Shown here piece after piece: positions 1 to 64,000 of a stretch of 64,000 nucleotides of DNA. The notes under the pieces are model-generated. The model was not told the origin of the DNA and did not search any database. It saw only the letters and a program-made list of their open reading frames with translations. A program made the translations under genes and the position numbers. The DNA is from Larkinella humicola. GTDB lineage: Bacteria > Bacteroidota > Bacteroidia > Cytophagales > Spirosomataceae. The stretch lies in the NCBI RefSeq assembly GCF_008727875.1, contig NZ_VTWS01000003.1, forward strand, positions 186,001 to 250,000. The letters run 5' to 3'. How positions within the stretch are numbered: the stretch's first letter is position 1; the number at the start of each line of letters is the position of its first letter.

Positions 1-2575
1 TGTAAATCCGCTGTCCATCGGGGGCTTTTTCAAAACCGGTTCCGAAGAAACTGCCGTACGGCTGTCCAACCCGCGCTTCCGTGATCAATCCCTGCCGGGT
101 GGCCAGGGTATAGGTCGTCAGCCCTTCGGCCAGTTCGAGCACTTTGTTGCGGTTGCGGGAAAAATTCAGGGTCGTTTCCCAGCTAAAACCGGTGGCGGTT
201 TTGACAGGCGTACCGGTCAGCACCACTTCCAGCCCTTTGTTGGAGATCTTACCGGCGTTGAGAACGCGGGAGTTATACCCGCTTGATTTCGAGATTTCAA
301 CGGCCAGAATCTGATCGCGGGAGAGCTGATCGTAATACGTAACATCCAGGCCAATCCGACCTTTCAGGAAGCGGACGTCAAGCCCCAGTTCGGTTCCGGT
401 CGTAATTTCCGGCCGCAGCGTGGAGTTGGCAATCTGGGTGTTTTCGTAAAACTCCGGCGTCGATCCCGCCCAGGAAGTTCCGGCCCGGAACGTTTGCAGC
501 AACTGGTAGGGCAGCGCATCGTTTCCAACCTGCGCCCAGCTCGCCCGAATTTTACCGAACGAAATCACATTGCTCTGCACATTCAGAAGGTCGGTGATCA
601 CGGCACTCCCCGATATGGATGGGTAGAAATACGAGCGGTTGTCTGAGGGCAGCGTGCTCGACCAGTCGTTGCGGGCCGTGGCGTTCAGAAAGAGTGCGTT
701 TTTGTAGCTTACTTCCAACGATCCAAATACGCTGTTAACCTGCGACTTTTCAATCGCGCTCTGGGCCGTGTTCCGGCTGGGGTTGGCGTTGGAAGCATTG
801 TAGAGCCCGTCGACAACCAATTCACCCACGGCGAGCGAATTGCGTTTGTAATAGTTTGTCCGGGAAATCGCACCAACCTGAATGTTGGTCGAAAAATCCG
901 AATTAAGGGCTTTGTTGAACGTCAGGATGGCATCGTGGTTGGTTTCCTGACGACGCAGAATTTCTTCCGTGAAAGCACCGGGCGTCCGGTTTCCGTTCCG
1001 AACCCGCTCGAAATTGTTGACACTGATCCGCGTATCGGTCCAGACGTCGGTTCCACTCCGCACCATCAGACTCAGCGATGGAAGGATTTTGTAGTTCAGC
1101 GCGATGTTGCCCACCAGCCGGTCTTTTTCGTTGTTAGACGGCAGCATTTCCGAAGAGAAATACGGATTGGTAAAGAACGTGTGCTGCCAGTTTGGAGGAT
1201 CACTGTCGGCGGGTTTGCCGGGCAATGCCCGCTGAATGTGAACGCTGGTGTAATCCCGCCAGTTTCGGAGTTTGGTCCAGTCCGTTTGCCGGTGGGACCA
1301 AATGAATTCCTGACCGCTGCTGTAGCTCCGGTTACCGCCTGATTTGATGTATTCCGCCGAAACGGTTGCGCTAAATTTCGGCGTGAAGTTATAGGCGGAG
1401 TTGAATTTGAAGTTATTCCGGTAGAAGTCGTTGTAATACACCAATCCTTTTTGATCCATCCGACCGGCCGACAAGCGGAAACTGCCCTTGTCGTTCCCGC
1501 CCGAAACCGCTACGCTGTTCGTAATGGTCTGGCCGGTTTGCCAGAAATCTTCCCAGTTGTTGGGATTGGGCGTCAGCGGAGCCACTTCCTTGCCCGACCA
1601 CCAGTGCCGAACCAGCCGACCGTCCATGGGTCCTCCCCAGCTTTCGTCGGTGCCTTCGGTGCCGGTCAGCGGAGCCGTTGGATAAGCCGCCCGGTATTGC
1701 TGAATTTCGAGCGGATCGGTAATGGCGCCCGACCAGCCGTCGTTATACCAGGTGCGATAGCCATTTCCGCCACCATACGTGTTCTGGAATTGGGGTTTGA
1801 TCCACGGGCGTTCGAACGTGACGTTGGAGTTGATTTCAACACCGATGCCTTTTGTTCCCGATCCGTTTTTGGTCGTAATCAGAATGACCCCGTTAGCCGC
1901 CCGTGAGCCATAGAGAGCAGCCGCATTCGGGCCTTTCAAAATACTCATTTCCTTGATGTTATCCGGGTTCACTTCCGAAATTCCGGAACCGTACGTTTTA
2001 TCGAAGGATTGTTGAATTGGTACACCATCGACCACAATCAGCGGCTGGTTATTACCCGAAACTGACGATGCGCCCCGAATCTGGATGGTGGAACCGCTAC
2101 CCGGCCCGCCGTTGGAGCTAACCCGCAAACCAGCCACTTTGCCGGACAAGGCGTTGACGACGTTGGAAGAACGCGCTTCGGTGAGTGCCGTGCCTTTGAT
2201 TTCCTGCACCCCGTAGCCGAGCGATTTCACTTCTTTCTCCACCCCAAAAGCCGTTACCACGACCTCAGACAGCGACTTGACGTCCGTTTTCAGGGTTAAA
2301 TCAAGGGTAGAGCGATTGCCGATGACGATTTCTTCGGTCAGAAAACCAATGGAGCTAATGATAATGGTTGCGTTTTCGGAGGGAACTTTCAGGGTGAACT
2401 TGCCCTCATTGTCGGTGGTCGTTCCGGTCGTACTGCCTTTCACGACGACATTGGCCCCGGGGAGAGGCCCTTCTTCTGCCGCCAGAATGGTACCGCTAAG
2501 CGTACGCGTCTGGGCCGTAGCAACCACTACCGACAACCAGATCATCCCTACTAGTAATAGTAGCGTTTTCCTCAT
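1..2575 (-). CDS. SusC/RagA family TonB-linked outer membrane protein (partial, C-terminus missing)
   Basis: Reading from the ATG at 2573-2575, 858 codons stay open to the window edge, so the last part of the barrel is missing. It is an outer-membrane TonB-dependent importer of the SusC class, which normally works with a SusD lipoprotein; that partner would lie beyond base 1 and is not visible. Seen: a signal peptide ending near VVATAQ; a carboxypeptidase-regulatory-like domain (about residues 25-105, with LPGANVVVKG); the SusC signature EVVVTAFGVEKE; and a plug domain with the typical sequences NALSGKVAGL, IRGASSVSGNNQPL and GPNAAALYGSRAANGVI. No STN domain precedes it, unlike the second SusC of this window. 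A promoter-like sequence lies far upstream at 2990-3020. The substrate cannot be told from sequence. Family assignment is firm. Confidence 0.93.
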   Translation of the reverse strand, partial: MRKTLLLLVGMIWLSVVVATAQTRTLSGTILAAEEGPLPGANVVVKGSTTGTTTDNEGKFTLKVPSENATIIISSIGFLTEEIVIGNRSTLDLTLKTDVKSLSEVVVTAFGVEKEVKSLGYGVQEIKGTALTEARSSNVVNALSGKVAGLRVSSNGGPGSGSTIQIRGASSVSGNNQPLIVVDGVPIQQSFDKTYGSGISEVNPDNIKEMSILKGPNAAALYGSRAANGVILITTKNGSGTKGIGVEINSNVTFERPWIKPQFQNTYGGGNGYRTWYNDGWSGAITDPLEIQQYRAAYPTAPLTGTEGTDESWGGPMDGRLVRHWWSGKEVAPLTPNPNNWEDFWQTGQTITNSVAVSGGNDKGSFRLSAGRMDQKGLVYYNDFYRNNFKFNSAYNFTPKFSATVSAEYIKSGGNRSYSSGQEFIWSHRQTDWTKLRNWRDYTSVHIQRALPGKPADSDPPNWQHTFFTNPYFSSEMLPSNNEKDRLVGNIALNYKILPSLSLMVRSGTDVWTDTRISVNNFERVRNGNRTPGAFTEEILRRQETNHDAILTFNKALNSDFSTNIQVGAISRTNYYKRNSLAVGELVVDGLYNASNANPSRNTAQSAIEKSQVNSVFGSLEVSYKNALFLNATARNDWSSTLPSDNRSYFYPSISGSAVITDLLNVQSNVISFGKIRASWAQVGNDALPYQLLQTFRAGTSWAGSTPEFYENTQIANSTLRPEITTGTELGLDVRFLKGRIGLDVTYYDQLSRDQILAVEISKSSGYNSRVLNAGKISNKGLEVVLTGTPVKTATGFSWETTLNFSRNRNKVLELAEGLTTYTLATRQGLITEARVGQPYGSFFGTGFEKAPDGQRIY

Positions 2576-2989
2576 AATTAGCTAGGTTAACAAAGTACGT
2601 TAAAGATGGATAGTTGAACACGTCCACTGTCATGCAAACCCGGAGCGTTGGACGGCCGGACACTGGCCGCTTCGCCGAACCGCCCTCCGCAACCGGGCGC
2701 ATGACAATGACTGACAATTCGGATTGGCTCCGGATTCAGTGCTTTGCCCGAACTTTCTGGTGCTGTTTTGGTCCGAATGGACAAAGCAAAACCGTGCCGG
2801 CCAGATTGTCGGTAATTGGTTTGATTAAGGCTAAACGGAATGGTTGAACTGCGCTGAATTGCTCAGGCAGCGAACTCGGACCCTCCCTGCTCCATGCAGG
2901 AAATGCGTGATCCGGTCAGGGCTTTCCGGTAGTGCGGCCAGCGGATTGCCCTGTAGAAAGAAAGAAGTCACTGTGGTTTGTTGATAAAT
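2576..2989 (-). other. Long GC-rich leader of the SusC gene
   Basis: If the promoter at 2990-3020 is used, the SusC messenger would carry a leader of about 400 nt. The part nearer the promoter is AT-rich, while roughly 2620-2940 is GC-rich with several short self-complementary stretches such as CCTGC...GCAGG and CGCTG...CAGCG. No convincing protein and no riboswitch class was recognised. It could be a structured regulatory leader, or hold an unrecognised small gene or a second, closer promoter. Confidence 0.3.
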
Positions 2990-3020
2990 CAAAAGTAAGC
3001 AAAACAATATATTTGCCAAA
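2990..3020 (-). promoter_or_regulatory. Bacteroidota-type promoter for the SusC gene
   Basis: On the minus strand TTTG (3017-3020), exactly 19 nt, then TACTTTTG (2990-2997) fits the Bacteroidota housekeeping promoter TTTG-N19-TAnnTTTG perfectly. Transcription would start near 2983, far upstream of the SusC ATG at 2575. No other minus-strand gene lies between them. Confidence 0.55.
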
Positions 3021-3123
3021 TTAAATTGTCACTTTTTTAAGTATATACGTACAAAATTTTCAAAAAAATATCATTTGCCAAATGTAACCATTGGTAACGT
3101 AAAATTATTTCTCTTTAAAATCC

Positions 3124-3220
3124 AATAGATAGAAACGCGGATTGAACGGATGCAACGGATTCCCACGGATAAAATCGGCTTCAATCCGTTATATCCGTCC
3201 AATCCGCGTTTCTATCTATT
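3124..3220. repeat. Long imperfect hairpin repeat, family A copy 1
   Basis: The arms at about 3124-3151 and 3193-3220 are complementary over some 28 bases with one or two mismatches (AATAGATAGAAACGCGG against CCGCGTTTCTATCTATT). Between them is a second, weaker pairing around AACGGATT and AATCCGTT. A related element is at 14343-14414, so this is a dispersed repeat. It runs into the 3' end of the S9 peptidase gene, whose TAG stop (3216-3218) lies inside the right arm. Confidence 0.75.
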
Positions 3221-5474
3221 GCCGGTTGTTCTTTTCGCCGACATACCGCTCGAAGAACTCGTAAATCCGCAGCATCCGGTCGATCCGCTGCCGAACGTTT
3301 CCGGTTCGGCTCATCTCGTGTGTACCACCGGGCATCCGCACGTATTCGACCGGGCGACCCAGTATTTTCAGACTCTTGTAAAGCATTTCACTCTGGATGA
3401 CGCCCGTCCGCAGATCGTTTTCGCCGTGTTTGATCAACAGGGGCGTTTTGATGTTTTCGACAAACGTGTACGGCGAATTGGCTTCCAGCGTTTCTGCAAC
3501 CTGCTTTTGCCACGGATAACCCCCGAAATAGTTTGGAACCAGCCGCCACGCATTGCCTTCGCCCATGAAGGTCGTGAGGTCATACACCCCGCGCTGCGAA
3601 AAAGCCGCCTTGAAACGGTTGTCGTGGGCCACAATCCAGGCCGTCAGATAGCCCGCATACGAACCGCCCGTAATCACCTGCCGGCTCGTATCGACCCAGG
3701 CTTCTCTGGCGGCATCGGTCGCGGCTGCCAGCACGTCTTCAGTCGGGCCGGTTCCCCAGTCTTTGACGTTGGCGCGTTGAAAATCAATTCCGTAGCCGCC
3801 CGATCCTCGCGGATTGGCATACACCACGCCGTAGCCCTGCGAGCAGAAATACTGAAATTCGTGCCACATCGACGCTTCGCCGGGTCCCCACATCGCCGTC
3901 GGGCCACCGTGCATGTTGAGCAGTAAGGGGTATTTTTTCGTGGAAGCGGACGCTTCGTTTGCGGCCATTGCCGTGGGCTTCATAATCCAGTACTCGACCG
4001 TCTGCCCTTTCGAATTTTTATAGGTCCGTTTTTCCGGAAAACTCAACGCTTTTCCGGCCACCCAGTCGTTGTGATTGCTCAGTTTAACCGCATTGGCGGT
4101 AAGCGGTTTTTGCGTCGTAGCACCCGTATAAGCTGCCAAGTACAGTTCCGATGGATTGGCGACGGCGGTTTTGGCAAACACCACCTGATCGCCCGCCAGA
4201 TCGAACGCACTAATTCCACTGTCGAAATCCGACAATTGCGTTACTTGCTTTGTGGCCGGATCAAGCCGGTAGAGTGGCGCTCCGCCGTTCGATGAGGCTG
4301 TAAAAAATACCGCATACGCTGTTGTTGAGGTGCCTTTTTTCTTTTTCGAACCCGCCACCGCTCCCCATTTCAGATTGCCGGCTGCCCGGTCGAAGGCAAC
4401 CACCTGTAAATCAGAAACCGACGTACCGTTTAGGGCAGCCATGGCAAGCTGCCCGGCATTAACGCCCTGCGCCGAATTGGTCAGCAAAACCAACTGGCGA
4501 CCATCGGGCGAAACCGAGGGCGAGAAATACGTTTTCCCGGCTTCCGATAACAGGCTGATCCGTTTGCCCGACCCATCGGCGGCCAGCCAGATCAGCGCGG
4601 CATCCTGCTCCCGGTCGGGATGCCGGAGGGTGTCGCGGTCGGTTACGGCCAGAATCCCCTGCCCGTCGGGCATCCAGACCGGGGCCTGAAACGAATAAAA
4701 ACCGCGCGTCAACGGTTTCGGCGTTGCGTTCTCTTTGACCTCAACGGCATACAGGTGCGTAAAACTCAGCTCGGGTTCGGTGGTCGATTCGCCCTGAAAA
4801 TTGAGCCGGTTGATGACTTTTGCTTTTTTATCCTCCACATCCTTGTTCAGATAGGCCCGGATTTCGGCCAGCGATCCGTCGGGATTCGCCTTCACGGTTT
4901 TGTCCGGTTTGATAAACTCATTGGTGGCAAAACCCGGTTTTTCCAACGACCAGGCCGGCAGGGTTTTCCCCTGGTTCAGCAGCGAATCTTTCAGAATATC
5001 GGACAAGGAAGCACTGGTGGTAAACAGAATCTGTTTGCCGTCCGGTGACCATTGCGGACTGGAAGCTCCGTAGCTCAGTTTGGTCAACTGCCAAGCTTCG
5101 CCCCCATCGAGCGGCATCACAAAAATCTGCGATTTGCCTTTCACCGTCCGCACAAACGCAATCGACTGGCCATCGGGCGACCAGTCGGGCTGCCGGGCGC
5201 TTTCGCTGCCGTTGGTCAGCGGTTTTGGATCACCGGGCTTTAAGCCGGTTAGGAAGATATGGGTCTTATACTCGTATTCGTCTTTTTTCTCGGCATCCGG
5301 TTCAATCGTCGTCAGTGTATAAACCGCGTGTTTACCATCGGGCGAGGTTTTGACACCCCCAACCTGCCGGATGCGGGTCAGGTCGGTCACGGTAATCTTC
5401 TGTTTGCCGGTTTGGGCGTGAGCGTACGGAAACAACAGCCCGAAAGCGGCTGTGAGGAGGAGAAGTTTCTTCAT
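3216..5474 (-). CDS. S9 family prolyl oligopeptidase-like peptidase (dipeptidyl/acylaminoacyl peptidase type)
   Basis: A secreted serine peptidase of 752 residues, the usual length for the bacterial two-domain S9 group. Seen: an N-terminal signal peptide cut after YAHAQ; WD40-like PD40 propeller blades (DGKHAVYTLTT, QPDWSPDGQSIAFV, PQWSPDGKQILF, SPSVSPDGRQLVL) covering about residues 25-440; and a C-terminal alpha/beta hydrolase domain. The nucleophile elbow is GGSYAGY with Ser605, followed by an Asp candidate in HGENDLRTG and the His in GGTHEMS. Such enzymes remove dipeptides or acyl-amino acids from oligopeptides in the periplasm. The gene has its own good promoter match at 5497-5526 and is separated from the upstream operon by a multi-hairpin element. 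Its stop codon lies inside a hairpin repeat. Confidence 0.93.
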   Translation of the reverse strand: MKKLLLLTAAFGLLFPYAHAQTGKQKITVTDLTRIRQVGGVKTSPDGKHAVYTLTTIEPDAEKKDEYEYKTHIFLTGLKPGDPKPLTNGSESARQPDWSPDGQSIAFVRTVKGKSQIFVMPLDGGEAWQLTKLSYGASSPQWSPDGKQILFTTSASLSDILKDSLLNQGKTLPAWSLEKPGFATNEFIKPDKTVKANPDGSLAEIRAYLNKDVEDKKAKVINRLNFQGESTTEPELSFTHLYAVEVKENATPKPLTRGFYSFQAPVWMPDGQGILAVTDRDTLRHPDREQDAALIWLAADGSGKRISLLSEAGKTYFSPSVSPDGRQLVLLTNSAQGVNAGQLAMAALNGTSVSDLQVVAFDRAAGNLKWGAVAGSKKKKGTSTTAYAVFFTASSNGGAPLYRLDPATKQVTQLSDFDSGISAFDLAGDQVVFAKTAVANPSELYLAAYTGATTQKPLTANAVKLSNHNDWVAGKALSFPEKRTYKNSKGQTVEYWIMKPTAMAANEASASTKKYPLLLNMHGGPTAMWGPGEASMWHEFQYFCSQGYGVVYANPRGSGGYGIDFQRANVKDWGTGPTEDVLAAATDAAREAWVDTSRQVITGGSYAGYLTAWIVAHDNRFKAAFSQRGVYDLTTFMGEGNAWRLVPNYFGGYPWQKQVAETLEANSPYTFVENIKTPLLIKHGENDLRTGVIQSEMLYKSLKILGRPVEYVRMPGGTHEMSRTGNVRQRIDRMLRIYEFFERYVGEKNNRQ

Positions 5475-5496
5475 GAGTTTGTTTCTGAATGACTCC

Positions 5497-5526
5497 CGAA
5501 GATAACAAAAAGCCGATCTCTACCAA
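5497..5526 (-). promoter_or_regulatory. Promoter of the S9 peptidase gene
   Basis: On the minus strand TTG (5524-5526), 19 nt, then TATCTTCG (5497-5504). This matches the Bacteroidota TTG-N19-TAnnTTTG pattern with one change in the -7 box. The start would be near 5490, giving a leader of about 16 nt before the ATG. The same TATCTTCG box occurs before the methyltransferase at 50185. Confidence 0.5.
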
Positions 5527-5533
5527 CCACCCA

Positions 5534-5705
5534 AAGCCTGAAAGGCTTACATCACTAGCCCCGGATGTTATCCGGGGAGGGCGTTACCCCGACGGAGTTA
5601 TACCATCGGGACATGATTCAACCCTTTCAGGGTTGGGACGCACTCGGAACGTGGCGGATGGCCCCGGCTTACATCCGGGGTTAATGATATAAGCCTTTCA
5701 GGCTT
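5534..5705. repeat. Composite element of consecutive palindromes, family B
   Basis: Five short hairpins follow each other: AAGCCT-gaa-AGGCTT (5534-5548), CCCCGGAT-gtt-ATCCGGGG (about 5559-5577), CCCGA...TCGGG (about 5587-5610), AACCCT-ttc-AGGGTT (about 5620-5634) and CCCCGG...CCGGGG (about 5662-5680). A second AAGCCT-ttc-AGGCTT (5691-5705) closes it, so the outer units also pair with each other. No coding sequence was seen. It separates the MsrP-like operon from the S9 peptidase and might act as terminator; it resembles REP/BIME-type mobile palindromes. Confidence 0.7.
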
Positions 5706-5738
5706 CACGTTGCTGGCCAAAATTGCAATTCGGAGAGA

Positions 5739-6545
5739 CTACAACCCGACGTGGTAGTCATACCCACGTTCGGCCCAGAAGTCGCGGGGGCGTTCGTCGC
5801 TGAACCAGAGGCTGCCGATGCGTTTCAGGTTTTTGACGCCGTATTTCACCGGAATAATCAGACGCAGGGGCGCGCCGTGCAGATCGGTCAGCGGCTGGTC
5901 GTTCATCTCGTAGGCCAGAATCGTTTGCGGATGCAGGGCGCTGGGCGTGTCGATGCCGACGTAATAGCCACCATCGGGCGTTTTCATGCCGACGTACGGA
6001 TACCACGCTTCCGAGCCGTCTTTCTGCCCCAACTGGTATTTTTTGGCAAATTCGGCAAAGTTCACCCCGCCCCAATGTTGAATCTGACTCCAGCCTTCGA
6101 TGCACTTGAACTCATAAATGATCTCCTGCCTGGGCAACGCTTTCAGCTCGTCGAGCGAAATCAACCGGGCTTTCCGGCCCGGTTGCTCCACTTTCAGTCG
6201 CCAGGCGTCTTTATCGATCGCGCTCCGCAAACCGTCCCGGCCATTCACCCGCACGTTTTTAACCGCCCAGTCTTTCGGAAACGTCGGTGCCAGATTTGCG
6301 TTGCTGAAATAGCCGTTGGCCACCTCTTCGTTCACCTTCAGCACTTCGCGGAACACCTTCGGCAACCCGGCTTCTTTGGGTTGGATCTTGATCCATTTCC
6401 AGAGGCTAAAGGGAATAACACCAGCCAGACCGAACAACGCAAACGCTTTCAGGGTCCGACGCCGGATCTGCTGGTCGGAGGTTAGCTCTTCGCGATGCGG
6501 CTTTTTTTCGGGAAGCTTTTCTTCGGTATCGTCAACAGTAGCCAT
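5739..6545 (-). CDS. Molybdopterin-dependent oxidoreductase, MsrP (YedY)/sulfite oxidase-fold
   Basis: A 268-residue protein with the sulfite-oxidase molybdopterin fold. Residues 28-50 carry an RRR motif followed by a hydrophobic segment, consistent with Tat export and probable anchoring. The molybdenum-ligating cysteine is Cys148 in FKCIEGWSQIQHWGG, the place of the conserved cysteine of E. coli MsrP. Further family features are the stretch ending in HGAPLRLIIPVKYG and a C-terminal region rich in aromatic residues. MsrP repairs oxidised methionine in envelope proteins, drawing electrons from the membrane haem protein MsrQ. Here the gene directly upstream (16 bp gap) encodes a membrane cytochrome b, which supports an electron-transfer pair. 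The substrate is inferred; a sulfite- or other S-oxide-acting enzyme is possible. Confidence 0.85.
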   Translation of the reverse strand: MATVDDTEEKLPEKKPHREELTSDQQIRRRTLKAFALFGLAGVIPFSLWKWIKIQPKEAGLPKVFREVLKVNEEVANGYFSNANLAPTFPKDWAVKNVRVNGRDGLRSAIDKDAWRLKVEQPGRKARLISLDELKALPRQEIIYEFKCIEGWSQIQHWGGVNFAEFAKKYQLGQKDGSEAWYPYVGMKTPDGGYYVGIDTPSALHPQTILAYEMNDQPLTDLHGAPLRLIIPVKYGVKNLKRIGSLWFSDERPRDFWAERGYDYHVGL

Positions 6546-6561
6546 AGTGGTTCAGGATTAG

Positions 6562-7254
6562 TCAGGCCGGGGTGGTCGGGGCTGGGGGCGTTTTTTCAGG
6601 CAGTTTCTTTTCGACTTCAAAACCGGTTACCATCGCCTGAAAATTGTTCCAGCCCGCCCGGACGACCTGAAAAATATGGATAACAAAAAACAGAACGTAG
6701 CCGATGGTCAGAATGAAATGCCACATCCGGGCGTTCTCGTAGCCGCCCGTCAAAGTCGTCAGTCCCGAAAACTGTGTGGGTTTGTAAATCGCCAAACCGG
6801 TTAGCAGCGAACCAATGCCCATTAGCAAAATGACCGTGTACGCAATCCGCTGCGCGCCGTTGTATTTCACCTGCGGAGGGGCGGTTTTTCGAATGCCCAG
6901 ATCATGCAATATTACCTGCCAGGCTTCCCGAAACGACCGTCGGTTGGGCAGCAAAAACCGCCATTCACCCGAAACAAAAGTATAGAGAACGTACAAAGCC
7001 CCGTTGATCGTGAACAGCCACATGAAAACAAAATGCCACGACATGCCCTCGGCCAGCCGCCGACGCAGGTTTAGGGCCTGAATAAACCAGTTCGGAAAAA
7101 ATTTGAACAGAACGGTATCGCCGATCTGGATTTTGTAGGGCTGGTAGGCCCAGTAGATCAGTAAACCGCTCCAGATCATGATGACCAGAATCGGGAAGTT
7201 GATCCAGTGAAACCAGCGGATCGCCAGCGGGTGTTTGTGGACGATTCGCTTCAT
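6562..7254 (-). CDS. Membrane cytochrome b (b561/Ni-Fe hydrogenase b-type) partner of the molybdoenzyme
   Basis: A 230-residue integral membrane protein with about four hydrophobic segments: LVIMIWSGLLIYWAY, a segment after MSWHFVFMWLF, TVILLMGIGSLLTGLAI and FILTIGYVLFFVIHIFQV. Likely haem-ligating histidines lie in AIRWFHWINF (His16), GMSWHFVF, RMWHFIL and FVIHIFQ. It belongs to the cytochrome b561/b-b6 superfamily rather than being a typical short MsrQ. It probably carries electrons from the quinone pool to the MsrP-like protein encoded 16 bp downstream. Its ATG overlaps the TGA of the S46 peptidase gene (ATGA, 7251-7254), so translation is likely coupled. The C-terminus ends in a short proline-rich tail. 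Confidence 0.85.
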   Translation of the reverse strand: MKRIVHKHPLAIRWFHWINFPILVIMIWSGLLIYWAYQPYKIQIGDTVLFKFFPNWFIQALNLRRRLAEGMSWHFVFMWLFTINGALYVLYTFVSGEWRFLLPNRRSFREAWQVILHDLGIRKTAPPQVKYNGAQRIAYTVILLMGIGSLLTGLAIYKPTQFSGLTTLTGGYENARMWHFILTIGYVLFFVIHIFQVVRAGWNNFQAMVTGFEVEKKLPEKTPPAPTTPA

Positions 7255-9416
7255 TTCCCGACGAGTTCTTTCACCAGCCGATCCGCTTTGTAGATGTAGC
7301 GCATCGCTGCCACAATAGCTCCGGTATTGACCGAAACCGTCCGGTTTTTATCGGGAACAAAAATGAAACTTCCCGGCAGGCTTTCCATGTTGCCGTCGAA
7401 AGCCAGCCCGACGGCTTCGCGGTTTTTGTTGATCAGCGGGCTGCCCGAATTGCCGCCAATGATGTCGTTCGTAGATACAAAACACATCGACTGACGCAGC
7501 AATTCGGCCGGGGGAGCCAGCCAGCGTTTGGGCAAGGCCCACGGAAATTTGCCGTTGAAGGAATAATACCGGTCGTATAGTCCGGCGAAAGTGGTTTGAT
7601 ACGGCGCAACAGTTCCGTTGTACGGAAATCCTTTTACGATGCCGTCGTTGATCCGCAGCGAGAACGTCGCGTCGGGCGGAATTCCGGTTCCGTAGACTTC
7701 ATACAACAGCCGCCCCAGGTTACTCCGCAACACCGTCTGCCGACCGGTAATGGCCTTCACGGCGGCTGATGCCTGCTGGTAGCGCGGCACCGAAATCCGC
7801 GACAGGGCCAGCAACGGATCGTTGTCGGCGCTGATGGCCGCCGGGCCTTTTGTCACCAGATCGTTCACGTAGCCCTGGTCGTTCAGTTTCGTATTGTTCA
7901 TCAAATAGGCAGCCGCTTCTTTGGGCGATTTGCCATTCAGGGCCGCTTTGATGTAGGGGTCGTCGTTGCCCAAAGCCGCCTGGGCTTCGGTCAGGTGAGC
8001 CGCCAGATAGGCTTCTTCCAGCGCCCGGTCGGTCAATTTAGGGGTTTGTAGCAACTCCTTGATCTGCTCGGCCCGACCGGGATTCTGGCGGGCCGCGTCG
8101 GCATACGTAATCAGCAAATGGGCAAATACCAGCAAATCCCCCCGCGCCAGTTCGCTGGGCGACAGGTAGGTATTGTCCTTATAGTATTTCCGTAGATCGC
8201 CCACGTTGGTGGCAATGTTGTCCCAGAGTTTCAGGTTGATATCGACCTTCGATCCGGCAGCGCCATTGGCCGCGTCGCTCTTCTGGCCGGAACCCGTACT
8301 CACTTTCGCCTGGCCGCGCCCGCCTTCCAGCCTCTGGGCGTCGGCTTTGAACTGCTGCTCGAAAGCGCCTTTCCGGGCCAGCAAATACGGATCGCGCAGG
8401 CCTTCCAACTGACCGCCGTAGGCTTTCAGGCTGTTTTCAAAACTGAAAATTTCGTTCTGGATGCTGTCGCTTTTCGCGGTGGCATTGTAAATCTGCAACG
8501 CATCGGCGCGGTTGCGGAGCAGTTGCAGGATGTACGGTATTTTCAGGTCGCGGTCGAATTCCAGTTCGGCCACGGTTTTCAGTCGCTCGGTGCTGCCCGG
8601 ATTCCCGGTTACAAAAACCGGTTCGTTTTCCTTGATCCCGTTGGGATTGAACTTGAAAAAATGCGTCGTTTTCAGCGGTTTTCCGTTGTCATAGACCCGA
8701 AAAAACGAAAAATCCAGGGCGTAGCGCGGATAGGTGAAGTTGTCGGGATCACCACCAAAAAAACCGAGTTGCAATTCGGGCATCAACACCAGCCGGACGT
8801 CGTTGTAGCGTTTGAAACCGTAGAGCGAATACCGCCCGCCGTTGTAGAACGTAATCGTTTGCAGTTCAAGGCCTTTCCATTCCGGCTGGCTACCAAATTC
8901 CTGCTTGATGGTTGCAAACTCCCGCTCGCGCATCTGCAGTTGTTCGGCTTCGGATTTTCCCAACGCCATCGCGGCCTGTATGCGGGTGGTGATGTCTTCG
9001 ATTTTCAGCAACTGATCGACGTACAGATTCTCCACTTTCCGTTCTTCGGCAAAGGTTTTGGCAAAAAAACCGGTGCTGTTCAGGTCTTCGCCTTTCCGCT
9101 GTACGCCCGTTCCCGACTCCCGCGCGCAGTGGTGATTGGTCATTACCAGACCATTCGCAGAAACGAACGACGCCGAGCAGTAATCGGCAAACCGTAGCGA
9201 TGCCAGCCGCACCTCGTCAAACCATTTCTGATCGGGTGTAAAACCGTATGTTTTCTGGAAATACTCCTGAGGTGGATTGTCGAACGTCCACATCTTGCCC
9301 ATATCGAACAGCCCGGCTTTCACCGTATCGGGGTTGAGTGTAGGTTGGGCAGAAGCCGTAAGTGAGCTAACGACCAAAAAAGTAGCCAGCAGAATTCTAA
9401 CAGAAGAATTTATCAT
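7251..9416 (-). CDS. S46 family dipeptidyl-peptidase (DPP7/DPP11 type)
   Basis: A periplasmic serine peptidase of about 721 residues that removes dipeptides from the N-terminus of oligopeptides, feeding amino-acid uptake in asaccharolytic and generalist Bacteroidota. The ATG at 9414-9416 is preferred over a TTG two codons upstream because it starts a clear signal peptide ending in LTASAQ. Catalytic features: TNHHCARESG near residue 95 (His) and GGNSGSPLIN (Ser). Eighteen residues after the nucleophile the sequence reads AFDGN, with glycine where DPP7 has Gly673 and DPP11 has Arg673. This predicts a DPP7-like preference for hydrophobic P1 residues (inference). A mid-protein Gly/Ser-rich stretch (GQAKVSTGSGQKSD) looks like an inserted linker. 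It overlaps the downstream cytochrome gene by 4 bp and follows NDH-2 by 40 bp. Confidence 0.93.
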   Translation of the reverse strand: MINSSVRILLATFLVVSSLTASAQPTLNPDTVKAGLFDMGKMWTFDNPPQEYFQKTYGFTPDQKWFDEVRLASLRFADYCSASFVSANGLVMTNHHCARESGTGVQRKGEDLNSTGFFAKTFAEERKVENLYVDQLLKIEDITTRIQAAMALGKSEAEQLQMREREFATIKQEFGSQPEWKGLELQTITFYNGGRYSLYGFKRYNDVRLVLMPELQLGFFGGDPDNFTYPRYALDFSFFRVYDNGKPLKTTHFFKFNPNGIKENEPVFVTGNPGSTERLKTVAELEFDRDLKIPYILQLLRNRADALQIYNATAKSDSIQNEIFSFENSLKAYGGQLEGLRDPYLLARKGAFEQQFKADAQRLEGGRGQAKVSTGSGQKSDAANGAAGSKVDINLKLWDNIATNVGDLRKYYKDNTYLSPSELARGDLLVFAHLLITYADAARQNPGRAEQIKELLQTPKLTDRALEEAYLAAHLTEAQAALGNDDPYIKAALNGKSPKEAAAYLMNNTKLNDQGYVNDLVTKGPAAISADNDPLLALSRISVPRYQQASAAVKAITGRQTVLRSNLGRLLYEVYGTGIPPDATFSLRINDGIVKGFPYNGTVAPYQTTFAGLYDRYYSFNGKFPWALPKRWLAPPAELLRQSMCFVSTNDIIGGNSGSPLINKNREAVGLAFDGNMESLPGSFIFVPDKNRTVSVNTGAIVAAMRYIYKADRLVKELVGK

Positions 9417-9456
9417 AGTCAATCATTGAAATCACGGGAATCATAGTAAGGCAATG

Positions 9457-10803
9457 TTAACCGATTTCATTCTTCATTACAAACTCTTCAGCGTCTTTGT
9501 CATCTTTTCTGACAAAAGGTCTGATGATCAGCCGGGTACCACGCTCGTAAGTAAACAGGCGGTAAATCCAGTTGCTCAGAACGACCAGTTTACTCCGAAA
9601 ACCGATGAGGTAATAAATATGCACAAACAGCCACGCCACCCACGCCACAAAACCGCTGAGGTGCAGATTGCCCGGCAAATCGGCGACGGCCCGAACGCGG
9701 CCAATGATGGCCAGCGAGCCTTTGTCAAAATAATCAAATGGGGTCATTTCCTCCTTGCGAATCAGTCGGCGCAGGTTTTTCGCCAGGTGCTGTCCCTGCT
9801 GAATCGCCGGTTGCGCCACGCCCGGATGCCCGTTCGGCCATTTTTCGGATTTCATAAAGGCAATGTCGCCAATGGCAAAAATATCGCTGTAGCCGACTAC
9901 CTGGTTGAATTCATTGACCGTTACGCGGCCCCCGCGCACAATGCTTTCTTTCGGCAACCCATCGATGAGCGCGCCCGTGACCCCAGCCGCCCACACGACC
10001 GTCTGCGACCGGATTTGCTCCCCGGTTTTGAGCGTCACCACGTCGCCGTCGTAGGAATCGACCAGGCTTTTCAGCTTGATGATCACGCCCATGTCTTCCA
10101 GGTATTTCTGCGTTTTGGCACTGGCTTCCGGCGACATCGGCGGCAAAACCCGCTCCAGCCCTTCCACCAGATAGATGTTCATCTTGCTGAAATCCAGACC
10201 CGGATAGTCGCCCGGCAGAACGTGTTTTCGCATTTCGGCCAGCGAACCCGCCATTTCGACGCCCGTTGGTCCGGCCCCGACAATCACGAAATTCAGCAAA
10301 CCTTCCCGGTTTTCGGGATCGACCGTAATGCTGGCCTGCTCAAACGACTGGAGCAACTGGCTGCGGAGGTTCAGTGCTTCGGGAATGGTTTTGAGCGAAA
10401 AAGAATATTTCTGAACCTGTTCATTCCCGAAAAAATTAGCCTTCGTTCCCGTCGCAATGACCAGATAATCGTAATGAAGATCGCCGATCAACGTCTTCAC
10501 GGTTTTTGCCACCGGATCGACGCCAAGAACCCGCACCAGCCGGAAGTGAAAATCCTCGTATTCTTCGTCGAACATCTTGCGGATTGGCTCGGCAATGGCG
10601 TCAGGCTCCAGCCCGGCGGTGGCCACCTGATAGAGCAGCGGCCAGAAACCGTGGTAGTTCTGTTTATCAAACATCACAATCTGAAAGTCTTTGCCGTTCA
10701 GCTTTTTCACCAGATTGAGCCCGCCAAAACCGCCACCGATGACGACCACCCGCGGTTTGGTTGTTTCGGGAATATTGAGTGAAAGCTTATCAAAATTCAG
10801 CAT
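9457..10803 (-). CDS. Type II NADH dehydrogenase (NDH-2-like NAD(P)/FAD-dependent oxidoreductase)
   Basis: A 448-residue flavoprotein that would oxidise NADH and pass electrons to menaquinone at the inner face of the membrane without pumping protons. Seen: the FAD-binding Rossmann motif VVVIGGGFGGLN (residues 19-30); the NDH-2 signature NYHGFWPLLYQVATAGL; a second nucleotide-binding motif NFVIVGAGPTGVEMAG near residue 170 for NADH; the flavin-contacting SDIFAIGDIA; the quinone-site-like GVAQPAIQQGQHLA; and a C-terminal membrane-associated segment FVAWVAWLFVHIYYLIG. It is the first gene of a same-strand run with the S46 peptidase, cytochrome b and MsrP-like genes, the last two also being redox proteins. 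Which NDH-2 paralogue this is cannot be judged from one window. Confidence 0.92.
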   Translation of the reverse strand: MLNFDKLSLNIPETTKPRVVVIGGGFGGLNLVKKLNGKDFQIVMFDKQNYHGFWPLLYQVATAGLEPDAIAEPIRKMFDEEYEDFHFRLVRVLGVDPVAKTVKTLIGDLHYDYLVIATGTKANFFGNEQVQKYSFSLKTIPEALNLRSQLLQSFEQASITVDPENREGLLNFVIVGAGPTGVEMAGSLAEMRKHVLPGDYPGLDFSKMNIYLVEGLERVLPPMSPEASAKTQKYLEDMGVIIKLKSLVDSYDGDVVTLKTGEQIRSQTVVWAAGVTGALIDGLPKESIVRGGRVTVNEFNQVVGYSDIFAIGDIAFMKSEKWPNGHPGVAQPAIQQGQHLAKNLRRLIRKEEMTPFDYFDKGSLAIIGRVRAVADLPGNLHLSGFVAWVAWLFVHIYYLIGFRSKLVVLSNWIYRLFTYERGTRLIIRPFVRKDDKDAEEFVMKNEIG

Positions 10804-10932
10804 GATCGTAGGGTTCTATCGAGTTGTTAGGTTGGTAACTCTTCACCAGCGAAACTGTTAACTTCAGTCTCTGTTATACTTTTTGAATACCTTCTATCGT
10901 ACTAACAAAGAATAAGCTCATTGAATGCCTGA

Positions 10933-13365
10933 ATGAAGTATTTCTTCCTGTTTTATTTTGTGTTTTTGATGGGCGGTTTTATCGCCCTCGCCCAGCCTTC
11001 TTCTTCCCGGTCCGTCGCGACGGTGAGCGGCTATGTGCGCGAAAAAGGGAGCAGCGAAGCCCTCATTGGCGTTAATGTCTACCTGCCCGGCACCCCAACC
11101 GGCACCGTTACCAACACCTACGGTTTTTATTCGCTAACCATTCCCATTCGGGATAGCCTGACCCTGTCGTTCTCGTTTGTGGGGTACGAAAGCAGTCAGG
11201 AAACGCTGGCGTTCCGGAAAAATACCGTGCTCGACGTTCAGTTGACGCCCGGTCGTTTGCTCTCTGAAGTGATCGTGACCGGCAATCGCAGCGAAGAAAA
11301 AGTGAGCGAAAGCCCGCAGATGAGTAAAATTGACGTTCCGGTGGCCCAAATCAAGAAAATACCGGCTTTTCTGGGCGAAAAAGACGTTCTGAAAGTGCTA
11401 CAACTCATGCCGGGCGTGCAGAAAGGCTCCGAAGGCAGCACCGGGATTTACGTGCGCGGGGGCGGCCCCGATCAGAACCTGATCATTGTCGATGATGCGA
11501 TTGTGTACAATGCCAACCACCTCTTCGGCTTTTTCTCGGTTTTCAACGGCGATGCCCTCAAGAGCGTGGAGCTGATCAAAGGCGGTTTTCCGGCGCGGTA
11601 TGGCGGGCGGCTGTCGTCGGTGATCGAAATGAACATGAAGGAAGGCAACAAGGAAAAACTCCACGGCGAAGGCGGCATTGGCCTGATTGCCTCCCGGCTG
11701 ACGCTGGAAGGGCCGCTGACCAAAAAGAAATCGGGGGCGGGGTCGTCGTCGTTTCTGGTGTCGGCCCGCCGGACGTACCTGGATTTTGTGGCCCGGCCCC
11801 TCATCAAACAGCAAACCGATGGGCAGATTGTGGCCGGATACTACTTCTACGATCTGAACGCCAAAGCCAATTACGACTTCGGACCCAAAAACAAGTTGTA
11901 CCTGAGCGGTTATTTCGGCCAGGACCGGTTTTATGTCGACGATCAGGAAACCGCCACCAAAATCAACCTCGACTGGGGTAACACCACGGCGACGCTCCGC
12001 TGGAATCACCTGTTTTCGCAACGGCTTTTTTCCAACCTCTCGCTGATTTTCAGCAATTACAAATTCCAGATTTCGTCGGACGAGCAGGATTTGCAAACGG
12101 CCGACCAGTTTTCGCTGCGCTACAGTTCCGGCATTCGGGATTTTTCGCTGAAATACGATGTCGATTATTATCCGTCTCCCCGGCATTCGATCCGGTTTGG
12201 TGTTCAGACCATTGCCCACCGGTTTACGCCCAGCGCGGTGGTTTTGCAAAATACGCTAATCAATCAGTTTACCACCCGAATCGACGCCATCGACGTCGTG
12301 GAATCCGGTTTATATGCCGAAGACAACTGGCGGCCCAACGAGCACTGGCGCATCAACGCCGGGATTCGGCTGAGCCATTTCATCCAGAAACAGGTGAATT
12401 ATGTCCGGCCCGAACCGCGCATTTCGGCGGCATACGTCATAAAACCGTCGCTGTCGGTCAAGGCGTCGTACGCGCTGATGAACCAGTATGTGCATCTGCT
12501 GTCCAATACGGGAATTGGTTTGCCGACCGATTTGTGGGTGCCGACCACCGATCAGGTAAAACCGCAGCAATCGCAGCAGGTGGCCGTCGGCATCGCCAAA
12601 GATTTTGCCGACAAAGGCACAACCCGCGGACTGACGCTGACCGTGGAAGGGTATTACAAGACGATGAACAACATCATCAATTACCGCGAAGGAGCCAGCT
12701 TTCTGCTGATCAACAGCCCGGAATCGGCTAATCAGGTGCGCTGGGAAGACAACGTGACGGCTGGCAAAGGCTGGTCGTATGGCGCGGAGGTTTTGTTGCA
12801 AAAGAAACTGGGGCGGTTTACGGGCTGGACCGGCTACACGCTGTCGTGGACGCAGTGGCAGTTTCCGGAACTGAATTTCGGAAAGAAGTTTTACCCCCGC
12901 TACGACCGGCGGCACGACATTTCGGTGGTCGGGATTTACGAAATCAATCCGCGCATTACGCTCTCGGGAACCTGGGTCTACGGAACCGGCAATGCGCTGA
13001 CGGTTCCGCTGGCGAAATACCAGGCCGCAACACACCAGGTCAATCCGATTGTCAACAACGACAACTCGTTCATCAACCAGTTTTTCAGCTACGGCCGGGC
13101 CGTGAACGACTACAGCGAGAAGAACAGTTTTCGGGCCGAGGCTTACCACCGCATGGATATTGGTATCCAGTTTCACAAGAAAAAACGACACCACGAGCGT
13201 ACCTGGGAGGTCAGCGTCTATAACCTCTACAACCGCCGAAATCCGTTTTTCTACCAACTGAACACGGTGACGAACGAACAGACCAACCAGCCGACCAAAA
13301 CGGTTTTTCAACGCTATTCCGTATTCCCGATTGTTCCATCGGTTACCTACGGCTTTAAATTTTAA
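10933..13365 (+). CDS. TonB-dependent receptor with carboxypeptidase-like N-domain, tandem copy 1
   Basis: An 810-residue outer-membrane receptor. Seen: a signal peptide ending in GGFIALAQ; a CarboxypepD_reg-like domain (about 30-115; EALIGVNVYLPGT, NTYGFYSLTIP); the switch ELIVTGN-like sequence EVIVTGNRSEE; a plug domain (about 135-225; GVQKGSEGSTGIYVRGGG, DDAIVYNANHLFGFFS, GGFPARYGGRLSSVIE); and a 22-strand-type barrel ending in aromatic YGFKF, the usual outer-membrane C-terminus. It is shorter than SusC proteins and has no SusD partner. Instead a DUF4249 lipoprotein gene follows after 6 bp. Two paralogous pairs follow at 14527 and 18006. The ligand is unknown. A stretch around 11540-11812 is almost identical in DNA to copy 2, more so than the flanks. 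Confidence 0.93.
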   Translation: MKYFFLFYFVFLMGGFIALAQPSSSRSVATVSGYVREKGSSEALIGVNVYLPGTPTGTVTNTYGFYSLTIPIRDSLTLSFSFVGYESSQETLAFRKNTVLDVQLTPGRLLSEVIVTGNRSEEKVSESPQMSKIDVPVAQIKKIPAFLGEKDVLKVLQLMPGVQKGSEGSTGIYVRGGGPDQNLIIVDDAIVYNANHLFGFFSVFNGDALKSVELIKGGFPARYGGRLSSVIEMNMKEGNKEKLHGEGGIGLIASRLTLEGPLTKKKSGAGSSSFLVSARRTYLDFVARPLIKQQTDGQIVAGYYFYDLNAKANYDFGPKNKLYLSGYFGQDRFYVDDQETATKINLDWGNTTATLRWNHLFSQRLFSNLSLIFSNYKFQISSDEQDLQTADQFSLRYSSGIRDFSLKYDVDYYPSPRHSIRFGVQTIAHRFTPSAVVLQNTLINQFTTRIDAIDVVESGLYAEDNWRPNEHWRINAGIRLSHFIQKQVNYVRPEPRISAAYVIKPSLSVKASYALMNQYVHLLSNTGIGLPTDLWVPTTDQVKPQQSQQVAVGIAKDFADKGTTRGLTLTVEGYYKTMNNIINYREGASFLLINSPESANQVRWEDNVTAGKGWSYGAEVLLQKKLGRFTGWTGYTLSWTQWQFPELNFGKKFYPRYDRRHDISVVGIYEINPRITLSGTWVYGTGNALTVPLAKYQAATHQVNPIVNNDNSFINQFFSYGRAVNDYSEKNSFRAEAYHRMDIGIQFHKKKRHHERTWEVSVYNLYNRRNPFFYQLNTVTNEQTNQPTKTVFQRYSVFPIVPSVTYGFKF

Positions 13366-13371
13366 CCGGTT

Positions 13372-14340
13372 ATGATGCTTCGTTTGTCATCTTTTTCTGT
13401 ACTGCTGCTGCTGGTTATGATGGCCTGTCAGAATCTGGTGGCTGAAATTGACCCCAGCAAACTGCCGCCCATCGACCGCAAGCTGGTGGTGAACGGTTAT
13501 TTGTCGCCCCAGGATACGGTGCTGGCGGTATCGGTTTCGAGTTCGCAGACGGTTTTGGGCGACATCGTCACCGACTCGGTCAATACGGTTCGGGAAGCCA
13601 CCGTTCGCATAGCCAGTGAAGGAAAAACCGTGACCCTGGTTTTCGACCCGGCGTTGCGGGTATATACCGCCGACGTGCGGCAGTTGCCGGTTTTGGTGGG
13701 AAAAACGTACACGCTTCAAGTCGGCGCACCGGGTTTTGAAACCGTCTCCAGTTCCTGTACGATTCCGGCCAACATACCGGTTTCCGAACTAAGACTCGAT
13801 TCCTCCCAATCCTACGTTGGGCCGGGTCTTGCCCCCATCTGGCAGTACAACGTCCGGGCGATCTGGCAGGACCCGGCGGGTCAGACCAATTATTACCGGG
13901 TGGCTGGTTACGGCGAGTGCCTCAATTGGCCGCCCCGCTTCCCGGAAGCCCACATTGACACCACCGGGTCCAAAGTGCTGATGCGGGGACTCATCGGTTT
14001 TGGCCGACAGGATCAATACATTTCCGACCAGAATCAGGATGGGCAATTGCTATTGTCGGTGCGGGGCGACGTGCCTCTGAACTTCGATTATTCGTACTAT
14101 GACAGCACCCGACAGAGGACGTACGCCGGAAGTTATGCATTTTCAAAACCGCTGACCATTCGGGTGTCGGTTTTGCAGGTTGATGAAAATTATTTTACCT
14201 ACCACCGGGCGCGCCAGCAGCAACGCCAATCGCAGAACAATCCGTTTGCCGAGCCGGTGTTGATGCCCACCAACATTCAGGGTGGTCTGGGTTGCTTCGG
14301 GGCATACAACCGTTCGACGTTAGTGAAGATTGTGAAATGA
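13372..14340 (+). CDS. DUF4249 domain lipoprotein, tandem copy 1
   Basis: A 322-residue lipoprotein: a hydrophobic signal ends in the lipobox VMMAC followed by QN. The body is predicted beta-rich (DRKLVVNGYLSPQDTVLAVSVSSSQ, TVRIASEGKTVTLVF, LPVLVGKTYTLQVG). It ends with the family's conserved tail NPFAEPVLMPTNIQGGLGCFGAYNRS. DUF4249 proteins are repeatedly encoded beside TonB receptors in Bacteroidota. Their function is not established; a surface or periplasmic partner that helps capture ligand, by analogy with SusD, is inference. It starts 6 bp after the receptor gene and so is surely co-transcribed. The central part (GYGECLNWPPRFPEAHID) differs completely from copies 2 and 3. Confidence 0.88.
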   Translation: MMLRLSSFSVLLLLVMMACQNLVAEIDPSKLPPIDRKLVVNGYLSPQDTVLAVSVSSSQTVLGDIVTDSVNTVREATVRIASEGKTVTLVFDPALRVYTADVRQLPVLVGKTYTLQVGAPGFETVSSSCTIPANIPVSELRLDSSQSYVGPGLAPIWQYNVRAIWQDPAGQTNYYRVAGYGECLNWPPRFPEAHIDTTGSKVLMRGLIGFGRQDQYISDQNQDGQLLLSVRGDVPLNFDYSYYDSTRQRTYAGSYAFSKPLTIRVSVLQVDENYFTYHRARQQQRQSQNNPFAEPVLMPTNIQGGLGCFGAYNRSTLVKIVK

Positions 14341-14342
14341 TA

Positions 14343-14414
14343 GGAACGCGGATTGAACAGATTTGTACAGATAAAATCCGTTTTGATCCGTTCCATCCGC
14401 CGAATCCGCGTTCC
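14343..14414. repeat. Hairpin repeat, family A copy 2
   Basis: Arms GGAACGCGGATT (from 14343) and AATCCGCGTTCC (to 14414) are perfectly complementary over 12 bases and continue imperfectly inward (AGAT against ATCC). The interior contains ATAAAATCCG as in copy 1 at 3124-3220. It begins directly after the stop codon of the first DUF4249 gene and may also stop transcription between pairs 1 and 2. Confidence 0.7.
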
Positions 14415-14526
14415 GATCCCCTGGTTAAAGCCTGTTCTTAAAAAGAGTTAATTTCCAACCTTTCCACACTTTTTTATCTCCTTCATCGTATACGGATTGA
14501 AGCATTTTCATTTGTACACAAAAACG

Positions 14527-16950
14527 ATGAAACACTCGCTACTGTCTCTATTCATTTTCTTCTTTTCTGATTTGCCGGCCTGGGCGCAAAAACCGGCCAG
14601 CCGTTTCACCGTAAGCGGGTATGTCCGTGAAAAAGGGAGTCAGGAAGCCCTGATCGGCGTCAACATTTATCTGCCCGGCACCTCGACGGGAACCGTCACC
14701 AACACCTATGGCTTTTACTCCCTAACCCTTCCGGCGGAGGACAGCGTCACGCTGGCTTTTTCGTTCGTCGGCTACGAATCCGTGCAGCAAACCGTTGCTT
14801 TCCGGCGAAACGTTGAATTGAACATTCAGCTAACACCCGGTCGGGTGCTCTCGGAAGTGACCGTTACCGGCAATCGTACGGGCGAGGAGAAAGTCAGTGA
14901 AAGCGCCCGGATGAGCACCATCGATGTGCCGATTAACCAGATCAAGAAAATACCGGCTTTTCTGGGCGAGAAAGACGTGCTGAAAGTGCTGCAACTGATG
15001 CCGGGCGTGCAGAAAGGCTCCGAAGGCAGCACCGGGATTTACGTCCGTGGGGGCGGCCCCGACCAGAATCTGGTGATCATGGACGATGCCGTGGTCTACA
15101 ACGCCAACCACCTGTTCGGCTTCTTCTCGGTTTTCAACGGCGATGCCCTCAAGAGCGTCGAACTGATCAAAGGCGGTTTTCCAGCGCGGTATGGCGGGCG
15201 GCTGTCGTCGGTGATCGAGATGAACATGAAGGAAGGCAACAAGGAAAAGCTCCACGGCGAAGGCGGCATTGGCCTGATTGCCTCCCGGCTGACGCTCGAA
15301 GGGCCATTGACCAAAAAGAAATCGGGGGCGGGGTCGTCGTCGTTTCTGGTGTCGGCCCGCCGGACGTACCTGGATATTGTGGCCCGGCCCCTCATCAAGC
15401 AGCAATCCAACGGGGAGACGATGGCGGGTTATTACTTCTATGATCTGAATGCCAAAGCCAATTACGATTTCGGTCCGAAAAATAAACTCTATCTGAGCGG
15501 TTATTTCGGCCAGGACCGGTTTTACGCCAATGACAAAAAAGAAGGAACGAACATTGGGCTGAACTGGGGGAATGCCACGGCTACCTTGCGGTGGAATCAT
15601 CTTATTTCCGAAAAAGCCTTCTCCAATACCTCGCTCATTTTCAGCAATTACAAATTTCAGATTTCATCCGATGAGTTGAATTTTCAGGACCAGGAGGCCT
15701 TTTCGCTACGCTACCGTTCGGGTATCCGGGATTTTTCGATCAAGCACGACGTTGATTTTTATCCGTCTCCCCAGCATTCAATCCGGTTTGGTGTCCAGAG
15801 TACGTTTCACCGGTTTACGCCCAGCGCCGTGGTGTTGAAAAATACGGACATCAACCAGTTTAAACAGGAAGTGGACGCCATCGATGTCCTGGAGTCGGGA
15901 CTGTACGCGGAAGATAACTGGCGACCAAACAGCCGCTGGCGCATTAATGGGGGCCTGCGACTGAGCCATTTTGTGCAGAAGCAGGTGAATTATTTCCGGC
16001 CCGAACCGCGCCTTTCGGCGGCATACATCCTTAAGCCCAGTTTGTCGGTCAAGGCATCGTATGCGCTCATGAACCAGTATGTGCATTTGCTTTCCAACAC
16101 CGGAATCGGGTTGCCGACTGATTTGTGGGTGCCGACCACGGATCGCGTTAAACCGCAGCAGTCGGAACAAATCGCGGTTGGAATTGCCAAAGATTTTGCG
16201 GATAAAGGCGCCACCCGGGGGCTGACCCTGACCGTGGAAGGCTATTACAAAACGATGAATAACATCATTAACTACCGCGAAGGCGCCAGCTTTTTATTGC
16301 TCAATGATCCCACCTCGGCCGAAAAAGTGCGGTGGGAAGATAACGTAACCCGTGGGAAAGGCTGGTCGTACGGAGCGGAAGTGTTGTTACAGAAGAAGGT
16401 CGGCCGGTTTTCCGGCTGGGTGGGTTATACGCTGTCGTGGACGCAGTGGCAGTTTGCCGAATTAAACTTTGGCCAGAAATTCTTCCCCCGTTATGACCGG
16501 CGGCACGATGCGTCCATCGTCGGGATTTATGAACTTAGTCCGCGCATCACGCTTTCGGGAACCTGGGTGTACGGCACCGGCCAGGCCCTGACTGTCCCCA
16601 CCAGCCACTACCAGGCCGTTACGCACCAGCCCCTGTACGACCCCTACTTCGGCAATGGGACGCCGTATCTGAATTTAGGCCGTCAGGTCGACGAATATGG
16701 CACCCAGAAGAACAGTTTCCGGGCCGAACCGTATCACCGCATGGATTTAAGTGTTCAGGTTCACAAAAAGAAAAAGCACCACGAACGTACCTGGGAATTC
16801 AGCGTCTATAACCTCTATAACCGCCGAAACCCTTTTTTTTACGGGCTTGGATCAAAGTCGCAGGGAGAAGGGCAACCGACCAAAACGGTCTTATACCGGT
16901 ATTCCGTTTTCCCCGTTGTGCCATCGATCAGTTACAACTTCAAGTTCTGA
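14527..16950 (+). CDS. TonB-dependent receptor with carboxypeptidase-like N-domain, tandem copy 2
   Basis: An 807-residue close paralogue of the receptor at 10933, sharing most of its sequence end to end. The ATG at 14527 is chosen over an upstream TTG because it opens a normal signal peptide ending in LPAWAQ. Seen: a carboxypeptidase-regulatory domain (EALIGVNIYLPGT), EVTVTGNRTGEE, a plug (GVQKGSEGSTGIYVRGGG, GGFPARYGGRLSSVIE) and a barrel ending YNFKF. The regions that differ most from copy 1 are loops such as AGYYFYDL...YANDKKEGTNIG and the segment before the last strands (TSHYQAVTHQPLYDPYFG). These are the likely surface loops, which suggests different ligand specificity (inference). It is followed after 7 bp by its own DUF4249 gene. 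The 186 bp upstream hold a hairpin repeat and presumably a promoter that I could not define. Confidence 0.93.
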   Translation: MKHSLLSLFIFFFSDLPAWAQKPASRFTVSGYVREKGSQEALIGVNIYLPGTSTGTVTNTYGFYSLTLPAEDSVTLAFSFVGYESVQQTVAFRRNVELNIQLTPGRVLSEVTVTGNRTGEEKVSESARMSTIDVPINQIKKIPAFLGEKDVLKVLQLMPGVQKGSEGSTGIYVRGGGPDQNLVIMDDAVVYNANHLFGFFSVFNGDALKSVELIKGGFPARYGGRLSSVIEMNMKEGNKEKLHGEGGIGLIASRLTLEGPLTKKKSGAGSSSFLVSARRTYLDIVARPLIKQQSNGETMAGYYFYDLNAKANYDFGPKNKLYLSGYFGQDRFYANDKKEGTNIGLNWGNATATLRWNHLISEKAFSNTSLIFSNYKFQISSDELNFQDQEAFSLRYRSGIRDFSIKHDVDFYPSPQHSIRFGVQSTFHRFTPSAVVLKNTDINQFKQEVDAIDVLESGLYAEDNWRPNSRWRINGGLRLSHFVQKQVNYFRPEPRLSAAYILKPSLSVKASYALMNQYVHLLSNTGIGLPTDLWVPTTDRVKPQQSEQIAVGIAKDFADKGATRGLTLTVEGYYKTMNNIINYREGASFLLLNDPTSAEKVRWEDNVTRGKGWSYGAEVLLQKKVGRFSGWVGYTLSWTQWQFAELNFGQKFFPRYDRRHDASIVGIYELSPRITLSGTWVYGTGQALTVPTSHYQAVTHQPLYDPYFGNGTPYLNLGRQVDEYGTQKNSFRAEPYHRMDLSVQVHKKKKHHERTWEFSVYNLYNRRNPFFYGLGSKSQGEGQPTKTVLYRYSVFPVVPSISYNFKF

Positions 16951-16957
16951 AAATCGT

Positions 16958-17887
16958 ATGAAAAACTGTATCGCTGTTTTGTGTTGCCTGAGCGGCCTGA
17001 TAGCCTGCGAAAGTCTGAAGCAGGAAGTGGACCCCGCCCTGATCAAAACCGAAACCGAGAAGATTGTCGTAGCCTGCTTCATTGCTCCTCAGGATACGGT
17101 ATTGACGGCGGAAGTCTCTCTGTCTAGACCGGTTCTGGGCGAAAATATCGGTTACGACAAGCGGGTGAGCAACGCAACCATTACCCTTTCAGATGGCGTT
17201 CGCTCGATTGTTTTCAATCGCCGTAACGGACAATACCAGGGACAATACTACTACGGAGCCGATCCGAAGAAGTTTCCGGTTGTCGCTGGTCAACGCTATA
17301 CGCTGACCGTCCAAATCCCCGATGGGCGGAAAGTTGAAGCGGTTTGCACCGTTCCGAAGGCGGTTGTTCCCCGAGAAGTGGTACTGGATTCGATCCCAAC
17401 GTTCGAGAATGGATTTTCCGGTAAAGACTATTTTGTGCGCTTAACCTGGCAGGATCCGGCGGGGGAAGAAAATTTTTACCGGGTTGCCGGTACACTCCAT
17501 TATTTACCGATCCGGCCTAATTATCCCAATGCGCCCGAACCCCAGTGGCAGTCTACCTTGGTCGATTATCGTCGGAACACAGAAACCCGCGACCTGACGG
17601 ACGACCGGCAACGCGATGGCGAAATGCTGAGCTCAGCACGCGGTTTTCTGGGAATTTTCGGAGGCCGTCAACAAATCCTGTTCCAGTATGCCCAACGCGC
17701 CTATTGTACCATCGATCTGCTCCATGTCGATGCCAATTATTATCAGTATCAGGAAGCCGTTCTACGCCAGAGCCAAACCGGTGACAATCCCTTTGCCGAG
17801 CCAGTTTTGGTTCCCACCAACATCCAGGGCGGTCTGGGCTGCTTCGGTGCCTACAACCGCTCGACGATTACGGCTACCCTAAAATAA
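16958..17887 (+). CDS. DUF4249 domain lipoprotein, tandem copy 2
   Basis: A 309-residue lipoprotein starting at the ATG 7 bp after the receptor stop. The frame is open further upstream inside the receptor gene, but only this start gives a signal peptide with lipobox LIAC. The mature part begins ESLKQEVDP and then follows the family pattern: IVVACFIAPQDTVLTAEVSLSRPVLGE, a beta-rich middle, FYRVAGTLHY, and the conserved ending NPFAEPVLVPTNIQGGLGCFGAYNRST. The sequence between the VAGTLHY strand and the C-terminal motif (RPNYPNAPEPQW...) has no counterpart in copy 1. It probably works with the receptor encoded just upstream; its molecular role is unknown. Confidence 0.88.
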   Translation: MKNCIAVLCCLSGLIACESLKQEVDPALIKTETEKIVVACFIAPQDTVLTAEVSLSRPVLGENIGYDKRVSNATITLSDGVRSIVFNRRNGQYQGQYYYGADPKKFPVVAGQRYTLTVQIPDGRKVEAVCTVPKAVVPREVVLDSIPTFENGFSGKDYFVRLTWQDPAGEENFYRVAGTLHYLPIRPNYPNAPEPQWQSTLVDYRRNTETRDLTDDRQRDGEMLSSARGFLGIFGGRQQILFQYAQRAYCTIDLLHVDANYYQYQEAVLRQSQTGDNPFAEPVLVPTNIQGGLGCFGAYNRSTITATLK

Positions 17888-17941
17888 GCACGGCTACGCA
17901 TCCAAAACCGGGCGGTTTTCGTACACAGCAATACGAAACCA

Positions 17942-17975
17942 TTGCATCGACATTGTCCGATAAATCGTATCTTGG
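17942..17975 (+). promoter_or_regulatory. Possible promoter of receptor pair 3
   Basis: TTG (17942-17944), 23 nt, then TATCTTGG (17968-17975), one base off TAnnTTTG. Transcription would begin near 17981, about 25 nt before the receptor ATG at 18006. The spacer is at the long end of the accepted range, so this is only suggestive. Confidence 0.35.
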
Positions 17976-18005
17976 GTAACTGATTTATCACCAACGTGCT
18001 GCCGG

Positions 18006-20483
18006 ATGAAACGCCTGCTTAGCGTGCTGTGCCTGCTTGTTTCCGGCTTCAGCAGTCCGGGGCAGGATCGGCATACTGTCAGCGGTACGGCTTATGAAGA
18101 AGGCCGTGGCAATCCGCTGGCAGGCGTCAACGTTTACACGCCCAACCGAACAGCAGGTACCACAACTGATCTGAACGGTTTTTTCACCCTGACCCTCCCG
18201 GGTAACGACAGTCTGACGCTGGTTTTCTCTTCCGTAGGCTATCAGACGGTAACAAGAACCGTCTCTCTCCGAAGCGCGCAGCAACTAGTGGTTTTTCTGC
18301 CAATTGGGCAAACGTTGCGGGAATTAACGGTTCGTTCTGGAATGAATCAGCCGGTCATCAGCCGCATTCCGCAAATGAGCCAGCTCAGTATTTCGGGTCA
18401 CCAAATCGAAAGAATACCGGCTTTGCTGGGCGAAAAGGACATTTTGCGGGTTTTACAACTCCTGCCGGGGGTACAGAAAGGTTCCGAAGGCACTACCGGA
18501 ATTTATGTGCGCGGGGGTGGTCCCGACCAAAACCTGATTCTCCTCGACGATGCGGTACTCTACAATTCCGGCCATTTGCTGGGCTTTTTTTCGGCGTTCA
18601 ACGGCAGCGTCGTCCGGAACATCGAACTGACCAAAGGCGGTTTTCCGGCGCGGTATGGCGGACGGCTGTCGTCGGTCATCGAAGTGACGACGAAGGAGGG
18701 CAATACGGAAAAACGGGCTGGAGAGGCCAGTCTGGGGCTGGTGGCTTCGCGCCTGCTGCTGGAAGGGCCGCTCGGCAAAAAACAGTCGGCGAAACACCCG
18801 GCCACCTTCCTGATTGCAGGTCGGCGAACTTACATCGATCTCGTCACCCGCCCGTTTGCCGCTTCCTCCCAATCGCAATCTCCCCGGAACACCACCTATT
18901 TTTACGATTTGAATGCCCGGTTGAACTACCGATTGAACCGCAAAGATCAGGTGTTCCTAAGCGGTTATTGGGGCCGGGATGCATTTTCCAACCGCCAGCA
19001 GTCTGGCAATAGCCCGTTGCAGGGAAGCCTTACCTGGCGCAACACAACGGGAACGCTCCGCTGGAATCACGCGGTCTCCGACCATTGGTTGGCCAATCTC
19101 TCGCTCGTTTACAATCAATACCGCCTGGCGGTTGCCAACGAAAGCGGCAGTCGCGATACATCGGCTTTGCGGTATTCACTCCGGTACCGCTCCGGAATTC
19201 GGGATCTGTCGCTGAAATACGCCGTCGACTATTTTCCGGAAAACCACCACTTTCGGTTCGGATTCCAAAGCACGCAACACCGGTTTACCCCCGGAGCCGT
19301 GGTGACAACGGGCGATGTCGACCCAGCCACACCACGCCTGTACATTGACGTGCTGGAATCGGGGCTGTACGCTGAAGATACCTGGAAACCGGCTTCCCGC
19401 TGGAACCTGAATGCCGGTTTTCGGCTCAGCCATTTCTTGCTGCTCCGAACGGGTTCGGTTGGCGGAAAGTCGGTCGAGCGACCCGAGGTTCCCGGACAGC
19501 GCACGGGCCGACCGATTCAGTATTTCCGGCCCGAACCCCGGCTATCGATGGCCTACCAGATCGATAGCACCACCGCGCTGAAAGTGTCGTGTGCACTGAT
19601 GACGCAGTATACGCACCTGTTGTCGAACAACGGCATCGGTTTGCCCGCCGACCTCTGGATCCCGACCACCGACCGGATTCGTCCGCAACAGGCCCAACAG
19701 ATTGCCATCGGTTTAGCGAAAGACTTTATTCGGCCCGAAAAAACCGCCCGAAACCTGACGCTGACACTCGAAGGGTATTACAAACGCCTGAAAAACAGCA
19801 TCAGTTACACCGAAGGGGCGAGTTTCCTGACCACCGAAGCTACGCAGACCGCCGAGGCCAAACCCTGGGAAAGCAACATTACGGCCGGCCGGGGCTGGGC
19901 CTATGGGAGCGAAATTCTTTTGCAGAAAAAAACCGGGCGGTTTTCCGGCTGGGCGGGCTACACGCTTTCCTGGACGTGGTGGCAGTTTCCGGCCCTGAAT
20001 GGGGGCGTGAAATTTCATCCGCGCTACGACCGTCGCCACGATGCCTCGCTGGTGGGTCTCTATGAACTCAAACCCGGCATCACGCTTTCAGGAACCTGGG
20101 TCTACGGAACCGGACAGGCACTGATGTTGCCCATTTCCCGGTTTTCCGGTTACGAAAACCGACCAACTTCCGCGGTGAACTCCGGCAATCCGCAACAGCA
20201 GTTGTTCGGAACGGCACCCAATGTCAAGGAATACGGCCCGCGAAACGGATTTCGGGCGGAGGCTTATCACCGGCTGGATGTCGGTTGCCGGTTTCACAAA
20301 CAGCGAAAACACCACACCCGAACCTGGGAAATCGGGGTTTACAACCTGTATAACCGCCGGAATCCCTTTTACTATTCGCTGGAAGGCAAAGACCAGGGGG
20401 CGGGCAAGCATTCCAAAAGCGTGCTGTACAAATATTCACTTTTCCCGGCAGTTCCGTCGGTCAGTTATACGGTTTCATTTTGA
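18006..20483 (+). CDS. TonB-dependent receptor with carboxypeptidase-like N-domain, tandem copy 3
   Basis: An 825-residue receptor, the most diverged of the three tandem copies. Seen: a short signal peptide ending SSPGQ; a carboxypeptidase-regulatory domain (NPLAGVNVYTPNRTAGTTTDLNG); ELTVRSG in the linker; a plug (GVQKGSEGTTGIYVRGGG, DDAVLYNSGHLLGFFS, GGFPARYGGRLSSVIE); a barrel with several loops longer than in copies 1 and 2, for example the stretch GSVGGKSVERPEVPGQRTG; and a terminal YTVSF. The plug is conserved while the loops are not, as expected for duplicated importers with separate ligands. It is followed after 10 bp by the third DUF4249 gene. A weak promoter match precedes it. Confidence 0.92.
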   Translation: MKRLLSVLCLLVSGFSSPGQDRHTVSGTAYEEGRGNPLAGVNVYTPNRTAGTTTDLNGFFTLTLPGNDSLTLVFSSVGYQTVTRTVSLRSAQQLVVFLPIGQTLRELTVRSGMNQPVISRIPQMSQLSISGHQIERIPALLGEKDILRVLQLLPGVQKGSEGTTGIYVRGGGPDQNLILLDDAVLYNSGHLLGFFSAFNGSVVRNIELTKGGFPARYGGRLSSVIEVTTKEGNTEKRAGEASLGLVASRLLLEGPLGKKQSAKHPATFLIAGRRTYIDLVTRPFAASSQSQSPRNTTYFYDLNARLNYRLNRKDQVFLSGYWGRDAFSNRQQSGNSPLQGSLTWRNTTGTLRWNHAVSDHWLANLSLVYNQYRLAVANESGSRDTSALRYSLRYRSGIRDLSLKYAVDYFPENHHFRFGFQSTQHRFTPGAVVTTGDVDPATPRLYIDVLESGLYAEDTWKPASRWNLNAGFRLSHFLLLRTGSVGGKSVERPEVPGQRTGRPIQYFRPEPRLSMAYQIDSTTALKVSCALMTQYTHLLSNNGIGLPADLWIPTTDRIRPQQAQQIAIGLAKDFIRPEKTARNLTLTLEGYYKRLKNSISYTEGASFLTTEATQTAEAKPWESNITAGRGWAYGSEILLQKKTGRFSGWAGYTLSWTWWQFPALNGGVKFHPRYDRRHDASLVGLYELKPGITLSGTWVYGTGQALMLPISRFSGYENRPTSAVNSGNPQQQLFGTAPNVKEYGPRNGFRAEAYHRLDVGCRFHKQRKHHTRTWEIGVYNLYNRRNPFYYSLEGKDQGAGKHSKSVLYKYSLFPAVPSVSYTVSF

Positions 20484-20493
20484 AGACAAGGGT

Positions 20494-21390
20494 ATGAAAA
20501 AGTGTGGATGGCTTATTGGTATTTTGGGGTTGGTTTCCTGCCAGAATCTGCGGCAGGAAGTGCAACCGCAGCAACTGGCGGCCCAGCCGGTCAAACTGCT
20601 GGTAGCCTGTTTTATTTCGCCCCAGGACACCGTGCTGGCGGCCAAAGTGGCGCGCTCCCGCCCGATTCTGGACGATGGAACCGTGACCAGTCTGGAGATT
20701 ACCAACGCAACCGTGACCCTAAAAGCCGGTTCCCGTAGCATCGTCTTGACCTATCATTCCCGGCTCCGCTATTACCGGGCTTCTCCGAACCAGTTTCCGA
20801 TTCGGGCCGGAGAGACGTACCAGTTGAGCGTGCAAACGCCGGATGGACAATCGGTGGAAGCCCGCACCACCGTACCGGAAGCGGTTGCGTTGCAGCAGGT
20901 TCGGCTGGATTCGGAAGTGGTTCTGGAAAACAAACAGGTGCGAAAACGGTTTTTTGCGCGGTATATCTGGTACGACCGTTCCGGACAACCCGATTATTAT
21001 CAAACGGAAGGAACCATCACCTATCGCTGTGCCGGTTGTGCGCCCGACAAGACCATTCGCGAACCGGTTCAGTTTACTGGAAATCAGGGGTTGTATACCA
21101 ATCAGGAAAGCAAGGGCGGGCGGATGGTTTCTGATCCTGGCTACCTGGGCGTTTCCATTCCGTCCAATCAGCCTTTTTTCCCGACGCTGTTCAGTAAACC
21201 GTTGGTGCTGACAGCCGATTTACGGCATATCAATGAGGATTATTACCGGTATCATCTGGCGTTAGGGCAACAGCAGGAAGTTGAAAGCAATCCGTTTGCA
21301 GAACCTGTACCGATTCCGACCAACATCCGGGGCGGTTTGGGTTGCTTCGGCGCGTACAGCCGTTCGACTCTGACGGTTAGACTGGATTAA
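20494..21390 (+). CDS. DUF4249 domain lipoprotein, tandem copy 3
   Basis: A 298-residue lipoprotein with lipobox LVSC followed by QNLRQEVQP. The open frame extends upstream into the receptor gene, but the ATG at 20494 is the one that gives a signal peptide. Family features: KLLVACFISPQDTVLAAKVARSRPILDDG near the start and NPFAEPVPIPTNIRGGLGCFGAYSRST at the end. Unlike the other two copies, its variable middle contains a CAGC (CxxC) motif after GTITYR, which could bind a metal or form a disulfide. The stop codon is immediately followed by a perfect 33-bp hairpin. The function is inferred only from pairing with the receptor. Confidence 0.87.
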   Translation: MKKCGWLIGILGLVSCQNLRQEVQPQQLAAQPVKLLVACFISPQDTVLAAKVARSRPILDDGTVTSLEITNATVTLKAGSRSIVLTYHSRLRYYRASPNQFPIRAGETYQLSVQTPDGQSVEARTTVPEAVALQQVRLDSEVVLENKQVRKRFFARYIWYDRSGQPDYYQTEGTITYRCAGCAPDKTIREPVQFTGNQGLYTNQESKGGRMVSDPGYLGVSIPSNQPFFPTLFSKPLVLTADLRHINEDYYRYHLALGQQQEVESNPFAEPVPIPTNIRGGLGCFGAYSRSTLTVRLD

Positions 21391-21457
21391 ACGCCAAAAC
21401 ATCGCAATACCTGTCAGGTTTTGGAAACCTGACAGGTATTGCGATGTTTTGGCGTTT
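21389..21457. terminator. Perfect 33-bp hairpin between convergent genes
   Basis: The arms 21389-21421 and 21425-21457 are perfect inverted repeats of 33 bases around a 3-base loop TGG, with centre CAGGTTT-TGG-AAACCTG. The left arm begins inside the TAA stop of the third DUF4249 gene. No clear U-tract follows on either strand, so it is not a standard intrinsic terminator, but its position suggests a two-way transcription stop. Such AACCTGACAGGT palindromes may be repeated elsewhere in the genome. Confidence 0.65.
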
Positions 21458-21471
21458 TGGCTATCGCAGCG

Positions 21472-22575
21472 TTACGCGCTCTGCTCGTTGCTGTTCATCA
21501 CTTCCGTCTGCTTCCGGATCGACTCCATGTGGATGATCTTGAAGATTTCTTCCACCAGTTCCGGATACAGGCCCATTTTCTGGCCCTGTTTTGCACGCGT
21601 TTCGTGAACTTCCTTCCAACGGTCGGGCTGGAAGACGGTTACGTTGTTCTCGCGTTTGTACTCGGCCAGTTTCTCCACGAGGGCCATGCGGGCCGCCAGC
21701 ATCTCGACCAGTTGCCGGTCCACGTTATCAATTTTGCTCCGGATCTGCTCCATGGCACCCTGGAACTCGATGTTTTGCGAATCCACTTTGCGGATGTGCA
21801 GGTGCTCCAGCATTTGGCCGAAAGCCGCCGGCGTCAATTGCTGAGCCGCATCGCTCCAGGCATTGTCCGGATCGATGTGCGACTCTACGATCAAACCGTC
21901 GTAGTTCAAATCCATCTGCATTTGCGCCAGTTCCTGCAAATATGCCCGCTTACCGGCCATGTGGCTCGGATCGCCGATGATGGGCAGGTTTGGGAATGTC
22001 GATTTCAGTTCGATCGCGATTTGCCACAGCGGAATGTTGCGGTATTTGGAAGCCTCTCCGGTAGAGAAACCGCGGTGAATAGCACCCAGTTTGGTAATTC
22101 CCGCTCCGGCAATCCGTTCGAAAGCTCCAATCCAGAGTGCCAGATCCGGGTTAATTGGATTTTTCACCAAAACCGGCACATCGACGCCACGCAATGCATC
22201 CGCAATCTCCTGTACATTAAAAGGGTTTACCGTCGTGCGGGCCCCAACCCACAGGATGTCAACACCGTATTTCAACGCCAGTTCGATGTGCTCGGGGGTG
22301 GCTACTTCCACCGCAAACGGCAACCCGGTTTCGGCTTTGGCGCGCTGAATCCACGGCAAAGCCGCTTCTCCCATGCCTTCAAAGCTGCCAGGGCGCGTGC
22401 GGGGCTTCCATACACCGGCACGAATGACATGAACCGCACCCAATTGAGCCAACTGGCGGGCGGTTTCAACTAATTGCTCTTCGGTTTCGGCGCTGCACGG
22501 CCCCGATATAATGAGCGGTTTTCCGTTCGTCTCTATCCAGCTATTCAGCGGCAGGACTTCTAAACTTGGCTTCAT
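21472..22575 (-). CDS. Bifunctional 3-deoxy-7-phosphoheptulonate synthase/chorismate mutase
   Basis: A 367-residue fusion enzyme for aromatic amino acids. The N-terminal part (about 20-260) is a KDO8P/DAHP-synthase type aldolase that joins phosphoenolpyruvate and erythrose-4-phosphate, with the motifs ISGPCSAETEEQ, RAGVWKPRTRPGSFEGMG, WVGARTTVNPF, LVKNPINPD and GDPSHMAGKR. The C-terminal part (about 270-360) is an AroQ-type chorismate mutase helical domain (EQIRSKIDNVDRQLVEMLAARMALVEKLAEYKRENNV), which often provides feedback control by prephenate in this fusion. The ATG at 22575 is preferred to a TTG four codons upstream. It stands alone, convergent with the receptor cluster and divergent from proline dehydrogenase. 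The 219 bp upstream are AT-rich without a clear promoter match. Confidence 0.95.
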   Translation of the reverse strand: MKPSLEVLPLNSWIETNGKPLIISGPCSAETEEQLVETARQLAQLGAVHVIRAGVWKPRTRPGSFEGMGEAALPWIQRAKAETGLPFAVEVATPEHIELALKYGVDILWVGARTTVNPFNVQEIADALRGVDVPVLVKNPINPDLALWIGAFERIAGAGITKLGAIHRGFSTGEASKYRNIPLWQIAIELKSTFPNLPIIGDPSHMAGKRAYLQELAQMQMDLNYDGLIVESHIDPDNAWSDAAQQLTPAAFGQMLEHLHIRKVDSQNIEFQGAMEQIRSKIDNVDRQLVEMLAARMALVEKLAEYKRENNVTVFQPDRWKEVHETRAKQGQKMGLYPELVEEIFKIIHMESIRKQTEVMNSNEQSA

Positions 22576-22794
22576 ACTCGTACTCAATCGTTTAATACTC
22601 CTATTACTCTACCGGGAACTTTTTATTAAAAAATTTTACTATATTAGCTGTAGATACAGGCGTTTTCAGTTAACTTTACATCCCTTTTGCGCTGACAACA
22701 AAACCATGTTAAAACAAGTTTATAGTTCAGTGTTAGGAATACCGAAAACAAATTTTAACTTTCGGATCACAAGTTGGTGCATCAGACAGTGATT

Positions 22795-24027
22795 ATGTCA
22801 AACCGAAGTTCATCTTCTATGCCAACGATCGTTCAGCGGGCTACTACCACTAAGTCCGTCTCGTTTGAAGACACATCGATTGCCTTCTCCTCCCAGTCCA
22901 ATGGGAAACTTCGTAAAACGTACTGGTTATTTGCGTTGATGAATCAAGGTTGGCTGGTAAATTTAGGCACTTTTTTTATCAAACTGGCATTCAAACTTCA
23001 ACTTCCCGTAAAAAAACTCATTAAGAGTACGATTTTCGAGCAGTTCTGTGGGGGCGAAACCATCCGCGATTGTGAAAAAACCATCCAAAAACTGCACAGC
23101 GGCCACGTTGGCACTATTTTGGATTATTCCGTTGAAGGGGAAGACAATGAAGCCTCTTTCGACGAAACGGTTCTGGAAATTCTGCGAACCATCGAGCGTG
23201 CCAGTGAATCGAACGACATTCCATTCTGTGTTTTCAAGGTTACCGGAATCGGTTCGACCGATCTGCTGGAAAAAGCCCAGTCCGGAACGGAATTGAGTGA
23301 CGAAGAAAAGAACGCCTACGAACGGATTCGCCAACGGGTCGATGTCCTCTGCAAAAGAGCCAGTGAGCGCAGCGTCCGGATTTTTATCGACGCCGAAGAA
23401 AGCTGGATTCAGGATACCATCGACAAACTGGCCTACGAAATGATGGACCGGTATAACCACCAGCAGTGTATTGTCTACAATACCTACCAGTTGTACCGCT
23501 CCGACAGTTTCGACAACCTGAAAAAAAGCACACAGACTGCCCGTTCCAAAGGCTACTTCCTGGGAGCCAAACTGGTACGGGGTGCCTACATCGAGAAGGA
23601 ACGCATTCAGGCCCACGAAGGAGAATACCTCGATCCCATTCATCACACGAAAGCAGAAACCGACCGTGATTTCAACCAGTCCGTTGAATTTTGCCTCGAT
23701 AACCGCGATACCGTGTCAATTTGCCTCGGGACTCACAACGAATACAGTTGCCATTATTGCATCAACCGGATGCAGGAACTCCGGATTGCACCCAACGATA
23801 CGCACATCTGGTTTGCGCAGTTGCTGGGAATGAGCGACAACATTTCGTACAATCTGGCGTATGCCGGCTACAATGTGGCCAAATACGTTCCCTACGGCCC
23901 TGTTGAAGCCGTAATGCCCTACTTATTCCGCCGGGCCGCCGAAAACAAGTCGATTGCCGGACAAAGCAGCCGTGAGTACCTCCTCGTGAAGAATGAGCTG
24001 AAACGTCGGAAAAGCTGTCAAAAATAA
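22795..24027 (+). CDS. Proline dehydrogenase
   Basis: A 410-residue monofunctional flavoenzyme that oxidises proline to pyrroline-5-carboxylate and feeds electrons to quinones. Family motifs: LGAKLVRGAYIEKERI (substrate/FAD barrel), VSICLGTHNEYS, QLLGMSDNISY and the C-terminal KYVPYGPVEAVMPYLFRRAAENKS with the arginine pair that holds the proline carboxylate. The ATG at 22795 is used rather than a TTG seven codons upstream. There is no P5C dehydrogenase domain, so the second step must be encoded elsewhere. It lies divergent from the DAHP synthase gene and is followed by a probable terminator. A role in stress or proline-rich peptide use is general knowledge and not shown by this sequence. Confidence 0.95.
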   Translation: MSNRSSSSMPTIVQRATTTKSVSFEDTSIAFSSQSNGKLRKTYWLFALMNQGWLVNLGTFFIKLAFKLQLPVKKLIKSTIFEQFCGGETIRDCEKTIQKLHSGHVGTILDYSVEGEDNEASFDETVLEILRTIERASESNDIPFCVFKVTGIGSTDLLEKAQSGTELSDEEKNAYERIRQRVDVLCKRASERSVRIFIDAEESWIQDTIDKLAYEMMDRYNHQQCIVYNTYQLYRSDSFDNLKKSTQTARSKGYFLGAKLVRGAYIEKERIQAHEGEYLDPIHHTKAETDRDFNQSVEFCLDNRDTVSICLGTHNEYSCHYCINRMQELRIAPNDTHIWFAQLLGMSDNISYNLAYAGYNVAKYVPYGPVEAVMPYLFRRAAENKSIAGQSSREYLLVKNELKRRKSCQK

Positions 24028-24067
24028 GTAGATAGACCGATTTTAGGAGCTTTACACTCCAAAACCG

Positions 24068-24113
24068 TCACCCGGCTGGCCGCTGACCAAGTCTGACCAT
24101 CCGGGTGATTTTA
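24068..24113 (+). terminator. Terminator after proline dehydrogenase
   Basis: TCACCCGG (24068-24075) pairs with CCGGGTGA (24101-24108). The pairing extends inward with TGG/CCA after one mismatch, and TTTTAT follows. It lies between the proline dehydrogenase stop and the signal peptidase start. Confidence 0.55.
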
Positions 24114-24124
24114 TGTTATAAGTC

Positions 24125-24904
24125 ATGGTAAAGAAAAGTCCGCTGAAGTTTTTTTTGTTGAGTCTGCTACTAATTGCGATCGATCAGTCCTCCAAACTCC
24201 TGGTGCATTTCAATATGGAACCGGGGTTTGCGGGGCAAATCCGGTTGATTGGTGACTGGCTTAAATTGCACTATGTACTGAATCCGGGCATGGCCTTTGG
24301 CATGCAGTTGGGTCACGAATACGGCAAATTGCTGCTGAGTCTTTTTCGGTTGGTGGCCATGGCCGGTATCGGCTGGTATCTGGTGCATCTGGCGCACCGG
24401 GGTGCCCCCAACGGGCTGTTGTGGGCGATGGCAATGATTCTGGCCGGTGCCGTGGGCAATGTCATCGACAGCACGTTCTACGGCGTTTTTCTCGACAATG
24501 CGCCCTATGGCTCCACCACGCCCTGGTTTCACGGGCAGGTCATCGATATGGTCTTTGTGGATGTCTGGGAGGGCTTTTTGCCTGATTGGGTACCGCTCTG
24601 GGGCGGTCAGTACTATTCGACGCCCATCTTTAACATTGCGGATTCCTGCATCTTTGTCGGCGTCTGTATCATCCTGTTTTTCCAACGCCGGTTTTTCCGG
24701 GAGCAACACGAAGAGGACGGCCTGCTGCCCGACGATCTGTCGCCTGATACGGCCTCGGTGCTTCCCGCCAGCGAGTTTGGCGAAACCACCCCCACCGACT
24801 CGGATTCAACCGAAAAAGATCCTGATCCGGTTTCAACGGACGATCCGCAATCCAGCCCTCAGCGCCCCCGGAACTCGCCGGACGAAAGTACTCACGGACT
24901 TTAA
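24125..24904 (+). CDS. lspA: Lipoprotein signal peptidase (signal peptidase II) with acidic C-terminal extension
   Basis: A 259-residue inner-membrane aspartyl protease that cleaves prolipoproteins in front of the lipidated cysteine. The many lipoproteins in this window (SusD, DUF4249, FAS1, FKBP) would be its substrates. Seen: four hydrophobic segments; NPGMAFGM (residues 53-60) for the usual NxGxAFG; catalytic Asp115 in GAVGNVIDS and Asp173 in FNIADSCIFVG. Between these is a long periplasmic insertion (about 125-165, rich in W, P and Y), which Bacteroidota enzymes often have. After the last membrane segment, residues 192-259 form a hydrophilic tail rich in Asp, Glu, Ser, Thr and Pro, much longer than in typical LspA (about 160-200 residues in total). 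The tail is probably disordered and cytoplasmic. Confidence 0.93.
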   Translation: MVKKSPLKFFLLSLLLIAIDQSSKLLVHFNMEPGFAGQIRLIGDWLKLHYVLNPGMAFGMQLGHEYGKLLLSLFRLVAMAGIGWYLVHLAHRGAPNGLLWAMAMILAGAVGNVIDSTFYGVFLDNAPYGSTTPWFHGQVIDMVFVDVWEGFLPDWVPLWGGQYYSTPIFNIADSCIFVGVCIILFFQRRFFREQHEEDGLLPDDLSPDTASVLPASEFGETTPTDSDSTEKDPDPVSTDDPQSSPQRPRNSPDESTHGL

Positions 24905-24955
24905 TCCATATGATTTGGGAACAATAAAGATCACACGTACTAACTGATTTAAACA

Positions 24956-25161
24956 AAATAACCGCCGGATTCACATTTTGGCTTATTAGCCCACTGCTTT
25001 AGCTGTGGGAAAAACAAAAAGTAACCCCTATTCACAGAACCGTTTTAACGGTTTTATGATCCTTCAAAACCGTTAAAACGGTTTCGCAATGACTCGGTTT
25101 CACTTTAATTTACCCACAGCAGAAGCAGTGAGCTGATAAACATTTACTTCGGCGGTTATTT
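24956..25161. repeat. Foldback element of about 206 bp with 12-bp terminal inverted repeats
   Basis: The ends AAATAACCGCCG (24956-24967) and CGGCGGTTATTT (25150-25161) are perfect inverted repeats. Inside, the arm TTATTAGCCCACTGCTTT near 24983 pairs with the arm ending GCAGTGAGCTGATAA near 25139, with a few mismatches. CCCAC...GTGGG is a local hairpin. The centre holds AACCGTTTTAACGGTT and AACCGTTAAAACGGTT, also mutually complementary. The whole piece can fold into one long hairpin. It has no coding capacity and no obvious target duplication. The AACCGTT..AACGGTT units recur at 62139-62182. Confidence 0.75.
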
Positions 25162-25171
25162 AGTGAGTACG

Positions 25172-26791
25172 TTATTGCCGGCTGCTGGTCTGTTTCTCTT
25201 CCAACGGTGTAAAATCCTTGAACATCTGCTTCAGGGCCTTGTCGCTCGCTTCCGACTTGCTTTTCCAGGCGGCATCCAACTCCAGCGCCACCAACCCGGA
25301 CAGGCTTAGGGCCGCGCGGAAATCATCCAGTTTCCGCACAAAATCCTGGTTCCGTCGCGTGGCCTTCAACGCAAATTCACGGGCAAAAACATCGCCTTTA
25401 TTCTGCAGTTCACTTTTTTTGCTCATCACGTAATTGAACCGGTCGAGCAGGTCTTTCATCGATTTTCCAATCACTTCCGTAGCCTCCAACGTCCCCATCG
25501 TCAAAACCGCTGTTCCTCCCACTGCCGAAACATACCGTAAATTGGTTTGCACCGTCGTGCTTTTGTTGTTGGCAATAACGGCGGGCGTTACCCCCGTTAC
25601 GGCCCCCAGCGAGGCATTGGCGACCGAGCGGTTCCGCTTCCCTTTTTTGGCCCGGCGATAGCTTCTTTTCAGTTCTTCTTCCTTTTCGCCCAATTGCTCC
25701 AGTAAATTCCAGGCCGTTACGAGTGCCTGACGGTATTGGGCGTAATAATAACGGTCTTTTTCATCTTCGTTCACCGCGTTATAAATCGTAAAATTGATTT
25801 TGCGCTCCGCCCGGTTCTGGCCCTTATCCAATGCAAAGAACACGATCTGAAACGTCAGTGAATCATACGGATCCTTGACGAAATCATAACCGGGTTTCCA
25901 GATGAACTCATAGTTGGTTTCGGTATTTTTCCGCAGCGCACTTTTCGGCACATCCTGGCTTTCCGACAGAAAATCGAAGGTGGTAATGTCGTCGTCGCCG
26001 TTGGGGTCGCCCAGGTAAAACTTTAGGTTGACCGTCGCGTTTTCTTTGATCTTTACCCGTGGTTCTTCCGGGATCAGGGTGATTTCCGGCGGCACATCCA
26101 TCTGCGTCACTTCCACTTTTAGCCGCCCTTTTGTCCGGGATTTGGCGGGTTGATCTTCAACCCAAAATTCAATGTATTGCCCCTTGTTGGCCCTCAAATG
26201 GTTGAACTGGTTGAGTGACAACTGCCACGTAAATTCGCCCTGCGCCGTCAGTTTCGAATTTTCCGGCATCTGATCGGCAATGGGAATAAAAACCACGGGA
26301 TCATTGTCTTCGTCGCGAACGGCGGCCGCGTCAATTTTATAAACATTCTGGGTTTTGTTCCGAACGTAAAAAGGTCGCAAATCACCAATAATCGGAGGTC
26401 GGTTGACGTGCTGCACTTTGATATCGACCGATTGCGTGGCGGTTTCGCCTTGTTTGTTGCGAATTTCGAAAATCAGCGGAACGCTTTTGGTCGTATTGAT
26501 CCGGTCGGCAATGTCAAAACCCGGCGTCCACCGGAAGTGGCCCGTGGAGTCCAGCGTCATGCCTTCCATCTGTCCCTGCTTAATGGCATAGGTCACCGAG
26601 TCGGTCTTGCTCCCAGCGACTCGGATCTGCACATCAATGCTCTGGCCTTCCGCGACGACATTCCAGTTCGCGTTTTGCCGGTCCAACTGATGAGGTAGGA
26701 TTATTTGAAGAGATTTAGCTTCCTGCGCTAAAGCGGTCAGTCTGGTTAAGATTACGAATAAAGTAACTATACTCCCTATTTTTTGAAACAT
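25172..26791 (-). CDS. Secreted protein of unknown function with cadherin/Ig-like repeats
   Basis: A 539-residue exported protein that I do not recognise as a named family. A signal peptide ends in TALAQ. The first two thirds resemble repeated cadherin-like or Ig-like beta-sandwiches: each unit ends in a motif such as STGHFRWTPGFD, QGEFTWQLSLNQF or NYEFIWKPGYDF, and the units are joined by VNRPPIIGDL and DVPPEITLIPEE. Acidic runs such as DEDNDP and DPNGDDDIT could bind calcium. The last third (from about 365) changes to charged alpha-helix (LLEQLGEKEEELKRSYRRAKKGKR), a small Gly/Ala/Val-rich possibly membrane-associated stretch (YVSAVGGTAVLTMGTLE) and more coiled-coil-like helix. The gene is single, lies between a foldback element and the OmpH operon, and has a 230-bp upstream gap. 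A cell-surface or periplasmic structural role is a guess. Confidence 0.75.
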   Translation of the reverse strand: MFQKIGSIVTLFVILTRLTALAQEAKSLQIILPHQLDRQNANWNVVAEGQSIDVQIRVAGSKTDSVTYAIKQGQMEGMTLDSTGHFRWTPGFDIADRINTTKSVPLIFEIRNKQGETATQSVDIKVQHVNRPPIIGDLRPFYVRNKTQNVYKIDAAAVRDEDNDPVVFIPIADQMPENSKLTAQGEFTWQLSLNQFNHLRANKGQYIEFWVEDQPAKSRTKGRLKVEVTQMDVPPEITLIPEEPRVKIKENATVNLKFYLGDPNGDDDITTFDFLSESQDVPKSALRKNTETNYEFIWKPGYDFVKDPYDSLTFQIVFFALDKGQNRAERKINFTIYNAVNEDEKDRYYYAQYRQALVTAWNLLEQLGEKEEELKRSYRRAKKGKRNRSVANASLGAVTGVTPAVIANNKSTTVQTNLRYVSAVGGTAVLTMGTLEATEVIGKSMKDLLDRFNYVMSKKSELQNKGDVFAREFALKATRRNQDFVRKLDDFRAALSLSGLVALELDAAWKSKSEASDKALKQMFKDFTPLEEKQTSSRQ

Positions 26792-26969
26792 GAGGAATCG
26801 TCACCGATGGTTTGTAAGTGTAACGTAAAAATAATAGATAGATTTCATGGAAACCGTAAACACAACGTATAATTGATGGAACGATTCTGAAAGCGCCCTT
26901 TATTTTGTATTAATTTAAGAAAAAGTTGACGCAAAAAGCCGCTTAATCTCAGGTTTACGGATAGCTGAT

Positions 26970-27000
26970 AAACAAAAAGCCGCCCATTGCTGGACGGCTT
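26970..27000 (-). terminator. Intrinsic terminator of the uppS-bamA-ompH run
   Basis: Read on the minus strand, AAGCCGTCC - AGCAAT - GGGCGGCTT forms a 9-bp stem with one G-T pair, followed by TTTGTTT. It lies 20 bp past the stop of the second OmpH gene. Confidence 0.75.
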
Positions 27001-27021
27001 CCGTTCTCTTTACAGAGTCTG

Positions 27022-27663
27022 TTAGTTTTTCTTCGGAGCGGGAGTCGTCGGTTTCGCCGTCGTTGGATTGGCCGCTGGTTGAGCGGCTGCCTGTTTCGAC
27101 GGAAGCGCAACCCCCATCTTTTTAAATACCAGTTCGGTCACATCGTTTTCCTCGGGCGCATACAGCAGAACCGGAATCGTACCGGAACCCGCATCGAGGT
27201 TAAAGATGAACGTAAAACCGCTCTCTTTGGCAACCGCGTCGATGTTCTTCTGGATTTTCTGCATCACCGGATTCACCAACTGGTTGTATTTCGTTTGCAA
27301 CTGCGTCGACGAGTTCGCCTGGAACTCCTGAATCCGCTGCTGCAGTCCCTGCAATTCTTTCTCTTTGTCCGCTTTGATCAAATCAGACATCTGGGCCTGA
27401 CCTTTTTCGTAGGAAGCCAGTTTGTCCTGAAACTCCTTGGACATTTCCTGGTAATTTTTCTCCAACTGCGTACGCTGAATGGTAATCTGGTTTTGAATAT
27501 CTTTGCTTTCCGGCATATTTTGCAGGATGTATTCCATATTCGTATAACCAATCTTCACAGAAGCCGTCGGGGCCGCTGTCGTGGCCGGTTGTTGCGCCTG
27601 TGCCCACACCTGGCTACCTCCTAATAGCAGAGTTACTGCCAGTGCAATGAGTTTGTTTTTCAT
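27022..27663 (-). CDS. OmpH/Skp family periplasmic chaperone (second copy)
   Basis: A 213-residue periplasmic chaperone for unfolded outer-membrane proteins. A signal peptide ends in SQVWAQ. The mature protein opens with the family's first strand (KIGYTNMEYILQNMPE), then two long charged helices forming the tentacle-like coiled coil (SKDIQNQITIQRTQLEKNY through KEKELQGLQQRIQEFQ), then the closing strand (SGFTFIFNLDAGSGTIPVLLYAPEENDVTE). After the core comes a low-complexity tail of Ala, Pro, Thr and Lys, ending PAPKKN. It follows the other OmpH gene by only 10 bp and ends at an intrinsic terminator, so it is the last gene of the bamA operon. Two adjacent, diverged OmpH copies next to bamA are common in Bacteroidota. 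Confidence 0.92.
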   Translation of the reverse strand: MKNKLIALAVTLLLGGSQVWAQAQQPATTAAPTASVKIGYTNMEYILQNMPESKDIQNQITIQRTQLEKNYQEMSKEFQDKLASYEKGQAQMSDLIKADKEKELQGLQQRIQEFQANSSTQLQTKYNQLVNPVMQKIQKNIDAVAKESGFTFIFNLDAGSGTIPVLLYAPEENDVTELVFKKMGVALPSKQAAAQPAANPTTAKPTTPAPKKN

Positions 27664-27673
27664 TTCTACCTCG

Positions 27674-28315
27674 TTATTTTGGTTGTTTTGTAGGTTTACT
27701 GGTATTAGATTTAGAATTACCGGCCGGGTTTAATTCTTTCTCCGGCGGATTGGTACTCACGGATTCGGAGGTTGCGGTAGTTTTGGCTTTCTGATCGGCC
27801 GTCAACCCCAACTCTTCCATGACGTAATCGGTATAATCGTGCTTCGGATTGGTGAAAAGCAGGACAACCCCTTCGCTGGCTTTATCGAGCACCATGTCCA
27901 GCCGTTTCTGAGCCGCCACTTTGTCGATGGCCCGGATCACGGTTTCGGTCACGGGTTTCATCAAGTCTTTCTTTTTTTCAAACAATAACCCCTCGTACCC
28001 AAACACTTTATTGTTGTACTCCCGCGCTTCGCGCTCTTTATCGCTAATGATCCGCAACCGATCCCGCTTCATGTCTTCCGTGAGCAGGATTTCTTCGGCC
28101 TGGTAGGTCTTTTGCAACTTATCGATCTCCGAATATTTATCCTGAATATCCTTCGACCATTTCTCGGCAAATTTGTCGATCTCCGTCAGCGCTTTCTGGT
28201 AAGCAGGCATCTTGCTCGTAATAAACTCCGAGTCTACATACCCAATTTTTTGCGCCTGTAACGACCCAAGAGCCGAAAAGGAGAGCAAAGTTACAAAAAT
28301 AAGTCCTTTTTTCAT
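27674..28315 (-). CDS. OmpH/Skp family periplasmic chaperone (first copy)
   Basis: A 213-residue OmpH protein. The ATG at 28315 is preferred over one 17 codons upstream because it opens a compact signal peptide ending in GSLQAQ. The mature part has KIGYVDSEFITSKMPAYQKAL, long charged helices (KWSKDIQDKYSEIDKLQKTYQAEE and onward), KEREAREYNNKVFGYEG, and the closing MVLDKASEGVVLLFTNPKHDYTDYV. A Ser/Thr/Lys/Pro-rich tail follows. It would bind outer-membrane proteins leaving the Sec machinery and deliver them to the BamA protein encoded upstream. A 116-bp gap separates it from bamA, so an internal promoter is possible. Confidence 0.92.
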   Translation of the reverse strand: MKKGLIFVTLLSFSALGSLQAQKIGYVDSEFITSKMPAYQKALTEIDKFAEKWSKDIQDKYSEIDKLQKTYQAEEILLTEDMKRDRLRIISDKEREAREYNNKVFGYEGLLFEKKKDLMKPVTETVIRAIDKVAAQKRLDMVLDKASEGVVLLFTNPKHDYTDYVMEELGLTADQKAKTTATSESVSTNPPEKELNPAGNSKSNTSKPTKQPK

Positions 28316-28431
28316 GACATTTTTTGAAACAAAACCAGTGTGCTTCGACATTATTTTATTCTGCATGAACCCATTACAGTCAATGGGTCACCTGTTTTGC
28401 ATCTTCTAATAACGTCTTGAAGACCGATTTC

Positions 28432-31077
28432 TTATCTGATCTGCTGTCCGATTGTAAAGTGGAACTGACCACCCGGTCCGACCCGTGTCGGAGATCCCGG
28501 CATCCGGTCGAAACCGTAACCGTAGTCAATTCCGATCAACCCGAAGGCAGGCATAAAGATCCGTGCGCCCGCACCAACCGAGCGTTTCAGGTCAAACGGG
28601 TTGTAACTTTTGAAACTTCCCCAGTTATTCCCTGCCTCCAGAAAGGTCAAAACGAAAATCGTCGCCGACGGGTTCAGGGAGACCGGATACCGGAGTTCCA
28701 TCACATACTTGCTGAAAGCCAACCCGCCCTGTGACCGTTCCAGAGTCGTTGGTGAAACACCATTCAGACCTGTATAAACGTCACGATCGTTGTAGCCACG
28801 CAACCCGATGATGTCTTGTGCGAGGGCAAACTGACCCGTACCGGCCAAACCTGAACCACCCAACACAAACCGTTCAAAAGGACTGAAAACGGTGCGGTTG
28901 TTATACCGACCCAGAAAGCCCATGTGCGCGCGGGCATTTAAGACCAGCTTCCCGGTCACGGTAGCAAACCAACTGGCATCGAACATCCATTTGTGGTATT
29001 CGACCCACTTGTACCGGTCTTTCACGTCCACGTTCGCATTCGTCGTTTTGTTCGAGAATGCCGAGTAAGGTGGGGTGAACGTGGCCAGCAGGGAGATTGA
29101 TGAACCCGACCGGGGGAACTGCGGATTATCGATGCTGTTCCGGGCCAGGGTGCTGTTGAACGTGATGCTATTGGAAGTACCGTCGCGCAGACCGATGCCA
29201 AAAATATCGTAGTTGTTCAATTCATACCGCTGGTAGGTCAGCGAATTGCTCAACTGGAAAAAGTCATCCGGGAAACGCAACCGGCGTCCCAGCCCCAGAG
29301 AAATCATGGTGTTTCCGTAGGAACCCAGGAAGTTTTTACCGTAGGCACTCGGGTTGGTATACAACTGGTTATAATCCGAAATGCGGTAGACCGTCCGCGA
29401 CAAACTGACGGAGAACGAGTTAGGCCGTTTTCCACCCAGCCACGGTTCGGTAAACGTCAGGGAGTAGGTCTGGAACTGCCGCCCGTTGGCCTGAAAACGC
29501 AGGGCCAGTTTCTGCCCGTCACCCGCTGGCAACGGCCGCCAGGCTTTCATGTTCGTGATGTTGCGCGCCGAGAAGTTGTTGAACACCAGACCCAGCGTAC
29601 CGACAAACCCGACGTAACCACCCCAGCCACCGGATAATTCAATCTGGTCACTCGGTTTTTCTTCGACCGTATATTCGATGTCTACCGTGCCGTCAGGCTG
29701 CGGAACCGGGTTGATGCCGATTTTTTCCGGATCGAAATACCCCAGTGTTGACAATTCGCGCTGCGTCCGGATGATGTCGGTTTTACTGAACTTCTGACCG
29801 GGCAGCGTCCGGATTTCCCGCAACACGACGTGGTCGCTGGTTTTGGTGTTTCCGTTCAGGATGATCCGGTTGATGGTGGCCTGCTTGCCTTCAAAAATGC
29901 GGAATTCAATATCGAGCGAGTCCCCTTCCACGCTTTTGATTACGTCTTCGGCGTTGAAATACAGGTACCCGCGGTCCATGTAAGCCGAGCTTAAATCGCT
30001 GCCGGGAATCCCGTTTTTCTTTTTCTCGATGTCCTCTTTGCTATAGACATCGCCTTTTTTCAGCCCCAGAACCTGCGTTAACTGTTCATCGGTATACAGG
30101 TAATTGCCTTCCCAGCTGATGGTGCGAACGTAGTATTTCTGCCCCTCGTCAATGTTCATGATGATATTGACGGTCCGGTCGTCGTGGGCGTAAACCGAGT
30201 CGAAGGTGACAGCCGCATCGCGGTAGCCTTCCTTGTTATAATATTCGACAATCTTCTGTTTGTCTTCCTCAAATTTCTTCGGAACGAACTTGGAAGGTGT
30301 GAACAGGCGGCCAAACCGCATCTGTTTGGTGCCCTTCATTTTCATTCGGATTTTCGACTCGTCCACCAGTTCCCGGCCGCGGATCTCGATATTATGAATC
30401 TTAACCTTGCTTCCTTTGTCGATCGACACCCGCATGGTGGCCTGGTTGCGGGTGCTGTCGGTCGGCACCGACAGGATTTTGACTTTCGTGTTCAGGTAGC
30501 CTTTCTCAACGAAATACTTCTTCACACTCAGTTGCGTATTTTTGATTAACGTATTGGAAATCAGACGGCCCAGGTTCAATTTTATCTTGTCTTTCAGCGC
30601 GTCCTGTTCTGATTTTTTAATCCCGACGAACGTTACCTTGTACAGACGGGGTTGCTCTTTGATCGACACATTGAGGGTTACCTGCGAACCGTCGACTTTG
30701 GTGGCCAGGATCTCGACGTCTTCGAGCAGTCCCTGTCCCATCAGGCGTTTGATGGCCCCGTTGATGGCTTCGCCCGGAATCCGGATTTTATCACCGACTT
30801 TCAAACCCGTCAGCGAGAGCAGGGAGTTAGGATCGAGGTATTTGTTTCCGGTTACGGTAAGCCCTTCAATTTCGTACTCTTTTGGATCGGCGTAGTTCAG
30901 ATCGATGAGGGAAGGTGTTGAGGAGACTGGTGTCTGGCCCGTTGTAATGCGCCCGCCCCCGAATCCTGGCCGAACCTGCGCCTGAGCCGACAGCGCGATG
31001 AACAGCGTCAGCGAGACCACTCCCGCCCAAAATCGTTTCCTGTTCAAAAATACCAAGGTGGTAGGAGTTCCTTTCAT
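28432..31077 (-). CDS. bamA: Outer membrane protein assembly factor BamA
   Basis: An 881-residue outer-membrane insertase. A signal peptide ends in LSAQAQ. An extra N-terminal stretch of about 45 residues, rich in Gly, Ser, Thr and Pro (VRPGFGGGRITTGQTPVSS), is followed by five POTRA domains (about 70-465; YEIEGLTVTGNKYLD, VDKGSKVKIHNIEIRGRE, NIDEGQKYYVRTISWEGN, FEGKQATINRIILNGN). A 16-strand barrel follows, with the family motif DRYKWVEYHKW region, VRGYN-like LRGYNDRDVY, and FGLIGIDYGYGFD near the end. It inserts barrel proteins, including the many TonB receptors of this window, into the outer membrane. It starts 3 bp after the uppS stop, so the two are co-translated. The order uppS, bamA, ompH, ompH is a conserved envelope operon. 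Confidence 0.96.
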   Translation of the reverse strand: MKGTPTTLVFLNRKRFWAGVVSLTLFIALSAQAQVRPGFGGGRITTGQTPVSSTPSLIDLNYADPKEYEIEGLTVTGNKYLDPNSLLSLTGLKVGDKIRIPGEAINGAIKRLMGQGLLEDVEILATKVDGSQVTLNVSIKEQPRLYKVTFVGIKKSEQDALKDKIKLNLGRLISNTLIKNTQLSVKKYFVEKGYLNTKVKILSVPTDSTRNQATMRVSIDKGSKVKIHNIEIRGRELVDESKIRMKMKGTKQMRFGRLFTPSKFVPKKFEEDKQKIVEYYNKEGYRDAAVTFDSVYAHDDRTVNIIMNIDEGQKYYVRTISWEGNYLYTDEQLTQVLGLKKGDVYSKEDIEKKKNGIPGSDLSSAYMDRGYLYFNAEDVIKSVEGDSLDIEFRIFEGKQATINRIILNGNTKTSDHVVLREIRTLPGQKFSKTDIIRTQRELSTLGYFDPEKIGINPVPQPDGTVDIEYTVEEKPSDQIELSGGWGGYVGFVGTLGLVFNNFSARNITNMKAWRPLPAGDGQKLALRFQANGRQFQTYSLTFTEPWLGGKRPNSFSVSLSRTVYRISDYNQLYTNPSAYGKNFLGSYGNTMISLGLGRRLRFPDDFFQLSNSLTYQRYELNNYDIFGIGLRDGTSNSITFNSTLARNSIDNPQFPRSGSSISLLATFTPPYSAFSNKTTNANVDVKDRYKWVEYHKWMFDASWFATVTGKLVLNARAHMGFLGRYNNRTVFSPFERFVLGGSGLAGTGQFALAQDIIGLRGYNDRDVYTGLNGVSPTTLERSQGGLAFSKYVMELRYPVSLNPSATIFVLTFLEAGNNWGSFKSYNPFDLKRSVGAGARIFMPAFGLIGIDYGYGFDRMPGSPTRVGPGGQFHFTIGQQIR

Positions 31078-31080
31078 ACG

Positions 31081-31821
31081 TCACTTTACGAGTTGTTCAC
31101 TGGTTTTTCCAAAACGCCGTTCACGGTTCTGATAGGTCAGAATCGCTTCCCACAAATGTGGTCTACGGAAATCGGGCCACAACACGTCATTAATAATATA
31201 GAGTTCTGCGTAAGCCAATTGCCAGAGCATAAAATTGCTGATGCGGTGATCACCGCCCGTCCGGATCATCAGATCCACCTCGTCGATGCCTTCGGTTGCC
31301 AACGCACCGGCAAACACGTCTTCATTGATCTGGTCGGGCGTCAGGGTACCGTCCTGTACCTGTCGGGCCAGCTTTTTGGTGGCCTCCAGAATATCCCATT
31401 TACCGCTATAACTCAACGCGAGATTCAAATTCAGGCCGTCGTTGTTTTCGGTCAACCGGATGGCTTCGGCCAGTTCCGACCGGCACTCTTTGGGCAGCGT
31501 ACTGATGCTCCCAATGGCCGTTAACCGAACGTTATTTTCCATCAAGGTTGGCACTTCGCCCCGGATGGTGTGCACCAGCAGGTGCATCAGCGCATCGATT
31601 TCCATCTTGGGACGGCTCCAGTTTTCGGTGGAAAAGGTATAGAGTGTCAGGTACTTCACGCCCAGTTCTGCACATCCTTCGGTTACTTCCCTGACGGCTT
31701 TGATTGCATTCCGATGGCCGAACACCCGTGCAGCTCCCTGCTTTTTGGCCCAGCGTCCATTTCCGTCCATAATAACGGCGATGTGTCGGGGCAGATTGCT
31801 CAGGTCAATGAGTTCTTTCAT
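31081..31821 (-). CDS. uppS: Isoprenyl transferase (undecaprenyl diphosphate synthase)
   Basis: A 246-residue cis-prenyltransferase that makes the C55 lipid carrier for peptidoglycan and surface glycans from farnesyl and isopentenyl diphosphates. Motifs: HIAVIMDGNGRWAKK with catalytic Asp19, GHRNAIKAVREVTEGC, LTLYTFSTENWSRP, LALSYSGKWDI and the C-terminal VDLMIRTGGDHRISNFMLWQLAYAELYI. The length is normal. It is the first gene of the envelope run ending at 27022. No clear promoter box was found in the 223 bp upstream, which do contain a hairpin (31945-31989). Confidence 0.96.
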   Translation of the reverse strand: MKELIDLSNLPRHIAVIMDGNGRWAKKQGAARVFGHRNAIKAVREVTEGCAELGVKYLTLYTFSTENWSRPKMEIDALMHLLVHTIRGEVPTLMENNVRLTAIGSISTLPKECRSELAEAIRLTENNDGLNLNLALSYSGKWDILEATKKLARQVQDGTLTPDQINEDVFAGALATEGIDEVDLMIRTGGDHRISNFMLWQLAYAELYIINDVLWPDFRRPHLWEAILTYQNRERRFGKTSEQLVK

Positions 31822-31944
31822 TCAGCCGGATTCGTTTTAACAAACTTTAACATAAAGACGGCCCGACGAGGTGGGCCGATCAAAATCAGGCTGCAAGTTA
31901 CTAAAAAGCACACGGTTTTAAAAGGCATGAGGGAGCGAAGGGAC

Positions 31945-31989
31945 GAGGGAGTGATTTATATTTTCACGCCATCGATCTTTCACTCCCTC
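31945..31989. repeat. Hairpin upstream of uppS and downstream of the LytTR regulator
   Basis: GAGGGAGTGA (31945-31954) and TCACTCCCTC (31980-31989) are perfect 10-base inverted repeats with a 25-base AT-rich loop. It lies between the end of the LytTR regulator gene (32045) and the start of uppS, both on the minus strand, so it may end the former transcript. No U-tract follows on the minus strand. Confidence 0.5.
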
Positions 31990-32044
31990 ACGCTTTTAGA
32001 CCCTGTTGGGGATAAAGTAGGGGTAGGTGGTACTGCAACGGGTG

Positions 32045-32761
32045 TCAGGCGTCGCTTTTTTTGCCAAGCAATCCCAGAAAACCCTGAAACCGCTCCCGGT
32101 AAGCCGCTCCCAGTGGAATCTGGTGGCTTCCAACGGAGATGCTCCGGTAGGAATAACTGGTAATTTTAGACAGGTTGACAATGTAGGATTTATGAACCCG
32201 CAGGAATTGTTGCCGGGGAAGGACATTTTCGAGGTTGGAAATGGTGTCGTTGACAGCAACGACTTTTTGTTGTCCGGCAATCTTACAATAAATACCGTAG
32301 GCCTGTACGTAGTCGATATCCGTGTAATCAAACCGCTGAAACGTGTGCCCGGTTTTCAGGAAAATGAAGGGATAACCAGTCTGGCTTCCGGGCGTAAGCC
32401 GAACACTCAGCGCCCGGTTGATGGCCCGCGTAAAACGCAGAAAGGTGAAGGGCTTGAGCACATAATCGACAATACCCAGATCGAAACTGTCGACCGCATA
32501 CTCCGCATTGGTCGAGGTCACAATAACCGGAACGTGTTTTGAAAAGGAGCCAATTAAGTCGAATCCGTTCAGACCCGGCCGGTGCATGTCCAGACACACC
32601 AGATTGTATGACTTTTGACGAAGCAATCCCAGGGCTTCGGTCACGGAATGGCACACGTCGGGTGGTAAAAAAAACGGCAATTGGGTAATGTAATCTCTCA
32701 ACTCCGTCCCGGCTTTGGCCGAGTCATCCACAATGAGGCATTTTTGTAGATTCATAATCAT
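32045..32761 (-). CDS. LytTR-family response regulator (orphan)
   Basis: A 238-residue DNA-binding response regulator. The receiver domain (about 5-120) has the acidic pair VDD near residue 11, the phospho-acceptor in VCLDMHRPGLNGFD, the switch Ser/Thr in VIVTST and the lysine in YVLKPF. The C-terminal LytTR domain (about 135-235) shows HTFQRFDYTDIDYVQAYGIYCKI and FLRVHKSYIVNLSKITSY. No kinase is next to it. It is divergent from the hybrid two-component regulator at 33127, and the shared upstream region contains a 22-bp-phased direct repeat of the kind that LytTR proteins bind. Self-regulation or cross-talk with that regulator is inference. The first ATG (32761) is used; another lies two codons in. 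Confidence 0.9.
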   Translation of the reverse strand: MIMNLQKCLIVDDSAKAGTELRDYITQLPFFLPPDVCHSVTEALGLLRQKSYNLVCLDMHRPGLNGFDLIGSFSKHVPVIVTSTNAEYAVDSFDLGIVDYVLKPFTFLRFTRAINRALSVRLTPGSQTGYPFIFLKTGHTFQRFDYTDIDYVQAYGIYCKIAGQQKVVAVNDTISNLENVLPRQQFLRVHKSYIVNLSKITSYSYRSISVGSHQIPLGAAYRERFQGFLGLLGKKSDA

Positions 32762-32878
32762 TCGTAGTAGACTGAAATTCAGGTTTGAGAAACGTTATCT
32801 GCGGAAAATTTCCGGGGTTCCCAAAAAGGTATCAATTCAACCAATACTGTATTGAACTGAACGATTTAGTACACAAAC

Positions 32879-33064
32879 GTGAAAAAAAACCACACAAAAC
32901 CGCGATCCCGATCAACTGGAAACAACGCCCAACCTTCAAAAAGGCCTATCTTTAAATCCTTCTTATCGGAGAAGGGTATTCAGGGCGGACCGGGTGGTAC
33001 TCTCGCTTTGAACGATAGCACAAAGGACGGACAGAAAAACATGGCAATCCTGCCAAAATACTAG
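32879..33064 (+). CDS. Small ORF, possible ribosomal peptide precursor (graspetide-like leader)
   Basis: A 61-codon frame from a GTG, unannotated in kind. The product is basic at the start (MKKNHTKPRSRST), then has KRPIFKSFLSEKG, then a Gly-rich GGPGG, then TLALNDSTKDGQ and a short tail. The xPxFxxFL segment resembles the PFFxxFL helix of microviridin/marinostatin leader peptides. A GG before a Thr/Asp-rich end also resembles the leader-core border of such precursors. The canonical core TxKxPSD is absent and no ATP-grasp ligase or transporter gene is near, so this may be a chance frame or a relic. It lies in the divergent region between two regulators and overlaps the direct repeat at 33043-33080. 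Confidence 0.3.
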   Translation: MKKNHTKPRSRSTGNNAQPSKRPIFKSFLSEKGIQGGPGGTLALNDSTKDGQKNMAILPKY

Positions 33065-33080
33065 GGCAATCCTGCCAAAA
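33043..33080. promoter_or_regulatory. Tandem 16-bp direct repeat, candidate operator
   Basis: GGCAATCCTGCCAAAA occurs at 33043-33058 and again, identical, at 33065-33080, 22 bp apart start to start, which is about two turns of the helix. Each unit itself contains GGCA-atcc-TGCC. It lies 47 bp before the ATG of the hybrid regulator and faces the LytTR regulator gene. LytTR proteins typically bind two direct repeats with this phasing, but AraC-type domains (present in the hybrid regulator) also bind tandem repeats. Confidence 0.5.
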
Positions 33081-33126
33081 AGGGTAAAATAACGTGTTTG
33101 GAGAGGTGTTTTTTCGATAAAGCAGG

Positions 33127-36100
33127 ATGGTAAGGACAAAACTGGGGACAAGTGGGCGAAATTGGACTTCAACGCGTTGGTGCTATCTGTGCATCGGCCT
33201 CCTGCTGACGGGCGGGTTTCTTGGGGTAAGCCCCGCGTGTGCGGACACGCCGTATACCATCAAAGTACAGCATTATTCCGTGGCAGAAGGGTTACCCAAT
33301 CGGATCGTGATGACCATCGGGCAGGATCATCAAGGCTTTGCCTGGATTGGTACCATGAATAATGCGTATCGATTCGACAGCCATTCGTTCAAGGCACTTC
33401 CGCCCGAACAATCTGCCAGGGAAAGTTCATTGGCTTCCGTAGTTCATGCCATTCGTACTGATTCAGAACGGAATCTATGGTTTTTTAAAGCCTGGTCGTC
33501 CAGCGACCATGAACAGATTGAAATCCTGGCTCCGGGGCAGCAGAAGCCCACTTCATTTGAAGCTTTTTTTCACCGAAAGCTCCCTTTTGATGCCGATGAG
33601 ATGATCGAAATTGGTTCGCAGGAGAATGGTCCCCGGCAGTCAACAGACCCTATCCTGGTGCCCTTGCGGAATGGCGACATTTGGCGGTATGAGGGAAAAG
33701 GTCATTTCAAGCGGTTGTATCACCATACCGTATCATCCAATCAACTCGTTTCATCGTCCGACAAACTCATTAATCTGCATGTGACGCCTACCGGGACCCT
33801 ACTGCTGGTTTTCTCCCGGGAACCAACACGCTACCCTACCAGCCAAATTCCCTTCCTGAACGAATTAGTCGAACTTTGGTCCAACGGAACCGTTCGCCGG
33901 CGGCAAGCCATACCGAATCGGCTGTTTCCGGTGTGGGTAGACCGCCTGGGAACGATTTACCTGAACAATGAAAAATTCTTTTCCCCCGGCAACAAGGCAC
34001 AGGACTCTCCCCATCTGACTGAACACCAGGTAGATCGCTTGCTCTATCGACTTACTGAAGACGGAAGGCTGATCAATGTGCCGATTTCTTTTCCGGCCAA
34101 TCCGTTCCCGGCCCCCAATCAGTATAAATTTACGGGAAAGGGCTGTAAAATGACCTACGACGCCAGACACCAGTTGTTTTGGATTATTAGCAAAAGCGTC
34201 CTGTTCGCCTGGAGCCCCAAACACGGTATCGTTTTCAACCTGGCCGCATCGGGCTTTCCGGTCACCAGCGTAGACGAATTCAATCAACTATTCGTTGACC
34301 GAACTGGCGCTGTTTGGATCGGTACCAACAATGGCTTTTTTTTGATGACCGTCGAACCAAACCCTTTTCAACGGCATTTCTATAACTCCGACCAAGAAAC
34401 CGCCACACCTAACCTGAGCACCCGGGGCATTGCTCAGGTTGGCGACTGGCTCTGGATCAATGCAAACTGGCCTTATTTTGGTACCAGTCAGTTACTGAAC
34501 CTGAAAACCGGACAAAGTCCACAGGTGGTTTTGGGAACCTATGGCCCCGTCGTCCGGGGTCATGATCAGGCGATTTGGGCCCCGGCAACCGGCCACTTTC
34601 TGGCCCGGGTCAATCCAATAACGCTGGAGATCCAAAAATATCCCCTAACAAATCCGGCAAGCCTTTGCTGGGCGCTCTGGCAGGACGGTCGACACAATTT
34701 CTGGCTGGGTTTCGATGAAGGCCTTTCGTATTTTGACAACCACCGGAAACGAGACCAACCGTTCAGAAAGTATAACCAATACCGGGAACTGGCGAAAAAT
34801 CGGGTCAACGGTTTTTTTCCGGATTCCTCCGCCGGGGGCCTCTGGGTGGCCGCTTCGTCGGGTCTGTATCTGCTCGACACACTCCGGGGCATAACGGCCC
34901 GCTACAGTTCGCAGGACCCTGCCCCCTATCACCTTCCCTTCGACCACCTTACCTTTGTTCATCCCGACCGCAGCCAACCCGGTATCTACTGGCTGGCCAC
35001 ACGCGGAGGAGGGTTAATCCGGTGGGAACGCCAAACCGGTCGCTGGCAACAATTCACGCGGGAAACCGGGCTTTCCAACAACGAAATCTATTCGATTCAT
35101 GAAGACCGCCAGGGACGTCTCTGGCTGCCCAGTAGCTACGGCCTCATGCGGTTTCAGAAGAAAACTCACCAAACCCAGGTCTTTCTGCCGCAGGATGGCA
35201 TTACGCACGAAGAATTTAACCTGGCTTCCTATTTTCTGGCTCCGGACGGTCAACTCTTTTTGGGCGGATTGAACGGCGTGACGGCCTTCCGGCCCGATAG
35301 ACAGATGCTCGAAAAACCGGTCGTTGTTCCTCTCATGGTGACGGATTATGAACAGCTCAACGCCAGCACCGGCCAGCGCACGGATCATCTTGCGGATTTC
35401 AACCGGGATCAACAGATTTCCATTCCTACCCAAAACCGGTCGTTCTCTCTGACTTTTGCACTGCTCGATTACCGCTACGGCCGTCAATTTCGGTTATCCT
35501 ACCGCATTGTCGGCTGGCAGAATTATTGGACGTCCCAACTCCGGCGGGATGTGGCGATCAATGGTCTGCCCCCCGGCCAATACCAACTTCAGGTGCGGGC
35601 GCAAAATCCTAATGGACAGTGGGTATCCGACACCCTCACAATTCCCATTACGGTTTTGACCCCGTTTTATCAACAGCCGTGGTTCGTAATTCTGTGTCTC
35701 CTGAGCCTCTTGTGGGTAATCGTTGGTATTTTCCGGTGGCGAAACGAACGGTTGATTCGGGAAACCAAACGGCTGGAAGCGGAAGTAACCCGCCGAACCG
35801 CACAAATTGAAAACGACAAGGCCCTGATCCAGCAACAGGCCACCGATTTGCAGGCCAGTGCCACGCTGAAAGCCCGGTTCTTCGCGAACGTTTCGCACGA
35901 ATTTCGGACCCCACTGACCCTGCTGCTGGGTCCGCTGGCGTATTTATCCAAACGGACTACCGAGCCGGCTACCGCCCGGTTGTTGGCCGGCATGGACCGC
36001 AATGCCCGACAGTTGCTGGCCATGGTCAGCGATTTGCTCGACCTCTCCAAACTCGACGTCAACCCGATGCAGTTGACAAAACAGCCCGCCGACCTGTGTG

Positions 36101-37389
36101 CACTCATCAATCAGACGGTTTCTTCCTTTACCCCCCAGGCAGAGTACACCGGTATTCATCTAACCGTGACAGGAACCTCAAAACCGGTCTGGCTTTTGCT
36201 GGATGTAGCCAAAATGGAGACGGTTTTGAAAAACCTGCTGGCCAATGCGCTGCATTTTACCCCCGCCGGTGGATCGGTTACCGTCCGCTTATTCGAACCG
36301 GCAGACTGGGTGCACATCGAAGTGAGCGACACCGGCAGCGGCATTCACCCGAACGACCTACCCCACATTTTTGAACGGTATTACCAGTCACAACAACCCG
36401 ATGCTCCGCTGCGGGGAGGCACCGGAATCGGGCTGGCTTTGTCGATGGAATATTGTAAACTCTGGGGTGGAGGTTTAACGGTCGACAGCACCCTGGGGAA
36501 AGGCAGCACATTTGCCCTGACCTGTCCCTACCAGCCAACTGCTCCGCAGGAAACAATTCCGGCACCGGAAACCAAAAACCCCGAGCCGGTTTTGGCCGAA
36601 GCTAAAAACCACCATTTGTCTACCCGAATTTTACTGGTCGAAGACAATCCCGACATGGCGGAGTATCTGGAAACGATCCTGAGTCCGTATTACCTCCTCC
36701 ACGTGACGCGAAACGGACGGGAAGCCTGGCAGTGGCTGAGTGCCCTGCCGGTGGCCGACCAGCCCAACCTGATTGTTACCGATCTGATGATGCCGGATAT
36801 GGACGGATTGGCCCTGGTCAACCAGATTCGCCAGCAACCGACAGTTCGCGCGATCCCGGTGCTGATGCTGACCGCCCGAACCAGCCAGGACGTCAAACTC
36901 GAAGCCCTCCGCCTGGGCGTTGCCGATTACGTTACCAAACCGTTCGACCAGGATGAGCTGATCACCCGCATCGGTAATCTGCTCGAACGCTCGCAGGAAC
37001 GTACCGCCTGGCAGCAGCAGCTTCCGTCCGAAACCGCTGGCTCGCCGGTTCCGATGGACGAAGAATGGCTTTTGCAGATTGAGCAACTGATTCTGAAAAA
37101 TCTGACCAATACCCAGTTTCAGGTCCATTCGATTGCCGACGCCGTTCACAGCAGCGAGCGGCAGTTATACCGGCGACTGAAGAAGCTGACCGGTTTCTCG
37201 CCCAATCAGTTCATGCAGGAAATCCGGCTTCAAACCGCCCGCGAATGGCTCGAAAACCAGCAGTACAGTACAGTTAAAGAAGTATGTTATGCCGTTGGTT
37301 TTCAGGATGTTGTCTATTTTTCGCGGCTGTTTCTGAATCGCTTTGGCCGGTATCCGGCAACCTTTCTCCGGACGGCAGACGTATCGTAG
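33127..37389 (+). CDS. Hybrid two-component system regulator (HTCS: sensor, kinase, receiver and AraC in one chain)
   Basis: A 1420-residue one-chain signalling protein. In order: a signal or anchor segment (about 15-40, ending SPACADT); a large periplasmic sensor of two-propeller type with reg_prop repeats (GLPNRIVMTIGQDHQGFAWIGT, DRTGAVWIGTNNGFF, HEDRQGRLWLPSSYGLMRF); a Y_Y_Y domain (about 775-842); one membrane segment (about 851-871); a coiled linker; a histidine kinase with His924 in FFANVSHEFRTPLTLLLGP and an ATPase domain (NALHFTP, DTGSGI, GTGIGLAL); a receiver with Asp1219 in IVTDLMMPDMDG; and an AraC-type helix-turn-helix (about 1327-1415). HTCS proteins sense oligosaccharides in the periplasm and switch on a neighbouring glycan-use locus. 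No SusC/D lies directly downstream; the nearest pair is 42781-47806. The gene is convergent with a LytTR/LytS operon, with only 11 bp between. Confidence 0.95.
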   Translation: MVRTKLGTSGRNWTSTRWCYLCIGLLLTGGFLGVSPACADTPYTIKVQHYSVAEGLPNRIVMTIGQDHQGFAWIGTMNNAYRFDSHSFKALPPEQSARESSLASVVHAIRTDSERNLWFFKAWSSSDHEQIEILAPGQQKPTSFEAFFHRKLPFDADEMIEIGSQENGPRQSTDPILVPLRNGDIWRYEGKGHFKRLYHHTVSSNQLVSSSDKLINLHVTPTGTLLLVFSREPTRYPTSQIPFLNELVELWSNGTVRRRQAIPNRLFPVWVDRLGTIYLNNEKFFSPGNKAQDSPHLTEHQVDRLLYRLTEDGRLINVPISFPANPFPAPNQYKFTGKGCKMTYDARHQLFWIISKSVLFAWSPKHGIVFNLAASGFPVTSVDEFNQLFVDRTGAVWIGTNNGFFLMTVEPNPFQRHFYNSDQETATPNLSTRGIAQVGDWLWINANWPYFGTSQLLNLKTGQSPQVVLGTYGPVVRGHDQAIWAPATGHFLARVNPITLEIQKYPLTNPASLCWALWQDGRHNFWLGFDEGLSYFDNHRKRDQPFRKYNQYRELAKNRVNGFFPDSSAGGLWVAASSGLYLLDTLRGITARYSSQDPAPYHLPFDHLTFVHPDRSQPGIYWLATRGGGLIRWERQTGRWQQFTRETGLSNNEIYSIHEDRQGRLWLPSSYGLMRFQKKTHQTQVFLPQDGITHEEFNLASYFLAPDGQLFLGGLNGVTAFRPDRQMLEKPVVVPLMVTDYEQLNASTGQRTDHLADFNRDQQISIPTQNRSFSLTFALLDYRYGRQFRLSYRIVGWQNYWTSQLRRDVAINGLPPGQYQLQVRAQNPNGQWVSDTLTIPITVLTPFYQQPWFVILCLLSLLWVIVGIFRWRNERLIRETKRLEAEVTRRTAQIENDKALIQQQATDLQASATLKARFFANVSHEFRTPLTLLLGPLAYLSKRTTEPATARLLAGMDRNARQLLAMVSDLLDLSKLDVNPMQLTKQPADLCALINQTVSSFTPQAEYTGIHLTVTGTSKPVWLLLDVAKMETVLKNLLANALHFTPAGGSVTVRLFEPADWVHIEVSDTGSGIHPNDLPHIFERYYQSQQPDAPLRGGTGIGLALSMEYCKLWGGGLTVDSTLGKGSTFALTCPYQPTAPQETIPAPETKNPEPVLAEAKNHHLSTRILLVEDNPDMAEYLETILSPYYLLHVTRNGREAWQWLSALPVADQPNLIVTDLMMPDMDGLALVNQIRQQPTVRAIPVLMLTARTSQDVKLEALRLGVADYVTKPFDQDELITRIGNLLERSQERTAWQQQLPSETAGSPVPMDEEWLLQIEQLILKNLTNTQFQVHSIADAVHSSERQLYRRLKKLTGFSPNQFMQEIRLQTAREWLENQQYSTVKEVCYAVGFQDVVYFSRLFLNRFGRYPATFLRTADVS

Positions 37390-37400
37390 CTTGGGCACTT

Positions 37401-38174
37401 TTATAATTCCATCAGGCTTTTCAGATTGTCATGAAAACTGCTTCCGGTTAGTAGCTGTGTAGCTTTTTTGTCCCGCATGATAACCGCATACTTTCCGTTA
37501 AAATGCCGCTGAATTTCCTGAATATGGCGGGAATTCAGAAGAGTCGAGCGGCTAATCCGGGTGAACGAATCCGGCAATTTTTCTTCCAACGTCGAAATGG
37601 TATGGTTGGTCAGAAACTGCTGGCCGTCAACGGTATGGAGAAACACGTATTTGTCTTCGGCTTCAAAATAGGCAATGCTGGCGAGCGGAATCAGCAAAAT
37701 GCGGTCGCCGGTTTTGACCGAAATGGAATGCAGTTCTTTTTTGGGTTTCAGCAGTTCCAGAACGTGCCGTAAATCCGGACTGGAACCCGTCGGTGCCGAA
37801 TGCGATTTGCGAATGCGCTCGACCGTTTTTTCCAGACGCTCCGGCTCAATGGGTTTCAGGAGGTAGTCGATGGAGTTTTCTTCGAAAGCCCGCACGGCAT
37901 AATCGTCGTAGGCCGTGGCAAAAACCACAATCGGCAGATACGGCAGTTTCGCCAGCATCTCAAAACCGTTCAGTCCCGGCATTTCAATATCCAGAAAAAT
38001 AAGATCCGGTTCGAGGGCTTCCACGGCTTTCAGGCCTTCCAGCCCATTCCCCGCTTCGCCCACAATCTCAAACGTGTCGCCATACGCACCCAACAAACGC
38101 CGGAGCCGGTTGATGGCCAGGGGTTCGTCGTCCACCAACAAGGTTCGGAGCGGAAATTCGGTAGCCACTTTCAT
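37401..38174 (-). CDS. LytTR-family response regulator paired with a LytS-type kinase
   Basis: A 257-residue response regulator. The receiver has LLVDDEPLAINRLRRLL (acidic pair near residue 15), phospho-acceptor Asp62 in LIFLDIEMPGLNG, VVFATAYDDYAVRAF and YLLKPIEP. A linker follows, then a LytTR domain (about 150-255: LHSISVKTGDRILLIPLASIAYFEAEDKYVFLHT, FTRISRSTLLNSRHIQEIQ). Its ATG overlaps the TGA of the kinase gene (ATGA at 38171-38174), so the two are made together. It is the last gene of a four-gene operon that begins with a TonB receptor, which suggests it regulates, or is regulated by, that uptake system. No target site was identified with certainty. Confidence 0.94.
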   Translation of the reverse strand: MKVATEFPLRTLLVDDEPLAINRLRRLLGAYGDTFEIVGEAGNGLEGLKAVEALEPDLIFLDIEMPGLNGFEMLAKLPYLPIVVFATAYDDYAVRAFEENSIDYLLKPIEPERLEKTVERIRKSHSAPTGSSPDLRHVLELLKPKKELHSISVKTGDRILLIPLASIAYFEAEDKYVFLHTVDGQQFLTNHTISTLEEKLPDSFTRISRSTLLNSRHIQEIQRHFNGKYAVIMRDKKATQLLTGSSFHDNLKSLMEL

Positions 38175-39355
38175 GATTGAATCGGTTGGTTTTCAACAAA
38201 TAGTGTTTTTCGAATCGCATCCGGAGGGTTATTCAGCCGTTCTTTTTTTATCTGCACTACCACTTCTTTACGCGGTTTATTTTCAACGATCAGACGGGCA
38301 TCGTTGCCATACAGCAGTTTCAGCTTGTCCTGAATGCTTTGCAGTCCGTAGCCGGCCACGAGTTCTTCCGGAAATACCGGCCCGTTGTCGTGAATCCGGC
38401 AACTGAGCCAGCCTTCTTCTTCCGTAATCCGCAGAATAATGGCGCCCGGCCCGGCCACTTTCGAAATTCCGTGTTTGATGGCATTCTCGACCAGTGGTTG
38501 CAGCAAAAACTGCGGAATCTGAACCTCGTTCAAAGCCGGATTGAGCAAATCGATGCGGTAGGTCAGCCGGTCGCCGAAGCGCACCTGCTCCACGTCCAGA
38601 TACGTCCGAACCATCTCCAGTTCGTCGGCAATGGTGTTGAAATACCGGTTTTTCATGCCGGTCGTATACCGAAACAGTTTCGACAGCAGCACCACCATGC
38701 GTTCGGCCCGGTCGGGTTCGTCGTGAACGAGACTGGCGATGGAATTCAGGGCGTTATACAGAAAATGTGGATTAATTTTGGCTTGCAGGGCTTCCAGTTC
38801 GGCCCGGGTTTTCAGTTGTTCCAGGTGCAGCAACTGGTATTCCTGTTCGGTAATTTTGCGCGTCACATGGCGGGCCCGTTGCTGGAAATAAAAAAACAGG
38901 TTGCCGACCCCAATCGGCCCCAACAGGTAAAGAATCGAGGTATTATTCCCACGACTTCGGTAGAGAAAGGTCTGCGGCTGGTTAAAATACGTAAGAATCC
39001 ATCCTTTCCACATTAGAAAATTGATCCCTCCTACCACCACCAGTAAGATGAGCGACAGAACCAGGTGCTGCCCCAGAACCGACGAAAAACGATGCGCGAT
39101 CAACCCGAAAAATGAACAAATCAGCAATACAAAAACCGCACTGATCAGGTTATTTAAACAAATCATGATGGTGATTTCTATGTACTCACCGGTCGGGTTA
39201 ATCAGTTCCAGCGTGAAATAAATGATTCCACTCAGGCCGTATACCAACATCGCGCAAACGACAATCGAAATCAACCAGTCGCGCAGGTTATTCTGCACAA
39301 ACCAGCTTCCGGATTTCAGACGTTGAAAGGAACTCATAGGCGGTTTAGGATTCAT
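38171..39355 (-). CDS. LytS/YehU-type membrane sensor histidine kinase
   Basis: A 394-residue inner-membrane kinase. The start at 39355 is chosen because its ATG overlaps the TAA of the preceding gene (TAATG), the mark of coupled translation. Seen: four hydrophobic segments in the first 175 residues (WLISIVVCAMLVYGLSG, IMICLNNLISAVFVLLICSFFG, LVLSLILLVVVGGINFLMW, ILYLLGPIGVGNLFFYF); a short coiled coil; the His-kinase box QAKINPHFLYNALNSI with the phosphorylated His; and an ATP-binding domain with FLLQPLVENAIKHGI and DNGPVFPEELVAGYGLQSIQDKL. There is no large periplasmic sensor, so the signal must be sensed in the membrane or passed on by a partner. The gene order makes the two upstream envelope proteins candidates. 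It phosphorylates the LytTR regulator encoded next. Confidence 0.94.
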   Translation of the reverse strand: MNPKPPMSSFQRLKSGSWFVQNNLRDWLISIVVCAMLVYGLSGIIYFTLELINPTGEYIEITIMICLNNLISAVFVLLICSFFGLIAHRFSSVLGQHLVLSLILLVVVGGINFLMWKGWILTYFNQPQTFLYRSRGNNTSILYLLGPIGVGNLFFYFQQRARHVTRKITEQEYQLLHLEQLKTRAELEALQAKINPHFLYNALNSIASLVHDEPDRAERMVVLLSKLFRYTTGMKNRYFNTIADELEMVRTYLDVEQVRFGDRLTYRIDLLNPALNEVQIPQFLLQPLVENAIKHGISKVAGPGAIILRITEEEGWLSCRIHDNGPVFPEELVAGYGLQSIQDKLKLLYGNDARLIVENKPRKEVVVQIKKERLNNPPDAIRKTLFVENQPIQS

Positions 39356-39999
39356 TACTGACCACACTGGCTCAGTAAATACTGATTCGTTTCCACGCCC
39401 CAACTGGGGTGAATGGTCGATGCCGGTTTGAAAGTAGCGAATTTTTCGGCGGCTTGTTTCAACACCGGGCAGGCCACGACTTTTCCCCCGCCATATTGCT
39501 CGGGGGTGTAAAACAGCGATTGGCCCTGAAGCGCGTAAATACGCGGGTTTTCAGCATTTTTCGCTTTAGCTTTGCCGAGAGCCGCTTCAAATTCCGGCAC
39601 GTATTGCTGCCAGCGGTTTTCCGGGTCGATGGCCAGCCGGGCACTGGCCAGTTGAGCCGCCAACACCATCGTTTCGTCGTTATCCGGCTGTTTTTGTGCG
39701 ACGTTCCGGTAAAATGCAGCAGCCTTGTCGAGCAGCGCATCTTTTTTAGCGGCATCCGTTTCCTTGAACGAGAGCAGCGCGTAGGTATAAGCCGCCCAAT
39801 AAGCCGGTAGCCATTCTGCGGTTTCGGCATTGGCGATGCGCTCGAACTGCCCGGCGGTTTGCTGCAATTCCGGGGTGGGCGTCATAAATTTCACGGTAGC
39901 AATCGCGCCTTCCATCGCTTTCGTGTACTTCTCATTTTGCGCGTGGGCATTGGCCCCAATTCCCAGGGCGAGGGTCAGAAAAAGAACGGTTTTTTTCAT
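39355..39999 (-). CDS. Exported all-helical protein of unknown function (TPR-like)
   Basis: A 214-residue secreted protein with a signal peptide ending in ANAHAQ. I do not recognise a named family. The mature part is Ala/Glu/Lys-rich helix with repeated patterns like tetratricopeptide units (AEWLPAYWAAYTYALLSF, LLDKAAAFYRNVAQKQPDNDETMVLAAQLASARLAID, NPRIYALQGQSLFYTPEQYGGG). Two cysteines near the end (VACPVLK, SQCGQ) could form a disulfide. It lies 61 bp after the TonB receptor gene, and its stop overlaps the kinase start. The position suggests a periplasmic link between receptor and kinase. That is inference: such small proteins are also often found simply as periplasmic helpers. Confidence 0.8.
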   Translation of the reverse strand: MKKTVLFLTLALGIGANAHAQNEKYTKAMEGAIATVKFMTPTPELQQTAGQFERIANAETAEWLPAYWAAYTYALLSFKETDAAKKDALLDKAAAFYRNVAQKQPDNDETMVLAAQLASARLAIDPENRWQQYVPEFEAALGKAKAKNAENPRIYALQGQSLFYTPEQYGGGKVVACPVLKQAAEKFATFKPASTIHPSWGVETNQYLLSQCGQ

Positions 40000-40060
40000 G
40001 GTTTTAGATGGTTAGAAATGGTTGAAAGAGATGGTTGAATGGTTGAAGTCTGCGGGCACC

Positions 40061-42226
40061 TTATGGATTACTAATCAGTTCAGGATCGATCGGTTTTCGG
40101 GTCAGGCTCAACACCGCCCCGAGGAAGAAAAACCGGTAAAACGGCGGCACGACCGCAAACTTCTGGCTGCCGTCGGGCGTGTACCGGTAGCCGTAGGTAT
40201 TTTTCGTTCCGAGCACGTTTTCCACCGATGCGTAAAGGACCAGAAATTTTCGCGGCAGAATTTTGATGTAACTCATGTTCAGGCTCAGACTGCTGTAGGG
40301 ACGGGTTTTGTCACTCAGAAACTGATCGCTGCCTGGATTGTAATAAGGCCGACCGCTGGCGAGCGAATACGTGGCCCCGGTATTGATGCCCAGCGCCGGG
40401 ATGTATTTTTTGAAAACGAGGTTCAACGTGTGCGTGGCCGCGAAGGTCGGCATGGCTTCAACCGGATAATTCCGGAACAGGCGTTTGGTATCCAGAAACG
40501 AATACGAAACCCAGTAATCGACGTTTTTCATCGACCGTTTGTCGCGCCAGAACACGTCAAATCCCTGCGCATAGCCGAAACCGCTGTTGTTGGTTCGGCT
40601 GGTTGGAAACCGGTATGGGTTGGGGTCATAAAAACCGTTGGTGTTTTCCCGTACCAGATGTCGATAATCTTTGTAGAAGGTTTCGACCCGGAACGTCCGG
40701 TTATCCCGAATGCGCTGGTAGTTCAAAATCAGGTGATTGGCCTGCTCGAACCGCAGCGTCGGATTGGTCAGCAGGTAGGTCTGGTCGGGTGTTTGGTAAA
40801 ACTGACCGGCGGCCAGCGAGACCTGTCCGTAGGAATCGGTTTTGTAGGCCATCGAAAGCCGGGGCGATAGATTCGCCCGACCAATGACCGACGTCCGCTC
40901 CCCGCGCAACCCCGCCCGAACGGCCAGTTTTCGGGTAAAAAACACTTCGGTTTCGACAAAAACCGCTGAATACCAGTCCGTCAATGAGCCGCCCCAGATT
41001 CCGTAGCGGTTTTGGTAGGTATACCGATGGAGTTCGGCCCCGGCCAGCAACGAAACCTTGTCGCTCAGCGAGCGCGTCACCACCACCCGCCCCTGCATCC
41101 GCTGTTCCTGCGTCCGGGCCTGAACGGTATCGATGCCCAGCCGGTCGCGGTTGTAGTTGTAGCTCAAACCGGTTTGCAGGCCCCAGCGCCCTTCGTCCCA
41201 GGTCGTTTGAAAGGTCGTCATCGAAAGCGCGTTGTGGTTCCGAACCGTGAAGGGCGACGCCCGGAAGTCGCCGGTAAAATTCCGGAATGAGAGGGACTGG
41301 TGGCTGGCCGACACGTCGGTGTAGTGTTTCAGCAACCCGCGTTTGCCGATGGGCTGCGTCAGAATGACCGACGTGCCGCCCGCTTCGGGTGCGTGAATCC
41401 AGTTGATGTTCTGTTTCAGGACGTTGAATAGCGGATTCAGGTTGGTATAATTCACCGAAAACGTTATCCGTTCTTTTTTGAAAGCCGACAAAGTGACCCC
41501 GGCGGCATTGAGTCCGACGCTGATGCCGTCGTTGTCTTCCGCCCGGTCTTTGGTGTTCAGCGACAACACCGACGAAAGCGCCTGACCGTATTGCGCCGAA
41601 TAACCGCCCGTACTGAACGCCGTTCCTTTGAACAGAAAAGGCGAAAACCGGCTCCGCTGCGACACATCCGGCCCGCCACTCGTAAACGGATTCTGAACCA
41701 CCAGACCGTCGATAATCGTGCGGGTTTCGGAAGCCGACCCACCCCGCACGAACAAACCGGTTTGGTCGCCGACGCGCTGCGCACCGGGCAGCAACTGCAT
41801 CACCGCCGGAATGTCGGCACCCCCGCTGGCGGTCGTCACAATGTCGAGCGGTTTCAAAACCGTCTGGCGTTTTTCGTCGCTGGCTTCGAAGGCCCCCGCT
41901 GTAATGACGACGGTATTGAGCATCGTGGCGGTTTCCTGCAATTTTGCGGTGAAGAGAATGGTGGGTTGACTCAGCCGGAGCTTTTGTTGGAACGGTTCGT
42001 AGCCGACAAAACTCACCGCGATGGTGGCCGTGTCTGGCTGGCTGGTCTGGAAGCTGAACGCGCCGGTGGCATCGGTATTAGCGCCATCGTAGGAACCGGC
42101 GATGAAGACGTTGGCACCGGGCAAGCCATTGCCTTTGCGATCCGTGATTTTACCGGTGATCGTCGTTTGCGCCCAGGCGAAGGACGGAAAAAACAGGGCG
42201 CAACAGCAGAGTAATGGTTGTTTCAT
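40061..42226 (-). CDS. TonB-dependent receptor heading a signalling operon
   Basis: A 721-residue outer-membrane receptor. A signal peptide ends in SFAWAQ. Then come a carboxypeptidase-like domain (about 22-105: ITDRKGNGLPGANVFIAGSYDG), NTVVITAGAFEASDEKRQ, a plug (LPGAQRVGDQTGLFVRGGSASETRTIIDGLVVQNPF, GGYSAQYGQALSSVLSL) and a barrel of about 500 residues ending PIDPELISNP. This C-terminus is unusual because it lacks the usual final aromatic residue; the last strand is probably FRFFFLGAVLSLT just before it. It is shorter than SusC and has no lipoprotein partner. The next three genes on the same strand are a small secreted protein, a kinase and a response regulator. A TAGCTTTG sequence at 42251-42258 (minus strand) could be a -7 box, but no -33 box was seen. 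Confidence 0.92.
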   Translation of the reverse strand: MKQPLLCCCALFFPSFAWAQTTITGKITDRKGNGLPGANVFIAGSYDGANTDATGAFSFQTSQPDTATIAVSFVGYEPFQQKLRLSQPTILFTAKLQETATMLNTVVITAGAFEASDEKRQTVLKPLDIVTTASGGADIPAVMQLLPGAQRVGDQTGLFVRGGSASETRTIIDGLVVQNPFTSGGPDVSQRSRFSPFLFKGTAFSTGGYSAQYGQALSSVLSLNTKDRAEDNDGISVGLNAAGVTLSAFKKERITFSVNYTNLNPLFNVLKQNINWIHAPEAGGTSVILTQPIGKRGLLKHYTDVSASHQSLSFRNFTGDFRASPFTVRNHNALSMTTFQTTWDEGRWGLQTGLSYNYNRDRLGIDTVQARTQEQRMQGRVVVTRSLSDKVSLLAGAELHRYTYQNRYGIWGGSLTDWYSAVFVETEVFFTRKLAVRAGLRGERTSVIGRANLSPRLSMAYKTDSYGQVSLAAGQFYQTPDQTYLLTNPTLRFEQANHLILNYQRIRDNRTFRVETFYKDYRHLVRENTNGFYDPNPYRFPTSRTNNSGFGYAQGFDVFWRDKRSMKNVDYWVSYSFLDTKRLFRNYPVEAMPTFAATHTLNLVFKKYIPALGINTGATYSLASGRPYYNPGSDQFLSDKTRPYSSLSLNMSYIKILPRKFLVLYASVENVLGTKNTYGYRYTPDGSQKFAVVPPFYRFFFLGAVLSLTRKPIDPELISNP

Positions 42227-42780
42227 GGCGGATCACTTCGAATACGGTTTCAAAGCTACCCGACCGGAACCCGGAATTGAAGCGGTTTCCGACGAAGAAC
42301 AATTTAGGCGGAATAAACCGGGAGAAATGGCCGATGATTGAGGTTCGCGAACCGCTTTTGTAAAAAAATTTAAGAAGTAAGCCGCATTTCTGGCCTTTCT
42401 GCCATATATTATTTCAGATTTCTAAAATTACCCCAAAAATAATTTCAGCAAAAAGAGTATTGACTACCGGTTACTGCATCTTTAGCTCAAATCTGCCATA
42501 TTATACGGTTTTCAGTTTACGGTATTTGGTTTATGGTGGCTGGCGCGTTAGCCACCATAAATGGACCAACAACCCTAAAAAATTACCAACCTAACGATCC
42601 TGTAGACAAAAAATACGGAAGCCTATGAAGAAACTTCATTGCTGACTATTTAATAAAGCCGGTGGTGGGACATCCATTACCGGTCAGTTGATCCCCTTCG
42701 TTTCTATGCTCGTTTTGCTACATCCCCAGTGGATGGATTGGGAATCATTACGCCGAATTTTAACCGACAAGACCAACATT
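42227..42780. other. Divergent regulatory region between two TonB receptor genes
   Basis: About 554 bp without a supported gene separate the signalling-operon receptor (minus) from the SusC gene (plus). The centre (about 42355-42530) is AT-rich and probably carries the promoters. It contains the hairpin repeat at 42530-42561, a possible minus-strand -7 box TAGCTTTG (42251-42258), and a 6-codon mini-frame ATGAAGAAACTTCATTGCTGA-like near 42626 which I do not claim as a gene. The open frame of the SusC gene extends upstream of 42781 from a TTG, but without signal-peptide logic. Confidence 0.4.
42530..42561. repeat. Hairpin repeat, family C copy 1
   Basis: TTTATGGTGGCT (42530-42541) and AGCCACCATAAA (42550-42561) are perfect 12-base inverted repeats around GGCGCGTT. 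The preceding CAGTTTACGGTATTTGG also resembles the sequence before the hairpin at 55114-55171, so the two seem to be members of one repeat family. Confidence 0.6.
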
Positions 42781-45700
42781 ATGTTAAGACACCTACCTAT
42801 TCATCCTGTTTTACAGACGATTATGCGCGTTGCTCTGTATCAATCCCTGCTGTCTCTATTCATTATTTTAACTCCGCTGGCCCACGCCCATGACGTACGG
42901 GGTCAGAAAGTGCTGGAGCAAAAAGTAACGCTGCTGCTAACCAATGTCGATGTCGAGAAGGCGCTGGAGAAAATTGAGAAGATGACGAAAGTCAAATTCA
43001 TGTACAATCCCCAGGTTTTCAGCAACCAGAAATACACTTTCCGGTTTCAGGACGAAGCGCTTTCGGGCGTATTGGAAAAAATACTGACCCCGCATAAGGT
43101 GGTTTACGAAGTCGTGCAGGACAAAATTATCCTGAAACGCGCTCCGGGTCCGGTCGAAGTCGCACCAGCCAGTGTCAAAGAAGCACCCAAACGCAATGTA
43201 ACGGGGAAAGTATCAGACGAAAACGGTGTCGGACTCCCCGGCGTCAGCGTTCTGGTGAAAGGCACCCAGCGGGGAACTTCTTCCGACGCCGAAGGGCAGT
43301 ACAAACTGGAGATTCCGGATGCGGAAGTTCAGACTGCCGTCCTGATTTTCAGCTTCGTAGGGTATACCTCCAAAGAAGTAACGGTGGGTAACCAGACGAC
43401 GCTTTCGGTGCAACTGGCTCCGGAAGCCAAGTCGCTGAACGAAGTGGTCGTAACGGCCCTCGGGATTGCGCGGGAGAAAAAAGCACTGGCTTATTCCGTT
43501 TCGGAGGTGAAAGGCAGTGAATTTACGCAGGCCCGCGAAAACAACGTCGCCAACGCCCTGACCGGTAAAATTGCCGGGGTGAACGCCACCGGTATGGCCA
43601 CCGGCCCCGGTGGTTCGAGCCGGATCATCATCCGCGGAAACGGTTCGCTGAACGGCAACAACCAGCCTTTGTATGTGATCAACGGGATGCCGATGGACAA
43701 CAGCATTCCGGGCGGTGGCACGGCTTCGGACGGCAACGGGATGAACGTCGACCGGGGCGACGGGATCGGCGGGATCAACCCCGACGACATCGAATCCATC
43801 AGCGTTTTGAAAGGTGGCCCCGCAGCAGCTCTTTACGGCGCCCGGGCCTCCAACGGGGTGATTTTGATCACGACCAAAAAAGGACGCGGTCAGAAGGGAA
43901 TCGGGGTGGAAATCAACAGCAACACAACGTTTGAAGACATCGCCGTGATTCCGAACTGGCAGTATGAGTTCGGTCAGGGTCTGGACGGCAAAAAACCGAC
44001 CACGCTGACGGAAGCCAAAAGTACGGGACGCCTGTCGTATGGAGCGCGGATGGACGGCCAGCCCACCATTCAGGTCGACGGCCAGTTGCACCCGTATTCG
44101 CCCCAGAAAGACAACCTGAAAAACTTCTACCGCACCGGAAGCAACTACATCAACTCGGTAGCTTTCACGGGCGGCAACGAATCGGTCAATTTCCGCCTGG
44201 GTCTGAACAACACCAGTTCCAACAGCATCGTGCCGAACTCGTCGTTCACCCGCCGAATCGCCAATTTGAACCTGAACGCTTTTTTGGGCAAGAAGCTGAG
44301 CATCGAAACCGTGTTCCAGTATAACCTGGAAGAAGGCAAAAACCGCCCCAAAGTGGGGTACGCCGACATGAACCCGCACTGGGCGACGTATCTGGTGGCC
44401 AACGTGGTTGACATCCGCAGCCTTTCGCCGGGGTATGACCCTTTGACGGGCAAAGAAGTAGAGTGGAACCCGGTTCCAGCCGCCCCGAACCCCTATTTTG
44501 TGGTCAACAAGTTCAAAAACGACGACACCAAAAACCGGTTTCTGAGTCAGGGAAGCATTCGTTACGACATTCTGGACAACCTGTATCTGAAAGGCAGCGT
44601 GAGCCAGGATTATTACAGCTTCTCGTCGGAATACGTACAGCCGACCAACAATGCCTACCAGCCGCTGGGAACGTATGAAGCCCGGAAAACGACGTCGTCG
44701 GAAACCAACGGCATGTTGACGCTGAACTATAACACCACGTTTTTCAAGGAACTGAGCTTTACGGCGATGTTGGGAGCCAATTCGCAACGCGCCATTTACG
44801 ACCAGACAGTGATCGCGGGCAGCGAGTTTACGGTGCCTTATTTCTACAGCTACACCAACCTGGCCGCATCGACGACCACGCCGACGTATCTGAAAAGCGC
44901 GATCAATTCCGTGTTTGGTTCGGTCGATTTTGGCTACAAGGGTCTGGCGTACCTGACGGTTTCCGGTCGGCAGGACTGGTTCTCGGTTCTGAATCCGAAA
45001 AGCAACAGCATTTTCTACCCGTCGATCGGTGGCTCGCTGATTCTGTCGGATGCGTTCCGCTTGCCGAAAGCCATCAGCTTTGCCAAACTGCGGGCCTCGT
45101 GGGCGCAGGTGGGTGGTGCTACGGTGAATGCCTACCAGATTTACCAGTATTACTCGATGCAGCAGGGTGGTCACAATGGTCGTCCGGTGCAGGTGTTGTC
45201 GTCGTCGCAGGTGCCCAACCCGGATCTGAAACCGCTGACATCCACCACCTACGAAGGCGGTCTTGAAGCCAAATTCCTGAACAACCGCCTGGGCATCGAC
45301 CTGACGTTTTACAACCGGAAAACCACGGACGACATCGTAACGTCCAACATCGCCCTGTCGTCGGGCTACACCTCGGCCCTGCTGAACGTGGGTGAGTTGA
45401 GCAACAAAGGCGTGGAACTGCTGCTGACCGGCACGCCCGTTGCCAAAGGCGCTTTCGGCTGGGATGTCAGCTTCAACATGGCCTACAACAAAAGCAAGAT
45501 CGAGCGGCTGGCCGAAGGGCTGACCGGCATCGACGTCGGCAGCGGTGTGGGTGGTGGTCTGGTGCGGAACGTCCTGAACCGCCCGTATGGAACGGTTTGG
45601 GGATACCAGAAGAAAACCGATGCCAATGGCAACGTCGTTTTCAATACCGCCAGCGGTTATGCCGTTCGGGGCGATCTGCAGGAAATCGGGCAGGGCACTC

Positions 45701-46227
45701 CTCCGCTCACGATGGGGATTACCAACAATTTCCGGTATAAAAACTTCTCGCTCAATTTCCTGATCGACGGCAAGTTCGGCAGCATTGTGTATTCGAACCT
45801 CTACCAGTATGCCTACCGGTTTGGTCTGCCGCAGGAAACGCTGCCGGGTCGTGAAACCGGTGTCACCGTAACCGGTGTCACCCCCGAAGGCAATCCGTTT
45901 ACCAAAACCTGGAAAAAAGAAGAGGTAGACACTTACTACGACAACGACAAGAATTACACCGCCATGTTCATGTTCAACAACGACTTCGTAAAGCTTCGTC
46001 AGGTAGTTTTGAGCTACAACCTACCCGTCAGCAAGCTGTCGTTCCTGAAACTGCAATCGGCTTCGATTTCCTTCGTGGCGCGTAACCTCGCGATTCTGTA
46101 CAAGGACAAAAAGAACCAGTATTTCGATCCTGAATCGGGCTATACGAGCACCAACGCCCAGGGTCTGGAAGCCTTTGGGGTGCCCAGAACCCGCAGTCTT
46201 GGTGTGAATTTAATGGTGAAATTCTAA
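42781..46227 (+). CDS. SusC/RagA family TonB-linked outer membrane protein with STN domain
   Basis: An outer-membrane importer of 1148 residues from the ATG at 42781, chosen because it leads into a signal sequence (VLQTIMRVALYQSLLSLFI...PLAHA). Domains: an STN (secretin/TonB short N-terminal) domain at about 50-112 (VTLLLTNVDVEKALEKIEKMT, FRFQDEALSGVLEKIL); a carboxypeptidase-like domain at about 140-220 (GVGLPGVSVLVKGTQRGTSSD); the SusC box EVVVTALGIAREKKAL at about 220; a plug (NALTGKIAGVNATG, IIRGNGSLNGNNQPLYVINGMPMDN, GPAAALYGARASNGVI); and a long barrel ending GVNLMVKF. Its SusD partner follows after 16 bp. STN domains often pass a signal to a FecR-type anti-sigma factor, but no FecI/FecR pair is in this window. 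A nearby sulfatase suggests a sulfated substrate (inference). Confidence 0.95.
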   Translation: MLRHLPIHPVLQTIMRVALYQSLLSLFIILTPLAHAHDVRGQKVLEQKVTLLLTNVDVEKALEKIEKMTKVKFMYNPQVFSNQKYTFRFQDEALSGVLEKILTPHKVVYEVVQDKIILKRAPGPVEVAPASVKEAPKRNVTGKVSDENGVGLPGVSVLVKGTQRGTSSDAEGQYKLEIPDAEVQTAVLIFSFVGYTSKEVTVGNQTTLSVQLAPEAKSLNEVVVTALGIAREKKALAYSVSEVKGSEFTQARENNVANALTGKIAGVNATGMATGPGGSSRIIIRGNGSLNGNNQPLYVINGMPMDNSIPGGGTASDGNGMNVDRGDGIGGINPDDIESISVLKGGPAAALYGARASNGVILITTKKGRGQKGIGVEINSNTTFEDIAVIPNWQYEFGQGLDGKKPTTLTEAKSTGRLSYGARMDGQPTIQVDGQLHPYSPQKDNLKNFYRTGSNYINSVAFTGGNESVNFRLGLNNTSSNSIVPNSSFTRRIANLNLNAFLGKKLSIETVFQYNLEEGKNRPKVGYADMNPHWATYLVANVVDIRSLSPGYDPLTGKEVEWNPVPAAPNPYFVVNKFKNDDTKNRFLSQGSIRYDILDNLYLKGSVSQDYYSFSSEYVQPTNNAYQPLGTYEARKTTSSETNGMLTLNYNTTFFKELSFTAMLGANSQRAIYDQTVIAGSEFTVPYFYSYTNLAASTTTPTYLKSAINSVFGSVDFGYKGLAYLTVSGRQDWFSVLNPKSNSIFYPSIGGSLILSDAFRLPKAISFAKLRASWAQVGGATVNAYQIYQYYSMQQGGHNGRPVQVLSSSQVPNPDLKPLTSTTYEGGLEAKFLNNRLGIDLTFYNRKTTDDIVTSNIALSSGYTSALLNVGELSNKGVELLLTGTPVAKGAFGWDVSFNMAYNKSKIERLAEGLTGIDVGSGVGGGLVRNVLNRPYGTVWGYQKKTDANGNVVFNTASGYAVRGDLQEIGQGTPPLTMGITNNFRYKNFSLNFLIDGKFGSIVYSNLYQYAYRFGLPQETLPGRETGVTVTGVTPEGNPFTKTWKKEEVDTYYDNDKNYTAMFMFNNDFVKLRQVVLSYNLPVSKLSFLKLQSASISFVARNLAILYKDKKNQYFDPESGYTSTNAQGLEAFGVPRTRSLGVNLMVKF

Positions 46228-46243
46228 TTAAAACTATCTCACG

Positions 46244-47806
46244 ATGAAGCGTCTGATCCAAAAAATACTGTGTGCGGCCCCATTGTTCTTCCTGTTGTCT
46301 TCCTGCGACAAGGGTTTTGAGGAAATGAACGTGGACCCCAATAAATATTCCGAAGTCATTCCCGAATACATGTTCACCCGCGCCTTGCTGGACGGCGTAA
46401 GCACCAACTTTACCGGGGCGGCTTACCTGACCATCGGGCAGTCGATGCAGCACTTTGCTACCTACAAGGAGGTCCCGGCGGCTGGTGACAAATACTTCAA
46501 TTTCAGCTATTCGACCGGCAACTGGAATGCCTACGCCGGAACCGGTGCCGGGCAGGGCGCGATCGTTTCCATCCGCCAGGTGATCGATGCGGTTTCGACC
46601 AATCCGGCCAGCGTGAACAAACTGTCGGCGGCCCGCATCTGGAAGGCGTATGTATTTCACCGGCTGACGGATTTGTACGGTGACATTCCGTATTTCGAGG
46701 CTGGAAAGGCCCTTTCTGACAAGAATTACGGCCCTAAATACGACACCCAGCAGGCGATTTACGCCGATTTGCTGAAAGAACTGGAACAGTCGATTGCGGC
46801 TTTCGATGCCACCAAGGCCACTTTTGGTTCAGCCGACCTGATGTTTGGGGGCGACGTGGTGAAGTGGAAAAAATTCGCCTACTCGCTGATGCTGCGGCTG
46901 GGCATGCGCCTGACCGAAGTGGATGCGGCTACGGCCAAAACCTGGGTTGAAAAAGCCATCGCCGGGGGCGTGATTCTGGAGGATGCCGACCGGGCCGTCA
47001 TTGCCTACGTGGACGGTTCGCAAACCGCCAGCCGCAATTTCATTGCCAACGGTTTGCTCAGCACCGATTACATCACACCCGGTGGCGACAATGTGGAAGG
47101 CGGCAAATTTGCCAAAACGCTGATCGATTATTTGAAAAACACCAAAGATCCGCGTCTGAACGTGATTTCCATCGTCTGGACGTCTGCCGACGGCAAAACG
47201 TTTACGGCTGATACCACAACGGCTTTGCAAAGCGGAATGCCCAACGCGGCTTACAACAACCTGCCAGCCAACTTCAACACGTTTTCTGAACCCAATCCGA
47301 ACACGCTGCTGAAATACAGTGCGCCCTTGATCGTGTTTGGCAATGCCGAAACGAACCTGTTGCTGGCGGAAGCTTCCGTACGGGGTTGGGCCAGCGGAAC
47401 AACGGCGGCAACGGCGTATGCCAATGCCGTTAGAGCCGGGATGCGGCAATGGTCGCTGTTTGGAACCGGTGGGGCAATCTCCGAGGCCAAGGTCAACGCG
47501 TACCTGGCCCTCAATCCGTACAAAACCGGTGGGACCGTGGCGCAGCAAATGGAACAGATCCAGACCCAAAAGTGGGTGTCGCTTTTCCTGGAAGACGAAT
47601 ACGAGATTTTTGCCAACTGGCGCCGGACCGGCTATCCGGTGCTGACGCCGACCAATTATCCGGGCAACCTGACGGGCGGAAAAATCCCAACCCGCTTTGT
47701 GGTTCCCGATTCGGAAGAAACGTACAACAAAACCAATTTCATCGAAGCACGAACACGGCAGGGCGGCACCAACACGCTCTCCAGCGTTGTCTGGTGGGAT
47801 AAATAG
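46244..47806 (+). CDS. SusD/RagB family nutrient-binding outer membrane lipoprotein
   Basis: A 520-residue surface lipoprotein that caps the SusC channel and captures ligand. The lipobox is LLSSC followed by DKGFEEMNVDPNKY, the typical opening of the SusD-like_2 subgroup. Further family features: FTRALLDGVSTNF, the TPR-like helices (ARIWKAYVFHRLTDLYGDIPYFEAGKALSDKNYGPKYDTQQAIYADLLKELEQ region), VKWKKFAYSLMLRLGMRLTEVD, LLLAEASVRGW and the C-terminal QTQKWVSLFLEDEYEIFANWRRTGYPVL. It starts 16 bp after the SusC stop and ends at an intrinsic terminator, so the pair forms a two-gene transcript. The SusD-like_2 subgroup is often linked to peptide or unknown substrates as well as glycans, so the substrate is open. 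Confidence 0.94.
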   Translation: MKRLIQKILCAAPLFFLLSSCDKGFEEMNVDPNKYSEVIPEYMFTRALLDGVSTNFTGAAYLTIGQSMQHFATYKEVPAAGDKYFNFSYSTGNWNAYAGTGAGQGAIVSIRQVIDAVSTNPASVNKLSAARIWKAYVFHRLTDLYGDIPYFEAGKALSDKNYGPKYDTQQAIYADLLKELEQSIAAFDATKATFGSADLMFGGDVVKWKKFAYSLMLRLGMRLTEVDAATAKTWVEKAIAGGVILEDADRAVIAYVDGSQTASRNFIANGLLSTDYITPGGDNVEGGKFAKTLIDYLKNTKDPRLNVISIVWTSADGKTFTADTTTALQSGMPNAAYNNLPANFNTFSEPNPNTLLKYSAPLIVFGNAETNLLLAEASVRGWASGTTAATAYANAVRAGMRQWSLFGTGGAISEAKVNAYLALNPYKTGGTVAQQMEQIQTQKWVSLFLEDEYEIFANWRRTGYPVLTPTNYPGNLTGGKIPTRFVVPDSEETYNKTNFIEARTRQGGTNTLSSVVWWDK

Positions 47807-47848
47807 GCAACGATAGATCGTTTTCGAGTACCGATTAAATTGACAAAC

Positions 47849-47884
47849 AAAATAGCACCGGGATCTTCCTGGTGCTATTTTTTT
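47849..47884. terminator. Intrinsic terminator between SusD and sulfatase genes
   Basis: AAATAGCACCGGGA - tct - TCCTGGTGCTATTT with one mismatch, followed by a run of T on the plus strand and preceded by A-rich sequence. It can end both the SusC/SusD transcript and the convergent sulfatase transcript. Confidence 0.8.
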
Positions 47885-47907
47885 GGGTTGGTGTTATGGA
47901 TGGCCGG

Positions 47908-49308
47908 TTATTCCTTCTTTTTAGCATAAACGATGTCGAGTGCGGCTCCGGCATCCCCCTGTTGTTTCATCCAGGTTTCCAGCTTCTGCCGGTATTGTCT
48001 GATCCGGTTTTGGTGAGTCGGGTCCGTTGCCAGATTGGTAAGCTCCCAGGGGTCTTTCTGGGTATCGTAAAATTCGATGGCGGGCCGTTTCACAACCCGG
48101 TCCGTGATCCGCTTGGCATTCGGATCGTTCGGTGCCTGGTCGATCCAGGAGAACCAGACCGAATTGCGGTCTTTTTGCTTCGCGTTCATCATAAACCGGT
48201 TGTAATATTCTTCATCGGGTGTCAGGTTCAGAATCAGCTTGTAGCGGGTGTCGCGGATGCTGCGGATCGGATAGGGATTTCCTTCGGGAATGTTGTTGTG
48301 GATTCCGTAGGCATACGGTCGCGCGGTCGAACTTTTTCCCAGCAAAACCGGCAGAAAGCTTTTGCCGTCCAGCCCGGCGATGGGTTTGCCCCCCGCAATA
48401 TCCACAAGGGTTGGGGTAATGTCTTCGTATTGAACCAGCGCGTCGGTTTCAGTTCGGGGTTTGACGGTTCCGGGCCATTTGACCACCATCGAACTTTTCT
48501 GTCCCACATCCCACAGGTTCCATTTCGCACCCGGGAACTGTGCACCCTGTTCGCCCAGAAACACGACGATGGTGTTCTTGTCCTGACCGGTTTCTTTCAA
48601 CAAGCGGGTAATTTCGCCCACCTGCTCGTCCAGCCGCCGGACTTCAGCCAGGTATTTGACAAATTGTCGGCGCGTGACCGGCGTATCGATCCAATTGGCG
48701 GGCAGAATCAATTTATCCGCATCGAACTCGGTGGTATCGCCCACCGTCCAGGGGGTATGCGGATTGATGCTCATGACAAACAGGCAATACGGCTGGTTCG
48801 TGCGGGTGATGAATTTCCGGACATCATTCAACTGGTAGTCGTCCGTCGGGGCCACGCAGTTGGGTTCAAAACCGGTGATGATCTCGAACGGAAAAACGGT
48901 TTTGGGTTTGGTGCTGTGATCTTTGCCCGTTAGCCCAACGCGATACCCCAGATCCGCCAGGTAATGGCCAACGCTTTTCAGGGTATCATAAACCGGCTTG
49001 TGGTTTTGGAATGATCCGTGCCGCACCGGATACAAACCCGTAAAGAGCGAGGCCCGCGTCGGCACACACATGGCTTCGGACGCGTAGATGTGATTGAATT
49101 TCAAGCCTTCATTCGCCAGCGCATCGATGTGGGTCGTCTTCAGGTTTTTCCCGCCGTAACAACTCAACTGCCGACTGTCCAGGTCATCGGCCATGATGAT
49201 GATTACGTTGGGTTTGGTAGCCACCGGGGAGGGCGTTACGGCGAGCCCCAGCCAACCGCTGCTAAGTAGGATCAAACCGAGTAAAAGTCGATTCCGGGAA
49301 GTCATCAT
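47908..49308 (-). CDS. Sulfatase (S1 family, formylglycine-dependent)
   Basis: A 466-residue exported sulfatase. The ATG at 49308 is chosen over an upstream GTG because it starts directly with the signal peptide (MMTSRNRLLLGLILL). Seen: the metal-binding start NVIIIMADDLDSRQLSCYGG; the activation motif CVPTRASLFTG with Cys81, to be converted to formylglycine by a sulfatase-modifying enzyme not in this window; VGLTGKDHSTKPK (Lys/His of the active site); NPHTPW; and FLGEQGAQFPGAKW. Many family members have an N next to the metal Asp here, while this one has EQG. It hydrolyses sulfate esters, probably on glycans or aryl compounds. It is convergent with the SusC/SusD pair and may serve the same substrate. 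The C-terminal part (YDTQKDPWELTNLATDP) is typical of the family. Confidence 0.93.
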   Translation of the reverse strand: MMTSRNRLLLGLILLSSGWLGLAVTPSPVATKPNVIIIMADDLDSRQLSCYGGKNLKTTHIDALANEGLKFNHIYASEAMCVPTRASLFTGLYPVRHGSFQNHKPVYDTLKSVGHYLADLGYRVGLTGKDHSTKPKTVFPFEIITGFEPNCVAPTDDYQLNDVRKFITRTNQPYCLFVMSINPHTPWTVGDTTEFDADKLILPANWIDTPVTRRQFVKYLAEVRRLDEQVGEITRLLKETGQDKNTIVVFLGEQGAQFPGAKWNLWDVGQKSSMVVKWPGTVKPRTETDALVQYEDITPTLVDIAGGKPIAGLDGKSFLPVLLGKSSTARPYAYGIHNNIPEGNPYPIRSIRDTRYKLILNLTPDEEYYNRFMMNAKQKDRNSVWFSWIDQAPNDPNAKRITDRVVKRPAIEFYDTQKDPWELTNLATDPTHQNRIRQYRQKLETWMKQQGDAGAALDIVYAKKKE

Positions 49309-49401
49309 AGACGCTGTTTTTAGATTTTTCAGAAATTTCACGGTACGGAATAGCGCAGGCCGGAGACCGGAATGGGTCAGCCGCGAGTTGGTAAAACCGC
49401 C

Positions 49402-49908
49402 TTACTCCAGCGGCAGAATCACATTGGTCAGCTTCCAGTCGAACCAGTCGCGTGTGAGCACAAAACGAATTTCATTCCCGTCTTTGTGGGGAACATAGGC
49501 CGAAAACGTATTGAAGGAATTGAACCGAAAGCGCACTTTACCGAACGGTTCGGTCGTTCCCCCGGTGGATTTCTTCAGGGGATTCACTTTTTGCCCCCGC
49601 ATCATCGTCGCCAGGCCAACCGGTGTTACCATCCGGTCAACTACCGCTCCGGCAAAGAGGCCGGTCAATCCTTTCACCATGGCTGTAGCCGGGCTGTTGT
49701 TAGGGTCGTTGACGGCATTGGCAGCCTGTGCGTTGAGCTGATCTTTGAGATTCTGGCGCAACCGGGTAAAGTCCACCTGATCAGCAATCGCTTCCGCATC
49801 GTTGGCCTTCACACCCGTTTTGAGTTGATAAACCGTATAGTAAGGCCCCACCCAGATGATGCCCAGAACGGCAAGGACGGTGATGGCAATGTAGTGACGC
49901 GGTTTCAT
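49402..49908 (-). CDS. DUF2939 domain protein, membrane-anchored
   Basis: A 168-residue protein with an N-terminal membrane anchor or uncleaved signal (HYIAITVLAVLGIIWVGPYYTVY). The DUF2939 pattern follows: YQLKTGVKANDAEAIADQVDFTRLRQNLKDQLNAQ, a helix-rich middle (ATAMVKGLTGLFAGAVVDRMVTPVGLATMM), and a closing beta part (FNTFSAYVPHKDGNEIRFVLTRDWFDWKLTNVILP). The ATG at 49908 is preferred to a start 16 codons upstream. The function of DUF2939 proteins is unknown. It lies 93 bp upstream of the sulfatase start on the same strand, and the two could be co-transcribed, though nothing ties them functionally. Confidence 0.82.
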   Translation of the reverse strand: MKPRHYIAITVLAVLGIIWVGPYYTVYQLKTGVKANDAEAIADQVDFTRLRQNLKDQLNAQAANAVNDPNNSPATAMVKGLTGLFAGAVVDRMVTPVGLATMMRGQKVNPLKKSTGGTTEPFGKVRFRFNSFNTFSAYVPHKDGNEIRFVLTRDWFDWKLTNVILPLE

Positions 49909-50054
49909 GACGGGTTTATTTTTTTGTAAAGCTACAAGAAGTACAATACGACCCAAAGCGTTGTTTCGCGGCCACAGGTTGTCCGTGAGCGGAGCAATAA
50001 CCGCCAGGTATACTTCGCCTAAAATAACCCGTATGGCTGTTATTTACCCTTAAT

Positions 50055-50088
50055 TGTACATACTCCCCAGATTGTTCACTATCTTCGT
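50055..50088 (+). promoter_or_regulatory. Possible promoter of the methyltransferase gene
   Basis: TTG (50055-50057), 23 nt, TATCTTCG (50081-50088). The -7 box is the same as that before the S9 peptidase gene. The start would be near 50095, leaving an AT-rich leader of about 90 nt. Confidence 0.35.
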
Positions 50089-50184
50089 CAAAAGCAAAGA
50101 GACTGTTTAGATTCTGAAACCGGGTTTTAAACTAATTTTAAAACTGTAATAAAGTTATAAACGCAGTTTTATTGAAAGTATCGT

Positions 50185-51132
50185 ATGAAGTGTCGTATCT
50201 GCGGAAGTGAAAAGGAAAAAAAATATTTCAAAGCAAAAGAAATGATGCTTGGCACACGAGAAGAATTTACCTACTTCCAGTGCGGCCAATGCCATTGTTT
50301 ACAAATAGAAGACATTCCCGGCAATTTATCGAAATATTATCCCGAAGGTTACAACGGATTCGAGTCTCCTGAAAAGGATATATTCGGAGGAATAAAAGGC
50401 ACCATCAGGAAGTACAAATATAAAGCATCTTTATTCCCAAAAACCGCTTCTTCAGGCTTTCTAAACGGGTTCTTTCAGGCAAAGCAATACGACATACTGG
50501 GTTCTTTGTCGCTGACCATGCAGTCTAAAATACTGGATGTGGGCAGTGGTGAGGGGGCTTTTCTATACCCCTTATACGAATTAGGAATGAAGCGGGTGCA
50601 AGGCGTAGATCCCTTTATAAAGGAAACTATTGTCTATCCAAACGGGTATAAAGTTATTAAAAATCAAATCTATACGGTTACCGGAAAATGGGATATTATC
50701 CTTTATAACCATTCTTTTGAGCATGTTCCGGATCCTTTAGAACATTTACTGGCAGTTTCCAACTTGTTAAAACCCGGTGGAATTTGTGTCATCCGGATTC
50801 CAACGGTTACTTCATACGCCTGGGAACATTACGGAACAGACTGGTTTCAACTGGATGCGCCCAGACATTTATTTCTCCATTCGCTAGAGAGCATGAAATT
50901 TCTAATTTCAAAGACGGGGCTGAAACTAGAAGATATTATATATGATTCTACCCATGCGCAATTTACAAACAGCGAAAAATATAAAAATAACATCGGGCTT
51001 TACGAGGACTCAAAAAGCCTATATTCAAGTTATTTAGACAGAAAATTAAAAAAAGAAAAATACAAAAGGCTCGCCCGGCAATTAAACAAAGAAAATAAAG
51101 GTGATCAGGCCGCTTTTATCATTAAAAATTAA
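50185..51132 (+). CDS. Class I SAM-dependent methyltransferase with N-terminal zinc-finger-like motif (likely acquired gene)
   Basis: A 315-residue protein. The first 40 residues hold CRICG and FQCGQCHC, a four-cysteine zinc-ribbon-like start seen in many methyltransferases that act on sugars in surface-glycan or secondary-metabolite clusters. The SAM-binding core follows at about 112-230: ILDVGSGEGAFLYPLYELG (motif I), WDIILYNHSFEHVPDPLEHLLAVSNLLKPGGICVIRIP, and the family's GTDWFQLDAPRHLFLHS. The tail is lysine-rich (YLDRKLKKEKYKRLARQLNKEN). Base composition is clearly more AT-rich than all neighbours, with many AAA, ATA and TTA codons, which points to horizontal transfer. It stands alone, with 276 bp upstream and a hairpin downstream; no sugar-biosynthesis genes lie near. 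The substrate is unknown. Confidence 0.9.
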   Translation: MKCRICGSEKEKKYFKAKEMMLGTREEFTYFQCGQCHCLQIEDIPGNLSKYYPEGYNGFESPEKDIFGGIKGTIRKYKYKASLFPKTASSGFLNGFFQAKQYDILGSLSLTMQSKILDVGSGEGAFLYPLYELGMKRVQGVDPFIKETIVYPNGYKVIKNQIYTVTGKWDIILYNHSFEHVPDPLEHLLAVSNLLKPGGICVIRIPTVTSYAWEHYGTDWFQLDAPRHLFLHSLESMKFLISKTGLKLEDIIYDSTHAQFTNSEKYKNNIGLYEDSKSLYSSYLDRKLKKEKYKRLARQLNKENKGDQAAFIIKN

Positions 51133-51196
51133 AGAGATGTATACGCATCAGACAAGCGATTGCAACCCTACAAAATAGCTGATTCAAAACCTTTTT

Positions 51197-51231
51197 CACG
51201 TTGTCACTTGCTGTAAGCAAGTGACAACGTG
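51197..51231. terminator. Perfect 16-bp hairpin between convergent genes
   Basis: CACGTTGTCACTTGCT (51197-51212) - GTA - AGCAAGTGACAACGTG (51216-51231). It is perfect, with a 3-base loop, between the methyltransferase (+) and the DUF1080 gene (-). There is no run of T after it on either strand, so a termination role comes from position only. Confidence 0.55.
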
Positions 51232-51244
51232 GTCGTTCCTTCGT

Positions 51245-51847
51245 TTACAGCGGTTTCAGTTCCAGGTTTTTCCAGCGCACTTTAATACCACCCCCATCGT
51301 GGATCTGCAAGGCCACTCCGCCTTCGCCTTTCCCGATTTTTTCGTCTTTAATATCGACCATTTCCTTCCCGTTGAGCCAGGTCTGCACGCGGTCGCCCTC
51401 GGCCCGAATCCGCAGTTTGTTCCACTGCTCCGGCTTCAGGATGTTCTCTTTCTCGTCGGGAATCTGGATCAGCCAGCCCCGGCCATAGGATTCGTAAATA
51501 CCGCCCGTATCGTGGTTCGGGGGCGCCACCTCGACCTGCCAGCCGCTCACTTTCGTTCCTTCCACCGTCGACCGGATGAAAACGCCACTGTTGCCGTTGG
51601 CTTCCTGTTTGAATTCCAGCGACAGGTCAAAGTTTTTATAAAATTGATCGGTCGCCAGATACCCGTAGCCTTTGTCGGGGCCGCTTTCGCAGACCAGTTC
51701 ACCATCCGCCACATACCATTTTTCGGTACCGTAGATTTTCCAGCCCGTCAAATCTTTTCCGTTGAATAGCCGGACTTTTTTGGTTGGTGCCATAAAACCA
51801 ACCGACACCACAACCAGGAGAACCAATACGAGCATTTTTTCTTTCAT
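51245..51847 (-). CDS. DUF1080 (3-keto-disaccharide hydrolase-like) secreted protein
   Basis: A 200-residue single-domain protein of the DUF1080 family with a concanavalin-like jelly-roll. A hydrophobic N-terminus (MLVLVLLVVVSVGFM) serves as signal or anchor. Family motifs: VRLFNGKDLTGWKIYG, WYVADGELVCES, FDLSLEFKQEANGNSGVFIRS, GGIYESYGRGWLI, WNKLRIRAEGDRVQTWLNG and VALQIHDGGGIKVRWKNLELKPL. Some members of the family cleave 3-keto-glucosides or bind sugars, so a role in sugar breakdown is plausible. The gene is single, divergent from the fasciclin gene and convergent with the methyltransferase. Confidence 0.88.
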   Translation of the reverse strand: MKEKMLVLVLLVVVSVGFMAPTKKVRLFNGKDLTGWKIYGTEKWYVADGELVCESGPDKGYGYLATDQFYKNFDLSLEFKQEANGNSGVFIRSTVEGTKVSGWQVEVAPPNHDTGGIYESYGRGWLIQIPDEKENILKPEQWNKLRIRAEGDRVQTWLNGKEMVDIKDEKIGKGEGGVALQIHDGGGIKVRWKNLELKPL

Positions 51848-52031
51848 GGGTTATCAAAAAAGTAAGTTTAACAAAGGATTTGGTAGTTTTGTAACGTAGT
51901 TGTAACCGGTTGGTTTTGTCTAATAAACATACTATCGGTTTCGTTTTGAACTGTACCGGCATAAAGATAGCAAGCCGATGCGTCTGTCCGACCTGATTAT
52001 CCACTTAATCTTATTTATCCATCGCTTTTCC

Positions 52032-53015
52032 ATGAAAAAAACACGTTCGTCCACACCCCGGTCCCGGGCCTTGCTACTGGCGGTTTTAGCCGCTCTTTTT
52101 ACGTTTACGACCAGTTGTGACAAAGAAGAAGACACCGCATCCGCCCAGCCCAAAACCGTTGCTGATCTGATCGTTGAAAGCAGCGACTTCACCATTCTGG
52201 AAGCGGCTATTCTCCAGGCGGGTCAGCTCGACGCGTTCAAGAACCCAAACCTGACGGTTTTTGCCCCCAACGACGCGGCTTTCCGGGCTTCGGGGGTTGC
52301 GGATGCGACTTCACTGACGGCCCTAACCAAAGAACAGTTGACCGGCATTCTGCAATACCACGTTCTGAAAGCCGCCGTGGCCTCCTCCGGTTTTCCGATG
52401 GAAAAGAATAAGGCGGTTCAAACCTCATTGAGCATTAACAACCAGGCGGTTGTCGCCTACGTTACCAACGGCACCAGCGGTTTATTCATCAACGGCGCCA
52501 AAGTGATCACGCCCGACGTAAAGGCCGCAAACGGCATCATGCACGTCATCGACCGCATTCTGTTGCCACCACCAACCGGCAGCGGAGGCAGTCTGGTGGG
52601 TGTGGTTCAGGCCGACACCAGTCTGTCGTTGCTGGGGGTTGCCGCTCTGCGGATTGCCACCGTCAACCCAACGCTGGCGGCCGTTTTGACCGGGACGCAG
52701 CCTTACACCACCTTTGCACCCACCAACAACGCGTTTCGGGCGTTGAAACTCAGCACGGCCGATACGATCAATAAAGTGCCGGTAACAGCCCTGACCGCCC
52801 TTCTGGCCAACCACGTCGTAGCGGGTCGTCTCTATTCCAATGATCTGACCACGGGTGAGGTGACGGCGTACAGCACCGGCAAACTGACGGTGACCGCGAC
52901 TGGCACGACGGTGACCGTGAAGAGCAAAGGCCTGACGTCGCCGGCCACGGTGACCCGCGCCAACATGACCGCGACTAACGGCGTTGTTCACAAGATCGAC
53001 AAGGTGTTGCTGTAA
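52032..53015 (+). CDS. Fasciclin (FAS1) domain lipoprotein
   Basis: A 327-residue lipoprotein. The ATG at 52032 is used because it opens the signal MKKTRSS...FTFTTSC with lipobox TTSC; an upstream ATG at 51978 would add 18 residues before the signal. Two FAS1 domains follow (about 45-178 and 190-325). The first has NLTVFAPNDAAFRASG, LTGILQYHVLKAAV and VKAANGIMHVIDRILLPP; the second has YTTFAPTNNAFRALK, LLANHVVAGRLYSNDL and NMTATNGVVHKIDKVLL. FAS1 domains mediate adhesion or protein contacts at the cell surface. It is the first gene of a same-strand run; a metallo-hydrolase gene follows after 12 bp. Confidence 0.92.
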   Translation: MKKTRSSTPRSRALLLAVLAALFTFTTSCDKEEDTASAQPKTVADLIVESSDFTILEAAILQAGQLDAFKNPNLTVFAPNDAAFRASGVADATSLTALTKEQLTGILQYHVLKAAVASSGFPMEKNKAVQTSLSINNQAVVAYVTNGTSGLFINGAKVITPDVKAANGIMHVIDRILLPPPTGSGGSLVGVVQADTSLSLLGVAALRIATVNPTLAAVLTGTQPYTTFAPTNNAFRALKLSTADTINKVPVTALTALLANHVVAGRLYSNDLTTGEVTAYSTGKLTVTATGTTVTVKSKGLTSPATVTRANMTATNGVVHKIDKVLL

Positions 53016-53027
53016 TCTGCCCGCCGT

Positions 53028-54086
53028 ATGGTTCCGAAAATTCTGCTGGGTTTACTGGTCTTTATCGTCGTTGCCGTCGCCATTCTTCTCACGATTGGTT
53101 ATTTGATTTCCGCACCCGGTTACAAGGGGCCGGTCACCGACCATTTCGATGGGAAACAATTCCATAATTACAACGGTGCGAAAGCCAAAGGCTTAATGGA
53201 AGCCCTCGAGTGGATGTTGTCGGGCAGCGACAAAAAACCGTGGGGGGCTTTCCGTAATGAACCGCCGGGTCCTCCCCCACCCGGCCGCGTTGGCGGCTCT
53301 CCGGTGCGCATCACATTTGTCAATCACTCGACGGTTTTGCTCCAGTTCGACAGCCTGAACGTGCTGACGGACCCGGTTTGGTACGAACGCACCAGCCCCT
53401 TTCAGTGGGTGGGTCCGGCGCGAAACCGTCCGCCCGGCCTTCGTTTCGAAGACATTCCCAAAATTGACATTCTGCTGCTGAGTCACAATCACTGGGATCA
53501 TCTGGACATTGAGACGGTTCAGAAACTTTGCCGGCGCGATCAGCCCAAAGTCTATTGTCCGCTGGGTGTGAAAGCTTTTCTGGAAGAAAAGGGTTGCCAA
53601 AACGTAACCGAAATGGACTGGAACGACTCGCTGGCCTACAACGGCAGCACCACGATCCACTGCGTTCCGGCACAGCATTTCTCCGGGCGGGGCATGTTCG
53701 ATCGTGACGCCACGCTCTGGTGCGGTTTTCTGATCGATAGCCGGGCCGCCGGGAAGTTGTATTTTGTCGGCGATACGGGCTACGGTCCATTTTTCAGGAA
53801 AATCGGGGAGCAGTTAGGTCCCATCCGGCTTGCGTTGATTCCAATTGGTGCCTTCCGGCCAACGTGGTTTATGTCGCCCATCCACTGTTCGCCCGCCGAG
53901 GCCGTCCGGATCCACGACGACATCCGTTCGCAACAGAGCGTAGCCATTCATTACGGCACATTTCCGCTGGCCGATGACGGGGAGAACGAGCCCGTCGAAG
54001 AATTGCATAAAACCCTGAAAACCAGACCTGAGCTAACCACGCATTTTTGGACGTTACGGGAGGGTGAAGGGCGGTTGGTACCGTAA
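53028..54086 (+). CDS. MBL-fold metallo-hydrolase (NAPE-PLD/UlaG-like), membrane-anchored
   Basis: A 352-residue protein with an N-terminal membrane segment (ILLGLLVFIVVAVAILLTIGYLI) and a metallo-beta-lactamase-fold catalytic domain. The metal site is visible: SHNHWDHLDIETV (HxHxDH), AQHFSGRG, LYFVGDTGYGPFF and AIHYGTFPLADDGENEP. Together with VRITFVNHSTVLLQFDSLNVLTDPVW near the start, this is the pattern of the bacterial N-acyl-phosphatidylethanolamine phospholipase D-like group, which may act on phospholipids. It follows the fasciclin gene by 12 bp, which suggests co-transcription. The true substrate is not shown by sequence. Confidence 0.9.
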   Translation: MVPKILLGLLVFIVVAVAILLTIGYLISAPGYKGPVTDHFDGKQFHNYNGAKAKGLMEALEWMLSGSDKKPWGAFRNEPPGPPPPGRVGGSPVRITFVNHSTVLLQFDSLNVLTDPVWYERTSPFQWVGPARNRPPGLRFEDIPKIDILLLSHNHWDHLDIETVQKLCRRDQPKVYCPLGVKAFLEEKGCQNVTEMDWNDSLAYNGSTTIHCVPAQHFSGRGMFDRDATLWCGFLIDSRAAGKLYFVGDTGYGPFFRKIGEQLGPIRLALIPIGAFRPTWFMSPIHCSPAEAVRIHDDIRSQQSVAIHYGTFPLADDGENEPVEELHKTLKTRPELTTHFWTLREGEGRLVP

Positions 54087-54169
54087 TTTTGCCAACCGTT
54101 GCAACGGTTTTTCAAAAGGTGGGGTCATTGGTACAGTTACACCTTATCAATTCAATTTTAATTGCGAGC

Positions 54170-55087
54170 ATGAATTCTAAACATCTGAGTGCGCTTATTG
54201 CCTTGTCTCTGGCGGTCGGACTGGTTTCCTGTATGAATAAACTCGACGATCCGAGTGCCGGAACGGTGGAACAGAACATCCAGCAGATCAAGGATTATTT
54301 GACGACAAACCAGTTACAGGATCAGGTAACACCTACGCTTTCGGGGCTGTATTACATCATTACACCAACCACTTCGAACGCCAAAGCGACGAAGCCAAAC
54401 GAAGAACTGGAGTTTACCTATACGCTGTCCTACATCGATCCGACCACGAAAAAGGCGGTTTTGGTAGATAGCGCTAACCGAACCAAACCGGCTTATATTC
54501 CTTTTCTGGCGGGTGTGGTTGTTCCAGGTCTGGAAGAAGGGTTTTTGTTGATGAAAGAAGGGCAGCGAGGCCGGTTTTATATGCCGAACAATCTGGCCTT
54601 TGGCAGTAATACCCGCGAAAATAAAATGCCGGAATACAGTGCGGTTATTTTTGACGTCACCTTGAATCGGTCGCGGACCGAGCTGGAGCAAATGAATGAT
54701 TATGCTACGCTCAAAAAATTGCCTCGTCCAGATGCTACCGTATTAGCTCAAGGCACGGATAGCGTTCGGATATACCGCCTTTCCAAAGGAACGGGGGCGC
54801 CCATCACCGCCGGGCAAACCGTTACCGTTGCTTATACCGCTAATTCACTGCGAGGAACTACGCCTTTTGATAAAAGTGACTCCTTAAGCATCAAACTGGG
54901 TTCCGGACAATACATCGTTGGTTTCGACAAAGGGATTTCTCAACTCACCGTAGGCGACAAAGCCTTGCTGGTTTTCCCGTCCGGAATCGGTTATGGTGCG
55001 CAGGGTAGCTCTGATTCCAAAGGCTATTACGTCGTCCCTCCCTATGCGCCACTGGCTTTTGAAATAACCGTTAAATCGGCCAAGTAA
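54170..55087 (+). CDS. FKBP-type peptidyl-prolyl isomerase lipoprotein with two FKBP domains
   Basis: A 305-residue lipoprotein. The start at 54170 is chosen for the signal MNSKHLSALIALSLA ending in the lipobox GLVSC. The first FKBP-like domain (about 60-170) has EELEFTYTLSYID, GVVVPGLEEGFLLMKEGQRGRFYMP and YSAVIFDVTL. The second (about 190-303) has GQTVTVAYTANSLRGT, GFDKGISQLTVGDKALLVFPSGIGYGAQG and PYAPLAFEITV, nearer the canonical FKBP pattern with the family's typical bulge. Such proteins speed up proline isomerisation and help fold envelope proteins. It lies 83 bp after the metallo-hydrolase gene on the same strand, with an AACCGTTGCAACGGTT palindrome in between. A family C hairpin follows it. 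Confidence 0.91.
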   Translation: MNSKHLSALIALSLAVGLVSCMNKLDDPSAGTVEQNIQQIKDYLTTNQLQDQVTPTLSGLYYIITPTTSNAKATKPNEELEFTYTLSYIDPTTKKAVLVDSANRTKPAYIPFLAGVVVPGLEEGFLLMKEGQRGRFYMPNNLAFGSNTRENKMPEYSAVIFDVTLNRSRTELEQMNDYATLKKLPRPDATVLAQGTDSVRIYRLSKGTGAPITAGQTVTVAYTANSLRGTTPFDKSDSLSIKLGSGQYIVGFDKGISQLTVGDKALLVFPSGIGYGAQGSSDSKGYYVVPPYAPLAFEITVKSAK

Positions 55088-55113
55088 ATTGACGGTTTAT
55101 GGTGTTCAGTTTA

Positions 55114-55171
55114 CGGTTTACGGTCGCTGACGCACGCTTATGCCATTTAATGCGTCAGCCACCGTAAACCG
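55114..55171. repeat. Hairpin repeat, family C copy 2
   Basis: The arms 55114-55134 and 55151-55171 are complementary over 21 bases with one mismatch (CGGTTTACGGTCGCTGACGCA against TGCGTCAGCCACCGTAAACC). It fills the gap between the convergent FKBP and methyltransferase genes and may end both transcripts. A shorter relative is at 42530-42561. Confidence 0.65.
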
Positions 55172-55181
55172 AATACCGGTT

Positions 55182-55991
55182 TTACCCGTTCTTCTGCCCT
55201 TCAACCGCCAGTAAATACAACTGCATGGATTCGCCGGTTGTGGCAATCCACCGATCGTAGTCTTCGATGGCGGCCGTCCGGTCTTCTTCCGAAATATACC
55301 CGTCTCTCACCAGTTGTGGTCCCCGAAGGTGGGCCACTTCCGACCAGATGCGGCTGGTTTCTCCGAAAGTCGGATCGCTTTTTTGGCTGGTTTCAAACTG
55401 GGGTTCAATCGTTATTTTTTCGAAACCGATCCGCAGAAACTGGTCTTTCAGATGATCGGCAATGGCATTGTCGAAACCGGCTTCCTGCCGCCATTTCAGA
55501 AACGCCCCGTAGAATTTCTTCATGGTTTCGGGCGGTTCGGGCCTCCATTCCACCTTCTCGTGATTATAGTCCAGTACGGCCAACACACCGCCCGGTTTCA
55601 CCCGTTTTGCCAGTCGGGCCAGGGCCTCTTCCGGGCGAGCCAGCCATTGCAGCACACGGGCGCAGGTGACCAAATCGAACTGTTCGTCGGTTTCAAAATC
55701 GTACACATCCGCCGTTTGAAACGTGAGTTGGGGCAATTCGCCAGCCTGTTGGCGAGCCTGTAAAAGCAGGGTTTCGCTGGGGTCAATGCCCACCACGCGT
55801 CCCTGCGGCCCCACCCGCTCGGCTATCCCGCGCGTGATGGCTCCGGAACCGCAGCCCATATCCAGCACCGACAGACCCGGTTTCAGGTGTTTCAACAAAT
55901 TCCGGTTGGCGTTTTCAACGGTTCTTCGATCCAGAATCGGGTTGGCAGCCTTTGGCATTTCAGCCCGGCTGGTAGCAGTTTGGTTTGACAT
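55182..55991 (-). CDS. Class I SAM-dependent methyltransferase (UbiE/Methyltransf_11-25 type)
   Basis: A 269-residue soluble methyltransferase. The SAM-binding fold is visible: LSVLDMGCGSGAITRGIAERVG (motif I), GRVVGIDPSETLLLQARQQ (acidic end of strand 2), FQTADVYDFETDEQFDLVTCARVLQWLARPEEALARLAKRVKPGGVLAVLDYNHEK (motifs II and III). The C-terminal half is helical with no recognised substrate domain. The composition is like the neighbours, so it is native in style, unlike the methyltransferase at 50185. The substrate is unknown; the family includes small-molecule and quinone-type methyltransferases. It is single, divergent from the SnoaL-like gene. Confidence 0.88.
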   Translation of the reverse strand: MSNQTATSRAEMPKAANPILDRRTVENANRNLLKHLKPGLSVLDMGCGSGAITRGIAERVGPQGRVVGIDPSETLLLQARQQAGELPQLTFQTADVYDFETDEQFDLVTCARVLQWLARPEEALARLAKRVKPGGVLAVLDYNHEKVEWRPEPPETMKKFYGAFLKWRQEAGFDNAIADHLKDQFLRIGFEKITIEPQFETSQKSDPTFGETSRIWSEVAHLRGPQLVRDGYISEEDRTAAIEDYDRWIATTGESMQLYLLAVEGQKNG

Positions 55992-56055
55992 AGGCTCGAA
56001 AGTACGGATTGGTTTTTATTGTACCCACATGAACAGATAAAATACAAAATAATAC

Positions 56056-56086
56056 TTGATTATTGCAATAAAAGTCCATACCTTCA
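56056..56086 (+). promoter_or_regulatory. Possible promoter of the SnoaL-like gene
   Basis: TTG (56056-56058), 20 nt, TACCTTCA (56079-56086), two bases off the TAnnTTTG box. The start would be near 56092, about 20 nt before the ATG at 56112. Confidence 0.35.
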
Positions 56087-56111
56087 TCCTACACCATTCC
56101 CCGATACGATC

Positions 56112-56591
56112 ATGAAAAAGCTTCTGATTTTATGCGTCGTCATGGCTGGCACGGTTCTTCCCGGATGGGGGCAGAACGATCAGGTGGCCATCAAAAAGGT
56201 TCTTTACGATGAGACGGAGGGTTTCTTTAAGAGAGACAAAGAAAAATGGGCGGATTGCTGGGCACACACCCCTTACATCTATTTTGCGGCTAATTTATAC
56301 GGCGGAGATTTTACCCTGATCAAAGGGTGGGACAACATGGAAAAGCAGTTCAAGAGCCAGTTTAACAGCTCCAGACCGGCCGACAGCGTGTCCATCTACA
56401 ACACAAACTACGAGATTCATCAGAACGGAAAAATGGCCTTTGTGTGGTATGACCAGATGCTGATCGACAGCCACGGCAAAACCACCTCGAAAGAATCCCG
56501 GGTGGTTGAAAAAATCGGTGGAAAATGGAAGATCATTCACGTCTGTGCGCTCACAAATCTGAACAACCAAACGGCCCAATCCGGTAAATAA
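56112..56591 (+). CDS. Secreted SnoaL/NTF2-like protein
   Basis: A 159-residue exported protein. The ATG at 56112 starts a clean signal peptide ending in LPGWGQ. The rest fits a cone-shaped NTF2/SnoaL (DUF4440-like) domain: a first helix QVAIKKVLYDETEGFFKRDKEKWADCWAHTPYI, then GGDFTLIKGWDNMEKQF, and strands VSIYNTNYEIHQNGKMAFVWYDQMLID and RVVEKIGGKWKIIHVCALTN. Such domains bind small molecules, and some are enzymes; the role here is unknown. It is convergent with the T9SS protein gene, with a large hairpin in between. Confidence 0.83.
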   Translation: MKKLLILCVVMAGTVLPGWGQNDQVAIKKVLYDETEGFFKRDKEKWADCWAHTPYIYFAANLYGGDFTLIKGWDNMEKQFKSQFNSSRPADSVSIYNTNYEIHQNGKMAFVWYDQMLIDSHGKTTSKESRVVEKIGGKWKIIHVCALTNLNNQTAQSGK

Positions 56592-56679
56592 TCAGAATCG
56601 ATCTTTTTTGGAAAGCCAAACCGGTACGACAGCCCGGACAGCGGCTAATCCAACTAACCCGCGATTTCGTTCGTAGATG

Positions 56680-56730
56680 CCGAAATAAACTTTGTGCCAG
56701 GTGTAGCGGATCGTACAAAGTTTATTTCGG
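56680..56730. terminator. Perfect 16-bp hairpin between convergent genes
   Basis: CCGAAATAAACTTTGT (56680-56695) and ACAAAGTTTATTTCGG (56715-56730) are perfect inverted repeats with a 19-base loop, between the SnoaL-like gene (+) and the T9SS protein gene (-). The AT-rich arms and long loop are unlike an intrinsic terminator. It may be another dispersed palindrome or a protein-binding site. Confidence 0.55.
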
Positions 56731-56768
56731 TCTCAACGAGTCCGCCCCGACTGGCGACATTTGCCCGA

Positions 56769-58130
56769 TTATCGCTCCAGCAGAAACCGGAACGTTTGCC
56801 GTCCGTACCGATCAGCTACCTGGAGTAAATAGAGACCATTCTCCCACGTTTTCGGAACGGACCATTTTAACGATCCCGTTTCAGCAACCGTCTGATAGAG
56901 AGTGAGTCCGTTGAGGTTGGTCACATAAACCGCTGCGCCTTTCTCCAAACCCGAAAGGATCAGAAAATCACGAACCGGATTCGGCTGAATAGCCATTTTT
57001 CCGTTGGCGCGAATGCTAACGCTCTTGATTTTAGAGTATGTAAACTGGCCGTCCAGATCCGTTTGCCGCAACCGGTAATAGGTAGTGCCAACCGGGGGCG
57101 TTTCGTGAACATACGCGTACCGATGCGTGCTTTCAGTTGTAGTATGACCCTCCACCCGGCCCAGTGCTTCAAATGATTTCCCATCAAGGCTGTATTCAAC
57201 CAGAAAGTAGGCATTGTCTTTTTCCTGCGTGGTTTCCCACGTTAACACAGCTTTTCGGTCTTTTTCGCTCACCTCAAATCGGGTCAGGTTCACCGGAAGT
57301 ACCACACAGGCTCCGGGAACGATCGAAAACGTCTGCAAATCTGTTTTAACGGGATTTCCGCTGTCGGTCACCCGCATGGTTACGCTGACAGAGGTACTGC
57401 CAGTATAAAGACGGGTTGGGGTTCGCTGGTTTAGAATCTCAAATGTCCCATTTCCGTCCAGATCCCAGTCATAGGTATAAGGACCAGCACCTCCGGTTGC
57501 GGTTCCGCTGTAGGCTACGGTCTGAAACGGATTCGTTCCCTGGCAGGAAGGGGCGTTGGCGAAATTGCCGATCAGGGGAGCTTCCACGGCCGGAACAACC
57601 TCGCTGAAACACTTTGGATTAAAATCCGAGCAAGTCAGGTTATTAGGCAAACAAAACGAAGTTAAATCTCTTTGCTGGTTTCCCCACGCAATCAAAACGG
57701 TGTTCACCATTACCGGGTCACCACAGTGGTAAGTAATGGGTATACACTTGGTAAACACGCCCTGATTCAAAGTTTCCGAATAGCATTGTGTGAAGCTGTA
57801 GGGAACGGAATTAACCGTGTATTGCAGGGCAAGGTAAAATCCGTACCGCGTATTCGAGACGACTTCAAATTCTACACATAGATTAGCCGACACAGTAGCT
57901 CCTACCGTGCAGGTATTTGACAACGGACCTCCGGATGGGCTACCGACGTATATCCAGTCAAACGTAACATCGCCGGAATTGCATTGGCTACAGACCAGGG
58001 GTTGCGCGTGCCCGAAATTGGGTAGGCACCAACCGGTAAGCAGAGCTATGAAAAGTAGACACAGGCGGCCGACAAGCAAATTAGGAATCCTCTTACGAAC
58101 GACTCCGGAGATCGTGGCAGAAATAAACAT
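56769..58130 (-). CDS. Secreted PKD-like protein with type IX secretion C-terminal sorting domain
   Basis: A 453-residue secreted protein. The start at 58130 is the first ATG giving a plausible long signal (LVGRLCLLFIALLTGWCLPNFGHAQ). The N-terminal region (about 45-200) is cysteine-rich (LVCSQCNSGDV, FTQCYSETL, FTKCIPITYHCGDP, TSFCLPNNLTCSDFNPKCFSE), probably disulfide-bonded. A PKD-like domain follows (about 215-305: GGAGPYTYDWDLDGNGTFE, VTMRVTDSGN). A fibronectin-like module next has the T9SS-cargo pattern LPVNLTRFEVSEKDRKAVLTWETTQEKDNAYFLVEYSLDGKSFEALG. The end carries the Por-type sorting domain (IQPNPVRDFLILSG, NGLYLLQVADRYGRQTFRFLL). It would be exported across the outer membrane by the type IX system and fixed on, or released from, the surface. 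Confidence 0.9.
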   Translation of the reverse strand: MFISATISGVVRKRIPNLLVGRLCLLFIALLTGWCLPNFGHAQPLVCSQCNSGDVTFDWIYVGSPSGGPLSNTCTVGATVSANLCVEFEVVSNTRYGFYLALQYTVNSVPYSFTQCYSETLNQGVFTKCIPITYHCGDPVMVNTVLIAWGNQQRDLTSFCLPNNLTCSDFNPKCFSEVVPAVEAPLIGNFANAPSCQGTNPFQTVAYSGTATGGAGPYTYDWDLDGNGTFEILNQRTPTRLYTGSTSVSVTMRVTDSGNPVKTDLQTFSIVPGACVVLPVNLTRFEVSEKDRKAVLTWETTQEKDNAYFLVEYSLDGKSFEALGRVEGHTTTESTHRYAYVHETPPVGTTYYRLRQTDLDGQFTYSKIKSVSIRANGKMAIQPNPVRDFLILSGLEKGAAVYVTNLNGLTLYQTVAETGSLKWSVPKTWENGLYLLQVADRYGRQTFRFLLER

Positions 58131-58446
58131 ATAGTTAACAAAACAGGGAAAATGGATGCACAACAAAGGATAGAAAACGAATCTATCGAAATTTCCATCC
58201 ACGATTCCCCGAATGGTCAATTATAGAGCCTGACGGGCCTGACGAACCCGATGGGGATGCAAGTAAGGGGGACAATGCGGGATAAACCGGAATAAATTTG
58301 CAACCCAAATCTACAAATAGGAAACATTAACGCTATACTATACGCGATTGTCTCGTTTCCGACGATGCCCGAAGCTTTATCCTGATCCGAAAACTTCCTG
58401 ACGAATCGCGTTGTTATGCCTTTGCCGGTGTCTCTTTTGCCCGGCA
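58131..58446. other. Divergent intergenic region (T9SS protein / thioredoxin)
   Basis: About 316 bp without a supported gene. On the minus strand a TAGATTTG (near 58306-58313) fits the -7 box of the Bacteroidota promoter but has no matching -33 box. No hairpin element of the kind seen elsewhere was found. Confidence 0.4.
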
Positions 58447-58779
58447 ATGGGTATGAGCAACGCAGCAAACACGACACAAAACGAATCCTTTCATGATATT
58501 ATCCGGGGCGACAAGCCCGTGCTGGTCGATTTTTACGCCGACTGGTGCGGGCCTTGTAAAGTATTGGCCCCCACGCTGAAGCAACTCGCCGAACGAACCG
58601 GCGACAAACTGCGCATCATCAAAGTGGATGTCGACAAAAGCCGCTGGGCTTCCGGCACCTACCAGATTCAGAGCGTTCCGACGATGATCTTATTTCACAA
58701 GGGAAAAATCATCTGGCGGCAATCGGGGGTGCTGCCACTTCAGAAGCTGGAAGCGATGGTGCGGCAGGTTACGGGTTAA
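58447..58779 (+). CDS. trxA: Thioredoxin
   Basis: A 110-residue single-domain thioredoxin with the active-site sequence DFYADWCGPCKVLAPTLKQL, the cis-proline in QSVPTMILFHKGK, and an otherwise normal fold (LRIIKVDVDKSRWASGTYQI, GVLPLQKLEAMV). There is no signal peptide, so it acts in the cytoplasm, reducing disulfides with thioredoxin reductase. Two ATGs (58447 and 58453) are equally possible; a TTG start further upstream is unlikely. Its last 11 bases overlap the end of the convergent EamA gene (58769-58779), leaving no room for a terminator between them. The gene symbol is used in the general sense, as Bacteroidota carry several thioredoxins. Confidence 0.93.
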   Translation: MGMSNAANTTQNESFHDIIRGDKPVLVDFYADWCGPCKVLAPTLKQLAERTGDKLRIIKVDVDKSRWASGTYQIQSVPTMILFHKGKIIWRQSGVLPLQKLEAMVRQVTG

Positions 58780-59623
58780 CCGGCCGCCGGAAGGTGATGG
58801 CAATGCCCAGCAAAATGATGATTCCGCCCAGAACCATCTGAACCGTTATTTTTTCGTCGATAAACAGCCAGGCTAGAAAACCGGTCACGATAGCCTGGCT
58901 GAGCAGACTCAGCGACACCCGTTGCGCATCGATTTTCTGGAGCGCATGGCTGACCGCAATCCAGCCCAAAAGCTGGCAAACCACCGCCTGAACCACTAGA
59001 GAGCCCCAAATCCGGGGTTCGAAACCCCACAGCGGTTCGCCCAACCCGACGCACAACAGCACCAGATACAGGCTCGACACCGTCATGCTCGAAGCCATAA
59101 AGTTCAGAATCGGAACTTTATCCAAAACCGTCTTGCTGACGACAATGTACCCGGCATAAAACAGCCCCGACAGAACGGCCAGAAAAAACGCGCGGTCGAA
59201 CTGCATGGTCAGAAACACTTCAACGCCCATCAAAAGAACGAGTCCGACCAGCGCCGTGGCCGTACCGATCCAGAAATATTTCGTTGGTTTATCGGGAAAA
59301 AACAGGAACGTGCCGATTCCCACCCAGATGGGCGACAGGTTGGTGAGCAAACTCGCCTGTGTGGCGGTCGATTCCTGAATGGAGAGGTTCCAGACGACGA
59401 TATCGGACGCAAAAAACAGTCCGCACACCAGAATGGGTTTCCAGTAGCGCAGCGTTTTAGCCTGCCAGTTTCCATTTAAAAGTACGTAAGGCCAGATCAG
59501 CACCGTGGCAATGCTCATGCGATAGAACGCATCGCTGATGCCGGAAATCGGCGTAGCCCGGATGAGAACCGGGAAAATACTGATGCACAGAATGCCGATA
59601 ATCAGACTCAGGCGGGAAGACAT
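58769..59623 (-). CDS. EamA/DMT family transporter
   Basis: A 284-residue inner-membrane protein with ten hydrophobic segments in two EamA repeats, as usual for drug/metabolite transporters. The first repeat includes LSLIIGILCISIFPVLIRATPISG, FYRMSIATVLIWPYVLL and the family motif SATQASLLTNLSPIWVGIGTFLFF-like stretch (STATQASLLTNLSPIWVGIG). The second has FFLAVLSGLFYAGYIVVSK and QAVVCQLLGWIAVSHALQKIDAQRVSLSLLSQAIVTGFLAWLFIDEKI. The ATG at 59623 is used rather than a TTG 20 codons upstream. It probably exports amino acids or related metabolites; the substrate cannot be told from sequence. Confidence 0.92.
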   Translation of the reverse strand: MSSRLSLIIGILCISIFPVLIRATPISGISDAFYRMSIATVLIWPYVLLNGNWQAKTLRYWKPILVCGLFFASDIVVWNLSIQESTATQASLLTNLSPIWVGIGTFLFFPDKPTKYFWIGTATALVGLVLLMGVEVFLTMQFDRAFFLAVLSGLFYAGYIVVSKTVLDKVPILNFMASSMTVSSLYLVLLCVGLGEPLWGFEPRIWGSLVVQAVVCQLLGWIAVSHALQKIDAQRVSLSLLSQAIVTGFLAWLFIDEKITVQMVLGGIIILLGIAITFRRPVNP

Positions 59624-59729
59624 TACCGATTGTGATAATTTCAGAGGACTGGCAAAGGTAGTCAGCGGATTCCGCTCCGGCAATCGAACTGGCTGTCCTG
59701 GCTGCCTATTCTCTAAAAACCGTCATTAG

Positions 59730-60746
59730 TCAGGCTTTCTGCACCACTTCCATCGAAGCATTCCGAACGTTGATTTTATGGAGGAAAAACAACTTCATCG
59801 TCCGTTCGAGGAGCAGACTGGGGCTGGGTGTAATGAGGTAATCGGTGGTGGTTTTGATGGCGATAACGATGCCTTCGGCCAGGTGGTCATCGATGAGTTG
59901 CCGGAGCGGAACGCCCTCATAATCCTTTGATAACGTGCCAATTTCCATCACGTCGACAATGGATCCGCTTTCGGCGTAGCCTGTCAGGTATTCCAAGAAA
60001 TCCATCACGTCGGGGCGGCTCACGATACTGGCCATGTGGGCGCCCCCGATTTTATCCGGCATCACGACCTTGTTGGCCCCGGCTTTCCGCAGTTTATTCA
60101 GCGCCGAGTGCTGCGATGCCCGGCTGATGATGGTCAGTTTCTCATTCAGGCTCCGGGCGCTCAGCACGATAAAAACGTTATCAGCGTCGGTGGGCAGGGC
60201 AGTCAGCAAGGCCTTTGCCCGGTCGATGCCAGCTTTCTGGAGCGTTTCATCTTCCGTGGCATTGCCGATCAGATACAGCAGCGATGCGTTTTTGGCCATA
60301 TACGACCGGACGCGCTCTTCGTTTTGCTCGATCACGACAAACGGCACTTTGTTCTGACGCAGCGTGATAGCCGCTTCCTGCCCGTTTCGCCCCAGCCCGC
60401 AGAGAATCACATGGTTGGTGAGTTCATCAATCTGTTTGACCATTTTCCGTTGTCTAAAATAGTTGATCAATTCGCCACTGGCGACGTATTGCGTAATAAG
60501 TGCCAGGGCATAGGCGAATGTGGTAAAGCTGGAAATCAGCAGCAAAACCGTAAAAAGCCGGCCATTGGGCGACAACGGTTTCACCTCCGTGTAGCCCACC
60601 GTGGTAATCGAAATGACGGTCATGTACAGGGCGTCGATGAAGTTGTACTCTTCGATGTACATATACCCGCCAATCCCCATGAACGAAATGGCAACGATGA
60701 TCAGAAAGGGGAAGAGAAGGGAATACCGCTGACGGCCGTTGAACAT
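59730..60746 (-). CDS. Two-TM potassium channel family protein with TrkA-N/TrkA-C (RCK) domains
   Basis: A 338-residue protein. Two membrane helices (YSLLFPFLIIVAISFMGIGGY and LFTVLLLISSFTTFAYALALITQYV) flank a pore loop with ISITTVGYTEVKPLSPNGR. An RCK/TrkA-N domain follows (from HVILCGLGRNGQEAAITLRQ, a Rossmann motif with VVIEQNEE) and a TrkA-C-like domain (about 245-330: SIVDVMEIGTLSKDYEGVPLRQLIDDH). The ligand-gated RCK layout is that of MthK/Kch-like K+ channels. The filter reads TVGYT (residues 49-53) instead of TVGYG, so its last glycine is replaced by threonine. Selectivity may therefore differ from true K+ channels. The ATG at 60746 is used, three codons inside a TTG start. A good promoter match lies at 60770-60799. 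Confidence 0.9.
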   Translation of the reverse strand: MFNGRQRYSLLFPFLIIVAISFMGIGGYMYIEEYNFIDALYMTVISITTVGYTEVKPLSPNGRLFTVLLLISSFTTFAYALALITQYVASGELINYFRQRKMVKQIDELTNHVILCGLGRNGQEAAITLRQNKVPFVVIEQNEERVRSYMAKNASLLYLIGNATEDETLQKAGIDRAKALLTALPTDADNVFIVLSARSLNEKLTIISRASQHSALNKLRKAGANKVVMPDKIGGAHMASIVSRPDVMDFLEYLTGYAESGSIVDVMEIGTLSKDYEGVPLRQLIDDHLAEGIVIAIKTTTDYLITPSPSLLLERTMKLFFLHKINVRNASMEVVQKA

Positions 60747-60769
60747 GCTAGCCAAAAAATAGATAATTC

Positions 60770-60799
60770 CAAAATTACTAATTTCAACAGAATATCAAT
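60770..60799 (-). promoter_or_regulatory. Promoter of the potassium channel gene
   Basis: On the minus strand TTG within ATTG (60796-60799), 18 nt, then TAATTTTG (60770-60777), a full match to TAnnTTTG. The start would be near 60763, about 17 nt before the ATG. The surroundings are strongly AT-rich. Confidence 0.5.
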
Positions 60800-60958
60800 A
60801 GCATTAAAATCTATTTTAGAATATTATATTTTGACAAAAGTAACTATTACCAACAATACAGTCACCTAACAAGTGGCCATGGCATCAGGCAACATTTTTT
60901 TTAAGATTTCCACCTAAACCGCTATATTTCGCCCCATCCCCGTAACCTTGAAACCACC

Positions 60959-62038
60959 ATGCTTGCCTACCTCTTTGCGGTCCTTACGACCGTATTCTTT
61001 ATCGGCCTGACCTTGTTTACGGCCTCCAAACCGTCGCTGGTTGGCGAAAACGCCATGGGTTACGGGCTGGGCCTGTTCTTTTTGGGAGCCGGTTTTGTCG
61101 TCACCAGTTTGATTCTAACGATTGCGCTAAACGTCCGGGGCGGTTTTGATTGGGTTGCCCAAAATGGCAGCACACGTAACCTCCTTGTTTTTTCTGCCTG
61201 GCTGGTGGTGGCGTTGACCACGTTTTTTTGTGCCCTGTTTAAATGGGAGTGGCACAGCGATACGCTTTACCCCGCTTTTTTGCACGGGTTGGCCGTCCGG
61301 CAGGGACAGTTCTGGATCCCGTTGCTCTGGCTGATCCCGTGTTTGCTCTCACTCCATTCTGCTGGCCCCCCGCTGGTTCCGCTCACCGCTCTCAAAGGTT
61401 CCTTTTGGGTAGCCATGGGCCTTAGTACTGTATTTTCCGGCGGTTTGCTGGTGGGATACTTTCGCGAATCTGCCCGGTCGGCGGAGGTCGAAATGGCCCA
61501 GCGAGCTGAGCAGGAAGACCGAATTCACCGGGAAAATCTGGAGACGATTGCGGCTCAGAAAGTCGACGATCCGATTGTCAACCTGCTGGGGTATTCCGGC
61601 CGGTATCAGTCCGACGACGTCAAGCAGGCCGCTTTGGCCAAGATCAAAGCGCACCCAAACTGGGAAGCCGAGATGATTGCGTTGCTTCAGAGTGAGTGGC
61701 GGTATAAGGAGGTCTATTATTTTCTGGATGGCAACGCAGTGGAGCATCCCGAGCAGTTTGTCGGTCCCCTGAACGCGAGCATCAGTCGGCTATCGGCCGA
61801 CATTCGGGCGGACATCAAAGACAGCAACAACCTCCAGCACTGGAGCTTCGATATGTACGGCATCGACCAGCTTCTGCGCGCCCTCGACGGGCAATTCCTG
61901 AACCGGAGCGCTGATTTTTACCCCAGCATCGTCAAGCTCCAGCAAGCCCTGAATACGCCCAAGCCCGAGCGGTTTAAAGACGTCCGGTTTTCGATCACCG
62001 GTACCGTGGACCAGTGGCTGGCGAGTCATAAGAAATAA
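60959..62038 (+). CDS. Membrane protein of unknown function with cytoplasmic helical domain
   Basis: A 359-residue protein that I do not recognise. The first half has five hydrophobic segments (MLAYLFAVLTTVFFIGLTLF, GYGLGLFFLGAGFVVTSLIL, LLVFSAWLVVALTTFFCALF, FWIPLLWLIPCLLSLHS, FWVAMGLSTVFSGGLLVGYF). The second half (from about residue 180) is soluble and helical: a charged coiled-coil-like stretch (RSAEVEMAQRAEQEDRIHRENLETIAAQK), then repeated helices that may be HEAT-like (DDVKQAALAKIKAHPNWEAEMIALLQSEWRYKEVYYFLDG). There are no catalytic motifs. It is single, divergent from the K+ channel gene, with an AT-rich 212-bp region between and a multi-hairpin element downstream. Confidence 0.8.
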   Translation: MLAYLFAVLTTVFFIGLTLFTASKPSLVGENAMGYGLGLFFLGAGFVVTSLILTIALNVRGGFDWVAQNGSTRNLLVFSAWLVVALTTFFCALFKWEWHSDTLYPAFLHGLAVRQGQFWIPLLWLIPCLLSLHSAGPPLVPLTALKGSFWVAMGLSTVFSGGLLVGYFRESARSAEVEMAQRAEQEDRIHRENLETIAAQKVDDPIVNLLGYSGRYQSDDVKQAALAKIKAHPNWEAEMIALLQSEWRYKEVYYFLDGNAVEHPEQFVGPLNASISRLSADIRADIKDSNNLQHWSFDMYGIDQLLRALDGQFLNRSADFYPSIVKLQQALNTPKPERFKDVRFSITGTVDQWLASHKK

Positions 62039-62090
62039 GGGGGCCGATTTTATGGAATACGGTAATAGGTTCGCCAAGTCCAACAGATCA

Positions 62091-62229
62091 GCCCACGATT
62101 TCAATCGTGGGTTTCGGGAAGGAAGGCTGAAAAATGGAAACCGTTTTAACGGTTTTGGACGGCCAAACCGTTGAAACGGTTTCATGAATCATGGATTTTC
62201 TCCTTGCCCCACGGTTAAAACCGTGGGCT
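62091..62229. repeat. Composite element of consecutive palindromes
   Basis: Four short hairpins follow each other: CCCACGATT-tc-AATCGTGGG (about 62092-62111), AACCGTT-tt-AACGGTT (about 62139-62154), AACCGTT-ga-AACGGTT (about 62166-62181) and CCCCACGGTT-aa-AACCGTGGGC (about 62207-62228). The two middle units also pair with each other, and the outer ones partly do. The same AACCGTT..AACGGTT unit sits in the centre of the foldback at 24956-25161. There is no coding capacity. It lies in a 533-bp gap with a possible small gene and a terminator. Confidence 0.7.
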
Positions 62230-62307
62230 ATCGACAGTTACGCTTAAACGGCTACGATTAAGCCTGATTTAGCGTAAATTAGACATATCAATTAAAAACT
62301 GTCTTCT

Positions 62308-62436
62308 TCAAATCCCATCCCAGCAGTCAGCTTTCTCGACAATGACACCTTTGTACTTTCCTATCGCCAATTTCAGGTTGGATTTTGGTTTCGGTTTTCC
62401 TGGCAGGGCTCTACTGGATTTGGCCGCAGTTTTCAT
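62308..62436 (-). CDS. Possible small gene, 42 residues, antitoxin-tail-like
   Basis: A short frame from an ATG (62434-62436) to TGA. The product is basic and Pro/Lys-rich at the start (MKTAAKSSRALPGKPKPK), then LKLAIGKYKGVIVEKADCWDGI. The ending loosely resembles the GxxKGxxxxxDDFD tail of small VapB/DUF2281-type antitoxins. No toxin gene is beside it. It may be a remnant or a chance frame. Confidence 0.2.
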   Translation of the reverse strand: MKTAAKSSRALPGKPKPKSNLKLAIGKYKGVIVEKADCWDGI

Positions 62437-62504
62437 GATCGTCTCTGCCTTCAATTTGCTAAGCTAACGCAAAACTGCAATCTCCGGTTGTTTAGTTAAT
62501 AAGT

Positions 62505-62550
62505 GAAAAAATGAAAGCCGGTCCCAAACGTTGTTAGGACCGGCTTTCAT
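62505..62550 (-). terminator. Intrinsic terminator of the ribonucleotide reductase gene
   Basis: On the minus strand ATGAAAGCCGGTCC - 12-base loop - GGACCGGCTTTCAT, a perfect 14-bp stem (62511-62524 with 62537-62550), followed by TTTTTC. It lies about 20 bp past the nrdA stop. Confidence 0.85.
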
Positions 62551-62571
62551 TACTTTAGGAAAATCGGATTC

Positions 62572-64000
62572 TCAACTCCCACAAGCCTCACAATCATCCT
62601 TGTTGTCAATCGAACACACCATCGCGGCATAGGCGGTTTCGGCGTCGCTGACCAGTTGCGGATGAGCGGCTGCTCCTTCCTGGGCGTATTTTTCGTAGTT
62701 CAACGGTTTTTCCATCGTTTCGGCCAACACCGGCTCCAGTTGCGACTCGGCCTGCTTCTCCACCGTAAACTGGATGGCGTCGGCAGCGGCTTTCGTGCGG
62801 AGGTAATACATCCCGGTTTTCAATCCGCGCTTCCAGGCGTGGAAGTGCATCGACGTCAGCTTGCCGAAGTTGGCATCCACCATGTGAATGTTCAACGACT
62901 GCGACTGGCAGATGAACGCACCCCGGTCAGCGGCCATGTCGATGACGGTTTTCTGCTTGATCTCCCAAACGGTTTTGTACAGATCCTTGATGTTCTGCGG
63001 AATACCCGGAATGTTCTGCACCGAACCGTTGGCGGCAATCAGCATGTTTTTCATCCGGTCGTTCCACATGCCGAGTTTCACGAGGTCGCGCAGCAAATAC
63101 TTGTTGACCACCACGAACTCACCCGACAGCACGCGACGGACGTAAATGTTGGACGTAAACGGTTCGAAACACTCGTTGTTGCCCAGAATCTGGCTGGTCG
63201 AAGCCGTTGGCATCGGCGCCAGCAGCAGCGAGTTCCGAACCCCGTGCTGAACCACTTCCTTGCGCAGCGACTCCCAATCCCAGCGACCCGAATCCGGCGT
63301 AACGCCCCACATATCGAACTGGAAGATGCCCTGCGAAATCGGCGAGCCTTTCCAGGTTTCGTACGGACCGTTCACTTTCGCCAGGTCCATCGACGCCGTC
63401 ATGGCGGCAAAGTAAATCGTCTCGAAAATATCCTTGTTCAACTGCTTCGCTTCCTCCGATTCGAACGGCATCCGCAGCATGATGAACGCATCGGCCAGCC
63501 CCTGAACGCCCAACCCGATGGGGCGGTGGCGCATGTTCGACCGACGGGCTTCCTCAACCGGATAATAGTTGATATCGATGATTTTGTTGAGGTTCTTGGT
63601 CGCAACCCGCGTGATGTCGTACAGTTTCTGGTGATCGAAACGCAAAATGCCGTCAGCGCCTTTCACAATGTACTTCGGCAACGCGATCGACGCCAGGTTA
63701 CAAACCGCTATTTCATCGGGCGACGTGTACTCGATAATTTCGGTGCAGAGATTCGACGACTTGATCGTGCCCAGGTTCTTCTGATTCGATTTGGCATTGG
63801 CCGCATCTTTGAAAAGCATGTAAGGCGTTCCGGTTTCGGTTTGCGATTCCAGAATTTCGTACCACAAATCCTGCGCCTTCACCTGCTTGCGGTACCGGCC
63901 TTCGCGTTCGTACTGTTCGTAAAGTTCCACAAAAGCCTCCCCGTGGGTATCCGCCAGGCCGGGGCATTCGTGCGGACACATCAGCGACCAGACGTCGTTG
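62572..64000 (-). CDS. nrdA: Ribonucleoside-diphosphate reductase, alpha subunit, class I (partial, N-terminus missing)
   Basis: The C-terminal 475 residues of the large subunit; the frame is open to the window edge, reading [15 protein letters not shown] at its start, so the N-terminal part lies beyond base 64000. The enzyme reduces ribonucleotides to deoxyribonucleotides for DNA synthesis, using a radical supplied by the beta subunit. Seen: the active-site SSNLCTEI with the thiyl-radical Cys between Asn and Glu; the second redox Cys in [12 protein letters not shown]; the substrate-loop [22 protein letters not shown]; two tyrosines of the radical path in [14 protein letters not shown]; and the swinging C-terminal DDCEACGS pair. 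It ends before a strong intrinsic terminator. The beta subunit is not visible in this window. Confidence 0.96.

Follow-up and report, generated by a model that had tools for sequence, protein, structure and literature searches.

In several described systems a TonB-dependent receptor is paired with a lipoprotein. In SusC/SusD and RagA/RagB the lipoprotein gene lies directly 3' of the receptor gene and the receptor carries a carboxypeptidase-like domain before its plug; the SusD fold is helical and TPR-based. In BtuB/BtuG and XusA/XusB a smaller TonB-dependent transporter is combined with a lipoprotein acting as a surface lid, BtuG being a beta-propeller. The same fold has been described for XusB (PMC13142918). 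A DUF4249 protein occurs in the BT2172/BT2173 system of Bacteroides thetaiotaomicron, for which a partnership between the TonB-dependent transporter and the DUF4249 protein was proposed in a paper that also cites a preprint on lids (10.1101/2023.03.17.533168); according to the same source, the transporter subfamily of BT2172 nearly always adjoins a DUF4249 gene, and disruption of BT2172 or BT2173 has similar consequences (PMC11003636).

This work describes a locus of Larkinella humicola located in a window of 64,000 nucleotides (contig NZ_VTWS01000003.1), the whole stretch of DNA that was analysed. As in BT2172/BT2173, to which the locus is likened by gene arrangement, a DUF4249 gene adjoins that of a TonB-dependent transporter, but in Larkinella three such units stand in tandem. 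The partner role of DUF4249 is already proposed in print and the array adds a further example; the view that DUF4249 function is unestablished is fair for ligand and structure and less so for the partner role (PMC11003636). Taken as a whole, we consider it probable that each unit encodes a receptor with a DUF4249 lid, and that the units are old paralogues with divergent ligands and a conserved, apparently converted plug end.

The array and its gene order

The three receptor/lipoprotein pairs listed in the initial annotation were recovered by open reading frames and Pfam (Table 1), and the 6–10 bp given for the intergenic gaps holds (6, 7 and 10 bp in units 1, 2 and 3). All receptors contain CarbopepD_reg_2, Plug and TonB_dep_Rec_b-barrel domains, and DUF4249 (PF14054) is the sole Pfam family in L1, L2 and L3 (148.6, 141.0 and 123.1 bits; gathering cut-off 28.5), with no SusD domain.

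Table 1. Features of the array at positions 10933–21390 of the window
Feature	Position	Strand	Description	Basis
R1	10933..13365	+	TonB-dependent receptor with N-terminal carboxypeptidase-regulatory-like domain, type A, unit 1	ORF, Pfam; type from trees
L1	13372..14340	+	DUF4249 lipoprotein, type A partner	ORF, Pfam; AF2 model
R2	14527..16950	+	TonB-dependent receptor, type B, unit 2; start set at ATG 14527 (mechanical ORF begins at TTG 14497)	ORF, Pfam, trees
L2	16958..17887	+	DUF4249 lipoprotein, type B partner	Pfam, trees
R3	18006..20483	+	TonB-dependent receptor, type C, unit 3	ORF, Pfam, trees
L3	20494..21390	+	DUF4249 lipoprotein, type C partner	Pfam, trees
R1 codons 196–255	11518..11697	+	Plug end and first barrel strands, putative conversion stretch	Codon-identity comparison
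R2 counterpart, about codons 195–254	15109..15288	+	Counterpart of the R1 stretch	Placed by alignment offset

The description of the array as SusC/SusD-like applies to its layout, receptor then lipoprotein, together with the carboxypeptidase-like domain, but not to the proteins. The receptors (807–825 aa) score 51–64 bits against TIGR04056 (SusC/RagA; R1 58.8, R2 63.9, R3 51.0), far below the cut-off of 368.25, whereas a SusC elsewhere in the window (42688–46227) reached 641.8 bits in the same run and forms, with a SusD-like protein at 46244–47806 (SusD-like_2, 274.2 bits), a SusC/SusD-like pair (42688–47806). The AF2 model of L1 (pLDDT 90.1, pTM 0.85) consists mostly of strands. Neither SusD nor, in contrast to BtuG and XusB, a propeller occurs among the 50 Foldseek matches listed of 1724 (E <= 10), which have TM values of 0.34 or less and include partial Ig/FNIII/macroglobulin-like matches; a search by sequence found no solved relative of DUF4249.

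Gene order strongly supports a receptor/DUF4249 partnership. In the L. humicola genome 10 of the 11 DUF4249 genes are directly 3' of a receptor and the other one follows another DUF4249 gene; by coordinates, each of those ten lies immediately behind a receptor that ranks among the ten best R1 matches (R1 included), and DUF4249 is absent after the remaining 101 of the 117 receptor match rows (E of 7e-21 or weaker). The phylum sample comprised 120 regions, the best of the matches listed, to E 2e-8 (11 weaker rows of those listed were left out, and own-genome rows were tallied separately). DUF4249 genes could have proved to lie mostly away from receptors, but 109 of 130 directly follow one, 8 follow another DUF4249 and 13 follow neither, as counted with receptor and DUF4249 profiles derived from these same loci. 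Viewed from the receptors, 73 of 80 (the best 80 of at least 589 confirmed) have DUF4249 as the next gene, and for two of the seven that do not (loci L098 and L110) only about 600 bp of sequence extend beyond the receptor. Among 214 non-redundant pairs the median gap is 5 bp and 202 gaps fall within −20 to 50 bp, values biased towards short gaps by the choice of starts near the receptor end. Gene fusions were absent from the ORFs of the examined loci. Given these adjacency counts (10/11, 109/130 and 73/80), the pairing is beyond chance, and the partner role first inferred from it is now backed both by gene order and by the earlier proposal for B. thetaiotaomicron (PMC11003636).

The array is flanked on the opposite strand by genes for an S46 peptidase and NDH-2. 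The ten genes 3' of other receptor/DUF4249 pairs differ (MG2 domain, DUF4159, thiamin pyrophosphokinase, histidine kinase and PEGA, two having no family) and give no common clue to a ligand. No Rfam match above the gathering score occurs within the window, and sigma-70-like promoter sites are rarer than in shuffled sequences (2 observed, 6.0 in shuffles). Raw pattern matches to TAnnTTTG, the Bacteroidota promoter box, lie 5' of R1 and R3, with none 5' of R2.

Divergence of the units

The receptors of units 1 and 2 are 79.8% identical (R1/R3 53.7%, R2/R3 54.8%) and the lipoproteins are less alike (L1/L2 35.1%, L1/L3 33.8%, L2/L3 41.2%). As the initial annotation had proposed, the plug is conserved and the loops differ: in the R1/R2 comparison the plug has 6 differing positions out of 113, the strands have 44 out of 320 and the predicted extracellular loops 69 out of 203, the loops being our own assignment from the DSSP line of the R1+L1 model. 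The loop differences are mainly in the loops numbered L3, L4, L10 and L11. Loop change is not limited to a change of type, since 61 of the 203 loop positions also vary among type D receptors of five genomes.

Receptor and lipoprotein trees each sort into types A, B, C and D, and each pair is inherited as a type; units also occupy the array locus in other genomes of the genus. Because four old unit types share this locus across the genus, the array is not a recent duplication. A tree that carries a long-branch warning places unit 3 beside an unlinked copy of its own genome and apart from units 1 and 2, so that the original idea of local duplication is only partly right. The three units would be long-standing paralogues held at one Larkinella locus. 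Wholesale homogenisation of the receptors is ruled out by trees that sort by type and not by genome, and lid swapping between units was rejected as the types match in both trees. When relatives from Spirosoma, Fibrella and Fibrivirga were added, type A joined type D in the lipoprotein tree (99/96), where A+B was rejected (p 0.0005) and A+B+D was not (p 0.248); the receptor tree gave A+B at 71/71 and did not reject A+D (p 0.228). The receptor data rejected a grouping of B, C and the unlinked copy (p 0.020), and the lipoprotein data did not (p 0.305). Judged from these topology tests, there is some tension between the two trees and no clear conflict.

Units 1 and 2 are separated by a receptor distance of 0.20 and a lipoprotein distance of 0.65, the latter exceeding the 0.27–0.59 of 21 comparisons with a similar receptor distance made outside Larkinella, where 184 of the 213 pairs belong. 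A limited literature search found no earlier report of this uneven divergence. At third codon positions, codons 196–255 show 86.7% identity within genomes and 71.9% between genomes in the 6 of 9 genomes that have a complete unit-1 receptor and a complete B or D receptor; the true pairing alone, among 720, reaches 86.7%, and the likeness is present in five of the six genomes, G004 being the exception. For codon windows 151–175, 201–225 and 226–250, 3, 3 and 2 of the 720 pairings were as high. The high similarity of R1 and R2 extends past codon 255 to about codon 300. The same limited search found no earlier report of such likeness in receptor codons 196–255.

These data may also be read as ordinary retention of paralogues for one ligand, with weak constraint on the lipoprotein and purifying selection, not conversion, on the plug, an account that has a sizeable chance of being correct, if a less than even one. 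It fits the lipoprotein distance being larger than the receptor distance in every bin above 0.05 of the 213 pairs, outside Larkinella too, and the few plug differences at the protein level. It does not fit the excess of third-position identity within genomes, seen in three windows, nor its near disappearance over codons 256–575 (pooled 54.4% within and 52.9% between genomes, 28 of 720 pairings as high), nor the loops, where 35 of 203 positions vary among type A receptors against 69 of 203 that differ between R1 and R2. Paralogue retention concerns evolution and would fit alongside a lid function of DUF4249. From codon comparisons, gene conversion between neighbouring receptors appears to act at the plug end, which is conserved and would be recurrently copied from one to the other.

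Placement of the lipoprotein

Each unit would encode a two-part outer-membrane uptake complex in which a TonB-dependent receptor of the type for small ligands is combined with a DUF4249 lipoprotein. The lipoprotein would capture the ligand and/or close the receptor mouth as a lid, and import would be powered by TonB. A read-through model of R1+L1 (1114 residues) reached pLDDT 83.5 and pTM 0.80, which are global scores for the cognate pair only; this pTM is above the value of about 0.65 estimated by hand for an unplaced lid, and the Foldseek rows for the model include BtuB3G3 chains. In direct-coupling analysis of the 213 pairs (Neff 159), inter-protein scores exceeded six shuffles at ranks 5–60 and not at rank 1. 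The scan was useless for contacts because its top pairs were scattered and included signal peptides; the top couplings within L1 were unlike strand pairs.

An improbable alternative is that DUF4249 is produced with the receptor but acts as an independent binding protein at the surface (or as an enzyme or adhesin), passing on the ligand without a stable complex. The Ig/FNIII/macroglobulin-like rather than SusD-like matches of L1, the DUF4249 genes that stand alone in the phylum sample, and the runs of two to four DUF4249 genes behind a single receptor (loci L140, L142 and L149), which are odd for a strict 1:1 lid, would suit such a protein; the frequent and tight adjacency to receptors and the pTM of the read-through model, which suggests a preferred placement, argue against it. 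Disruption of either BT2172 or BT2173 has similar effects, which shows joint function, though it is no proof of a complex (PMC11003636).

The lipobox pattern was present in 206 of 214 paired DUF4249 proteins, and Cys19 of L1 is invariant across an alignment of 105. After the lipobox cysteine (+1) the acidic signal is weak (D/E at 56% of +2, 29% of +3 and 18% of +4 positions). A periplasm-facing lipoprotein aiding receptor folding or coupling to other envelope parts is highly improbable: a strong acidic export signal is absent, as such a location would predict, but the SusD-like protein of the window, whose family is surface-exposed, has a stretch behind its cysteine (CDKGFEEMN) similar to that of L2 (CESLKQEVD). 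A surface-exposed lipoprotein docked as a lid is the placement that we infer.

The common tail NIxGGLGCFGAYxRS ascribed to the lipoproteins is correct, since 24 of the 68 positions (of 322 in L1) identical in all three lie within the last 40 residues. The tail motif did not serve as a marker of receptor docking: a loose NI..G pattern occurs in 9 of the 13 unpaired DUF4249 proteins and in 60 of the 109 paired ones, and an NPF-like pattern in 7 and 18 of them, respectively.

Ligands and biological relevance

The lipoproteins and receptor loops of units 1 and 2 differ most likely because the two units take different ligands, and a broader ligand range provided by the array is plausible. A bolder and rather doubtful proposal is that the array combines a shared chassis with diversifying lids: conversion would unify the plug ends in each genome while the lids and a few outer loops diverge, so that each unit has its own ligand, and elsewhere in the phylum several alternative lids would serve one receptor.

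With 117 TonB receptor match rows in this genome, part of the specificity may be carried by partner lipoproteins, which have been little studied. A DUF4249 structure would probably add a new type of lid, as no solved relative was found and the model is unlike SusD. Arrays in which similar receptors stand beside diverging partners represent a natural experiment on the role of the partner in ligand choice.

Composition of the array and relation to known systems

The three tandem pairs of a TonB-dependent receptor and a DUF4249 lipoprotein reported in the initial annotation are borne out in place, strand and domain content (see table). In each of the receptors of units 1, 2 and 3 (R1, R2, R3) a carboxypeptidase-regulatory-like domain precedes the plug and the TonB barrel, and their lipoprotein partners (L1, L2, L3) all belong to DUF4249 (PF14054). 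Gaps of 6, 7 and 10 bp separate receptor and lipoprotein genes in units 1, 2 and 3, and the spacers upstream of R1, R2 and R3 measure 129, 186 and 118 bp. Behind the array stands a hairpin whose core, CCTGTCAGGTTT...AAACCTGACAGG, is present at 5 places genome-wide (reversed control, 0); 3' of the hairpin a gene for DAHP synthase/chorismate mutase runs in the convergent direction.

Coordinates of the array, of other features in the window and of selected features at loci in other genomes
Feature	Sequence	Position	Strand	Remarks
Three tandem receptor/lipoprotein pairs	window	10933-21390	+	ORFs and Pfam
Hairpin	window	21402-21444		perfect 20-bp arms; between array and DAHP synthase gene
Hybrid two-component regulator	window	33127-37389		1420 aa; propeller repeats, kinase, receiver, AraC-type domain
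SusC/SusD-like pair	window	42688-47806
Run of DUF4249 genes behind one receptor	L142 (G107:C9:137795-152248)	4911-9667
Thiamin pyrophosphokinase and DUF4159 genes directly behind receptor/DUF4249 pairs	L180	5821-6480
	L203	5832-6494
	L228	4263-4937

The array had also been described as SusC/SusD-like, which holds for the receptor-then-lipoprotein order but not for the proteins themselves, since R1-R3 score 51-64 bits with the SusC/RagA model against a cut-off of 368.25 (641.8 for the SusC encoded in the window) and the L1 model is mainly beta. That SusC has an N-terminal FecR_C-like stretch scoring 24.2 bits, just below the family cut-off of 24.4. According to a 2024 paper on Bacteroides thetaiotaomicron (PMC11003636), transporters of the BT2172 subfamily almost always adjoin DUF4249, and disruption of BT2172 or BT2173 has similar consequences; the literature searched gave no other paper that mentions DUF4249, nor one that mentions BT2172/BT2173. 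The proposal that receptor and DUF4249 protein are partners is thus sound on gene-order counts, yet not new, because that paper already makes it for BT2172/BT2173. The three-unit locus is real, well paired and belongs to an already described type of system.

Pairing of DUF4249 with receptors

Ten of the 11 DUF4249 genes above cut-off in the L. humicola genome lie, by coordinates, directly behind a receptor that ranks among the ten top R1 matches (R1 included), and the eleventh directly behind another DUF4249 gene; the remaining 101 of 117 receptor match rows (E 7e-21 and weaker) have no DUF4249 behind them. DUF4249 was matched in 77 of the 118 genomes of a phylum sample, and 120 regions around the best-listed matches yielded 130 genes. 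A receptor stands immediately upstream on the same strand in 109 of these and another DUF4249 in 8, while 13 have neither, 9 of them being preceded by some other gene and 4 by a gene on the opposite strand, the profiles for calling both families having been built from the same loci as counted. Counted from the receptor, DUF4249 comes next in 73 of 80 relatives (the best 80 of at least 589 confirmed).

Loci L096, L098, L099, L101, L103, L104 and L110 carry a close R1 relative that is not followed by DUF4249. We take L096, L098, L101 and L110 by name to be Chitinophagaceae, and an ORF near the receptors of L096, L099 and L104 presumably resembles threonyl-tRNA synthetase, judging by its first residues. 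Conversely, DUF4249 genes with no receptor directly upstream (L170, L172, L174, L195, L199, L216, L217) keep an NPF-like plus NI..G tail in six of seven cases; genes next to them encode, among others, a sigma factor (L172, L195), a SpoU methylase (L199), a FecR-type protein (L217) and a phosphoesterase (L174).

Two to four DUF4249 genes follow one receptor in L142, L140 and L149, and two do so on contig 15 of L. humicola (L026). The runs of genome G107 have a different tail in common (CVDCTLRGTNKxPxFW-like), and it would be worth a look whether such runs represent one receptor with several alternative lids. A gene of ~800 aa comes next after DUF4249 in L140, L142 and L145, with an MG2 domain in L145, the one scanned. 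The thiamin pyrophosphokinase and DUF4159 neighbours are possible hints to the ligand, inconsistent across the family.

Predicted alone, L1 gives a confident model (pLDDT 90.1, pTM 0.85) with partial likeness to FNIII/Ig-like and macroglobulin-type proteins (TM ≤0.34 in the best 50 rows). A sequence search found no solved DUF4249 structure, and the best profile match, centromeric histone CSE4 (E 0.008), was taken as chance. R1 and L1 are in frame across the stop codon and were therefore modelled as a single read-through chain (alignment of 58 rows, 25 paired), which resembles PfeA, FepA, FhuA, BtuB and BtuB3G3, with neither SusC nor RagA among the best 50 Foldseek rows. Its pTM of 0.80 (pLDDT 83.5), a value that the linker could bias, compares with ~0.65 estimated by hand for a chain with an unplaced lid and so speaks for a preferred placement of L1 on R1; from this model we infer that the lipoprotein may dock on its receptor. 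In a coevolution scan the couplings between the two proteins were scattered and yielded no usable contacts.

History of the locus

Units occur at this locus in nine genomes of the genus, L. humicola included: three in seven genomes (in G007 across two contigs), two in G001 and one in G006. Both the NDH-2 and the DAHP synthase flanks are present in seven (L. humicola, G001-G004, G006, G008), only the NDH-2 side in G005 and only the DAHP synthase side in G007. Unit 1 of G005 and G008 lies 9-11 kb from the other two units. The G005 locus (L017, G005:C11:681001-699000) seems rearranged, because the DAHP synthase gene is missing behind units C and D, unlike in other genomes. The G007 contigs (L021, G007:C245, 3023 bp; L020, G007:C57) break inside the unit-2 receptor; such breaks would arise if the assembler were misled by near-identical sequence in adjacent receptors.

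Receptor and lipoprotein trees both recover four types. Type A (unit 1) and type C (unit 3 here) each occur in eight of the nine genomes, type B (unit 2 here) also in G007 and G006, and type D in five genomes, all lacking B. Spirosoma has one or two units within the same flanks (L032, L035), and Fibrella (L033) and Fibrivirga (L036) have one flank in common with the Larkinella locus. Since types and locus recur across the genus, with Spirosoma units within the same flanks, the array is a set of old paralogues held together and not a recent triplication. The local duplication first proposed is only partly borne out, as units occupy this locus in the other genomes of the genus too and type C clusters with an unlinked copy on contig 16 of its own genome (receptors 100/99, with a long-branch warning; lipoproteins 97/95). 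Rooted on three other genera, this group falls outside A, B, D and the Spirosoma-group units with a value of 86, below the support threshold.

Uneven divergence and a putatively homogenised receptor stretch

Lipoproteins change faster than receptors across the family, and units 1 and 2 are extreme in this respect: R1 and R2 are 79.8% identical and L1 and L2 35.1% (distances 0.20 and 0.65), as against lipoprotein distances of 0.27-0.59 at receptor distances of 0.15-0.25 in 21 non-Larkinella comparisons, which share sequences and are not independent. The conserved plug and differing loops noted initially are found between R1 and R2, with differences at 6/113 plug positions and 69/203 positions in extracellular loops assigned from model DSSP, mostly in loops L10 (28/53) and L11 (13/37), the short loops L3 (4/4) and L4 (5/6) also differing; strands differ at 44/320, the carboxypeptidase-like domain at 24/94 and periplasmic turns at 9/44. 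Within one type, loops vary at 35/203 positions (A, seven genomes) or 61/203 (D, five genomes). The pattern is consistent with, though no proof of, different specificities of the units.

At the third positions of receptor codons 196-255, unit 1 is on average 86.7% identical to the B or D receptor of its own genome and 71.9% to those of other genomes (six genomes), and only the true one of 720 pairings reaches 86.7%, the stretch having been chosen after 32 windows of 25 codons had been inspected. In five of the six genomes the receptor most similar to unit 1 comes from the same genome, the exception being G004 (75% vs 78%); in L. humicola the similarity extends to about codon 300 (92% in window 251-275, 88% in 276-300). 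Pairings as high number 3 of 720 in windows 151-175 and 201-225, 2 in 226-250 and 7 in 751-775; in six other windows the number is 22-55, and in all remaining ones at least 68. The absence of a general within-genome excess across windows speaks against shared codon preference. In a nucleotide tree of codons 196-255 the copies of G003 (87/86), G005 (98/99) and G002 (88/82) pair by genome, those of G000 and G008 having no resolved placement; in that of codons 256-580 the copies group by type, save the two B receptors, placed without resolution. Recurrent gene conversion at codons 196-255 offers the simplest reading.

No report on gene conversion of such TonB-dependent/SusC receptors, judged by title, or on Larkinella together with TonB-dependent receptors was found in the literature searched. 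The putative gene conversion, together with the divergence pattern, is the part of this locus that deserves a specialist's second look.
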